Below are positions 1 to 40,555 of a DNA stretch of 40,555 nt, piece after piece. The stretch is from positions 1 through 40,555 of the forward strand of contig PLAH01000098.1 in NCBI GenBank assembly GCA_003134045.1, written 5' to 3'. Below the pieces are notes generated by a model. The model saw only the letters and a list, made by a program, of their open reading frames with translations, did no database searches and was not told where the DNA came from. Source of the stretch: Gammaproteobacteria bacterium (GTDB lineage: Bacteria > Pseudomonadota > Gammaproteobacteria > Steroidobacterales > Steroidobacteraceae). The number at the start of each line of letters is the position of its first letter. Position 1 is the first letter of the stretch. The position numbers were made by a program, and so were the translations under genes.

Positions 1-830
1 AAGGCGCCGGCCGCGGCGACTGGACGGCCAAGACTCAGCCGTTTTCCGTGGGAATGCCCGCCTTCACCGGTCCGGACCTCACCGAGAAAGATATGTGGGG
101 ACTCGCGCCGTTCGATGCACTGTGGTGCCGAATCCAATTCCGTAAGGCGCGCTACGAAGGGCCGATGACGCCGCCGTCCGACGATTCGTGGATTTATTCC
201 ACCGGCTTTCTGGGCGGCATAGATTGGGGCAGCGTCTCCGTCGACAAGGCCGACGGCGTAATGATCGTCAACTCCTTCATCATGGCAAGCCGCAACCGCT
301 TCGTCGCAGCCGGCGAGTTCGGCAACGATCCGCCTGCGACGCTGCCGTTCCCGTTTTTTCATCAGGAAGGCTCGCCGTACTTTGCGGTATTCACCGCCTT
401 GTTTCGCTCGCCCCTCGGCATGCCCTGTCAGCGTCCTCCGTACGGCATGCTGAGCGCGGTCGACTTGCGCACGCACAAGCTCTTGTGGTCGCACCCGCTG
501 GGCACCTCGCGCAATGCCGGCCCCTTGGGAACCCAACTGCCGATCTCGCTGCCGATGGGCTCGCCCAATATCGGGGGTTCGCTGGTCACGCAGAGCGGGG
601 TCGCATTCATCGCTGCCACCCTCGATCGATATTTTCGTGCGATCGATGTCAAGACAGGAGCCGAGCTATGGCGTACCCAGCTGCCCTCCGCCGCCTTTGC
701 CAATCCGATGACCTACGTCTCGCCGAAGAGCGGACGGCAGTTCGTCGCGATTGCCGTCGGCGGCAACTCCATCACCAGCCGCAACCATGGACTGTATGTG
801 ACAGCCTTCGCATTGCCGGCCGCCCACTGA
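1..830 (+). CDS. PQQ-dependent glucose dehydrogenase, C-terminal part (5' end outside window)
   Basis: The frame is open from the left edge (first full codon at base 3) to the stop at 828-830, so the gene starts outside the window. About 275 residues remain. The visible protein reads GDWTAKTQPFSVGMP, then WGLAPFDALWCRIQFR, and ends with blade-like segments such as SGVAFIAATLDRYFRAID and GAELWRTQLP. These are typical of the C-terminal beta-propeller of membrane-bound quinoprotein glucose dehydrogenase. The family oxidises glucose to glucono-1,5-lactone in the periplasm and passes electrons to ubiquinone. The next gene encodes a lactonase-like protein, which fits this product. The N-terminal membrane segments expected for this family cannot be checked here. 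Another PQQ sugar/polyol dehydrogenase of the same class remains possible. Confidence 0.88.
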   Translation, partial: GAGRGDWTAKTQPFSVGMPAFTGPDLTEKDMWGLAPFDALWCRIQFRKARYEGPMTPPSDDSWIYSTGFLGGIDWGSVSVDKADGVMIVNSFIMASRNRFVAAGEFGNDPPATLPFPFFHQEGSPYFAVFTALFRSPLGMPCQRPPYGMLSAVDLRTHKLLWSHPLGTSRNAGPLGTQLPISLPMGSPNIGGSLVTQSGVAFIAATLDRYFRAIDVKTGAELWRTQLPSAAFANPMTYVSPKSGRQFVAIAVGGNSITSRNHGLYVTAFALPAAH

Positions 831-867
831 GCCATTCGAAGCAAGACGGGGCCATGGGAGCCCGGAC

Positions 868-2001
868 GTGACTATGCACAACACACTGACCGGCCTGTTC
901 TGCTCAATGACGTTCATGGCCAATGCCGCGCTCGGCCTCGGCGCACAGTCGGCGACGAACGGTGCCGCCGCATCGGCGCGGGGAGACGGCCCGGCGCCCT
1001 CCCCTCAGCCGTTTTCCATCACCAGGACCGATCCGGCGCTGGATACCATCATAGCCAGGAACTCACGCGCCGAATTACTGAGCGATCGCTTCGGCATCAC
1101 GGAGGGCCCGGTGTGGATGCGCAGCGGCGGCAAGGGCTTCCTGCTCGTGAGCGATCTTACGGCCAATGTCATCTACAAAATTGCGGCGGACAAGAAGGTG
1201 TCGGTGTTCCTCGATCAGGCCGGCTACAGCGGCGACGACATTGCCAACGCCGGCACGCAGTCGCGCAGCGGGCGGATGCACGTGCTGATGATAGGCCCGT
1301 CCTGCACCGGCATCGATCTCGAAGGCCGGCTCTTGTGGTGTGCCGGCAATGATGGCGCCATCATGCGGCTCGAGAAGGACGGCACGCGCACCGTCCTCGC
1401 CGGCAAGTTCAACGGCAAGCGTTTCAACGGCCCCAACGACCTGGTGGTCACGCACGATGGCGGCCTGTTTTTCACCGACCCCGACTTCGGCCTGCGCTAC
1501 GGCGCGAAAAGCCCGCTGAAGCAGCTGGAATCCTCGGGCGTGTGGTATGTCAAGAACGGGCGGTCCAGAAAGGTGCTCGACGCCGCTGAACTCGGCGGCA
1601 TCCCCGATGGGATTGCATTGTCGCCCGGCGACCACTTTCTCTATCTCACCGCCGGGCCGGGCAGAATGAAGCGATACGCCATCGATGCCGACGGCAGCCT
1701 GTCGGCGGGAATGCTGTTTGCCGAAGGCGTGGGCATTGGCGACGGCATCAAGGTCGATCTTCGGGGCAACGTATATTCCGGCAGCGGCGCCGGACCGGGC
1801 GTCGTGCGCATCGGTGCGCCCGATGGAAGATTGTTGGGAACCATCAACCTTCCAGTCGATGGCAACGAGCCCAAGAAACAGATCTGCGCCTCCAATCTCG
1901 CGTTCGGCGACAGCGACGGGAAAACGCTCTACATTACGGCGTGCCAGGCGGTCTACAAGATCCGATTGCTCCTTGCCGGACCGGTGCCCGGACCTACCTA
2001 G
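868..2001 (+). CDS. SMP-30/gluconolactonase/LRE family protein, exported
   Basis: The 377-residue product starts at GTG 868 (GGGAG 8-12 bases upstream) or at ATG 874. A short hydrophobic N-terminus ending near ALGLGAQ looks like a Sec signal peptide. The body has the six-bladed SMP-30 pattern: GITEGPVWM, KFNGKRFNGPNDLVVTHDGGLFF, FTDPDFGLRYG, GIPDGIALSPG and GDGIKVDLRGNVYSG. The acidic and Asn residues of FNGPNDL and PDGIALS are the usual metal-site positions of this family. Known members hydrolyse sugar lactones. Lying 37 bases after a PQQ glucose dehydrogenase, it most likely hydrolyses gluconolactone in the periplasm. Exact substrate is inferred from context. Confidence 0.85.
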   Translation: MTMHNTLTGLFCSMTFMANAALGLGAQSATNGAAASARGDGPAPSPQPFSITRTDPALDTIIARNSRAELLSDRFGITEGPVWMRSGGKGFLLVSDLTANVIYKIAADKKVSVFLDQAGYSGDDIANAGTQSRSGRMHVLMIGPSCTGIDLEGRLLWCAGNDGAIMRLEKDGTRTVLAGKFNGKRFNGPNDLVVTHDGGLFFTDPDFGLRYGAKSPLKQLESSGVWYVKNGRSRKVLDAAELGGIPDGIALSPGDHFLYLTAGPGRMKRYAIDADGSLSAGMLFAEGVGIGDGIKVDLRGNVYSGSGAGPGVVRIGAPDGRLLGTINLPVDGNEPKKQICASNLAFGDSDGKTLYITACQAVYKIRLLLAGPVPGPT

Positions 2002-2107
2002 TATCTCGGCGCACCTTGGGGCACGCGCGGCCAACGGTACGCGCAAACTCGACTCGTCTTTGGCGCCTCGAATTCTCAGCACCTGCGATAACGTCGGAAA
2101 AGGAAAA

Positions 2108-2138
2108 CCGGAAGCGCTGCTGACAGCAGCGCTTCCGG
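2108..2138 (-). terminator. Rho-independent terminator of the TonB-dependent receptor gene
   Basis: A perfect 14-bp stem (CCGGAAGCGCTGCT / AGCAGCGCTTCCGG) with a 3-base loop lies 20 bases past the receptor stop codon. Read on the minus strand it is followed by TTTTCCTTTTCC (complement of 2096-2107), a U-rich tract. It separates the convergent lactonase and receptor genes. Confidence 0.85.
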
Positions 2139-2157
2139 GGCACCCGGGGGGAGTGGC

Positions 2158-4671
2158 TTAGAAGTCCCGGCGCAATCGTACGTTGAACTCACGCGGCGGA
2201 GCGACGTTCGAGGAGACGTTGACCGCACCGCCGTTGAACAACTGGTAATAGTAGAACTTGTCGAACAGGTTGGTGACCTGCACGGTGGCGGTCCACTTGC
2301 CGTCCGTCGGCTTGAAGATGAAGCTCGCGTTGTAGATCGACTGCGCGGGCAGGTTGAAGGCCGGATCCGGCGCGATCGTCGTGTTGGGCGCGAAGGTCTG
2401 GCGCGTCTGATACGACCAGTCCATGCGCGGCGTGAAGTCGCCCGCACCGAACACCGGGATCGAGTACTGGATGCCCGCGTTCATGTTCCATTCCGGCTGC
2501 TGCAAGTTGCCGGCCGCGTTGTAGCCGGGCTCCATGGGGTCACGCACCAAGGACTTGAAGTGGTTGTAACCGCCGGTCCAGCTGACCAACAACCGCTCGG
2601 TGGGCTTGGCCGTCAGCTCCCACTCCGCGCCTTCGATGACGGCCGGCGTACCGACCGTGATGTACCAAGGGACCGACGATGTATTGGCGTAGCCATTGCA
2701 CGCCGTCTGATACGCCGCCCAGGTCGGTGCGCCCGGTTGGCCCAGGCACTGCACGCCCTGCTCGGTCGCCAGGCGGCTCTTGTAGTCCGAATAGAACACA
2801 TCCGCGTTGAACCGCACCCGGTGGTCGAAGAACTCGTTCTTCAAACCGAATTCGTACGAATGCATCACCTCCGCAGTGTACGGTGAGAGCTGGGCCGCGG
2901 TGATCACGATGGTCGTGATGCCGGGCGGACGCGAACCGGTCGCGAACGTGAAGTAGGCCATGGTGTTGTCGGTAATCTTGTAGTCCGTCGATGCCAGCCA
3001 GTCGAAGCGGTTGGCACTCACCGTGAAGGGATCGGTGACCGTGATGAGACCAGGGTGATTCAACCGATACTGCAATTCGTCCCACGAGAAGCGCGTCCCG
3101 CCGGACACGTTCCAGCGATCGGTGATCGCGTAATCACCATGGAGGAATCCCGAGGCGGTGTGCTTGAAAGCCGTATCGGTCTCGGTGAAGTTGTCGGTGA
3201 TGTAGCCGATGGCACCGTTCGACTCCGCCCGCGAGGTCAAATAATAGCCGCCCGTCACCCACTTGAACTTGTCGTCGAACAGCAAACCGTTGAAACGCAC
3301 CTCGGCCGTGTACTGCTTGACCGGCTGGTCGAAGTACGACAGCACGTAGCCGAGCGGCGACTCGTCGCCGTTCTGAACCGTGGTGTCTTCGAACTCGCTC
3401 GCCGCGAAAATTGCCTTCATGTGCACCTTGTCGAGGACATCCCAGTCGATCTTCAGCGAGTTGTCGAAGGAGTCCATGTTCATGGCGTTGGCATAGCAGT
3501 AGCCGTTCGGCACCGGTTCGTACGGCGCCTGCTGCACCACCGTGCCGCCGAAGCCCGGACGGCAGAACGTGGCGTAGCTCGAGTACGGCTGTCCCTTGGG
3601 CGCCAGGAAGCGGTTGTCGTATTGGATGTTGAAAATCTGCTGCATGGCCACGTTGTAGTTCTGGATCAACGCGTTGCTGTTCGGATACGGATTCGTGATC
3701 GAGGTGATGAGCTCCGGGGACGCCTCATCCCGGTTCCTGTGGTAGCTGATCTGGTAGTTGATCTCGAGCCCATCCTGCGGCAGCCAGCGCAGCATCGCCT
3801 TGACCGCGTCCTGGTTCGTGCCACCCTCGCTACCCGTCTTACAGCCGCGCTGGTAAGCGCCCAACTGCGTCGCGCCGTTGGAGGCCACTCCGCCCGGCGT
3901 GCTGTGCGGGTAGTTGCCGATGAGCTGCGGCGTACCCTGCGCGTACATCTCGCAGGCAAAGTCCAAGAGAGTCACGTAGCCGTCCTGCGACTCCTGCGAT
4001 CCCGACACCCGCAAGAACAGGTTCGACATCAGCGCCACGTCGAATGCCGCATCGATCTGCTCCTTGTGGAACGAACCGTAGGTGGCTTCGATGTAGCCCG
4101 TGTCATCGCCCTGCGGCACCTTGGAGAAGATCGAGATCGTACCGCCGATGCTGGCATTGCCCGACAGGGTTCCCTGCGGACCGCGCTTGACTTCGATGTG
4201 ATCGATGTCGTTCAAGTTGAGCGCCGAGCCCACGACCGTGCTGTGATACACGTCGTCGACGTAGATGCCGACGGCCGGCTCGCGCGCATAGCTCGCATCG
4301 TTCTCCACGACGCCGCGCATGACGATCACGGGCGAACCGCCCTCGTCCGCATCGCCGGGGTGCGTATACAGGTTCGGCACCATCGCCCCGAGGCTCGTCA
4401 TGTTGGTGACGTTCGCCAGCTTCAATTGATCCTGCGATACCGCCGTGATCGCCACGGGTGTGTTCTGCAGATTTTCCTTGGTATAGCGTGCCGTGACCGT
4501 GATCTCCTCGAGACCGCCGACGTCGGCCGCCTTCGGCGCGGCGTTATCTGCGGATGCCGAGGGTACCGCCTGCGCACCCGCCACCCCCGATATCAACACC
4601 AGCGCTGCGAGCACCGTGCCTTTCCCACGGATATTGCCTGCAAGGCCGCTTAGATTTATGTAATTCATCAT
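2158..4671 (-). CDS. TonB-dependent outer-membrane receptor
   Basis: I chose ATG 4671 (a second ATG follows at 4668) because AGGGGGGA lies just upstream; this gives 837 residues. An N-terminal signal peptide (LAALVLISGVAGAQA) is followed by the TonB-box region EEITVTARYTKENLQNTPVAI, a plug domain (SLGAMVPNL, VIVMRGV, VGIYVDDVY, IEVKRGPQGTLSGNASIGG) and a long beta-barrel. It ends with RLRRDF, an aromatic C-terminal residue as expected for an outer-membrane protein. The plug signature IEVKRGPQGTL-G-N-GG-I is that of the iron-complex/catabolite receptor class abundant in xenobiotic degraders. The transported ligand is unknown. A divergent IclR-type regulator and the adjoining aromatic-catabolism genes suggest a plant-derived aromatic or sugar ligand, but that is inference. 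Confidence 0.93.
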   Translation of the reverse strand: MMNYINLSGLAGNIRGKGTVLAALVLISGVAGAQAVPSASADNAAPKAADVGGLEEITVTARYTKENLQNTPVAITAVSQDQLKLANVTNMTSLGAMVPNLYTHPGDADEGGSPVIVMRGVVENDASYAREPAVGIYVDDVYHSTVVGSALNLNDIDHIEVKRGPQGTLSGNASIGGTISIFSKVPQGDDTGYIEATYGSFHKEQIDAAFDVALMSNLFLRVSGSQESQDGYVTLLDFACEMYAQGTPQLIGNYPHSTPGGVASNGATQLGAYQRGCKTGSEGGTNQDAVKAMLRWLPQDGLEINYQISYHRNRDEASPELITSITNPYPNSNALIQNYNVAMQQIFNIQYDNRFLAPKGQPYSSYATFCRPGFGGTVVQQAPYEPVPNGYCYANAMNMDSFDNSLKIDWDVLDKVHMKAIFAASEFEDTTVQNGDESPLGYVLSYFDQPVKQYTAEVRFNGLLFDDKFKWVTGGYYLTSRAESNGAIGYITDNFTETDTAFKHTASGFLHGDYAITDRWNVSGGTRFSWDELQYRLNHPGLITVTDPFTVSANRFDWLASTDYKITDNTMAYFTFATGSRPPGITTIVITAAQLSPYTAEVMHSYEFGLKNEFFDHRVRFNADVFYSDYKSRLATEQGVQCLGQPGAPTWAAYQTACNGYANTSSVPWYITVGTPAVIEGAEWELTAKPTERLLVSWTGGYNHFKSLVRDPMEPGYNAAGNLQQPEWNMNAGIQYSIPVFGAGDFTPRMDWSYQTRQTFAPNTTIAPDPAFNLPAQSIYNASFIFKPTDGKWTATVQVTNLFDKFYYYQLFNGGAVNVSSNVAPPREFNVRLRRDF

Positions 4672-5205
4672 CGATTCCCCCCTAACCCTTTTGAGTTGTC
4701 CGTCGTTCGCGTTGGCCGTCGGATGCCGCGGCATGTGGTTTCATTCAGCGAGTATCAACATCGTCAATCGTGGTGTTGCCACCGCGCGGGCGCTAAGCGG
4801 TCTGGCCGGCGCCGGCGCGAGTGCGGGCATGCGCCCGGAGCGCGCGGAAGGCGTCGGCGGTGAACTTACCGGGCGCGACAAATGAGGGGGCGCATAAACC
4901 TTCGAGGGATGGCGTCTTGCAATGCGGCCCGAGCCGCGCGCCGCATGCCCACGTTCGATGAAGCCGCTCCCGCCGATGACTATTGTCTTTCCAGCCACAG
5001 AATTATGTCCCCGCCCCCAAGCCAGTCATTCAACTTTGTTGTACGCGTGCAATACTATTGTCGAGTTTCCGCGGCGTCAAGCGGCGAATCACCGGGATGG
5101 GCTTTTCAGGTAACCTTGTGTGATGGGAAGCCCGCTTTGGGCGCGGTCTCGGCCCGAAGCGGAGCGGGCCGAGGCGAATGGAATCACCATTAAGGGGAGC
5201 GAGGC
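4672..5205. other. 534-bp divergent intergenic region between TonB receptor and IclR gene
   Basis: It holds the receptor SD (minus, AGGGGGGA near 4678-4685) and the IclR SD (AAGGGGAGCG, 5192-5201). Around 5029-5060 there is an AT-richer island with the near-perfect palindrome TTGTACGCGTGCAA (5039-5052), followed on plus by TACTAT (5053-5058), a possible -10. At 4957-4998 on minus a GTG-started frame begins VAGKTIVIGGSGFIE, which resembles the first Rossmann turn of an NAD-dependent epimerase and then loses similarity. That may be a small gene remnant or chance. I see no intact gene here. Confidence 0.5.
5039..5052. promoter_or_regulatory. Palindromic operator candidate TTGTACGCGTGCAA
   Basis: Arms match at 12 of 14 positions around a central ACGCGT. 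It lies in the AT-richer island between the divergent TonB receptor and IclR genes and directly precedes a -10-like TACTAT on plus. IclR-family proteins bind short palindromes in such divergent regions, so autoregulation is plausible. No experimental or comparative support is available here. Confidence 0.4.
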
Positions 5206-5994
5206 GTGGCGAAGGGCATCCAGTCGATACTGTTGGGATTCAGATTGCTGCAAGGTATTACGGACTCCGAAACCCCGGTCTCCCTCAAGAGCATCGCCGC
5301 CGTGGGCGGCATGTCGCCGAGCAAAGCGCGGATGTACCTCATCAGCCTGATCGAGACGGGCTTGATCGTACAAAACGCGGAGACGGGGTTTTATGCCCTG
5401 GGGCCGTACTCCCTTTACCTCGGCACCCGCGCGTTGCAGCGCATGGAGCTGATGACCATCGCCAGTGCGGCGATGCGCAGCCTGCAGCAACAGACCAACG
5501 CCCTGGTTCTCCTGTGCAGTTGGGATTTGAAGGGTGTCATGATCGTTTCGCGCAGCGAGGGGAACAGGCCGCAACCCCTTCAATTTCCGATCGGCGGCTC
5601 GGCCTCGCTTGCCAGCACCGCCACGGGCCATGTATTTCTCGCATTCGGCCCGCGCGAGCAGACATGGGGCCACCTTGCGGAAGAGCTGCAGGAGCTGGGC
5701 CTCACGAAGGCCGAGCAGCGTAAGCGGTCGCAAGCTCTCAAGGCGCTGGCGGAACAAGTCCGTCGCCGCGGCGTCGCGGATGCCGACCCCATCGCTTATT
5801 CCTCGGGTGTGACTCTCTCCGGCTACGCGGCGATTGCCGCCCCCATCTTCGATGCCAGCAGCCGGCTACGCTACGCATTGACCCTCATTTATCGGACCGA
5901 TCGCCACCACAAGAAAAAGGAAGATCTCGTGCGGCTGACGATGGAATGCGCCAACCGGGTGACCGAACTGGCCGGCGCACGCAACGGCCCTTGA
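5206..5994 (+). CDS. IclR-family transcriptional regulator
   Basis: The 262-residue product starts at GTG 5206 with AAGGGGAGCG 5-14 bases upstream. Residues 1-70 form the winged helix-turn-helix (SLKSIAAVGGMSPSKARMYLISLIETGLI). The C-terminal IclR effector domain follows (GPYSLYLG, the ASTATGHVFLAFGP segment, GYAAIAAPIFDASSRLRYALTLI). IclR proteins usually control catabolic operons in response to an aromatic or organic-acid ligand. Its neighbours are a divergent TonB receptor and, downstream, a dehydrogenase gene with a palindrome over its promoter (6143-6158). Either could be its target. Confidence 0.93.
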   Translation: MAKGIQSILLGFRLLQGITDSETPVSLKSIAAVGGMSPSKARMYLISLIETGLIVQNAETGFYALGPYSLYLGTRALQRMELMTIASAAMRSLQQQTNALVLLCSWDLKGVMIVSRSEGNRPQPLQFPIGGSASLASTATGHVFLAFGPREQTWGHLAEELQELGLTKAEQRKRSQALKALAEQVRRRGVADADPIAYSSGVTLSGYAAIAAPIFDASSRLRYALTLIYRTDRHHKKKEDLVRLTMECANRVTELAGARNGP

Positions 5995-6118
5995 GATCGG
6001 CATCACGGCAGTGCAGGTCGGCCTACTTTAAGTTCAATGCTCGGACGCGCTTCGCCAAGCGCGGACTGGACGCGGGCGGTAAACTTAGAGCCGCTTCGTG
6101 CGCACGCCATAGGCTGGT

Positions 6119-6147
6119 TTGACCCTGAATTTCAATACAACTATACT
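6119..6147 (+). promoter_or_regulatory. Sigma70-type promoter of the dehydrogenase gene at 6250
   Basis: TTGACC (6119-6124) and TATACT (6142-6147) are each 5 of 6 matches to the consensus and are separated by exactly 17 bases. The expected start site is about 6154, some 95 bases before the ATG at 6250. Confidence 0.65.
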
Positions 6148-6158
6148 TGATTGAGTAT
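6143..6158. promoter_or_regulatory. Operator candidate ATACTTGATTGAGTAT over the -10 and start site
   Basis: Five-base perfect arms ATACT/AGTAT flank TGATTG. The site covers the -10 element and the predicted start, so a bound dimer would block RNA polymerase. The half-site ATACTCAAT (reverse complement of ATTGAGTAT) appears again at 7284-7292, just upstream of the CMD-like gene, which suggests a shared regulator. The IclR gene next door is the first candidate, the GntR gene at 12336 the second. Confidence 0.5.
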
Positions 6159-6249
6159 CACTATGTTGCATTGACTCGCCCTCGCCGCATCGATCCACAG
6201 CCGATCGTCTCCGGACCGCGATTTGGGTGAAACGAAGGAATCAATTCTG

Positions 6250-7137
6250 ATGAAAGTAGCGTTCATTGGCGTCGGGACCATGGGCAAGCCCATGGCAGCC
6301 AACATCGTCAAAGGCGGCCACGAGGTTTTCGTCTTCGACTCGAATCCCGCCGTCGCGTCGCGCGTCGCCGGAGAAATCGGCGCAACCGTTCTCGGACAAA
6401 TGGCCGACATCGCCGTCGCGGAGATCATCGTGACGATGTTGCCGGACGGCAACGTGGTGCGCGACGTTGCGCTCGGCGACAAGGGCATTGCATCGGCTGC
6501 GAAGCCGGGAACGATATTGGTAGACATGAGCTCCAGCCAGCCCATGATCACGCGCACCACCGGAGCGGCCTTGGCGCTCAAGGGAATCGTGCTCATCGAT
6601 GCGCCGGTTTCCGGTGGAATGCAACGTGCGGCCACGGGGAAGCTCACGATCATGATCGGCAGCAACGATGCCGCGGCGGTCGTGCGGGCGAAGCCCGTCC
6701 TGGAGTGCATGGGCGACACTTTTTTCGACGTCGGCAAATTGGGCGCCGGTCACGCCGCCAAGGCGTTGAACAATGTCGTTGCGGCCGGAAACTACGCCGT
6801 ACTCGCCGAGGCATTGATTGCCGGCGAACGTTACGGCATCGATCGCGGGACGATCGTCGACATCGTCAACGTCTCGACCGGCCAATCCTTCTGCTCGACC
6901 GTGGTAATGAAGCAATTCGTGATTCCCGAGACCTTCAACACCGGTTTCGCCAGCGGACTGCTGGCAAAAGATGCGCGGATCGCCGCGGACCTTGCCGAGG
7001 AGCTCGGCTGCGATGACCCGTTCATCCAATTGTCGGCCAAACGATGGGCCCTGGCACGGGACACCTTGGGCGGGACAGAGGACATGTCCAAGGCAATCAT
7101 CGCATGGCAGGGGCTCAAGAAGATCCCGGCCGCCTGA
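6250..7137 (+). CDS. NAD(P)-dependent beta-hydroxyacid (3-hydroxyisobutyrate-like) dehydrogenase
   Basis: ATG 6250 has GAAGGAA 10-16 bases upstream and begins at the Rossmann strand MKVAFIGVGTMGKPMA, giving 295 residues, the family norm. Seen motifs: GVGTMG (7-12), the substrate-binding DAPVSGGMQRAATGKLTIM (118-136), and the catalytic-Lys segment GHAAKALNN (Lys171). This family includes 3-hydroxyisobutyrate, tartronate-semialdehyde and related dehydrogenases; sequence alone does not fix the substrate. It is the first gene behind the promoter at 6119-6147 in a catabolic block. A small hairpin, GGCCGC/GCGGCC (7128-7143), spans the stop codon but lacks a T-run. Confidence 0.88.
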   Translation: MKVAFIGVGTMGKPMAANIVKGGHEVFVFDSNPAVASRVAGEIGATVLGQMADIAVAEIIVTMLPDGNVVRDVALGDKGIASAAKPGTILVDMSSSQPMITRTTGAALALKGIVLIDAPVSGGMQRAATGKLTIMIGSNDAAAVVRAKPVLECMGDTFFDVGKLGAGHAAKALNNVVAAGNYAVLAEALIAGERYGIDRGTIVDIVNVSTGQSFCSTVVMKQFVIPETFNTGFASGLLAKDARIAADLAEELGCDDPFIQLSAKRWALARDTLGGTEDMSKAIIAWQGLKKIPAA

Positions 7138-7158
7138 GCGGCCCCGCACCGCCGCGCG

Positions 7159-7270
7159 TTGACCGTACCGTTCGGCGGATACGGGGGTTCGGGTCTTGGC
7201 CGCGACAAGTCGCTCCATGCGCCCAGACCAATACGTTCGGCTCAAAACGCCGTGGATGGCTGTCGAGTAG
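7159..7270 (+). pseudogene. Aldehyde dehydrogenase C-terminal remnant, frameshifted
   Basis: Frame 1 from 7159 reads LTVPFGGYGGSGLGRDKSLHA, and the next frame continues from 7226 as DQYVRLKTPWMAVE, ending in TAG 7268-7270. Together these reproduce the usual ALDH C-terminus (PFGGYKQSGxGRDKSLHALDxYxxLKTxW). Only about 37 of some 490 residues remain and a +1 shift near 7222-7226 breaks the frame. No catalytic Cys/Glu region is present. It lies between two plus-strand catabolic genes, so the ancestral operon probably carried an aldehyde dehydrogenase. Confidence 0.7.
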
Positions 7271-7315
7271 AATCGCAACGGCCATACTCAATACAATCGA
7301 CTCGGAGAATCACAG

Positions 7316-7696
7316 ATGGAAAACGAAACGGAAGCTTTCACCAAGGGCCTGGCGCTGCGCCGGGAAATGTTCGGAGTTGCGGGAGCGGATAAGGCCGTGG
7401 CGGAAGCCAGCGAGTTTTCGCGGCCGTTGCAGGAAACGGTCACTCGTTTTTGCTTCGGAGAAATCTGGCAGCGCCCCGGCCTCGATCGCAAGACTCGCAG
7501 CATGATTACCGTGTCGATGTTGATCGCCGCCGGACGCTTTGCACAATTGCCTGCCCACCTCCGCGGAGCGGTGGCGAACGGTGCGTCCCTGCTCGAATTG
7601 CGCGAACTCATTTTGCATAGCCAACTCTATTGCGGCATTCCCTCGGCAGTGGAGGCTACCGCGATTTGCGAGGCAACCCTTGGAACGTCAGTCTGA
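7316..7696 (+). CDS. Carboxymuconolactone decarboxylase (CMD/AhpD-like) family protein
   Basis: The 126-residue product begins MENETEAFTKGLALRREMFG, with GGAGAA about 10 bases before the ATG. It matches the single-domain 4-carboxymuconolactone decarboxylase pattern: LDRKTRSMITVSMLIAAGRF, then the HLRGAVANGASLLELRELI segment carrying the family His and the small-residue turn. There is no CxxC pair, so it is not an AhpD-type peroxidase partner. The family decarboxylates gamma-carboxymuconolactone in the protocatechuate 3,4-branch, but many members have unknown roles. Here the dioxygenase is of the 4,5 type, so the classical reaction is not assured. Confidence 0.85.
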   Translation: MENETEAFTKGLALRREMFGVAGADKAVAEASEFSRPLQETVTRFCFGEIWQRPGLDRKTRSMITVSMLIAAGRFAQLPAHLRGAVANGASLLELRELILHSQLYCGIPSAVEATAICEATLGTSV

Positions 7697-7725
7697 ACGT
7701 CCATCCCCTGCGGGCCGGACTTGCC

Positions 7726-7752
7726 GCTAGCGGGGCGGGACGCCCCGCTAGC
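7726..7752. terminator. Strong GC hairpin between CMD-like gene and alcohol dehydrogenase
   Basis: A perfect 12-bp stem, GCTAGCGGGGCG / CGCCCCGCTAGC, with loop GGA. It lies 29 bases past the CMD stop. No T-run follows (TTGACC), so intrinsic termination is not certain. It may act as an mRNA-stabilising stem or a weak terminator. Confidence 0.5.
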
Positions 7753-7784
7753 TTGACCCAATTCATGCGCACGAGAGTCGACAA

Positions 7785-8834
7785 ATGATCCCGACCAAAG
7801 GTTATGCGGCAGCCAGCGCAAAGGCCGCCGTGGCACCGTACGATTTCACACGCCGCGAGCCCGGCCCCCATGACGTTCTGATCGACATCCGTTTCTGCGG
7901 CGTTTGTCATTCCGACATACATCAATCCCGCGATGAGTGGGGCGGTTCGATTTTCCCGATGGTCCCGGGGCACGAGATCGTCGGCGTCGTAGCGAAAACC
8001 GGCGGACAGGTCACGAAGTTTCGCCCCGGCGATCGCGTGGGGGTCGGCTGTTTCGTCGACTCGTGCCGTCGCTGCCACTACTGCACGCAGGGATTGGAGC
8101 AGTACTGCGCCGAGACGGCCACCCAAACCTATAACGCGCTGGAGCGGGACGGTAAGACACCCACCCTGGGCGGTTATTCGGATAAGATCGTCGTCGACGA
8201 GAACTACGTTCTGCGCATACCCGAGAACCTGCCGCTCGACGGCGCCGCGCCGCTGCTGTGCGCGGGCATCACGCTCTATTCGCCGCTCAGGCATTGGAAT
8301 GCCGGCCCCGGGAAGAAGGTTGCCATCGTCGGGCTCGGCGGTTTGGGCCACATGGGCGTCAAGCTCGCGCATGCTTTTGGCGCCGAGGTGACCGTGATCA
8401 GTCAATCCATGCGCAAAGAGGCGGAGGCGCGCCGCATGGGCGCCGATCACTTCTACGCTTCATCCGACGCGGCGACCTTTGCCAAGCTTGCAGGCCATTT
8501 CGACCTCGTCATCAATACGGTGTCGGCCGAAATAGACTGGAACCAATACCTGTCCTTGGTCAAGGTCGACGGCTCCATGGTCGTGGTGGGCGTTCCCGAA
8601 CACCAGGTGCCGATCGCCGCATTTTCCCTCATCGCGAAGCGCCGCAGCCTGTCCGGATCGATGATCGGCGGCATCCCGGAAACGCAGGAAATGCTGGATT
8701 TCTGCGCGAAACACGGCATCGTGTCGGACATCGAGATCACGCCCATTCAAAAGATCAACGAGGCATATGAGCGAATCCTGCGGAGCGATGTCCGCTATCG
8801 ATTTGTGATCGACATGGCCACCCTCACGGGCTGA
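7785..8834 (+). CDS. Zinc-dependent NADP-type alcohol dehydrogenase (cinnamyl-alcohol/YahK-like)
   Basis: This 349-residue medium-chain dehydrogenase has the catalytic zinc ligands Cys41 (CGVCHSD), His63 (PGHEIVG) and Cys159 (LLCAG). The structural zinc ligands are Cys94, Cys97, Cys100 and Cys108, and the nucleotide loop is GLGGLGHMG (183-191). The sequence following the second Rossmann strand (TVISQSMRK) resembles NADPH-dependent cinnamyl-alcohol-dehydrogenase-type enzymes. It would interconvert an aldehyde (perhaps aromatic) and its alcohol in the cytoplasm. It continues the plus-strand catabolic block, 88 bases after the CMD-like gene with a hairpin between. Confidence 0.92.
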
Positions 8835-8847
8835 AGCGGTACTGTGA

Positions 8848-9072
8848 ACCGCACCGGACGCCATCCAGGGTCGATGCGATATCGGCGTGGTGGATAACAG
8901 CAGGCCCGTGGTGCACGCCCATGTGGTCCTCGGCGACCGGGATGGCGGAACCAAGGGCGGGCACCTTATGCATGCAGTGGCCTCGCCCACCGTGGAGATC
9001 TTCATTACCACGGGCGCGGCAGTCCTCAACAAGGAGCCGGATGCGGCATCCGGCATGACCTTATTCAAATAG
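8848..9072 (+). pseudogene. PPC/DUF296-domain protein, N-terminally truncated remnant
   Basis: After a TGA at 8845-8847 the frame reads VVHAHVVLGDRDGGTKGGHL, MHAVASPTVEIFITTG and MTLFK, ending in TAG at 9070-9072. This is the second half of the plant-and-prokaryote conserved (PPC/DUF296) fold, including the HxHxxLGDxDGxxxGGHL metal-site motif. No plausible start codon plus SD precedes it and the first half of the roughly 130-residue domain is missing. It overlaps the 3' end of the convergent MetE-like gene by 8 bases. A short expressed protein from GTG 8887 cannot be excluded. Confidence 0.6.
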
Positions 9073-10234
9073 CGCCCGCCCGTGGCGCGCGCAGCGGCCA
9101 AAGCCGTTCGGATGCGAGCGCCGCCCCTTCGACCAGCATGGCAAGTTTTTTATAGGATATTTCCGCATCCATTTTGCCGATGCCCGCGAACGTTCCGAAT
9201 CCGCAGTCCGTCCCTGCGATGATGCGGTCGCGGCCGACAATGTCCGCAAATTGCCCGATGCGTTGTGCGATGAGCTCCGGATGTTCCACGTAGTTGGACG
9301 TCGAGGTCAGTAGGCCGGGAATCAGAATTTTCTCTTCGGGAATCGAAGCGCTCTTCCAGACCGTCCACTCATGCGCGTGCCGCGGATTCGACGCTTCGAA
9401 TTGGATGCCGGAAGGTTTTGCTTTCAAGACGATCGGAAGGACTTTCTCGAGCGCGATGTCGTGATCGTGAGGTCCTTCGTAATTGCCCCAGCACAAATGC
9501 ATGCGTACCGACTCCGCGGGTACGTTGCGCAGGGCATGATTGAGCACTTCGACCTGATGCTCGGCTCGGGCCAGAAACTCCTCTTCGGTCAGATCCTGAA
9601 AGCCGGTGTGGCGCGCCATCGCAAGGTCGGGACAATCCAGCTGCAGGATGAAGCCGGCTTCCACGATGGCTTCATACTCGATCCGCATCGCTTCGCCGAT
9701 TGCCTCGACATAAGCGGAATGGGAAGAATAATGAGCGTTCGGCTGGAATGCGGCCACCACGCCCGGCGATGCAGCATTCAGAAATGCCGCCCCGGGCGCC
9801 GCCAAGTCAACCGCATCTCGCATGCGGCGAATGTCGCTGTTGAGATCGTCGTAGCCGGTGAACTCAATGTCGCCGATGCAGGATTCCCGCTTGAACGTCT
9901 GGCTCCCCGCGAATACGGCCATTCGGGCGCGGAATTCCGGATACGGCTGCAGATCGCGGGCAATCTGCCGCGGGCTGTCGCCGCCAAATCCCGACAGGCG
10001 ATCTTTGATGTAAGTGGCATAGCCGATTTTTGCCGTCTCGCCGTCGCTCACGATGTCGATGCCGAGCGCGGTCTGGCGCGCCACGACATCGCGAACCGCG
10101 CTCGACATGACCTGGTCGAATTCCGAGAGCGAGTATTCCTCGCCCTTTTCGCGATGGAACAGCATTTCTACGACCCGCGAACCGCGCGGCAGACTCCCCA
10201 CGTGAGTCGTCGGAATTCTGTCGGGTGATTTCAT
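9065..10234 (-). CDS. MetE-like (cobalamin-independent methionine synthase family) methyltransferase
   Basis: The 389-residue product starts at ATG 10234 behind GAGGAG. It has only the catalytic UROD/MetE-like barrel: TTHVGSLPR near the N-terminus and zinc-site residues matching MetE, namely His246 and Cys248 (RMHLCWGN), Glu280 (IQFEASN) and Cys344 (GTDCGFG). Full-length MetE is about 750 residues; this is one of the short family members whose methyl donor and acceptor are mostly unknown. It is the third gene of ligA-ligB-this gene, 42 bases after ligB. That suggests a methyl-group role in aromatic catabolism (for example methoxylated substrates), which is inference. Confidence 0.85.
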   Translation of the reverse strand: MKSPDRIPTTHVGSLPRGSRVVEMLFHREKGEEYSLSEFDQVMSSAVRDVVARQTALGIDIVSDGETAKIGYATYIKDRLSGFGGDSPRQIARDLQPYPEFRARMAVFAGSQTFKRESCIGDIEFTGYDDLNSDIRRMRDAVDLAAPGAAFLNAASPGVVAAFQPNAHYSSHSAYVEAIGEAMRIEYEAIVEAGFILQLDCPDLAMARHTGFQDLTEEEFLARAEHQVEVLNHALRNVPAESVRMHLCWGNYEGPHDHDIALEKVLPIVLKAKPSGIQFEASNPRHAHEWTVWKSASIPEEKILIPGLLTSTSNYVEHPELIAQRIGQFADIVGRDRIIAGTDCGFGTFAGIGKMDAEISYKKLAMLVEGAALASERLWPLRAPRAGAI

Positions 10235-10276
10235 TGCAACTCCTCGGCTAGATTGGCGGCCCGTGCCGCGCTGCGG

Positions 10277-11508
<1,232 letters not shown>

Positions 11509-11619
11509 TTAGAGCCCCCCGATCGTTTCCGCCATTCCAACGGCGTGGCCTTTGGGATCCCATTCTAATCACTTCGGATCCTGCCCGCAATTGAACGGGT
11601 ACGCCCGGACGGTGCACGC

Positions 11620-12336
11620 TCACTTCGATGCCGCAACGCGCCCCGGAGCACCGCGGCTGACCACCTGGAATCCGACGATGTTGATGCTCTCTTTTGCCGC
11701 CATGGCATGCTCCCTCATCAGCGCTTCGGCACGGGCGCCATGCCCCGATTCCAGAGCGGCGAATATGCAACGGTGTTGACGGTGGGCGTAATACAGTAGG
11801 TCGTACATTCGATCGAGATCGAATTTGTCGAACGCCAGGGCGCTGGCGCCCGCAAAGGGAATCCGGCTGTTGCGCTCGATCGCGTCGCTCAATATCGAGC
11901 TATCGGCGGCGGCCGCTATCAACTCGTGGAAACGAGAATTCATTGCCGCATACGTAGCCTCGTCTTCCTCCGTAACGCAGCGCTTCGCGAAGATTGCGTC
12001 GCCGTCCTCCAAGCAAGCGCGCATTTCGCGCGAGAAACCCTTGGTCGTACCCTGCTCCGCGACGCGACGCACCGCCATCCCCTCCAGGACGGCCCGCAGG
12101 TCGATGGCATCGGTGATGTCCGCCGCGGTGAATGAACGTACGACGAACCCACGCGTCCGATGCTCCATCAAGAGGCCTTCCTGTGCCAGCAGGGGAAGCG
12201 CCTGCCTGACCGGGGTTCTGGACGTTCCCAATATTTCCGCCAGAGGCGCTTCCGCGACACGCTGTCCGGGAGCGATTTCCCCTCTCAGGATCATCTCGCG
12301 GATCCGTACAACTGCGTGGGTCAGCGTGTCATTCAC
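11620..12336 (-). CDS. GntR-family transcriptional regulator (FCD/FadR subfamily)
   Basis: The 238-residue product starts at GTG 12336 with GGAAA about 8 bases upstream. Residues 1-70 are the winged helix (LAEILGTSRTPVRQALPLLAQEGLL). Residues 80-220 are the all-helical FCD ligand domain, with metal/ligand-site positions in DLRAVLEGMAVR, NSRFHELIAAA and YAHRQHRCIFAALESG. FCD-type GntR proteins such as VanR-like regulators often repress aromatic or sugar-acid catabolism. It lies directly upstream of, and on the same strand as, ligAB (111-base gap), so it may control that operon. No distinct operator could be assigned in the 111-base gap. Confidence 0.92.
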   Translation of the reverse strand: MNDTLTHAVVRIREMILRGEIAPGQRVAEAPLAEILGTSRTPVRQALPLLAQEGLLMEHRTRGFVVRSFTAADITDAIDLRAVLEGMAVRRVAEQGTTKGFSREMRACLEDGDAIFAKRCVTEEDEATYAAMNSRFHELIAAAADSSILSDAIERNSRIPFAGASALAFDKFDLDRMYDLLYYAHRQHRCIFAALESGHGARAEALMREHAMAAKESINIVGFQVVSRGAPGRVAASK

Positions 12337-12475
12337 AACGAGTTTCCGCTAAAGTTTCCCGCCACACACTGAAGCGGCTTACCCTCGCATGGCGACCGAA
12401 AGTGTAATGTGAGGAGCACTGGCAGATGTACCGATTTCCCGTGTCTTCGGTAATCGACGTCGGAGAAAACTCGAA

Positions 12476-12512
12476 GCGATGACGAACCGAACTTCGTGGT
12501 CGCTCTTTTTTT
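12476..12512 (+). terminator. Intrinsic terminator in the leader of the TPR/OGT-like gene
   Basis: The stem GCGA-TG-ACGAA / TTCGT-GG-TCGC (12476-12503) has loop CCGAAC and is followed by TCTTTTTTT (12504-12512). It lies on plus, but no plus-strand gene ends before it; the gene to the left runs the other way. It is therefore either a leader attenuator for the gene starting at 12570 or the 3' end of a small transcript from 12337-12475. An alternative stem, CGAAG (12472-12476) with CTTCG (12492-12496), would disrupt the terminator. Confidence 0.6.
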
Positions 12513-12569
12513 CAAGTGTCTGCGATGGGTCCTGCAATGTCAATGGGCTGGATGAGGGAGGAGACACCG

Positions 12570-14822
12570 GTGGCGCAGGATGCATCGCGGGGAGTAAACG
12601 AGTCGTTCGCCGCCGCGTTACGGCTTCATCAGGCCGGACACCTGGGCGAGGCGGAAGGTCTTTACCGGCAGATTTTGCAGACCGACCCGCGCCACAGCGA
12701 CGCCCTGCATTTTCTGGGCGTTCTCGCCCACCAGACCGGCCGCAATGAATTCGCGGCGGAGCTGATCGGCAAAGCCATCGCGCAGAACGGCCGAGTGCCG
12801 GTTTTCCATAACAACCTCGGCAACGTCTTCAAGGCTCAAGGCAAATTGGAGGCGGCGGCCGCTTCATACGGGCGGGCACTGGGCCAGAAACCGGACTACG
12901 CCGCCGCCTATTACAACTTGGGGCTCGTCCTGCAGGCGCAGGACAAGCTGGAAGAGGCCGCGGCGTCTTACACGCGGGCGATAGCCTGCCAACCGAACTA
13001 TGCCGACGCGCACGGCAACCTCGGCAATATCCTGCAGGCGCAGGGGAAGTTGGAGGCAGCCGTCGCGTGCTACCGCCGGGCGCTCCGCCATCGGCCGGAT
13101 TATGCCGAGGCGCACGGCAACCTCGGCAATGTCCTCAAGGCTCAGGGCAGGCTCGATGAGGCGCTCGCCTCTTACGGCAGGGCGTTGAACCTCAAGCCGA
13201 ACTATGCCGAGGCGCACAACAACCTGGGGATTCTCCTCCTCGAGCAGGGCCGGATCGACGAGGCGGCGGCCTCGTACGCCAAGGCATTGGCGTGCAAGCC
13301 AGATTACGCCGAGGCGCACAACAATCTCGGCAACGCATTGAAGGAACAAGGCCGAGCGGCTGAGGCGGCGGCTTCATTCGAGCGTGCATTGGCTCTCGAG
13401 CCGGACTACGCCGAGGCCCGGATGGGATTGGCCATTGCGGCGATTCCGATCTTCGCCGCCACCGTCGAGGAGAGCGCCGGTGCGACCGGGAAATTCATGC
13501 GATCAGTCGATGAACTGACCGCATGGAGCGCCGCCAATCCCGGAAAGCTGGGAAGATCCGTGGGCGGCAATCAACCGTTTTATCTGGCGTATAGACCGGG
13601 GGATGTGGGTGGTCTGCTATCCCGCTATGGCGACCTGGTCTGCGCTGCGGCGGCGATTCATCGGCCGCAGCAGGCGCATCGCAACCGCACCGTCCAACCG
13701 CGAGATCGCATACGCATGGTGATCGTGAGCGGACAAGTGCGGCAACACCCGGTATGGGAGGTAATCTTGCGCGGCATCATCGCTCACAGGGATCGCCGAC
13801 GCGTCGAGATTTTTCTCTATCACACGGGTTCGATCGTCGACGATGAAACGGTTTGGGCGAGATCGCAGGTCGATCGCTTCGTACAGGGACCCAAGCCGGC
13901 GAAAGCGTGGCTGGATGAGATCGCGCAAGATCGTCCCGACGTGATGTTCTACCCCGAAGTGGGCATGGACCCTGTCTCGTGCGCATTGGCTGCCCTGCGG
14001 CTGGCGCCGCTGCAAGTTGCAGGCTGGGGACATCCGGTAACGACGGGGCTGCCGACCATGGACTTATTCCTGTCCGGAGAACTTCTGGAAGGACGAGGGG
14101 CCGACAGGCATTATCGCGAGAAGCTCGTTCGGTTGCCCGGAACCGGCGTCTGCACGGAATTGACGCCTGCCCCACCGCAGCCCTGGGCGGGTCCGGTTCG
14201 GCAACCCGGCACCGTCCGCTTCGCCTTGTGCCAGCAGCCGATCAAATTCGATCCGGCGGACGATGCTCTCTTCGCCCGCATCGCCAAGGCCGCCGGCCCG
14301 TGTGAATTCTGGCTGGCGTCGCCGCAAAAGCTTCATTGGGCCACGGCAAAGCTGCATGCTCGGCTTGCCGCCGCGCTGCGCGCCGAAGGACTCGATCCCG
14401 CTGCGTATCTGCGGGTGACGGCGTGGCTGCCGCGTGGCCAATTTGCCGGCTTCTTGGACGAGATGGATATTTATTTGGACTGCCCTGCCTTCTCCGGTTA
14501 CACCACCGCTCGGCAAGCCGTGCATCGCGGTTTGCCGATTGTCACGCTGGAAGGAGATTTCCTGCGGCAGCGCCTGGCGGCAGGCTTGTTGCGGCAAATC
14601 GGAATTACCGATGGGGTCGCCTCGGACCGCGACGAGTATGTGGACATCGCCGTTCGTTGGGCGCGGGAACGGCGCCGGTCCGGCCAGTGGGCCGCTCGAC
14701 GTGCCTCGATCCGTCGAGCGGCACCCGCCGCGGACGGCAATCGATCGGCCGTGAATGCCTTGGAGCGAACGTTGATCGACGCTGCCATCGCGCGCGCCGC
14801 GGATCCGGCAACGCGGCCGTGA
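12570..14822 (+). CDS. TPR-repeat protein with O-GlcNAc-transferase (SPINDLY-like) domain
   Basis: GTG 12570 is preferred over upstream ATGs because AGGGAGGAG (12555-12563) sits 6 bases before it; the product is 750 residues. The N-terminal half has two divergent and then six very similar 34-residue tetratricopeptide repeats, with NNLGN starts at 12809 and every 102 bases after. The C-terminal half resembles the GT41 glycosyltransferase family: IRMVIVSGQVRQHPVW, LAPLQVAGWGHPVTTGLPT, the UDP-site-like CQQPIKFDP, and DIYLDCPAFSGYTTARQAVHRGLPIVTLEG. Bacterial relatives transfer sugars to proteins, or are untested. The TPR superhelix would choose the acceptor. Cytoplasmic; no signal peptide. Confidence 0.87.
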   Translation: MAQDASRGVNESFAAALRLHQAGHLGEAEGLYRQILQTDPRHSDALHFLGVLAHQTGRNEFAAELIGKAIAQNGRVPVFHNNLGNVFKAQGKLEAAAASYGRALGQKPDYAAAYYNLGLVLQAQDKLEEAAASYTRAIACQPNYADAHGNLGNILQAQGKLEAAVACYRRALRHRPDYAEAHGNLGNVLKAQGRLDEALASYGRALNLKPNYAEAHNNLGILLLEQGRIDEAAASYAKALACKPDYAEAHNNLGNALKEQGRAAEAAASFERALALEPDYAEARMGLAIAAIPIFAATVEESAGATGKFMRSVDELTAWSAANPGKLGRSVGGNQPFYLAYRPGDVGGLLSRYGDLVCAAAAIHRPQQAHRNRTVQPRDRIRMVIVSGQVRQHPVWEVILRGIIAHRDRRRVEIFLYHTGSIVDDETVWARSQVDRFVQGPKPAKAWLDEIAQDRPDVMFYPEVGMDPVSCALAALRLAPLQVAGWGHPVTTGLPTMDLFLSGELLEGRGADRHYREKLVRLPGTGVCTELTPAPPQPWAGPVRQPGTVRFALCQQPIKFDPADDALFARIAKAAGPCEFWLASPQKLHWATAKLHARLAAALRAEGLDPAAYLRVTAWLPRGQFAGFLDEMDIYLDCPAFSGYTTARQAVHRGLPIVTLEGDFLRQRLAAGLLRQIGITDGVASDRDEYVDIAVRWARERRRSGQWAARRASIRRAAPAADGNRSAVNALERTLIDAAIARAADPATRP
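12809..13430 (+). repeat. Six 102-bp tandem TPR-coding repeats
   Basis: Units starting at 12809, 12911, 13013, 13115, 13217 and 13319 share long blocks of near-identical DNA, for example the segment coding DYAEAHNNLGN. Silent differences are few between units 3-6, which suggests recent duplication or gene conversion inside the array. Confidence 0.8.
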
Positions 14823-14923
14823 GCGCGAGCGGAGTTGCACGCGAGACGCGGGGAGACTCACTCGCGCACGCGGTCATAAAGGATTAGGCTAGGCACCTCG
14901 CCAGCGGCACCGAGGAGTAGCAC

Positions 14924-15292
14924 GTGATTGCACACATCTCATTGTCGATCAGCAACTATCCCCGATCGAAGACCTTCTATACGAAGGTGCTTTCCGCTCT
15001 CGGGTATACCAACAACATGGAGTACGGCGAGGCTGCGGGCTTCAATGACGGCGAGAACACCGACTTCTGGATCAGCAAGACGAAATCGGTGGTGCCAACG
15101 CACGTCGCATTTCAGGCTACCGGCCGCAAGCAGGTGGCGGCGTTTCACAAGGCCGGCCTGGCCGCCGGCGGCAAAGACAACGGCGCCCCTGGATATCGCG
15201 ACTATTCTCCCGGCTACTACGCCGCCTTCATACTCGATCCGGATGGCAACAACATCGAAGCGGTCTGGTACGACGACAGCAAGGCCGAGTGA
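14924..15292 (+). CDS. VOC (glyoxalase/bleomycin-resistance-like) superfamily protein
   Basis: The 122-residue product starts at GTG 14924 with GAGGAG 8-13 bases upstream. It has the paired beta-alpha-beta-beta-beta units of the vicinal oxygen chelate fold: IAHISLSISNYPRSKTFYTKVLSALGY near the start and YYAAFILDPDGNNIEAVWYD at the end. Possible metal ligands are His4, the Glu of NNIEAVW and His in THVAFQA. Family functions range from glyoxalase to dioxygenase to resistance proteins; none can be assigned. Confidence 0.85.
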   Translation: MIAHISLSISNYPRSKTFYTKVLSALGYTNNMEYGEAAGFNDGENTDFWISKTKSVVPTHVAFQATGRKQVAAFHKAGLAAGGKDNGAPGYRDYSPGYYAAFILDPDGNNIEAVWYDDSKAE

Positions 15293-15302
15293 GCCCGATG
15301 GC

Positions 15303-16958
15303 TCATATCTCGTTGCGCCGTGCGAATTGCCCGATGTAGTCCCCGGCCCGAAACGCGAGCGCCTGAATGGTCATGGTCGGTTGCCCGCGTCCGGAAGTCA
15401 CGAAACTCGAGCCGTCGCACAGGAACAGATTCGGCACATCGTGGGTGCGGTGGTACTTGTCGATCACCGAGGTCGACGGGTCGTTCCCCATGCGCGCCGT
15501 ACCCAACAAATGGACGCCGCCGGTGTTTTCCGAAATCGCGTCCCGCCAGATCTTTTTCGCCCCGGCGGCCTCCACGATCTCATACGACCGGTCCTGAAAG
15601 AATTTCGCCGTCGCCATATCGTCGGGATGATCCTTGTACGTCACGCGTATCGCAGGAATCCCCCACGCATCCTTGAGCACCGGGTCGATGCTGACGCTGT
15701 TCGACTCCACGGGAAGCGATGTCGTGTGGCCGGTGGAGGCCATGGTGCGGGTAAAGCCTTCCAGCCTATCCTTGAACTCCTGACCCCAGCTGGGTAAATC
15801 GCCGCCCGAGTCCATGGCCCAGATCGCCGGCTGCGGATTGATGCGCGCGTCGATACCGCCGCCGCCATAGAAGCCGCGCTTCGGGTCCGAATCGTAGAAA
15901 TCGTGCAGGATCCGGGTCACCTGCACGCTCTTGTACTCGTTGAGTTCGTGCTCGAACACGCCTTGCACGCCCGACCCTTGATTGAACATCAGATGCTTGC
16001 CGACCATGCCGCTCGAATTGGCCAATCCCTGCGCAAAGCGGTTGCTGGTCGAGTTGAGCAGCAGGCGCGAGGTCTCGGCGCCGTTGGCCGACAGCACGAC
16101 GGCCTTGGCCGGCTGAAAATGCTCGCGCTTGTCGCTGTCGAAATAATGAACGCCGGTGGCGCGGCCCTTGGCGTCGGTCTCGACCCGAAACACGTAACTT
16201 AAAGATCTGACTTCGCAAAGACCCGTCGCTTCCGCCTCCGGAATCGAGGTGTACAGCGATGAGGACTTGGCACGCGCTTCGCAGCCGAAACCCATGCAAA
16301 AGCCGCAATTGATGCAGGCTGACCGGCCCCGATAGGGCTGCGACGCGATCGCCATCGGGGCGGGAAACGGATGCAAACCGAGTTTGCGGGCGCCCTGTTC
16401 GAAAAGCACACCGGAGGATTTCACCGGCAGCGGCGGCATGGGATAGGGTTTGCTGCGCGGCGGATCGAAGGGACTCGCATGGGCCAGACCCGATACGCCT
16501 ACCTCCCACTCGACTTTGGTGTAATAGGGCTCGAGTTCTTGATAGGTGATCGGCCAATCGGCAAATGCCGTTCCGGAAATGCTGCCGAGCACGCTGCGCT
16601 CGTGGAAATCGATTTCATGGAAGCGCCAAAAATTCGCGGTGTAGTGGACGCTGCTGCCGCCCACCAGGCGCGCATAAGTCGCGGGCAGCATACTACCCAT
16701 CGGCTGCGTTGCCGTCTCGCTCGGCAGCTTTCTGAATGTCTGCGGACTGTGCTTGGGTCCGTTGGTAATGCCGTTCATGAAGAAGTATTTGAATTCATCA
16801 TGCTCGAAATCGGCCGGCCCCAGCTGCGGCCCCTGTTCGAACACCAGGACGGTACACCCGGCGCGGGACAATTCCCGCGCCATCACGCCGCCGGCCGCCC
16901 CTGAACCCACCACGACGAAATCGACCATCTCGCCGGGTTTGAATTGGCGGCCGGTCAC
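15303..16958 (-). CDS. GMC-family FAD oxidoreductase (gluconate 2-dehydrogenase-like large subunit)
   Basis: The 551-residue product has the N-terminal FAD fold (VVVGSGAAGGVMARELSRAG, 16-35), the GGSSVHYTANFWR segment and a C-terminal GMC_oxred_C domain (HLLGTARMG, then NLFLCDGSSFVTSGRGQPTMTIQALAFRA). An insert with Cys215, Cys218, Cys221 and Cys226 (CINCGFCMGFGC) resembles the iron-sulfur-type cysteine cluster of FAD glucose/gluconate dehydrogenase large subunits. It overlaps the upstream subunit-3 gene by 4 bases (ATGA). The pair should form a Tat-exported periplasmic alcohol/sugar-acid dehydrogenase. The usual cytochrome c subunit gene is not adjacent. Confidence 0.9.
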   Translation of the reverse strand: MTGRQFKPGEMVDFVVVGSGAAGGVMARELSRAGCTVLVFEQGPQLGPADFEHDEFKYFFMNGITNGPKHSPQTFRKLPSETATQPMGSMLPATYARLVGGSSVHYTANFWRFHEIDFHERSVLGSISGTAFADWPITYQELEPYYTKVEWEVGVSGLAHASPFDPPRSKPYPMPPLPVKSSGVLFEQGARKLGLHPFPAPMAIASQPYRGRSACINCGFCMGFGCEARAKSSSLYTSIPEAEATGLCEVRSLSYVFRVETDAKGRATGVHYFDSDKREHFQPAKAVVLSANGAETSRLLLNSTSNRFAQGLANSSGMVGKHLMFNQGSGVQGVFEHELNEYKSVQVTRILHDFYDSDPKRGFYGGGGIDARINPQPAIWAMDSGGDLPSWGQEFKDRLEGFTRTMASTGHTTSLPVESNSVSIDPVLKDAWGIPAIRVTYKDHPDDMATAKFFQDRSYEIVEAAGAKKIWRDAISENTGGVHLLGTARMGNDPSTSVIDKYHRTHDVPNLFLCDGSSFVTSGRGQPTMTIQALAFRAGDYIGQFARRNEI

Positions 16959-17590
16959 GAGCGATTCTCCGAGTAGGGAACGAAGCCCGTGTACCGGGCA
17001 TCGTAATAGCCGAAGGGCGGCGTGAATGCATGCTGATCCACGAAGCCCAGCAATTTCCAGCCGGATCCTCGGTAGTTGCCGCCGTATTTCGGCGACGTGA
17101 ACATGCCGAGTACGGTCAGCATACGGGTCATCTCGAAGAACGAATCCTTGTCCGCCGTCTTCAAAAACGCCAGCTGGGTGGCGAAGTCGGCGGAGCCGAA
17201 CGATGACAGCGTAGGATGGGCGGCGCGAAATGCTCCCTGAAATTCAGCGAGCCCGCGACGATACCCGGGCGCCATTCCGGCAAGATAGGTCGACAGAGAG
17301 CGGTCGATGAAATACACCGCGTGCGCTTCACGGGCGCCGGGCGTGGCGCCGCTCGGCACGATCTGGGCGCAAATCGCCTCGACGTCGGCCGCATCGGAGG
17401 AATTCAAGAAGTCGAAACGCGGTGGCGCAGTATCCGTCGCTACCTGCTCGGCGTGATGCGCCGCCGCCGCGATGGACGGCCACTGCGCCGCAACCCACAG
17501 GCTCGTCAACATCCCGCCGCCCGAGAGCAAGAACGCCCGCCGTGAAGACTCGCCTGGATCGCCGTCGGACTTTTCCATTTCCCCTCGCAT
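16955..17590 (-). CDS. Gluconate 2-dehydrogenase subunit 3 family protein, Tat-exported
   Basis: I take ATG 17590 (211 residues); ATG 17578, with GAGGGGA immediately upstream, is an alternative. A -10-like TATATT at 17620-17615 argues against a start further upstream. The twin-arginine motif SRRAFLLSGGG precedes a hydrophobic stretch ending near SIAAAA. The body carries the subunit-3 pattern DVEAICAQIVPSGATPGAREAHAVYFIDRSL and GGNYRGSGWKLLGF near the C-terminus. This subunit chaperones the cofactor-containing GMC partner through the Tat system. It is the promoter-proximal gene of a two-gene operon. Confidence 0.88.
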   Translation of the reverse strand: MRGEMEKSDGDPGESSRRAFLLSGGGMLTSLWVAAQWPSIAAAAHHAEQVATDTAPPRFDFLNSSDAADVEAICAQIVPSGATPGAREAHAVYFIDRSLSTYLAGMAPGYRRGLAEFQGAFRAAHPTLSSFGSADFATQLAFLKTADKDSFFEMTRMLTVLGMFTSPKYGGNYRGSGWKLLGFVDQHAFTPPFGYYDARYTGFVPYSENRS

Positions 17591-17791
17591 TGTCTGGAGT
17601 CCCCTCGCGCTTTGAATATACACGATACGGGGATTTTGGCTAAGTGGCCTTGGACCACCGCCGCCCCGAGGCCTGCCTGTAGCGGCCTACGCTCAAACGC
17701 GCCCTCATCCGGCTGCTTCGGCGGAGCGAAGCCAAACATCCGATTTCTCGACATGCGATGATATTGGTTCTGTAGATAAGGCCGTTCTAAA

Positions 17792-18328
17792 ATGGGTAGC
17801 ACATTGAGTCGAGCACTCCTCGTCGCCTTGATCCTTCCTTGGTGGCTCGGTACCGGCACTTCACGGGTCTATGCGCAGGAGCCCGTCAAAGTCCCGACCG
17901 GGGGCGTGCTTCGCGAGGCCTCACTGCAGGGACTGAACGGTCCCTCGCGCAATCTCAGCGCGTTTCGTGGCAGACCTCTGCTCATCAATGTGTGGGCGAG
18001 CTGGTGTGGGCCGTGCCGTCAAGAGATGGCATCGCTGGAGCGCCTTGCCTGGCGGGACACAAGGAATCACTTCGCGATCATCGGAATCTCGACGGACGAC
18101 GATGTGGACGCGGCAAAGGCCCTACTAACCAACACGCATGCCACCATCAGCCATTTCATCGACCATGCCTTGATTTTGGAAAACATGCTGGGTGCCTCGC
18201 AGCTGCCATTGACCCTGCTCGTGGACCGCGATGGACGCGTGCTGCAGAGGATTTATGGGGCGAGACAGTGGGATAGCGAGGAGTCCCTACGGTTGATCGA
18301 CGAGAGCTTCACAAAACCCTCTCGGTGA
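17792..18328 (+). CDS. TlpA-family periplasmic thiol-disulfide oxidoreductase
   Basis: The 178-residue product has a signal peptide (LLVALILPWWLGTGTSRVYAQ) and a thioredoxin fold with active site W71-C-G-P-C75. The AhpC/TlpA-type elements LLINVWASWCGPCRQEM, FAIIGISTDDD and cis-Pro segment ASQLPLTLLVDRDGRV are visible. It would act as a periplasmic reductant or disulfide-exchange protein, for example in cytochrome maturation. It is divergent from the GMC dehydrogenase operon across a 200-base gap. A link with that operon's maturation is possible but unproven. Confidence 0.9.
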   Translation: MGSTLSRALLVALILPWWLGTGTSRVYAQEPVKVPTGGVLREASLQGLNGPSRNLSAFRGRPLLINVWASWCGPCRQEMASLERLAWRDTRNHFAIIGISTDDDVDAAKALLTNTHATISHFIDHALILENMLGASQLPLTLLVDRDGRVLQRIYGARQWDSEESLRLIDESFTKPSR

Positions 18329-18451
18329 CGGCGCGGGTGCCGATAAACCGGGATTCGACATCACCGCCTCGGCTCCGATGGATATTCCTCGAAGGGGACT
18401 GGACTATTTCTGCGCGCCGCTGTAATCAGTCGTCATGTTCATTGCTTTCGA

Positions 18452-18748
18452 ATGCTGCCTGCGCTCGCCATGAGCAAATCTCATCCCACGTCGAGCTTGG
18501 TTGTCCTAGGCTTGGGGTTGAGCTTGCTGGGTAGCCGAGCCCGCGGCGCGGCGCCGTCTTTCGAAGCTTTCGGCGCGTTTTTCCCGGCGTGCATGCTGTG
18601 TGCATCGGCGGGTATCGCCGGCGCCATCGCCGCGCGCGCTGCCATGGTCCGCGCCGCCGCCGCGGCCATTCTGCCGTTTCAGCTCCTGCTCTGTACGGCG
18701 ATCGGCACCATCGTCGCCATCCTGGTCTGGCTCCTGTTCTTCGGTTGA
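18452..18748 (+). CDS. YtcA-like small inner-membrane protein
   Basis: The 98-residue product (or 92 from ATG 18470) has FGAFFPACMLCASAGIAGAIAARA and a last helix, LLCTAIGTIVAILVWLLFF, matching the YtcA family. YtcA is encoded beside the HlyD/FUSC/TolC-type MdtNOP efflux genes in enterobacteria. The family is usually a lipoprotein, but here the lipobox position reads LLGS, with Ser where Cys is expected. The efflux partners are absent. Only a TolC-like C-terminal remnant follows in the same frame directly after the stop. The gene may be a survivor of a deleted efflux operon. Confidence 0.65.
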   Translation: MLPALAMSKSHPTSSLVVLGLGLSLLGSRARGAAPSFEAFGAFFPACMLCASAGIAGAIAARAAMVRAAAAAILPFQLLLCTAIGTIVAILVWLLFFG

Positions 18749-18901
18749 GCGTATGGCATCGGCTCGATCACCGATGTCACCCGGGCCGAGACCCTGCTGC
18801 TGGAAGCGGAGAACGCGTCCACCGACGCCTACAGCGCGGCCCTGGCCGCGGCCGCCACGCTGGCACTCTCGGCCGGCGCGCTCGGCGCCGCACCTCAATA
18901 G
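18749..18901 (+). pseudogene. TolC-family outer-membrane efflux protein, C-terminal remnant
   Basis: Starting right after the ytcA stop and in the same frame, 50 codons read YGIGSITDVTRAETLLLEAE, then DAYSAALAAAATLALSAGALG, ending in TAG at 18899-18901. This matches the last repeat helix and C-terminus of TolC-like proteins (YxxGVGxITDVxxAETxLL). There is no start codon and the first 90% of the gene is gone. Together with ytcA it suggests that an mdtNOP-type locus was reduced by deletion. Confidence 0.6.
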
Positions 18902-19017
18902 TCCAATGTAGCGCGCAGCTCGACCGATCGGCCACGTTCCAACGTACGGAATCGCACAGACAAAAAGTCGATCGGCGCGTATCCTCGTCAAATGTATTTT
19001 TGTCGGCTGGATTCCGC

Positions 19018-20037
19018 ATGAATAATCATTCCACCATCGACTCGAGTCCGCGCTTCGCCGCAGCCGACATCTCGAAAGACAATGTCACGCGATTTCAGGC
19101 CGCATCCTCGTGGAGGGCGCGTTGGCAGCTGGTGAACTCATTTGTTCCTTACATTCTCCTATGGGTGGCGATGGTCTACGCACTCGCCGTTTCATATTGG
19201 TTGGTGCTGCCGCTCGCGATTCTCGCCGCGGGATTTCTCGCACGAATTTTCATCGTTTTCCACGACTGCGGCCACTCATCCTTCTTCAAGTCGAAGCGAG
19301 CCAACAACGCGACGGGCGTCATCGCGGGATTTTTGAACCTCACTCCGTATCTGCACTGGCGCTGGCAGCATGCTTTACATCACGGGACCGCGGGCGATCT
19401 GGATCGACGCGGCTCGGGCGACATCTGGATGCTGACCGTGCAGGAATATATCGAGAGTACGCGCTGGCGGCGCTTTGCGTATCGGCTTGCGCGCAATCCG
19501 CTCGTACTATTCATAATCGCGCCGCTATATGTATTTGTCGTCCATCATCGATTTGCAGCATCCACGGCGCCCGCGCGCGAGCGCCGATCCGTTCGGCGTA
19601 CGAACTGGGCGTTGCTCGGAATCACGGTCTTGATGAGCGCCATGATCGGATTGAAAGCATTTCTTTTGATTCAGCTGACCGTTTCCGCATTTGCCGGCGC
19701 CGTCGGTCTCTGGTTGTTTTACGTGCAACATCAATTCGAGGGCGCTTATTGGTCGCGATCCCCGGATTGGAACTACACGGCTGCGGCGCTGCAGGGCAGC
19801 TCATTTTACAAGCTGCCGAAAATCCTGCAGTGGTTCACCGGCAATATCGGTTTTCATCATATACATCATCTGAACCCTCGAATTCCGAATTACCACCTTC
19901 AGCGATGTCATGACGGAGATCCATTCTTCAGGACGATCAAACCGGTCACGCTGTTGGCGAGTTTCAAGTCCCTCAGGTTTCGCTTATGGGACGAACAGCA
20001 CAATGTATTTGTCGGCTTTCGCCATCTCAGTTGTTAG
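19018..20037 (+). CDS. Membrane fatty acid desaturase
   Basis: ATG 19018 gives 339 residues. Three histidine boxes are intact: HDCGH (82-86), HALHH (118-122) and HHIHH (280-284). Four or so hydrophobic segments surround them (VPYILLWVAMVYALAVSYWLVLPLAI; PLVLFIIAPLYVFVV; LLIQLTVSAFAGAVGLWLFYV). These are the hallmarks of the di-iron acyl-lipid/acyl-CoA desaturases (DesA/omega-6-like). It would introduce a double bond into membrane fatty acids. The gene stands alone: a TolC remnant lies upstream and a transposase remnant begins 5 bases after its stop. Confidence 0.92.
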   Translation: MNNHSTIDSSPRFAAADISKDNVTRFQAASSWRARWQLVNSFVPYILLWVAMVYALAVSYWLVLPLAILAAGFLARIFIVFHDCGHSSFFKSKRANNATGVIAGFLNLTPYLHWRWQHALHHGTAGDLDRRGSGDIWMLTVQEYIESTRWRRFAYRLARNPLVLFIIAPLYVFVVHHRFAASTAPARERRSVRRTNWALLGITVLMSAMIGLKAFLLIQLTVSAFAGAVGLWLFYVQHQFEGAYWSRSPDWNYTAAALQGSSFYKLPKILQWFTGNIGFHHIHHLNPRIPNYHLQRCHDGDPFFRTIKPVTLLASFKSLRFRLWDEQHNVFVGFRHLSC

Positions 20038-20042
20038 GGTAA

Positions 20043-20327
20043 ACCTGGGCCCCGAGGGGCGAGACTCCGGTCCTGCAGTACAGCTTCAGCTGGAAACAAC
20101 TGGCGGTGATCGCTGGCTTGAGCTACTGGCGCTTCTACTTCCGAATGTTCAACGGATCGATCAAGAGTCCACAGATCGTCGAGTTCCTCAAAGCCTTGCA
20201 AGCCACGATTGGCAAGAAGCTGCTCATCATCTGGGATCGCTTGCAGGCGCATCGCTCGAAGCTCGTGCGGGCGCATGTCGAAGCCCAAAACGGTCACATC
20301 ATGATCGATTACCTGCCAGCCTACGCA
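20043..20327 (+). pseudogene. IS630-family transposase fragment (DDE domain)
   Basis: The frame opens after TAA 20040-20042 and reads TWAPRGETPVLQYSFSWK, then KKLLIIWDRLQAHRSKLV and HIMIDYLPAYA. This is the DDE_3 part of IS630-type transposases, including the second Asp (IIWDRLQAH). The N-terminal HTH, the first Asp and everything after LPAYA, where PELNPVE with the third acidic residue should follow, are missing. No terminal inverted repeats were seen. The fragment joins in frame to an SDR remnant. Confidence 0.8.
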
Positions 20328-20507
20328 GGCTACGGGCGCGTGATCAACACCGCTTCCGTGCACGGCCTGGTCGCTGAGAAGCAGCCATCTCGCCGATTGT
20401 CATCACCCGCGGAGATTGCGCGCCTCGCGTGCTGGCTGTGCGCGCCCGAGGCGCATAACATCACCGGCACCGCGATTCCGATCGACGGCGGATGGACGGC
20501 GCAGTAG
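20328..20507 (+). pseudogene. 3-hydroxybutyrate dehydrogenase (SDR) remnant with internal deletion
   Basis: It reads GYGRVINTASVHGLVA and then directly EKQPSRRLSSPAEIARL, LCAPEAHNITGTAIPIDGGW, ending TAQ-stop at 20505-20507. In 3-hydroxybutyrate dehydrogenases the first motif is strand beta-5 and the second lies about 100 residues later. So the catalytic YxxxK region is cut out, at a point where both sides code for Ala. It is fused in frame behind the transposase fragment. Inactive as an enzyme. Confidence 0.75.
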
Positions 20508-20557
20508 CGCCGCGATACCGCAACTCACGGACATGGTTACCGTGCTTCCTCCGTTGG

Positions 20558-22120
20558 TCAATCCGCCGCCACCGCCGCCGGCCCACCCCCCGACGGCCGC
20601 CGCACCAGGAAGCACAGCGGAATGAGCGCGACGCACAGCCACGCGGAAAGATAAAAGAGATCGAGCGACGAGAGGAGGTAGCTTTGTCCAACCAGGCTTT
20701 GCGTCATCGTGCCCGCGGCGGCCTGGTCAGTCATGCCGAACTGATGCAGCTGCGCCAGCGATTGCTGATACGCGGGGGCGTACACCGTGATGGAGTCGGT
20801 GAGCCGCGCCTGATGGAAGGCTTCACGCCGATCCCACAAGGTGGTGGTGAGCGACGTGGCGAAGCTGCCGGCGGTGATGCGCAGAAAATTCGACAGGCCC
20901 GACGCTGCGGGAATCTTGTGGTGCGGCAGTCCATCGAAAATCATCGTCAACATGGTGACGAAGAACAATCCCATGGCGAAGCCCTGCACGAGCTGCGGTG
21001 CGACGAAACTCAAGAAGCCGGCGTCGGCGGTAAGGCTGGCACGCATGAAATACGAGGTGGCGTAGAGGCCAAAGGCGGTCGCGGCAAGCAGCCGCGTATC
21101 GAAGCGGCGCATCAGGCTCCCGACAACGAGGGAGGTGAGAATGGCGGTGACGCCGCTCGGCGCGGAGACGAGGCCGGCCCAGGTGGCGGTGTAGCCCACG
21201 AAGCTTTGCAGCCACAAGGGCATCAGTACGATGTTGCCGAAGAACACCGCATAGCCCAAGCACAGGGCGAGCGTGCCCAAGGAAAAGCTGCGCGACTTGA
21301 ACAGACTCAGGTCCACGATGGGATACCGTTCGGTGAGTTCCCAGATCAGCCACGCGGCGAACGCAATGACGGTGACGATCAGCAGCCCTACGATGAAGGG
21401 CGAGGCGAACCAGTCGAGATCCTTGCCCTTGTCGAGCAGGATTTGCAGCGCGCCGACCCACACGAATAACAGCACCAGCCCGACACGATCGATGGGCAGT
21501 TTGCGCGTCGGCGTCTCGTGCGATTTGAGATTGCTCCAGCACACGGCCACGCACAACGCACCCACCGGCACGTTGATGAGAAAGATCCAGGGCCATACGT
21601 AGTTATCCGAGATGTAGCCGCCGAGCAGAGGCCCCGCGATCGGCGCCACCAGCGTCGTTATCGACCAGATCGCGAGCGCGGTGTTGCGCTTGGCGGGGCC
21701 GAACACGTTGATGAGCAGCGCCTGGCTGCCCGGGATCATGGGGCCCGACACGGCGCCCTGTAGTACGCGAAACGCGATCAGGGACGGCAGACTCCAGGCG
21801 AGCCCACAGAGCAGGGAGGCGATGGTGAACAAAGCCACCGACACCACGAAGGTTCGCACCACGCCGAAGCGCTGCATGAGCCAGCCGGTGAGCGGCACGG
21901 AGACGCCGTTGGCGACCGCAAATGAGGTGATGACCCACGTGCCTTGATCGGAGCTCACGCCCAAGTTGCCGGCAATAGTCGGAATGGACACGTTCGCGAT
22001 GGAGGTATCGAGCACCTGCATGAACGTGCCCAGGGCCAGGGCCAAGGCAGTCAGGGCCTTGCGATTTCCGACGAGCGAGGGAGCCGGGCCCACGCCGGGC
22101 GTGGCGGCCGCGGCGCTCAC
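20558..22120 (-). CDS. DHA2-family (EmrB/QacA) 14-TM drug:H+ antiporter
   Basis: The 520-residue product starts at GTG 22120, overlapping the upstream HlyD gene by 4 bases (GTGA). The DHA2 signature LDTSIANVSIPTIAGNLG is at the first helix, followed by SFAVANGVSVPLTGWLMQRFG and about 14 hydrophobic segments. It is the inner-membrane component of a tripartite EmrAB-type pump exporting hydrophobic or phenolic compounds using the proton gradient. It is the last gene of marR-nodT-emrA-emrB. Confidence 0.93.
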   Translation of the reverse strand: MSAAAATPGVGPAPSLVGNRKALTALALALGTFMQVLDTSIANVSIPTIAGNLGVSSDQGTWVITSFAVANGVSVPLTGWLMQRFGVVRTFVVSVALFTIASLLCGLAWSLPSLIAFRVLQGAVSGPMIPGSQALLINVFGPAKRNTALAIWSITTLVAPIAGPLLGGYISDNYVWPWIFLINVPVGALCVAVCWSNLKSHETPTRKLPIDRVGLVLLFVWVGALQILLDKGKDLDWFASPFIVGLLIVTVIAFAAWLIWELTERYPIVDLSLFKSRSFSLGTLALCLGYAVFFGNIVLMPLWLQSFVGYTATWAGLVSAPSGVTAILTSLVVGSLMRRFDTRLLAATAFGLYATSYFMRASLTADAGFLSFVAPQLVQGFAMGLFFVTMLTMIFDGLPHHKIPAASGLSNFLRITAGSFATSLTTTLWDRREAFHQARLTDSITVYAPAYQQSLAQLHQFGMTDQAAAGTMTQSLVGQSYLLSSLDLFYLSAWLCVALIPLCFLVRRPSGGGPAAVAAD

Positions 22121-23409
22121 GGGCCGGCGGCCGCCAGGGACGTAACGTTCGGGGCTTCACGCGTCTTGCGGCTGAGCCGCGCGGGTTCGTGTGCTTTGGG
22201 GCCGGCGTTATCGGCGATGATGGATGCGATGCGCGCATCCACCGCGGGATCGTTGCCCGCGCTTGCCTGCGTCGTCTGCGGCACGTTGCGCACCGCCGCG
22301 GCCACGAGCGGACCCGCGGCATCGTGCAAGTCGACTCGGACGGCGGCCGACAAACCGACACGCAAGGGATGCGCTTCGAGGTCCTTCGGATCCAAGAGGA
22401 TGCGCACCGGCAGGCGCTGCACGATCTTGATCCAGTTGCCGGACGCATTCTGGGGCGGCAGCAGCGCGAAGGCGTTACCGCTGCCCGCGGCGATGCCCAC
22501 CACGCGCCCGTGATAGGTCACGTCGCCGCGATAGAGGTCGGTATGCACCGTTACCGGTTGGCCGACTCGCATGCGCTCGAGCTGTCCTTCCTTGAAGTTG
22601 GCATCGATCCACACAGTGTCGAGCGGCACCACGGCCAAGAGCGGCGTACCCGCGGCGACGCGCTGGCCGATTTGCACGGAGCGTTTGGCGATCACGCCGC
22701 TGACCGGCGAGGTGAGCTCGGTGCGATGCAAGGCGAGCGCGGCATTGCGCACCGCGGCGGCGGCGGCCAGCACCTGCGGATGGTCCGCAATGGTGGTGCC
22801 GTCGATCTGCGCCACGGTCTGACCCAGTTGCTGGCGCGCGGCCGCGACATTGGCGCGCGTGGTAGTGACGGCATCGCGCGCATGCGACAGCTCTTCGGCA
22901 GAGATGGCGCCGTCCGCGATGAGGCCGCCGCGCCGCTTCAGATCCTCATCGGCGGTGCGTGCCGCCTGTTCCCGCTGCTCGATCTGTGCGCGCAACTCCT
23001 GGCCTTGCGCGAAGAGGCCGCGCACCTGGCGCACGGCGCGCGCGAGGTCGGCTTCCGCATTGGCCTCGGCGATCTTCGCGTCGGCCGGATCGAGCTCCAG
23101 CACGGCCTGCCCGACGGCGACGCGTTGCGTGTCATCCACGTGCAAACCGATCACCGTGCCGGGTACTTCACTGGTGATCTGCACCACATCGCCGTCGACA
23201 TAGGCATCATCGGTGGATTCATAGTAGCGGCCGTCCAAGAACCAATACGCCGCATAGCCCACACCGCACAACAGCACCACGGCGGTCAGGCCGATGAGAG
23301 ATCGGCGGCGTGCCCGGCCGGGCGCAGGCGCCTCGCCGGCCCGGTCGGTCTGGCCGGCAGCGGAGCTTGCAGGAGCATCGGTGGTCACTGAGGTCGTTGG
23401 CGTGTTCAT
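22117..23409 (-). CDS. HlyD/EmrA-family membrane fusion protein
   Basis: The 430-residue product has an N-terminal cytoplasmic tail, one TM helix (LIGLTAVVLLCGVGYAAYWFL), then the biotinyl-lipoyl-like halves (YVDGDVVQITSEVPGTV; LTSPVSGVIAKRSVQIGQRV) flanking a long helical hairpin rich in Ala/Glu/Arg (about 110-210). Start ATG 23409 overlaps the nodT stop (ATGA). It is the periplasmic adaptor between the DHA2 antiporter and the NodT channel. The C-terminal 60 residues (HEPARLSRKTREAPNV) look like an unstructured tail, longer than usual. Confidence 0.93.
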   Translation of the reverse strand: MNTPTTSVTTDAPASSAAGQTDRAGEAPAPGRARRRSLIGLTAVVLLCGVGYAAYWFLDGRYYESTDDAYVDGDVVQITSEVPGTVIGLHVDDTQRVAVGQAVLELDPADAKIAEANAEADLARAVRQVRGLFAQGQELRAQIEQREQAARTADEDLKRRGGLIADGAISAEELSHARDAVTTTRANVAAARQQLGQTVAQIDGTTIADHPQVLAAAAAVRNAALALHRTELTSPVSGVIAKRSVQIGQRVAAGTPLLAVVPLDTVWIDANFKEGQLERMRVGQPVTVHTDLYRGDVTYHGRVVGIAAGSGNAFALLPPQNASGNWIKIVQRLPVRILLDPKDLEAHPLRVGLSAAVRVDLHDAAGPLVAAAVRNVPQTTQASAGNDPAVDARIASIIADNAGPKAHEPARLSRKTREAPNVTSLAAAGP

Positions 23410-24884
23410 GGGTGCATCCGTGGAGAGTTCGTCGGTATGGCCGCCAGAGCTCGCGCATCGGCCTGCTGTACCGCGGCGTGGGCATCGATCGCGTGCGCAT
23501 CGAAACTGCCGCCCACGGCGAGTAGCAGCGTCACTCGCGCAGCGGCGAGACCGGCCTGGATGTCGACCATCGACTGGCGTGCGGCGAGCACCTGGGTCTC
23601 CGCATTGAGCACCGAAAGGTAGCTCGCGAGGCCCGCTGTGTAGCGCTCCTCGGCCAATCTGTAAGCGTCTTCCGTGGCATCGAGCGTTTGCTGCTGATCG
23701 AGCCGCTCGCGCGCGAGCGCATCCAGGCGGGTGATCTGATCGGAAGTCTGTTGCACGGCATGCAGGACGGTGTCGTTATAGGCATCTATCGCAGCGTCGA
23801 GCTGTGCCTCGGAGCCACGATATTGCGCACGCAGGCGGCCGCCGTCGAACAGCGGCAGCGAAATCAGCGGACCGCCGCCGTAACCCCGCGCGGAACCCTG
23901 CAGCAGATTGCTCAGCCCAAAGGCGCCGAAGCCCGCCAGCGCGCGCAGACTCACGTCGGGATAGAACGCGGCCCTGGCGGCGAGGCGTCCGGCATCGGCG
24001 GCATCCACGGCGAGGCGGGCCGACAACACATCGGGCCGCCGCGCGAGCAGATTGATGGGCAGTGCACCCGGCACCGGGAGCGCCGCTTCCACGGCAAACA
24101 CAGGCCGCTTGATCGATGCGTAAACTTGGGCGCCCTGGCCGATCAACGTGGCGAGTTGATGGACCGCGAGATCCGCCGCGGCCCGAGCTTGGACGCGTGC
24201 CACCCGGGCCTGCGGCAATTGGCCTTCGGCTTCACGCAATTCGAGCCGCGTGTCGAGCCCGGCGGTCACGCGGCGGCGCGTGATGTCGATGATGTGCTGG
24301 CGCTGCACCGCGGCGCGTTCGGCGATGTCGGCGAGCGCCCATTCACGGTACAGCTCGATATAGGCCTGGGTGACGGCACCGGCAATCATGAGCCGCGCAT
24401 TGTCCACGTCCAGCCGGGCCGACTGCGTCAGCGCCTGCGCGCGATGCACGGCGGCGGCTTGGCGTCCCCAGAAATCGATGTCCCAGCCGAGGCTCGCCCC
24501 GGCTTGAGCCATCCAGAAGCTGTGTCCCGCGAGCGGCGGGGGAATCAAATACTCGGCGGGCGCGCGCTGGTACAGCGCGCTTGCATCGAGGTTGGCGTTC
24601 GGCAGCAGTCCAGCCTGCGCCGATTGCGCCTGCGCGAGCGCTTCGGCCACGCGGGCCTGGCCCTGCGCCAACGTTGGGCTGTCCTTGAGCCCGAGCCGGA
24701 TGAGTTCATCGAGCTGCGGATCTTGGAAGGAATTCCACCAGCCGTCGGCGACCGGCGCAGACTCGGCGCCGGTCAGTCCGACGCGCGCAGGCGCGAGCGT
24801 CGGCGGATGCGCCGCGTCCTTGGAGGGCAACACGCACCCCGTCATGGCCACGGAGACGAGCAATGAGGCGATCTGCATGCGCAT
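23406..24884 (-). CDS. NodT-family outer-membrane efflux lipoprotein
   Basis: ATG 24884 is chosen because it begins the lipoprotein signal MRMQIASLLVSVAMTGC, with lipobox Cys17; the frame is open further upstream but overlaps marR. The 492-residue product has DGWWNSFQDPQLDELIRLGL, two TolC-type repeats and the GYGGGPLISLPLFDGGRLRAQY segment characteristic of NodT/OprM channels. It starts 5 bases past the marR stop and overlaps emrA. It supplies the outer-membrane exit of the pump. Confidence 0.93.
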   Translation of the reverse strand: MRMQIASLLVSVAMTGCVLPSKDAAHPPTLAPARVGLTGAESAPVADGWWNSFQDPQLDELIRLGLKDSPTLAQGQARVAEALAQAQSAQAGLLPNANLDASALYQRAPAEYLIPPPLAGHSFWMAQAGASLGWDIDFWGRQAAAVHRAQALTQSARLDVDNARLMIAGAVTQAYIELYREWALADIAERAAVQRQHIIDITRRRVTAGLDTRLELREAEGQLPQARVARVQARAAADLAVHQLATLIGQGAQVYASIKRPVFAVEAALPVPGALPINLLARRPDVLSARLAVDAADAGRLAARAAFYPDVSLRALAGFGAFGLSNLLQGSARGYGGGPLISLPLFDGGRLRAQYRGSEAQLDAAIDAYNDTVLHAVQQTSDQITRLDALARERLDQQQTLDATEDAYRLAEERYTAGLASYLSVLNAETQVLAARQSMVDIQAGLAAARVTLLLAVGGSFDAHAIDAHAAVQQADARALAAIPTNSPRMHP

Positions 24885-24889
24885 GGGTA

Positions 24890-25378
24890 TCAGCCGACGC
24901 CGGCCGCGCTCAGCTCGGGCTCGACGGCCCCCAGCAATTGGGTGTTGAGCTTGATGAGCAGGCGCTGGAACTCGTGCACTTCGGCGCGACTGAAGTCGGC
25001 TAGCGCGAGATTGAGCTTGCCAACCACCAAGGGAACGAGATTCTCGAGGGTGTCGCGGCCCGCCGCCGTCAACTGCAACTCCACTTTGCGACGATCGCGG
25101 TCGCGGCGCACCCTCTCCAGCAACCCGCGGTCTGCCAACTGGTCGATGACGCGCGTGAGCGCGCCGCTGTCGTGGCGATATTGCGCACAGATGTCCTTGG
25201 GATTCACGGCGATGCCATCGCGAATCCACGCCAGGATCATGTATTGCAGGAAGGTGAAACCCCGCTCTTCGAACACCGGCTCCATTAGGTCCATCATCAG
25301 CGACTGAGCGCGCTTGATGAGATAGCCGATGCTGTCCTGTGCGCGGTAGGTCGCCACTTTATAATGCTGCTTGGACAC
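24890..25378 (-). CDS. MarR-family transcriptional repressor of the efflux operon
   Basis: The 162-residue product starts at GTG 25378 with GAGG about 7 bases upstream. The winged-helix core reads FTFLQYMILAWIRDGI, DICAQYRHDSGALTRVIDQLADRGLLERVRRDRDRRKVELQLT, the typical MarR DNA-recognition helix and wing. It is the first gene of a four-gene operon coding an EmrAB-NodT pump. A 25-bp palindrome lies just upstream of its start, so it most likely represses its own operon and is released by the exported phenolic-type ligand. Confidence 0.93.
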   Translation of the reverse strand: MSKQHYKVATYRAQDSIGYLIKRAQSLMMDLMEPVFEERGFTFLQYMILAWIRDGIAVNPKDICAQYRHDSGALTRVIDQLADRGLLERVRRDRDRRKVELQLTAAGRDTLENLVPLVVGKLNLALADFSRAEVHEFQRLLIKLNTQLLGAVEPELSAAGVG

Positions 25379-25382
25379 TTAA

Positions 25383-25407
25383 TGCCTCAGCATTTACTGC
25401 TTAGGCA
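25383..25407 (-). promoter_or_regulatory. MarR operator: 25-bp inverted repeat
   Basis: Plus-strand arms TGCCTCAGCA and TGCTTAGGCA are complementary at 9 of 10 positions and flank TTTAC. The site begins 5 bases upstream of the marR GTG and covers the predicted transcription start and the SD. A bound MarR dimer could block both initiation and clearance. Confidence 0.7.
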
Positions 25408-25410
25408 GCT

Positions 25411-25438
25411 ATTTTGCGCCAAGCCACGTGTTTGTCAA
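25411..25438 (-). promoter_or_regulatory. Promoter of the marR-nodT-emrA-emrB operon
   Basis: On minus, TTGACA (25438-25433, perfect -35) and CAAAAT (25416-25411, 4 of 6) are separated by 16 bases. The predicted start near 25404 lies inside the operator palindrome, and the leader is only about 25 bases. Confidence 0.6.
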
Positions 25439-25793
25439 GCCGATGCGCCCACTTATCGCCATCGTTCAATGGCAATGCTGAATGCCTCGAGAAGCAATCG
25501 ACGGCAAAGCCGCAGTTCCGCATTGCAGCGTGCGGCCTGCCAGTTCGGAATAGATGCGCGACGCTGGGCAATGACCTTCAGCAATAGCCCTTGGTAGGCC
25601 GATGCGTCTCCAATCGCAGATGACCCATTGGAGAAATTCCGCTTGCAACAATGGTATACCCGCATAAGCTCGCCTTACTTCGCAAATCGCGCTCGATTCT
25701 GCGGCGCGCCGCGGCGTCGCATCGCACCGTAGAGCATCGGCAATGCGCGCGTTGTTTGTTGCCGCATTTAATGAGAAAGTGCACTCGAATCGA
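25439..25793. other. Intergenic region without a recognisable gene
   Basis: This stretch lies between the efflux promoter and the DUF3562-like gene. A minus-strand frame over about 25454-25660 (containing IGDASAYQGLLLKVIAQRR) looks protein-like in composition but matches nothing I recognise and has no SD-supported start. No repeat or RNA element was seen. Confidence 0.4.
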
Positions 25794-26051
25794 ATGACCG
25801 ACACAATCGATTCCCAACCAATCGACATTACGCGGGGTGATGGTATGACCGAGCCGACCTCAGATATTGACGATCCTCCGGGAATTCAGGCGCTTTCCGA
25901 GAAGCTGAATGTCCCTGAATTGAAAATCATCGAAGTCTACAAAACTGAATATCGCCGGCTTGCCGCCGAATCACGGATCGCGACGTTCATCAGTGTGCTT
26001 GCGATGCGCAATACTCGTTCGATTCTCCGGCGGGGCGGTGCTGTTAATTAA
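25794..26051 (+). CDS. Small DUF3562-like protein
   Basis: Starts are possible at ATG 25794 (85 residues) or ATG 25845 (68 residues, preceded by GGGGTGATGG). The core IQALSEKLNVPELKIIEVYKTEYRRLAAESRI-ATFISVLAMRNTR resembles the DUF3562 family, a short helical domain of unknown function found in many proteobacteria. The first part is acidic and probably disordered (TEPTSDIDDPPG). It stands alone; function unknown. Confidence 0.6.
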   Translation: MTDTIDSQPIDITRGDGMTEPTSDIDDPPGIQALSEKLNVPELKIIEVYKTEYRRLAAESRIATFISVLAMRNTRSILRRGGAVN

Positions 26052-26178
26052 GAACGATCGCTGAAGCCCTGCCTGACGGTCCCACATCCACCGCTTGGAA
26101 CGGTCGCTGCGAAATTCGACCACGCCCTTCAATCGTCATCCAGCAGTCGCGCCGCTGTCAAAATCCTTGGCTACGATG

Positions 26179-26198
26179 CCTTCCGATCCAACGGAAGG
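26179..26198 (+). promoter_or_regulatory. Hairpin sequestering the SD of the small gene at 26207
   Basis: CCTTCCG (26179-26185) pairs perfectly with CGGAAGG (26192-26198) around ATCCAA. The right arm contains the GGAAGGA SD of the next ATG, so folding would hide the ribosome-binding site. Confidence 0.45.
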
Positions 26199-26206
26199 AC
26201 ACGGCA

Positions 26207-26434
26207 ATGGATATCGAATCCCGGCTTCGCGCGCTCGAGTTGCGCTACGGTCAGTTGCTGAGCGCCGCGGCAGCGGCCAAAGGGCACTACCTCGCGCTGC
26301 TCGACGAACCGGGGTCCATCAAATCGACGGTCAAACGCGCGCGCCATCGGTGGGAGAACCTGGACGCCAGAAAACGTGCGATCGCCGCCCGCATGGGTGA
26401 AATTGAAGGCGTGGAACGAGATCTGATGATCTAG
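26207..26434 (+). CDS. Small helical hypothetical protein
   Basis: A 75-residue product starts at ATG 26207 with GGAAGGA 8-14 bases upstream. It is rich in Ala, Arg, Leu and Glu with a heptad-like pattern (IESRLRALELRYGQLLSAAA, NLDARKRAIAARMGEIEGVE), suggesting a short coiled coil. I do not recognise a family. It might be a real small gene or a decayed one; good SD and uniform composition favour real. Confidence 0.5.
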   Translation: MDIESRLRALELRYGQLLSAAAAAKGHYLALLDEPGSIKSTVKRARHRWENLDARKRAIAARMGEIEGVERDLMI

Positions 26435-26457
26435 CCGCGAATGACAGCAAAGTTATC

Positions 26458-26961
26458 CTAACTCCGCGGCTCCTTTGCCGTGGAGTACGTAGGAATCTTC
26501 TGCGCGGCCGGCGCCGGTCCCGCCGCTCGCGGGCCCCGAAGCGCTTCGGCCGGACAATTCCTGTCGATGAAATCCTGGTGCGTCGGCATGGCGTCGGCGC
26601 AGTTTTTCACCACGACGCGAATGTCGTCCAGATTGGCTTTGATCTTCTGCGGGTCCAGGCTGTCCGCCATCGGATCGTAACCGCGCGGCACGATGTTCTG
26701 ACCGATCATCACGAACAGCCAGCTCTGGACGGGGAAGAGCTCGGTATCCTCGCGCAGGATGCGGCCATGGCTGCGGAACAGATCGCCTTCGATCATTTCG
26801 CCGCTTTCCAAAGTCACCGATTCGATGAATCCGTCCTCGGGCCTGAGCGTCGCGCCCTGGACCTTGCCTTCGGTGCGCCTGACGCCGCGCGCTTCCGCGA
26901 ACCTCCGCAGGTAGCGCGCGAACAGCGAGGCATCGAAATGCAGCGCATAGGTGATCTTGTT
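26458..26961 (-). pseudogene. Flavin-dependent (tryptophan-type) halogenase, C-terminal half with internal deletion
   Basis: On minus the protein reads NKITYALHFDASLFARYLRR, FAEARGVRRTEGKV and ESVTLESGEMIEGDLF. It then jumps at about 26775 to GRILREDTELFPVQSWLFVM, GQNIVPRGYDPMADSLDP and NCADAMPTHQDFIDRNCP. Both parts match PrnA-like halogenases, but roughly 200 residues between them are lost while the frame is kept. The upstream half of the same gene sits on the opposite strand at 27136-27318. The reading frame is joined upstream to a Kef-antiporter piece. Non-functional as a halogenase. Confidence 0.75.
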
Positions 26962-27129
26962 TCGCGGCATGACGACGCCTGCGAGGAACGCCCCGAACAG
27001 CGCATGGATACCCATCGCCTGGGTTGCCAGGGCCGAGGCAGTCATGAAGACGAGCACCGTCGCGATGGTGCCCGGGCCCTTGCCGCCGTGCGTTCGCTCC
27101 ACGGTCAGCAGCCGCGCCAGTACTGGACG
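26962..27129 (-). pseudogene. Kef-type cation:proton antiporter fragment (middle part)
   Basis: On minus it reads [16 protein letters not shown], then [20 protein letters not shown] and GIHALFGAFLAGVVMPR, two membrane helices of the Na+/H+ exchanger (Kef/CPA2) domain including the conserved HALFGAFLAGxVMPR. It continues in frame into the halogenase piece at 26961. Its own downstream part is on plus at 27315-27590. Confidence 0.75.
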
Positions 27130-27135
27130 CGGCCT

Positions 27136-27318
27136 GGCGATTCCTATTTCCATCCGTTCGGCCCGACCGGTTTCGGAATGGGATCCATCTCATTCCCCTC
27201 GTATTGGCTGAAGCTGTTCCTGGAGGGCAAAGCGGGGCGGCTGGAAGAGTATTCCATACAGGCAGTGGCGGCCGAGCGGGGCAAATTCATGCGTCCGGTG
27301 CATGCGCCCAAGACGCCG
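27136..27318 (+). pseudogene. Flavin-dependent halogenase fragment (N-terminal-side part)
   Basis: On plus it reads [40 protein letters not shown] and [13 protein letters not shown], matching the segment that precedes YALHFDAxLxARYLR in tryptophan halogenases. That following segment is found on minus at 26961. TGA at 27319-27321 ends the frame at the junction with the antiporter piece. Confidence 0.7.
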
Positions 27319-27590
27319 TGACGGGAAAACTGGTTGGCAGCATGATACCGGCGCGGCTCACCGGGATGTCCTGGAACGAGGCGTTCTCGCTGGGCGCGCT
27401 GATGAACACGCGCGGCCTCGTCGAGCTGATTGCACTCAACATCGGCTACGATCTGGGCATTCTTCCGCCGCGGATTTTTTCCATGATGGTGCTGATGGCG
27501 CTCGCCACTACCTTCATGACCGGTGCGCTCCTCAGCTTGGCGAGTTGGGCCCAAGAGCGCGGGGCGGCCCTGGCCGCTGCCGCGCGCTAG
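27315..27590 (+). pseudogene. Kef-type cation:proton antiporter fragment (C-terminal part)
   Basis: On plus it reads [60 protein letters not shown] and [12 protein letters not shown], ending at 27588-27590. These are the last three helices of the CPA2/Kef exchanger domain. About 60 residues expected between HALFGAFLAGVVMPR (minus, 26962) and this piece are absent. The soluble C-terminal domain is also missing. Confidence 0.8.
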
Positions 27591-27683
27591 CTTGGTTGCC
27601 GGCCGAATCCGCCCCCTATTTCAGATCACAGCCGTGACGGCTGACTTCCTGTGGCCTCGATAAACTGCGACCGCCCAGTGCAC

Positions 27684-27830
27684 TCACCCCGCGGCCAACA
27701 GGGGTTCCAATTCCAACTCGCATTGCCGGGCGTCGCGAAACAATACAGTGTGCAGCCCGATCGCCTGAGCCGCTTCGTGTGCGGCGGGTGATCATCGACG
27801 AACCCGGACGCCGTCACGAGCACGGCAGCA
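27684..27830 (-). pseudogene. HAD-family hydrolase C-terminal remnant, frameshifted
   Basis: On minus, VTASGFVDDHPPHTK is followed one frame over by EAAQAIGLHTVLFRDARQCE and LEPLLAAG-stop (stop at 27686-27684). This matches the HAD motif IV FVDD with its usual tail (HxxAAxxLGxHTVLFRD). Only about 47 residues remain. Confidence 0.5.
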
Positions 27831-28003
27831 ATCATGGGCGCTCGAGGACTTGACTACGCCCCAACCAGGAGGCTCAGCCTGCCATAATCAGCCGCCTCTA
27901 CGCCCCGAGTGCAGACATGCCAGACAAATAATGCAACCATCGCAGAGGACTGCAACTGCAGCTCCGGCGGCCCTGCAGCCGGATATAACCTCAAGGAGCG
28001 CGT

Positions 28004-29533
28004 GTGTCGGACCGGCCGAATATCTTGATTTTGATGGCAGATCAGCTCACCGCAAAGGCGCTGCCCGCCTACGGCAACCGAGTTGCCAAGACGCCGCATA
28101 TCGACGCGCTTGCGGCAGGCGGAGTGGTATTCGATTCCTTCTACTGCAACAGCCCGCTGTGTGCGCCCTCCCGCTTCTCGTTTCTGTCGGGGCGCCAGGT
28201 GTCAGCCATCGGCGCATACGACAACGCCGCGGAATTTCCGGCGCAAGTGCCGACTTTCGCGCATTACCTGCGACGCAGCGGCTATCAGACGGTGTTGAGC
28301 GGCAAGATGCATTTTTGCGGTGCCGATCAGCTGCACGGCTTTGAGGAACGGCTGACCACCGACATCTATCCCGCCGATTTCGGCTGGACTCCCGACTGGA
28401 GCCGGTTTGAACATCGCCCGAGCTGGTATCACACCATGGATTCGGTGACTCAGGCCGGACCGTGCGTACGCACCAACCAAATCGACTTCGACGACGAAGT
28501 CATATTCAACGCACGCCAGAAATTGCTGGACATCGCCCGTGCCAAGGATAAGCGCCCCTTTTGCATGGTCGCCTCCATGACACATCCGCATGACCCCTAC
28601 GCGGTTCCCCACAAGTACTGGGACAGATACGCCGACGCGGTGATCGACATGCCGCGGGTGTCGATACCCACGCAGCAGCTCGACCCCCATTCGAAGCGTC
28701 TGCGCCACGTAATCGGATTGGACCTGCTGCCGGTGACGGAGCAACAGACGCGGGCCGCGCGCCGTGCCTACTACGGCGCGGTGTCCTACGTAGACGACCA
28801 AATCGGCGTGATGCTGGAAGCGCTGGCCGATGCAGGCTTCACCGATGACACGATCATATTGTTGCTGGCCGATCATGGCGACATGCTGGGCGAGCGCGGG
28901 CTTTGGTACAAGATGAACTTCTTCGAGCCGGCCTGCCGCATTCCGTTCATCGTCCATGCGCCGAGCCGTTTCAGCCCGCGTCGGGTGGGGCACGCCGCCT
29001 CGCTCGTCGACCTGTTGCCTACTTTATGCGAACTGGCCGGCGGCAACGCCGCGGATTTTGCGACCCCGCTCGACGGCACCAGTCTGGTGCCGCAAATGCA
29101 CGGCGCCGCCGGCAGCGATGAGGTCATCGGCGAGTATCTGGGAGAAGGCGCGATCGCACCGTTGTTGATGATCAAGCGCGGCCGCTACAAGTTCGTGCAT
29201 TCGCCCGTCGACCCCGATCAATTGTACGATCTCGACGAAGATCCCGATGAACTGCGCAATCTGGCGGCCGAGCCGGACCATGGCGCGCGAGTCCACGCAT
29301 TTCGTGGGGAAGTGCAGCGCCGCTGGGATGTGCCTGCCTTGCACTCGGCTGTGCTCGCAAGTCAGCAGCGCCGGCATCTGGTCTACGAGGCATTGCGCTC
29401 GGGACGCTACACGCCGTGGGACTTCCAGCCGCTGCGCGATGCCAGCCGGCTTTACGTTCGCAATGATCAGGATTTGGGAGATTTTGAGGCCATGGCTCGG
29501 TTTCCCCCCTCCTCGTCATCCGGACCTTGGTGA
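28004..29533 (+). CDS. betC: Choline-sulfatase-like type I sulfatase
   Basis: The 509-residue product starts at GTG 28004 with AAGGAG about 6 bases upstream. The formylglycine motif CAPSR has Cys53 and Arg57. Metal and active-site segments are ILILMADQ (Asp13), SGKMHFCG, HPHDPY and ADHGDMLGERGLWYK. The C-terminus WDFQPLRDASRLYVRN is the extension typical of choline-sulfatase. It would hydrolyse choline-O-sulfate or a related sulfate ester in the cytoplasm (no signal peptide). No betA/betB genes or transporter are nearby, so the substrate is by family resemblance only. No formylglycine-generating enzyme gene is in the window. Confidence 0.85.
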   Translation: MSDRPNILILMADQLTAKALPAYGNRVAKTPHIDALAAGGVVFDSFYCNSPLCAPSRFSFLSGRQVSAIGAYDNAAEFPAQVPTFAHYLRRSGYQTVLSGKMHFCGADQLHGFEERLTTDIYPADFGWTPDWSRFEHRPSWYHTMDSVTQAGPCVRTNQIDFDDEVIFNARQKLLDIARAKDKRPFCMVASMTHPHDPYAVPHKYWDRYADAVIDMPRVSIPTQQLDPHSKRLRHVIGLDLLPVTEQQTRAARRAYYGAVSYVDDQIGVMLEALADAGFTDDTIILLLADHGDMLGERGLWYKMNFFEPACRIPFIVHAPSRFSPRRVGHAASLVDLLPTLCELAGGNAADFATPLDGTSLVPQMHGAAGSDEVIGEYLGEGAIAPLLMIKRGRYKFVHSPVDPDQLYDLDEDPDELRNLAAEPDHGARVHAFRGEVQRRWDVPALHSAVLASQQRRHLVYEALRSGRYTPWDFQPLRDASRLYVRNDQDLGDFEAMARFPPSSSSGPW

Positions 29534-29624
29534 CCGGCTATTTTGCTGGCTTGCAAGGGTTGGGAAGCGGAGCGACTGCGTTATTTGCCCCCGTAGATAG
29601 GCACTAAAGGTTTTGCAACTGCGT

Positions 29625-30194
29625 TTATCTCTTCGCTTCGCGCTCGAGAAGCGCCCTCTTGCGCTCGATACCCCACCGGTACCCCGCCAGATCGCCATTG
29701 GCACACACCGCTCTGTGACATGGAATTGCGACCGCCAATCGGTTGGCCGCACACGCTTGCGCTACCGCCCGGACCGCGTCCGGTGCGCCGATCTGTTCGG
29801 CCAAGAACGTGTAGCTCACCGTCGTGCCGGCGGGCACTTTCTGCAAGGCCTCCCATACCCGCGTCTGGAAATCGGTGCCGCGAATATCCAGAGGCAGGTC
29901 CAACGCCTGATCGGGACGCTCGATCAGGCCCACTACTTTCGCGACCAGTTCGGGGTCGTCCCGCTTGATCTCGATCGCGTCGTTCGGAAACTGATTCTGC
30001 AAATCGCTCACCAGCGCTTCCGGATCATCCCCCACCAGGATCGAGCGAATCAATTGCTCGGACACGGCGATGATGACGAAGCCCAGTGAGCACGGTGCGA
30101 TGGCAAAGCCGATGGTCGCCGCCGCCCGGATGAGGGGGATGAGCACGTTGGCTCCGGCGCGTTCCGCGGCTGCGTTGGGTCTAAATGTAGACAT
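29625..30194 (-). CDS. Methylated-DNA-[protein]-cysteine S-methyltransferase (Ada C-domain/Ogt type)
   Basis: The 189-residue product starts at ATG 30194 behind AAGGAG. It has the FQTRVWEALQKVPAGTTVSYTFLAEQIG helix-turn-helix, the acceptor site IPCHRAV with Cys159, and GYRWGIERKRALLEREA. It transfers O6-alkyl groups from guanine to its own cysteine, a suicide repair reaction. The AdaA zinc/AraC-type activator domains are missing, so it is not a regulator. The N-terminal extension (about 20 residues) is longer than in minimal Ogt. Confidence 0.9.
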   Translation of the reverse strand: MSTFRPNAAAERAGANVLIPLIRAAATIGFAIAPCSLGFVIIAVSEQLIRSILVGDDPEALVSDLQNQFPNDAIEIKRDDPELVAKVVGLIERPDQALDLPLDIRGTDFQTRVWEALQKVPAGTTVSYTFLAEQIGAPDAVRAVAQACAANRLAVAIPCHRAVCANGDLAGYRWGIERKRALLEREAKR

Positions 30195-30380
30195 GATCTT
30201 CTCCTTGGGTTAGTCGATAGTGGTCAAGTTAGCAAGGTGCCTTCAACGAGAAACTCCGCATCTTGCTGTCGTCGCGGATGCGTGTACCCCACCGCGGACC
30301 GGGTTGTCGGAACCTCTCGAGGCACCGCGGCTCGGTATCGGTACGCCCGATCGCGTCCGCGGTACTTTGCCGGCGTAGTT

Positions 30381-31349
30381 TCAGTTCACATCAAAGCGTT
30401 CGCCGACCAACTCTTCGCTCTTCTGCCAAAGCGCCTGTGCGCGTTGTGGATCGAGGGCGTAAGGCTGCACACCGCCGCGCAAGCCGGGGATCGAGACGAT
30501 CTCGGCGACGTGGCAATCTTCGCAATACCGACCGCCAATCGCCTCAGAATCAGCGACGAAAGCAGCCCATACAGAAGTTGCCGCACCCTGAGGAATGGTC
30601 TTGTAGCTAAAGGGCGCGGCGCCTTTGGGCAAGCTGGCGTTGATCTCCGCCATCAATCTCGCTCTCACCTCGGTCGTCATGTATCGCCCGAGCTCGGTTT
30701 CGATGGCCCCGGGGTGCAACGCCGTTGCCCGCACACCGCGCGCTTTGTGCCGGCGATCGAACTCGACGGCAAAGAGCACATTGGCGGTCTTGGAGCGGCC
30801 GTAGGCCGTGAACTCGGCATAGGGTGAGTGCTCGAAGTTCGGGTCTTCAAGATCGACGTCCGCAAATCGGTGGCCCGCTGAAGAGAGGTTCACCAACCGT
30901 GAACCTGGCTTGAGCAGCGAAGCGATGCGGTTCACCAGAACGAAGTGTCCGAGGTGGTTGGTGCCGAACTGCGTCTCAAAGCCATCGACGGTGGTGCCCT
31001 TCGGGCACGCCATGACGCCGGCGTTGGCAATGATCACGTCGAGAGGCTTGCTCGCGGCCAACAGACCGTCGGCGCAGCGACGGACACTGTCGAGCGAGGC
31101 CAGGTCGAGTTGGACCAAGTGAAACGAACCCCCGCTCCTGGCCTGCGCGCGGACCTGCTCCGTAGCGGCCTGCGCCTTGGATAGGTCGCGCGCCGCTCCG
31201 ATGACTTCCGCTCCATGCGCCGCCAGCACGCGCGCGGTCTCGACACCGAGGCCCGCGGAGACGCCGGTGACGAGCACGCGCTTGCCGCTCAGGTCGATGC
31301 CGCGCAGCACCTCGTCGGTCGTCGATGTCGCTCCGAATGAATTGGTCAT
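30381..31349 (-). CDS. Short-chain dehydrogenase/reductase (retinol-dehydrogenase/WWOX-like)
   Basis: ATG 31349 is chosen because GCGAGG lies about 10 bases upstream and the promoter elements at 31434-31462 lie beyond it; 322 residues result. Motifs: TGVSAGLG (cofactor), NAGVMACP, FGTNHLGHFVL, NLSSAGHRF and catalytic YGRSK. Substrate is unknown. It is divergent from a TetR regulator across a region with paired operators, so expression is probably repressed by that TetR and induced by the SDR's substrate or a related toxic carbonyl. Confidence 0.9.
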   Translation of the reverse strand: MTNSFGATSTTDEVLRGIDLSGKRVLVTGVSAGLGVETARVLAAHGAEVIGAARDLSKAQAATEQVRAQARSGGSFHLVQLDLASLDSVRRCADGLLAASKPLDVIIANAGVMACPKGTTVDGFETQFGTNHLGHFVLVNRIASLLKPGSRLVNLSSAGHRFADVDLEDPNFEHSPYAEFTAYGRSKTANVLFAVEFDRRHKARGVRATALHPGAIETELGRYMTTEVRARLMAEINASLPKGAAPFSYKTIPQGAATSVWAAFVADSEAIGGRYCEDCHVAEIVSIPGLRGGVQPYALDPQRAQALWQKSEELVGERFDVN

Positions 31350-31409
31350 GGTCAAAACCTCGCCGTATCTACGTATGGCCCTACCGCTGACCATGTAAAA
31401 ATGATCTAA

Positions 31410-31438
31410 TTGAAGTGGAGGGAACCTCCGTTTAATAT
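31410..31438 (+). promoter_or_regulatory. Promoter of the tetR gene
   Basis: TTGAAG (31410-31415) and TAATAT (31433-31438) are separated by 17 bases. The spacer contains the palindrome GGAGG-GAA-CCTCC (31417-31429). Confidence 0.6.
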
Positions 31439-31453
31439 ACGGAGGCTTCCTCC
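31417..31453. promoter_or_regulatory. Twin TetR operators, GGAGG-N3-CCTCC twice
   Basis: Two perfect 13-bp palindromes, GGAGG-GAA-CCTCC (31417-31429) and GGAGG-CTT-CCTCC (31441-31453), lie 24 bp centre to centre. The outward-facing pair CCTCCGT...ACGGAGG (31425-31445) forms a third, overlapping inverted repeat across the shared -10 region. The most likely binder is the adjacent TetR protein. Confidence 0.7.
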
Positions 31454-31462
31454 GTTTTGCAA
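31434..31462 (-). promoter_or_regulatory. Promoter of the SDR gene
   Basis: On minus, TTGCAA (31462-31457) and TATATT (31439-31434) are separated by 17 bases, with GGAGG-N3-CCTCC in the spacer. Its -10 overlaps the -10 of the opposite tetR promoter. Confidence 0.6.
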
Positions 31463-31490
31463 GCGCTAAATCAGGAACCGACCGATAAAC

Positions 31491-32075
31491 GTGAAACGAA
31501 CGCCGACCGCCCAGCTGCGCAAACCCCGCGCCGACAGTGCCCGCAATCGACAATTACTGATCGATGCCTCCAAGGCGGGGTTCTCGGACGTCGGGCTGAA
31601 TGTGAGCCTGGAAGAAATCGCGCGTCGCGCCGGCGTCGGCATCGGCACCCTGTATCGCCATTTCCCCAGCAGGGAGGCCGTAGTGGAAGCGGTTTACCGG
31701 CGAGAAGTCGAGCAGCTCGCTGAAGCCGTGCCGCGGCTGCTCGAGTCCTCGCCGGCGGGTGAGGCGCTGCATCAGTGGATGCATCTGTTCGTCGATTACA
31801 TCGCCACGAAGCGCTTGATCGCCCCATCACTCGCAGCGGTGGCGGGCCGCACGCCCACGCTTTATGCGACGTCCTCTGAACTCATCACGCGCGCGATTTC
31901 TACGCTCGTGAAACGCGCCATCGAGAGCGGCGATGTGCGCAAGGATATCGATCCCACCGACTTACTCCGAGGGATGGTCGGAGTCAGTTACGGAAATACC
32001 GATCAGGGCTGGGAAGCGAGCGCGCGCCGACTCATCGACATTCTGATGGATGGATTGCGGCGCAAACATCGATAA
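31491..32075 (+). CDS. TetR-family transcriptional repressor
   Basis: The 194-residue product starts at GTG 31491 (AGGA about 14 bases upstream, a weak SD). Residues 15-65 are the TetR HTH: RQLLIDASKAGFSDVGLNVSLEEIARRAGVGIGTLYRHFPSREAVVEAVY. The rest is the helical ligand/dimer domain (TetR_C type with SELITRAISTLVKRAIESGDVRKDIDPTDLLRGMVG). It faces the SDR gene and two operator palindromes; it is probably the repressor of both. Convergent with the tannase-family gene, 13 bases apart. Confidence 0.93.
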   Translation: MKRTPTAQLRKPRADSARNRQLLIDASKAGFSDVGLNVSLEEIARRAGVGIGTLYRHFPSREAVVEAVYRREVEQLAEAVPRLLESSPAGEALHQWMHLFVDYIATKRLIAPSLAAVAGRTPTLYATSSELITRAISTLVKRAIESGDVRKDIDPTDLLRGMVGVSYGNTDQGWEASARRLIDILMDGLRRKHR

Positions 32076-32088
32076 ATGGACGGGCTGC

Positions 32089-33753
32089 TCACTTTGCCTT
32101 CTCCGGACTTACACAGCTGAAGCTTGCCGCTTCGTTCTGCGGGCCACCCGTGACCGAGGTGTACTTCGGCCAGGATGGGAACAAGCACATGGGTCGCGCG
32201 CGCTTTACAGCACTCGGATTTTCGTCGATCGCGATCAAAGTCCCTGGCGCACGGCCCTTGTCGACCCAATCATCGAGCACTCCCAATCCATCGTATCTGG
32301 CGTTGAAACTGCCGAATCCATGTGAGAAGCCTGGGATTTCATAGAAACGCACGAAGCCATCCATCGCCTTGCGGCCCTGCAGGGCCAAATGGCGCTCGTA
32401 GTAGGCTTCGCTGTTGTGCGGGGAGATAAAATCATCTTCCGTACCGTGGGTCATGATGATCTTCCCTCCCCGCTTGCGAAACGGCGTCAAGTCGATGTCG
32501 GTGACATCCATGATGGTACCGGCCTCCTCGACGCGCGCCTTCCATTCCCCCGGATTGAACGTGAGGGCATCGAACGTCGGGTTACGCGTAATGATGTACT
32601 TGGTCGTCGCGGCACCGGCGTTGTACAGCAAGGCATCGTCGGTGGTGGGAGGATTCGCCGGCACGCGGCGACTTCCGAAATTGGAGACCTCGAAACGGGA
32701 ACCTTCCAAAAGAGCCCAGCGGGGAAAGACTTCGGCGCCGGCGATCGCGAACCCTGGACGGTAGGGGGAGGAGATTTTGTCCACTGCATCGATTTGCGCG
32801 TCGGACAGACAATCATCCCCGGTATCCGCGCCGCCGGCGCAGCGCAAGGTAGCGCGTACCGTGGCGACGGTAAATGCCGCATGACACGCCTCGACATTGC
32901 TGACGATACCGTCGGTCGCACCGTCCAAAGGGTCGCAAGCGGTGCGAACCGCACCGGTCAGCAGTTTGGTCTTCGCGGCGTTCAGCCAGCCCGCGCCGCC
33001 ATTGTTGTACAGCGCGTTGCCGACATTCAAGGAAGCGAGATGCAGCATGGTCACGTTGTAGGCCGGATAGTTGGCCACCACGCCGTCATAGTCTTTCGGG
33101 TAGCGGGCGGCGGCATCCAACGCCTCATGGCCACCCTGAGAATTGCCGATGAAGTAGAAGCGCCGCGGCAAACGCCCGTAATGGGCACGGACGATGTCCA
33201 CCACGACATCGTGAACCTTCTTCACGGACTGCTGCCCGTAATTCAACAGGGCCTCATCGTTGAGCCCGAAGGAACCGTCGAAACCCGGCCCACCTTCGTG
33301 GCCGCCATCGCTCCCCGCGGTCACATAACCGCGTTTGAGTGGCGTTGCATCAGCGGACGGCTGCAGCCCCTCGCCCTTGAGCCCGGTGACCAGGGAACCA
33401 TCGAAACCACCGCCCCCCATTTGCAAAACCTTCCTATTCCAGTTGACCGGCAGGTTGACCTCGAACTGGATGTTCGGCGCCGCCGTGGCCGGCAGAATCA
33501 CGCCCCTGACCAAGCAATATTCACCGTTGACATTGTTGGAAGACCCGGCGGCGACCACCGTCGCCGATTGCACGACGGCACCGCCCGTCGGCAGACCGAT
33601 GACGCCGGCCGGGATCTTCCTCCCCACCAGTGACTCGCAAGCGCTCTGCGCCGTCGCGCACAGGGGAGCCAGCAGGCAGAGGGCCAGCACCCACTTCGCA
33701 GGGGCGCACGCGCCAAAGCCGTTAAAGTGGATGTTGCGGGTATCGGAGTTCAT
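32089..33753 (-). CDS. Tannase/feruloyl-esterase family exported hydrolase
   Basis: The 554-residue product has a signal peptide (WVLALCLLAPLCATAQS) and the family core: GGGGFDGSL, the GYVTAGSDGGHEGG turn, FYFIGNSQGGHEAL with nucleophile Ser205, DPLDGATDGIVSNVEAC (calcium-site loop), GTEDDFISP (Asp) and GFSHGFG with His478. Known members release gallic or ferulic acid from plant esters. The two cysteines that flank Ser and His in the classical CS-D-HC arrangement are replaced here (Asn204 and Gly479). Product gallate would feed the ligAB dioxygenase elsewhere in the window; this link is inference. Confidence 0.85.
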   Translation of the reverse strand: MNSDTRNIHFNGFGACAPAKWVLALCLLAPLCATAQSACESLVGRKIPAGVIGLPTGGAVVQSATVVAAGSSNNVNGEYCLVRGVILPATAAPNIQFEVNLPVNWNRKVLQMGGGGFDGSLVTGLKGEGLQPSADATPLKRGYVTAGSDGGHEGGPGFDGSFGLNDEALLNYGQQSVKKVHDVVVDIVRAHYGRLPRRFYFIGNSQGGHEALDAAARYPKDYDGVVANYPAYNVTMLHLASLNVGNALYNNGGAGWLNAAKTKLLTGAVRTACDPLDGATDGIVSNVEACHAAFTVATVRATLRCAGGADTGDDCLSDAQIDAVDKISSPYRPGFAIAGAEVFPRWALLEGSRFEVSNFGSRRVPANPPTTDDALLYNAGAATTKYIITRNPTFDALTFNPGEWKARVEEAGTIMDVTDIDLTPFRKRGGKIIMTHGTEDDFISPHNSEAYYERHLALQGRKAMDGFVRFYEIPGFSHGFGSFNARYDGLGVLDDWVDKGRAPGTLIAIDENPSAVKRARPMCLFPSWPKYTSVTGGPQNEAASFSCVSPEKAK

Positions 33754-33979
33754 GCAAATCCTGAATGTTATTCTTTAGCGTAGAGCTAGCCGCAGGATCA
33801 TCCGCTAGAAGCACGGTATAAGGCAACCTCTCGCGCCGCCAGGAAAGACTCAAATCGCTCGATCGTGCCACAATGAGATACATGGCCGACCTCCGCCGGC
33901 ACAATGCAATGCGGATCACAACGGCGAACCAGCAAATCGATTAGCGGACCCAAGCGACGCTCGAGGGAGGAGGAGAAAC

Positions 33980-35605
33980 ATGGAAACGATCGGCGCAGAT
34001 CTACGTCAGATGCAGCGCATCCCGCTGGCCGCGTCGCACGTTGATGCCTTGCGTGCCGCGGGCAAGGTCGCTCGCTATCCTGCAGGTGCGTTTCTCGCGC
34101 AGCCCGGCGGCCCGATGGATCGCTTTGTGTACGTCGAGGAAGGCGAAGTCGAGGTAGTAAATCCCTATACCAATGAACGCCATTATTCCTCTACGATCGG
34201 TCCAACGCAGTTCTTGGGGGAAATTTCCTTCCTGAGCGGCGGCGCCTGGTCGATGCCGATGCGCGCAGTAAAGGATACGCGAGTGATCGAGGTGCCGCGC
34301 GAAGCGACCCTGACGCTGATGTCCCGAATTCCCGAGATGTCCGATATCATCATTACTGTCTTTTCCGCGCGCCGCCGCCGCGCGCTCGACGATAGTGCCA
34401 GCACTTTGCGGCTGATCGGCGAAGACGAGGACCGCGACGTGCGCCGTATCGCCACGTTTGCCAGCCGAAACCGCATTCCCTACACCTCGTTGCCACTCGG
34501 AAGCCCCGAGGCAGAGGCTACCGCCCACGGCTGTTCAGTCCCTGCCGGCCAGCCCGCGGTGATTTTTGGGCGAGACGTCGTCGTGGCCGATCCCACGCCG
34601 GACAAGGTAGCGCGGCTGCTCGGCCTCAATCTCGACTTCCGGGACGACGAAGAGTTCGACGTTCTCGTTGTCGGCGGCGGGCCTGCGGGAGTCGCTGCGG
34701 GGGGCTATGCCGGGGCCGAAGGCCTATGCGCGCTGGTTGTGGAAGACATTGCGATCGGCGGCCAAGCCGGCACCTCGAGCCGCATCGAGAACTATATGGG
34801 GTTCCCAACGGGTATATCCGGCGCTGACCTGGTCTGGCGCGGCGAAGTGCAGGCGATGAAGTTCGGAACGCGTTTTGCGATGCCGCGTAGGGTGGTGCTG
34901 CTCGAGAAGCTCGAGGATGCGAGCTTCTGCGCCACCTTCGACGGCGGCCAGCGCGTCCGCGCCAAGGCCGTCGTCGTCGCGACCGGTGTTCAGTACCGCC
35001 GGCTGCCGATCGACCGGCTCGAAGATTTCGAAGGCGCGGGCATCTACTATGCCGCGACCGAGATCGAGGCGCGCTACTGCAAGGAAACGGAAGCGGTCGT
35101 CATCGGCGGCGGCAATTCCGCCGGACAGGCCGCCATGTACCTCAGCCGCTCGGCGCGATGCGTGCGGCTGCTGGTGCGCGGGTCGTCGCTTGCCGCGTCG
35201 ATGTCGAGCTATCTTTCCAGTCGGCTCAACGCCGATCCTCGGATTGCGATCGAATACGGTGCCGAGGTGACTGCGTTGCACGGCGGCGGCCATCTCGACG
35301 CGCTGACCATCCGTGACGTGAAGACGGATGCGACTCGCGCCCTCGACACGCGTGCATTGTTCATCATGGTGGGCGCTTTGCCGAACACCGAGTGGCTCTC
35401 CGGGCTCGTCGATCTGGACGATAAGGGATTCGTCATCACGGGTTCCGGCGCCGACTCCGCGGCCTCTCCCTTCGCCACCTCGCAGCCCGGCATCTTCGCG
35501 GTCGGCGACGTACGCGCAGGCTCGGTTAAGCGCGTAGCCTCCTCCGTGGGCGAGGGATCGGTCGTAATCTCCAAAGTCTGGGAGTTTATCAATCGCAAAG
35601 GCTAG
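33980..35605 (+). CDS. cNMP-binding-domain / thioredoxin-reductase-like flavoprotein fusion
   Basis: ATG 33980 follows GAGGGAGGAGGAG. Residues 1-125 form a cyclic-nucleotide-binding beta roll (GAFLAQPG, FVYVEEGEVEVVNP, FLGEISFLSGGAWSM). Residues 150-215 are a short thioredoxin/glutaredoxin-like linker, and 225-541 a TrxR-type FAD/NADPH oxidoreductase (VLVVGGGPAGVAAGGYAG 229-246; VVIGGGNSAGQAAMYLSRS; GIFAVGDVRAGSVKRVASSVGEGSVV). The TrxR CATC redox pair is absent: the equivalent stretch reads YYAATEIEARYC. It may thus be a ferredoxin-reductase-like or sensory flavoprotein. Monocistronic, divergent from the tannase-family gene. Confidence 0.9.
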   Translation: METIGADLRQMQRIPLAASHVDALRAAGKVARYPAGAFLAQPGGPMDRFVYVEEGEVEVVNPYTNERHYSSTIGPTQFLGEISFLSGGAWSMPMRAVKDTRVIEVPREATLTLMSRIPEMSDIIITVFSARRRRALDDSASTLRLIGEDEDRDVRRIATFASRNRIPYTSLPLGSPEAEATAHGCSVPAGQPAVIFGRDVVVADPTPDKVARLLGLNLDFRDDEEFDVLVVGGGPAGVAAGGYAGAEGLCALVVEDIAIGGQAGTSSRIENYMGFPTGISGADLVWRGEVQAMKFGTRFAMPRRVVLLEKLEDASFCATFDGGQRVRAKAVVVATGVQYRRLPIDRLEDFEGAGIYYAATEIEARYCKETEAVVIGGGNSAGQAAMYLSRSARCVRLLVRGSSLAASMSSYLSSRLNADPRIAIEYGAEVTALHGGGHLDALTIRDVKTDATRALDTRALFIMVGALPNTEWLSGLVDLDDKGFVITGSGADSAASPFATSQPGIFAVGDVRAGSVKRVASSVGEGSVVISKVWEFINRKG

Positions 35606-35692
35606 TGACCGACGGCATGGGCCATCCGTGCCTGGAAAAGCGCCGGATGGCAGCGCGCCCATCCGGCGATCGAGTCCGAACGGCGAAGAATG

Positions 35693-36253
35693 CTAAGCGG
35701 CCGCGCGCGAACTCGACGTTGCGAGAAGTTTGGCGATTTCACGATTGAAGGCTGGAATATCCTTTGGGTTGCGGCTCGTGACGAGGTTACCGTCCACCGC
35801 CGCCTCCTGATCGACCCAGGTACCACCCGCGTTTTGAATATCGGTCTTGAGTGAAGGCCAGGATGTCATCGTGCGGCCCTTGGCCACCCCCGCTTCGATG
35901 AGCGTCCAAGGTCCGTGGCATATCGCGCCAACCGGCTTTTTGGCATCGAAGAACGCCTTTACGAAGGCGACTGCCTTTGCGTCCATCCGCAGCTTGTCCG
36001 GATTCATCACTCCGCCGGGCAGCAGCAGCGCGTCGTAATCCTTCGCGTTGGCCGACTCGACCGTCTTGTCGACCGCGACCGTATCGCCCCACTCCGTGTG
36101 GTTCCAGCCTTTGATCTTGCCGCTCTTGAGCGATACCACCTCCGTCCTTGCTCCTGCGTCATCCAACGCCTTACGCGGTTCCAGCAGCTCCGATTGCTCG
36201 AAACCATCCGTCGCCAAGATCGCCACTCTCACTCCGTTTAAAGTCTGCGCCAT
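35693..36253 (-). CDS. DJ-1/PfpI family protein (YhbO/PfpI-like)
   Basis: The 186-residue product starts at ATG 36253 with GAAGGG upstream. Motifs: VAILATDGFEQSELLEPRKAL with the conserved Glu, DALLLPGGVMNPDKLR, and the nucleophile elbow AICHGPW, with Cys followed by His. PfpI-type proteins act as glyoxalase III/deglycase or general stress hydrolases. It stands beside redox and glutathione genes, which fits carbonyl/oxidative stress, but the substrate is unknown. The 29-bp inverted repeat at 36483-36511 lies about 230 bases upstream. Confidence 0.9.
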   Translation of the reverse strand: MAQTLNGVRVAILATDGFEQSELLEPRKALDDAGARTEVVSLKSGKIKGWNHTEWGDTVAVDKTVESANAKDYDALLLPGGVMNPDKLRMDAKAVAFVKAFFDAKKPVGAICHGPWTLIEAGVAKGRTMTSWPSLKTDIQNAGGTWVDQEAAVDGNLVTSRNPKDIPAFNREIAKLLATSSSRAAA

Positions 36254-36583
36254 TGCCCTTCTCCTCAGTCGTGTAGGGGTGGCGATTATCCCTCCAGGCC
36301 GTCGAGCACTCTGACAGATATCGGCGCTATCGAGTCTCAGAAGAAGCTGACGGCGCCGTCAGCGATTGCCAGCGCGAGCCCAAGGCCGGGAAATCGCGTA
36401 CGCCGCTCGATGTGAGGTCCGTTTCTCCCGCGCATCGGCATTCCAACCGCCCCCGAGGGCTCGGAGGGAGGCGAAAGCGTCATATCCCACAATGTTAAAC
36501 TTTGTGGGATACGTGCGCCAAATTGTGCCGCACAAACCGGAGCGCAAAAATCCGCTCTCGTAACCTCGGCCTGACGCCGGCTC
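36254..36583. other. 330-bp intergenic region between PfpI and YghU-like genes
   Basis: It holds the 16-bp perfect palindrome CTGACGGCGCCGTCAG (36347-36362) and the 29-bp inverted repeat at 36483-36511. On minus, a frame around 36420-36490 reads GYDAFASLRALGGGWNAD. This resembles the C-terminal end of NodT/TolC-like proteins (LYKALGGGW), but the similarity is too short to call a remnant with confidence. Confidence 0.4.
36483..36511. repeat. 29-bp near-perfect inverted repeat
   Basis: Arms TATCCCACAA and TTGTGGGATA are perfectly complementary; the inside, TGTTAAACT, continues the symmetry as GTT-A-AAC with one T/T mismatch. It is AT-rich against its surroundings, has no T-run on either side, and lies upstream of the PfpI gene. 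A transcription-factor operator fits better than a terminator. Confidence 0.6.
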
Positions 36584-37459
36584 TCATCCCGTTGCGTCGA
36601 TCTTATCCTGCGTCTTGGTGTCGAAGTCGCTCGCTTCATGCCGCTCGCGCAACTGGCCCGCGGGCTCGCCAGAGATCCGGTTCACCATTCGCCCTCGCCT
36701 CACCGCCGGCCGCGCGCCGATCATGGCGGTCCAGCGCTGGACGTTCTTGTACTCGGCCACCTGCAGGAACTCTCCCGCCGAGTATGTCTCGCCCGTAGCG
36801 AGGTTGCCGTACCAGGGGAAGATTGCCATGTCGGCGATGGTGTACTCGGGGCCCGCGATGAATTCGCTTTCGGTGAGGCGCCGGTCCAGCACATCCAGTT
36901 GCCGCTTCACTTCCATCGCGAAACGGTCGATGGCATATTCGATCTTGAAGGGCGCATAGGCATAGAAATGACCGAAGCCGCCGCCAAGGTAGGGAGCCGA
37001 ACCCATCTGCCACATCAGCCACGACAGGCATTCGGCGCGGGCCGCCCTCTCGGTGGGCAGGAAGGCACCGAATTTCTCGGCGAGGTAAATCAAAATCGCG
37101 CCGGACTCGAATATGCGGATGGGCGTGGTCTCGCTGCGATCCAACAAGGCCGGAATCTTCGAATTGGGATTCACATCCACGAAGCCGGAGCCGAACTGAT
37201 CCCCGTCACGGATGTTGATGAGCCACGCATCGTACTCCGCGCCGGCATGGCCCAGCGCCAGCAACTCCTCCAGCATCACCGTCACTTTCACGCCATTGGG
37301 CGTTGCCAGTGAATAGAGCTGGAGTGGTTGGCGGCCCACGGGCAGCACCTTCTCGTGCGTCGGCCCGGCGACTGGCCGGTTGATGTTCGCAAAGGCGCCC
37401 CCGTTCTCCTTGTTCCAGGTCCAGATCTTGGGGGGAATGTAGGCGGTCGAATCGGTCAT
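36584..37459 (-). CDS. yghU: YghU-like glutathione-dependent disulfide-bond oxidoreductase (Nu-class GST fold)
   Basis: The 291-residue product has the YghU N-terminal signature PPKIWTWNKENGGAFANINRPVAGPTHEK, then a thioredoxin fold (LYSLATPNGVKVTVMLEELL; NPNSKIPALLD; IFESGAILIYLAEKFG) and the all-helical GST C-domain (WQMGSAPYLGGGFGHFYAYAP; FIAGPEYTIADMAIFPW). The family reduces disulfides with glutathione, binding two GSH per site via Thr/Asn residues rather than Tyr. Likely single gene. Confidence 0.93.
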   Translation of the reverse strand: MTDSTAYIPPKIWTWNKENGGAFANINRPVAGPTHEKVLPVGRQPLQLYSLATPNGVKVTVMLEELLALGHAGAEYDAWLINIRDGDQFGSGFVDVNPNSKIPALLDRSETTPIRIFESGAILIYLAEKFGAFLPTERAARAECLSWLMWQMGSAPYLGGGFGHFYAYAPFKIEYAIDRFAMEVKRQLDVLDRRLTESEFIAGPEYTIADMAIFPWYGNLATGETYSAGEFLQVAEYKNVQRWTAMIGARPAVRRGRMVNRISGEPAGQLRERHEASDFDTKTQDKIDATG

Positions 37460-37507
37460 GGTTCGGGGTTCCGGCGGTTGATGTTAATGAAAAAACAGAG
37501 CGGCCGA

Positions 37508-37696
37508 TCATCGTGCGTCGGCGGCGCACACCTCACAGACGCATGCCTCCTCACGGGCCTCCTCGGGTACTTTATCCAGCACGGCCTGCGGCACGGGCTG
37601 ACTGAAACACCAACAGGTTCCCTTGCCAGCGCCAATCCCGCACCGGTTGGAATTGCCGCACAGAGGACATTTTGTCGGATCCATGGGATCGATCAT
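37508..37696 (-). CDS. Cysteine-rich CWC-family small protein
   Basis: A 62-residue product (start ATG 37696 or 37684) has CPLCGNSNRC, GKGTCWCFSQPVP and CVCEVC. This is the cysteine pattern of the cysteine-rich CWC family, a likely zinc-binding domain of unknown function. It stands 48 bases upstream of the yghU-like gene on the same strand and could be cotranscribed with it. Confidence 0.85.
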   Translation of the reverse strand: MIDPMDPTKCPLCGNSNRCGIGAGKGTCWCFSQPVPQAVLDKVPEEAREEACVCEVCAADAR

Positions 37697-37984
37697 ACAG
37701 AGATTTTATCGATTTCCAGTCGGACGGATCGAGCCGCCACCATCAGCTCGCTCATCCTGCAATGAGCGGGAACCCCATGGAAGGCCGTCGATGACCCCCA
37801 GCATGCGAATTATCGTCGCGGTGACTCTCGGTAGCTCCGCGAGTCAGCCCTTCAACTTACTGATCGGTGCGCATCGTGCTTTGGAGCGTGCTGCTTTTGG
37901 CCATGACACTTTTAGCGTGGATGGCCTATCGGCTCGCACGGGGAGCGAGCACGGGGAGCGAAGAGGCTGTCGCTCCTCTGGCCG

Positions 37985-38086
37985 CTGATTTCGCAACTGG
38001 CGGCCGGAGATTCGATAGTAGATCAATTCGTAGATATCGGTTGCGTGGTCACCGACCCGTTCGAGATTCTTGGCGATGAGTACTGG
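37985..38086 (-). pseudogene. phoU C-terminal remnant
   Basis: On minus this frame reads VLIAKNLERVGDHATDIYEL then IYYRISGRQL, the conserved last helix of PhoU (IAKNLERIGDHATNIAE). Nothing upstream of it in this frame is PhoU-like: the sequence changes at a run of seven G (plus, about 38086-38092) into the sensor kinase. The kinase's last 20 codons read the same DNA in another frame. The upstream 80% of phoU is gone. Confidence 0.7.
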
Positions 38087-39600
38087 GGGGGATCGGCATT
38101 CAATAGCCGATCTATGCAATCCAGGAATTCGGCGGCGTCCACGGGTTTGCTCAAAATTTCGAGATTCTCGGTATTCTCCGCGTTCGCCAGACGCGGGGAA
38201 GTATCTCCGGTCACGAGAATGGCCGGAATCCTGAACCCGGCGAGTTCGCGCAGCTCCCGAATGACATCGATACCCGAAACGCTCGATCCCAAATGAAAGT
38301 CCGATACGATAAGGTCCGGCATAGTCCCGTGTTGATCGATCAACGCCAGCGCCGAGTCCAATCCCCTGGCTGAAAGAACCACGTGCCCTTCGAGCTCCAA
38401 CAACATCTGTGTAGCGCGCGCCACGGCAACCTCGTCGTCAACGAGGACTATCAGCGCATTGCGGGTTTTCTCGATCACCAGATTGCTTTCAAACACGGGC
38501 CGCTGACTGATGCTGCATCCCCTCGAGACGGTCAGGCTAAAGCATGAACCTCGACCGGGTTCGGATTCGACCTCGATCGTGCATCCCAGCAATTGAGCAA
38601 TGCGGCGGACGATCGCAAGGCCCAGTCCGAGACCCTCGCGCCGCGTCCCCGGCGCCGGCAGCAGTTGATGGAATTCCTCGAAAATCCGCTCCTGATCTTC
38701 GACAGCGATGCCGACGCCCGTGTCCAATACCTCGATTCGGACACCGGCGCTGTGGCTCACGCAGCGCAGATGTACCCTACCCTCGCGGGTGTAGCGAATG
38801 GCGTTCGCCAACAGATTCTGCACGATCTGCCCCAAGAGCCCTGCGTCGGTATACACGATGTCGTCGGACTCATCGACAATCAGCGCAAGACCCTTCGCTC
38901 GCGCCTCCTCTTCGAATGAGGCACGCAGATGGCGGAAGATTCCCCGCACCGCGCAATCGGCGATGACGGGCTTGATGGCCCCGCACTCCAGTTTGCTGAT
39001 GTCGAGCAGCGCGTTCACCAATTCCGACATGGATGCGAGCGCTTCCTGCTGCGCGGCAGCGGCCTCTATCGCGCGGGAGTCTGTGGACGTTTTCTGTAAA
39101 ACGGAATTCAACAAGATCAAGGATTGCAGCGGCTGCCTGAGATCATGACTAGCGGTTGCCAGGAACGTGCTCTTCGCACGATTAGCGCGCTCCGCTTCGT
39201 TCCTTGCCCCCCGTAGATCTTCGAGTATCTGGTGACGATCGCTGATGTCGCGAATCGTACTTGAAATCAGTAGTCCCTGTTTGGTGTGAATGGGGCTCAG
39301 ACTGATTTCCACCGGAAATTCAGAGCCGTCTCGTCGGCGCGCATACAGTTCAAGATTTCCCCCCATGGGGCGCACGCGCGGAGTGGTGCCATAGGATCGG
39401 CGGTGGCTTGGATGCGTTGCGCGCAGCCCCTCGGGCAGCAGCATCTCGACCTTCTTGCCGCGAAGTTCGTTGCCCTCGAAGCCGAATAGGACTTCTGTCT
39501 GCCGGTTGACGTAAGCAATTACGCCGCTTTCGTCGGCCACGACCAGAGCATCGGGGCCTGAATCGAGTAGCTCGCGAACATGGTCTGCAATTAGATCCAT
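38023..39600 (-). CDS. PAS-containing hybrid sensor histidine kinase/response regulator
   Basis: The 525-residue product starts at ATG 39600. Domains: PAS (about 5-120; DALVVADESGVIAYVNRQTE, RDGSEFPVEISLSPI), HisKA with phospho-His152 (ATASHDLRQPLQS), HATPase (NLLANAIRYT 262-271, DTGVGIA, GLGLGLAIVRR) and a C-terminal receiver (VDDE 387-390, phospho-Asp434 in VSDFHLG, Lys485 in SKPV). No TM segment: a cytosolic sensor. The ligand is unknown and no partner regulator is adjacent. The last ~20 residues after the receiver come from out-of-frame phoU sequence, so the native C-terminus may have been altered. Confidence 0.92.
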   Translation of the reverse strand: MDLIADHVRELLDSGPDALVVADESGVIAYVNRQTEVLFGFEGNELRGKKVEMLLPEGLRATHPSHRRSYGTTPRVRPMGGNLELYARRRDGSEFPVEISLSPIHTKQGLLISSTIRDISDRHQILEDLRGARNEAERANRAKSTFLATASHDLRQPLQSLILLNSVLQKTSTDSRAIEAAAAQQEALASMSELVNALLDISKLECGAIKPVIADCAVRGIFRHLRASFEEEARAKGLALIVDESDDIVYTDAGLLGQIVQNLLANAIRYTREGRVHLRCVSHSAGVRIEVLDTGVGIAVEDQERIFEEFHQLLPAPGTRREGLGLGLAIVRRIAQLLGCTIEVESEPGRGSCFSLTVSRGCSISQRPVFESNLVIEKTRNALIVLVDDEVAVARATQMLLELEGHVVLSARGLDSALALIDQHGTMPDLIVSDFHLGSSVSGIDVIRELRELAGFRIPAILVTGDTSPRLANAENTENLEILSKPVDAAEFLDCIDRLLNADPPQYSSPRISNGSVTTQPISTN

Positions 39601-39943
39601 GATCTATTTCCCTGGGCTCCACGTCGATCGATCGTGTTGGTGCAAACTAAGAGAGGACATACTAATCCATCTCCCGCGGGCGAGAAAAGACGTTACTCCA
39701 ATATTATGTAATATACAATCATCGGGCAGCCGTCACCGGATTCACTTGTTCCATGAAGATTGCCAGACCAGCTTACCTTCCCTCATTCGCTAGTCTTGCA
39801 ACGCATCATTCCACACCTGCGGTAAGGCTCGCCAAGCCCGCAGCCTCGCCACAGATAGTCACGAACCTTAGACACGCGCTGTTCGAGGTGTAATAGCTAG
39901 GCGTTACGCAGGGCGGTCTGGCCTCCCGTGCATTCGGCGAGGC
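39601..39943. other. 343-bp region upstream of the sensor kinase
   Basis: It contains an AT-rich palindrome ATATT-ATGT-AATAT (39701-39714) about 100 bases upstream of the kinase start, a likely promoter/operator zone for the minus strand. The rest (39720-39943) shows no gene or RNA I can recognise. Confidence 0.4.
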
Positions 39944-40285
39944 CTACGTTGGCGCCGATCCGCCGGTGATAGTGGGCCGATCTTTCGATACTTCGTCATT
40001 CGCCAGCACCGTATGCTCTAGCGTCTTAGCGAGTTCCGAGCGGTTCATCCGGTAAAGCGTCTGATGCACGTATTCAAGCGGCTGCCCCGCGACTCTCCAA
40101 CGCGCACTGCGGTCGTTCCGTAAGATCGTAAGGGCTTTAGTGAGGTCGGCCATTACCGGCTCGAGTTCGACCACCAATCGCGTACGTCCCTGGCGTAGCC
40201 ATTCATCACGAATGGCCGTCGCGAGGTGTAGCGCCTCTTCCGTGTGTTTAAGGGCGACCATGCGCCGGCTCTGTTCCGCGCTCAT
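39944..40285 (-). CDS. Hypothetical helical protein
   Basis: A 113-residue product starts at ATG 40285, 3 bases after the stop of the preceding small gene. It is predicted helical throughout (KHTEEALHLATAIRDEWLRQ, ELEPVMADLTKALTILRND) with a short disordered C-terminus. I recognise no family. The close spacing with the upstream gene supports an operon. Confidence 0.55.
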   Translation of the reverse strand: MSAEQSRRMVALKHTEEALHLATAIRDEWLRQGRTRLVVELEPVMADLTKALTILRNDRSARWRVAGQPLEYVHQTLYRMNRSELAKTLEHTVLANDEVSKDRPTITGGSAPT

Positions 40286-40288
40286 ACG

Positions 40289-40471
40289 TCAACGCGTCGC
40301 GCCAGGTGCTCGTTGTTGCGAGCCCATGCCAAGTGAAGTTTCTTGGTCTTGACCGATACTGCCGATCGCTCGGTAATGCACAAAGCATTCTTCTTCGCGC
40401 CCACGAACGATGCGCTCCACGAAATGAGCGATGTGTTCTAACTCGCCGGTGATTGCTGCTTGCGTTGTCAT
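40289..40471 (-). CDS. Small hypothetical protein
   Basis: ATG 40471 gives 60 residues (MTTQAAITGELEHIAHFVER, REEECFVHYRAIGSI). I recognise no family. It precedes the 113-residue gene by 3 bases and probably shares its mRNA. Start could also be ATG 40483. Confidence 0.4.
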   Translation of the reverse strand: MTTQAAITGELEHIAHFVERIVRGREEECFVHYRAIGSIGQDQETSLGMGSQQRAPGATR

Positions 40472-40555
40472 TGGTTCGCACATACCGCCAGTTAACGAGC
40501 TGCAGCACAATGCGGTATCACCGCGACGCAGTAAGCATTCCTACATATCGACACC

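Follow-up and report, generated by a model that had tools for sequence, protein, structure and literature searches.

The interval 26458-27590 of the window (the whole 40,555-nucleotide stretch of contig PLAH01000098.1 analysed here) consists of pieces of two broken genes, one for a flavin-dependent halogenase and one for a CPA2/Kef-type antiporter. Very probably these pieces are what is left of a head-to-head gene pair that was broken by two deletions and by an inversion accompanied by deletion, at short homologies. The finding is one of ordinary gene decay, and as far as an assembly shows it is a real, well-resolved scar; the availability of close, intact homologues allows most of its joints to be read to within a few bases. 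It represents a small, apparently recent case of a dispensable, probably imported gene pair being dismantled in a bacterial genome.

The tryptophan halogenase profile PF04820 matches positions 26458-26961 on the minus strand (E 3.3e-25) and 27136-27318 on the plus strand (E 9.7e-9). A search of PDB sequences aligned the minus-strand part to 6y1w as two stretches with a gap, residues 159-219 and 423-515, and agreed with the halogenase identity of the plus-strand part. Three halogenase pieces were resolved by tblastn with the 504-residue homologue of locus L133 (H133), the numbering of which is used throughout. The C-terminal piece, from about residue 424 to the end, occupies 26458-26775 on the minus strand (H133 421-501 at 26784-26542, 84% identity; 87% over 278 bp to L133 in blastn), and a second piece, residues 154 to about 212, follows at 26785-26961 on the same strand (H133 152-215 at 26967-26776, 83%). 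The upstream piece, residues 88-152, lies at 27124-27318 on the plus strand (82%). The three pieces align to flavin-dependent tryptophan halogenases (PDB 6y1w, 6frl) with 82-84% identity to L133, and differ from the intact enzymes in having two orientations and in missing residues 1-87, residue 153, and a middle stretch of 208 codons.

The antiporter is represented by two pieces, numbered after the 479-residue homologue at L156 of genome G283. The middle piece at 26962-27129 on the minus strand corresponds to residues 276-338 (27147-26956, 69% identity by tblastn) and to residues 272-332 of the L157 homologue (75%); its match to the sodium/hydrogen exchanger profile PF00999 (CPA2/Kef family; E 2.2e-5) scores 23.9 bits, slightly below the Pfam cut-off of 26.2. 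The C-terminal piece, which includes the stop codon, is located at 27315-27590 on the plus strand (residues 389-469 at 27315-27557; PF00999 E 2.3e-9) and is 90% identical over 91 residues to the G283 protein. Unlike in intact CPA2/Kef antiporters, the two halves stand in opposite orientation; some 275 residues are missing from the start, and a further 50 or so between the halves. The NCBIfam model TIGR00932 matched weakly (32.6 bits versus a cut-off of 238.3). When five intact homologues were compared with the whole window by tblastn, no match with E < 0.1 fell outside the halogenase and antiporter stretches. The alignment of the pieces to full-length proteins, proposed in the initial annotation, placed every one of them on an intact homologue, and on the strands that the annotation had given for both halogenase parts and both Kef parts.

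The same alignments refine the losses claimed earlier. That both gene starts are gone was borne out by tblastn, which leaves the halogenase without residues 1-87 and the antiporter without approximately its first 275. The loss of about 200 halogenase residues is real in the middle of the protein, where it amounts to 208 codons (624 bp, in frame), and residues 1-87 and 153 must be added to it. Likewise, the Kef loss, put at about 60 residues, is real and measures about 50 between the two pieces (residues 339-388, approximately 150 bp), in addition to the missing N-terminal part.

These losses touch segments required for activity. Working flavin-dependent halogenases carry two functional motifs, an N-terminal FAD-binding GxGxxG and a central WxWxIP. 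Residues 1-87, with the GxGxxG segment, had no tblastn match with E < 0.1 in the window, and the WxWxIP segment (WQWRIP in L133) is absent from the pieces and falls in the missing 208 codons. The halogenase pieces cover positions 80-146, 145-207, and 414-457 of the 458 in PF04820; of the 375 positions of PF00999 only 208-243 and 299-370 are matched, so that the full membrane domain of the antiporter is absent. With the N-terminal and central parts of the halogenase gone, and with them most of the membrane part of the antiporter, neither gene should yield a working product. The predicted 231-codon Kef-halogenase frame does exist, joining the antiporter middle piece to halogenase on the minus strand (26458-27153), and most probably arose accidentally. 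A scan of 26350-27700 detected no sigma-70-type promoter-like site; shuffled versions give 0.2 such sites, so this absence says little. The break looks recent, because the pieces contain no stop codon in 375 codons and their dN/dS values against intact homologues (0.06-0.32) are in the range found among the intact homologues themselves (0.09-0.35).

The order of the pieces supports the interpretation of the central block as an inversion scar: the pieces of each gene are colinear with its homologues, they lie on opposite strands, and a common block stands between them. The initial proposal that turning around approximately 26962-27315 restores the gene order is supported by colinearity with intact relatives. 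Across the inverted block, the halogenase is contiguous except for one codon relative to L133, L135, and L158, and the antiporter pieces follow in order, about 50 residues short of the intact homologues. These observations also bear on a different reading, in which there never was a native divergent pair and the pieces are scraps of two genes in a lineage-specific stretch at about 25420-28005. That stretch has no syntenic counterpart in genomes of the same genus, and the intact pairs found elsewhere carry another antiporter subfamily (see below), as such a reading would expect; the continuity of the halogenase and the ordered antiporter pieces, however, need a prior head-to-head adjacency, and we regard scraps of independent origin as quite unlikely.

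Four joints delimit the pieces, and two of them preserve the reading frame. Joint A, at 26776-26784 on the minus strand, is the word GATCTGTTC, which L133 has at both ends of the 624-bp in-frame stretch absent from the scar. This 9-bp direct repeat is complete on both sides in only one of the five homologues compared, L133, and the shared run is shorter or broken in L113, L114, L134, and L135. Joint B, the left inversion joint (26956-26961, minus strand), is the 6-bp word AACAAG common to the L156 antiporter and the L133 halogenase; it was found in all three halogenases compared, and of the two antiporters L156 has it in full and L157 reads GACAAG. In up to 400,000 draws each, the probability of a 9-bp run at a random joint in L133 was 1.3e-4, and that of a 6-bp run at a random antiporter-halogenase joint 3.1e-3. 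Homology at the two other joints is weak or uncertain. Joint C, the right inversion joint (27315-27318, plus strand), reads GCCG; the related halogenases also have GCCG and the antiporters GCGG (L156) or GCCA (L157), so that the extent of the sharing is uncertain. Joint D, the central joint of the deletion that took both gene starts, was placed only within about 27119-27147, where the homologue matches overlap, because 27124-27147 reads as halogenase on the plus strand and, less well, as antiporter on the minus strand; a palindrome, CCAGTACTGG, lies near it at 27117-27126. A perfect 10-bp inverted repeat, TTGTTTCGCG / CGCGAAACAA, was also observed at 26957-26966 and 27734-27743, the first arm of which overlaps the left inversion joint, possibly by chance.

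From this configuration we infer an ancestor with the halogenase gene on the minus strand and the CPA2/Kef-type antiporter gene on the plus strand, head to head. In no implied order of time, a deletion at joint D would have removed both gene starts and the sequence between them; another, between the two copies of the short direct repeat at joint A, would have removed 624 bp of the halogenase in frame; and an inversion of about 354 bp, with joints B and C at its ends, would have cost the halogenase one codon and the antiporter about 150 bp. The two ends of the block differ in their words, and each has lost sequence; an out-and-back template switch during replication or repair would account for this, plain recombination between one pair of inverted repeats would not, and the former is our preferred reading of the inversion. 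The growing strand would have left the halogenase at AACAAG, paired with the copy of this word that the antiporter carries on the opposite strand, copied the block backwards, and returned at the GCCG joint.

Bacteria are documented to undergo spontaneous deletion and inversion where short direct or inverted repeats occur (Sun et al. 2012, PMC3411829). In that study deletion occurs at a direct and inversion at an inverted short repeat, as seems to be the case here; the present scar differs in combining several joints within 1.1 kb and in an inversion that lost sequence. The cut-offs deduced there are 12 bp for inversions and 8 bp for deletions, so that the words at our inversion joints, 6 bp and about 4 bp long, fall below the former, whereas the deletion word (9 bp) lies above the latter. 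It is possible, if somewhat doubtful, that the whole scar arose not stepwise but in one replication-based multi-switch event of the MMBIR type, a variant of the preferred explanation rather than one that excludes it. The joints are all confined to 1.1 kb, every segment is present once, and short shared words occur at A and B, and several template switches in one event are foreseen by the MMBIR model (PMC2621351); yet stepwise loss at short repeats can yield the same scar, and no intermediate is known. If it did take place, such a microhomology-primed event would provide a base-resolved bacterial counterpart of complex MMBIR rearrangements.

The 231-codon frame and the two in-frame joints could also be taken as signs of an invertible (phase-variable) element or of a selected antiporter-halogenase fusion gene. 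We find this highly implausible. None of the 25 longest of 26 inverted-repeat pairs in 25400-28010 flanks the block; the perfect 10-bp pair at the left joint has its other arm at 27734. No recombinase was recognized among the five neighbouring proteins of the window that were scanned, and the halogenase has lost its N-terminal and central parts.

Alternatively, the joints might be chimeric products of library amplification or of assembly and not belong to the cell's genome. In favour of this, the bin comprises 197 contigs with 6.32% contamination, and the pieces are free of stop codons. Such an origin would need four joints in 1.1 kb, each prevailing over the true reads. The bin, with a completeness of 96.77%, which also speaks against a chimera, has no near-identical second copy of either gene but only paralogues (halogenases on contigs C2 and C96, and an antiporter on C2 with 53% identity). 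Moreover, assemblers usually work with words far longer than the joint words, which are 4-9 bp long. Multiple displacement amplification is described as giving chimeras that are inverted and carry deletions, with priming mostly at 2-21 matching bases (PMC1855051), and these resemble joints B and C. On balance a library or assembly chimera is unlikely.

The stretch 27600-40555 matches 31 of 45 genomes (its own included) and 21 of 22 genomes of the same genus with 65-90% identity, and on the left the flank has same-genus matches as far as about 25420, which indicates that the contig is DNA of the host genus. A contaminant from the family of L133 was considered and dropped, as both flanks match the host genus. 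Between the flanks, no syntenic match for about 25420-28005 was detected in same-genus genomes; the scattered matches there are to halogenases of G008 and G017 and to 55-103 bp at 26207-26311 in G003 and G014. Besides the remnants, this stretch contains small frames with weak matches to DUF3562 and DUF7310, below the Pfam cut-offs. Comparison of nine same-genus sulfatase loci with 20001-32000 matched the sulfatase alone, one of the loci, L174, having only about 0.9 kb upstream. The two flanks were not found as neighbours in relatives, and hence no empty site was found.

For each of the halogenase pieces the highest identities occur within the L133 family, the genomes of which do not overlap with the 217 genomes of the host family. 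Similarly, the antiporter C-terminal piece is 90% identical to its homologue in G283 and 80% to that in G296, and at most 70% to those of the host family outside its own genome. Since the contig is host-genus DNA and the closest relatives of both genes lie in another family, the genes were probably acquired horizontally from another proteobacterial family; an unsampled host lineage may be an alternative source. Trees of single pieces are weak (61-78 columns), with the first piece lacking a resolved sister. A plasmid search gave antiporter fragments only, in five records (70-73% identity).

The initial annotation suggested an originally divergent pair and a search for an intact one in related genomes. 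Of 52 halogenase matches scoring at least 400 bits at the loci examined, 11, from 11 genomes, have a CPA2 antiporter upstream and on the other strand; this count is biased, as the loci were partly chosen because both genes matched on one contig, and two places among the 52 were entered twice. Six of these pairs belong to the L133 family (L158, L179-L183) and five to genus g18 of the host family (L113-L117); the gap between matches is 89-253 bp in ten of them and 1,885 bp in L180. A less biased count gave a halogenase match in 12 of 96 genomes, with a head-to-head antiporter at six of the nine best places, all of which were examined (74-85% identity; present in G323, G274, G316, G275, G320, and G283, and not in G256, G255, and G318). 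The arrangement thus occurs in two bacterial families; at L158, for example, it occupies 3910-6913.

The antiporters of these intact pairs belong to another CPA2 subfamily, with 45-57% identity to our C-terminal piece, versus 90% for the best homologue. G283 has both, the pair on C58 and the antiporter of the type found here on C67. The g18 pairs were rejected as direct orthologs, with antiporter identities of 27-32% over the middle and 46-54% over the C-terminal piece. No halogenase piece matched near the best antiporters of this type (L156, L157), and no antiporter was found near the halogenases of L133, L134, L135, and L184. The type was sought in 96 genomes of the L133 family, where it occurs in G283 and G296, in 369 of the host class, where besides the own genome only G386 has it, and in 217 of the host family, where the nearest forms are in G219, G224, and G248 (L118-L120); no halogenase piece was present in the loci of these matches. 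Hence, while head-to-head pairs are real in 11 genomes, the exact combination of this halogenase with this antiporter subfamily was not seen in the genomes searched, and a head-to-head ancestor is plausible.

Our paper searches gave no literature on the head-to-head neighbourhood of this clade of halogenases and CPA2 antiporters. The arrangement, frequent in the clade (11 genomes), hints at a linked function, and may prove more useful than the scar. At L040 (5588-7675, G058) an intact antiporter frame lies beside a remnant of the divergent halogenase, in which only 41-44 residues of the upstream piece are matched; this is a separate loss. At L157 (5995-9070, G296) an antiporter of the type found here immediately precedes another halogenase (PF04820, E 3.9e-114) in the same orientation, with what we take to be a TonB-dependent receptor-like gene further upstream. 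Finally, at L133 (intervals 137-1939 and 3741-5255) and L135 (126-1928), the close halogenase homologues are situated near a gene whose product presumably resembles a ClC chloride channel.
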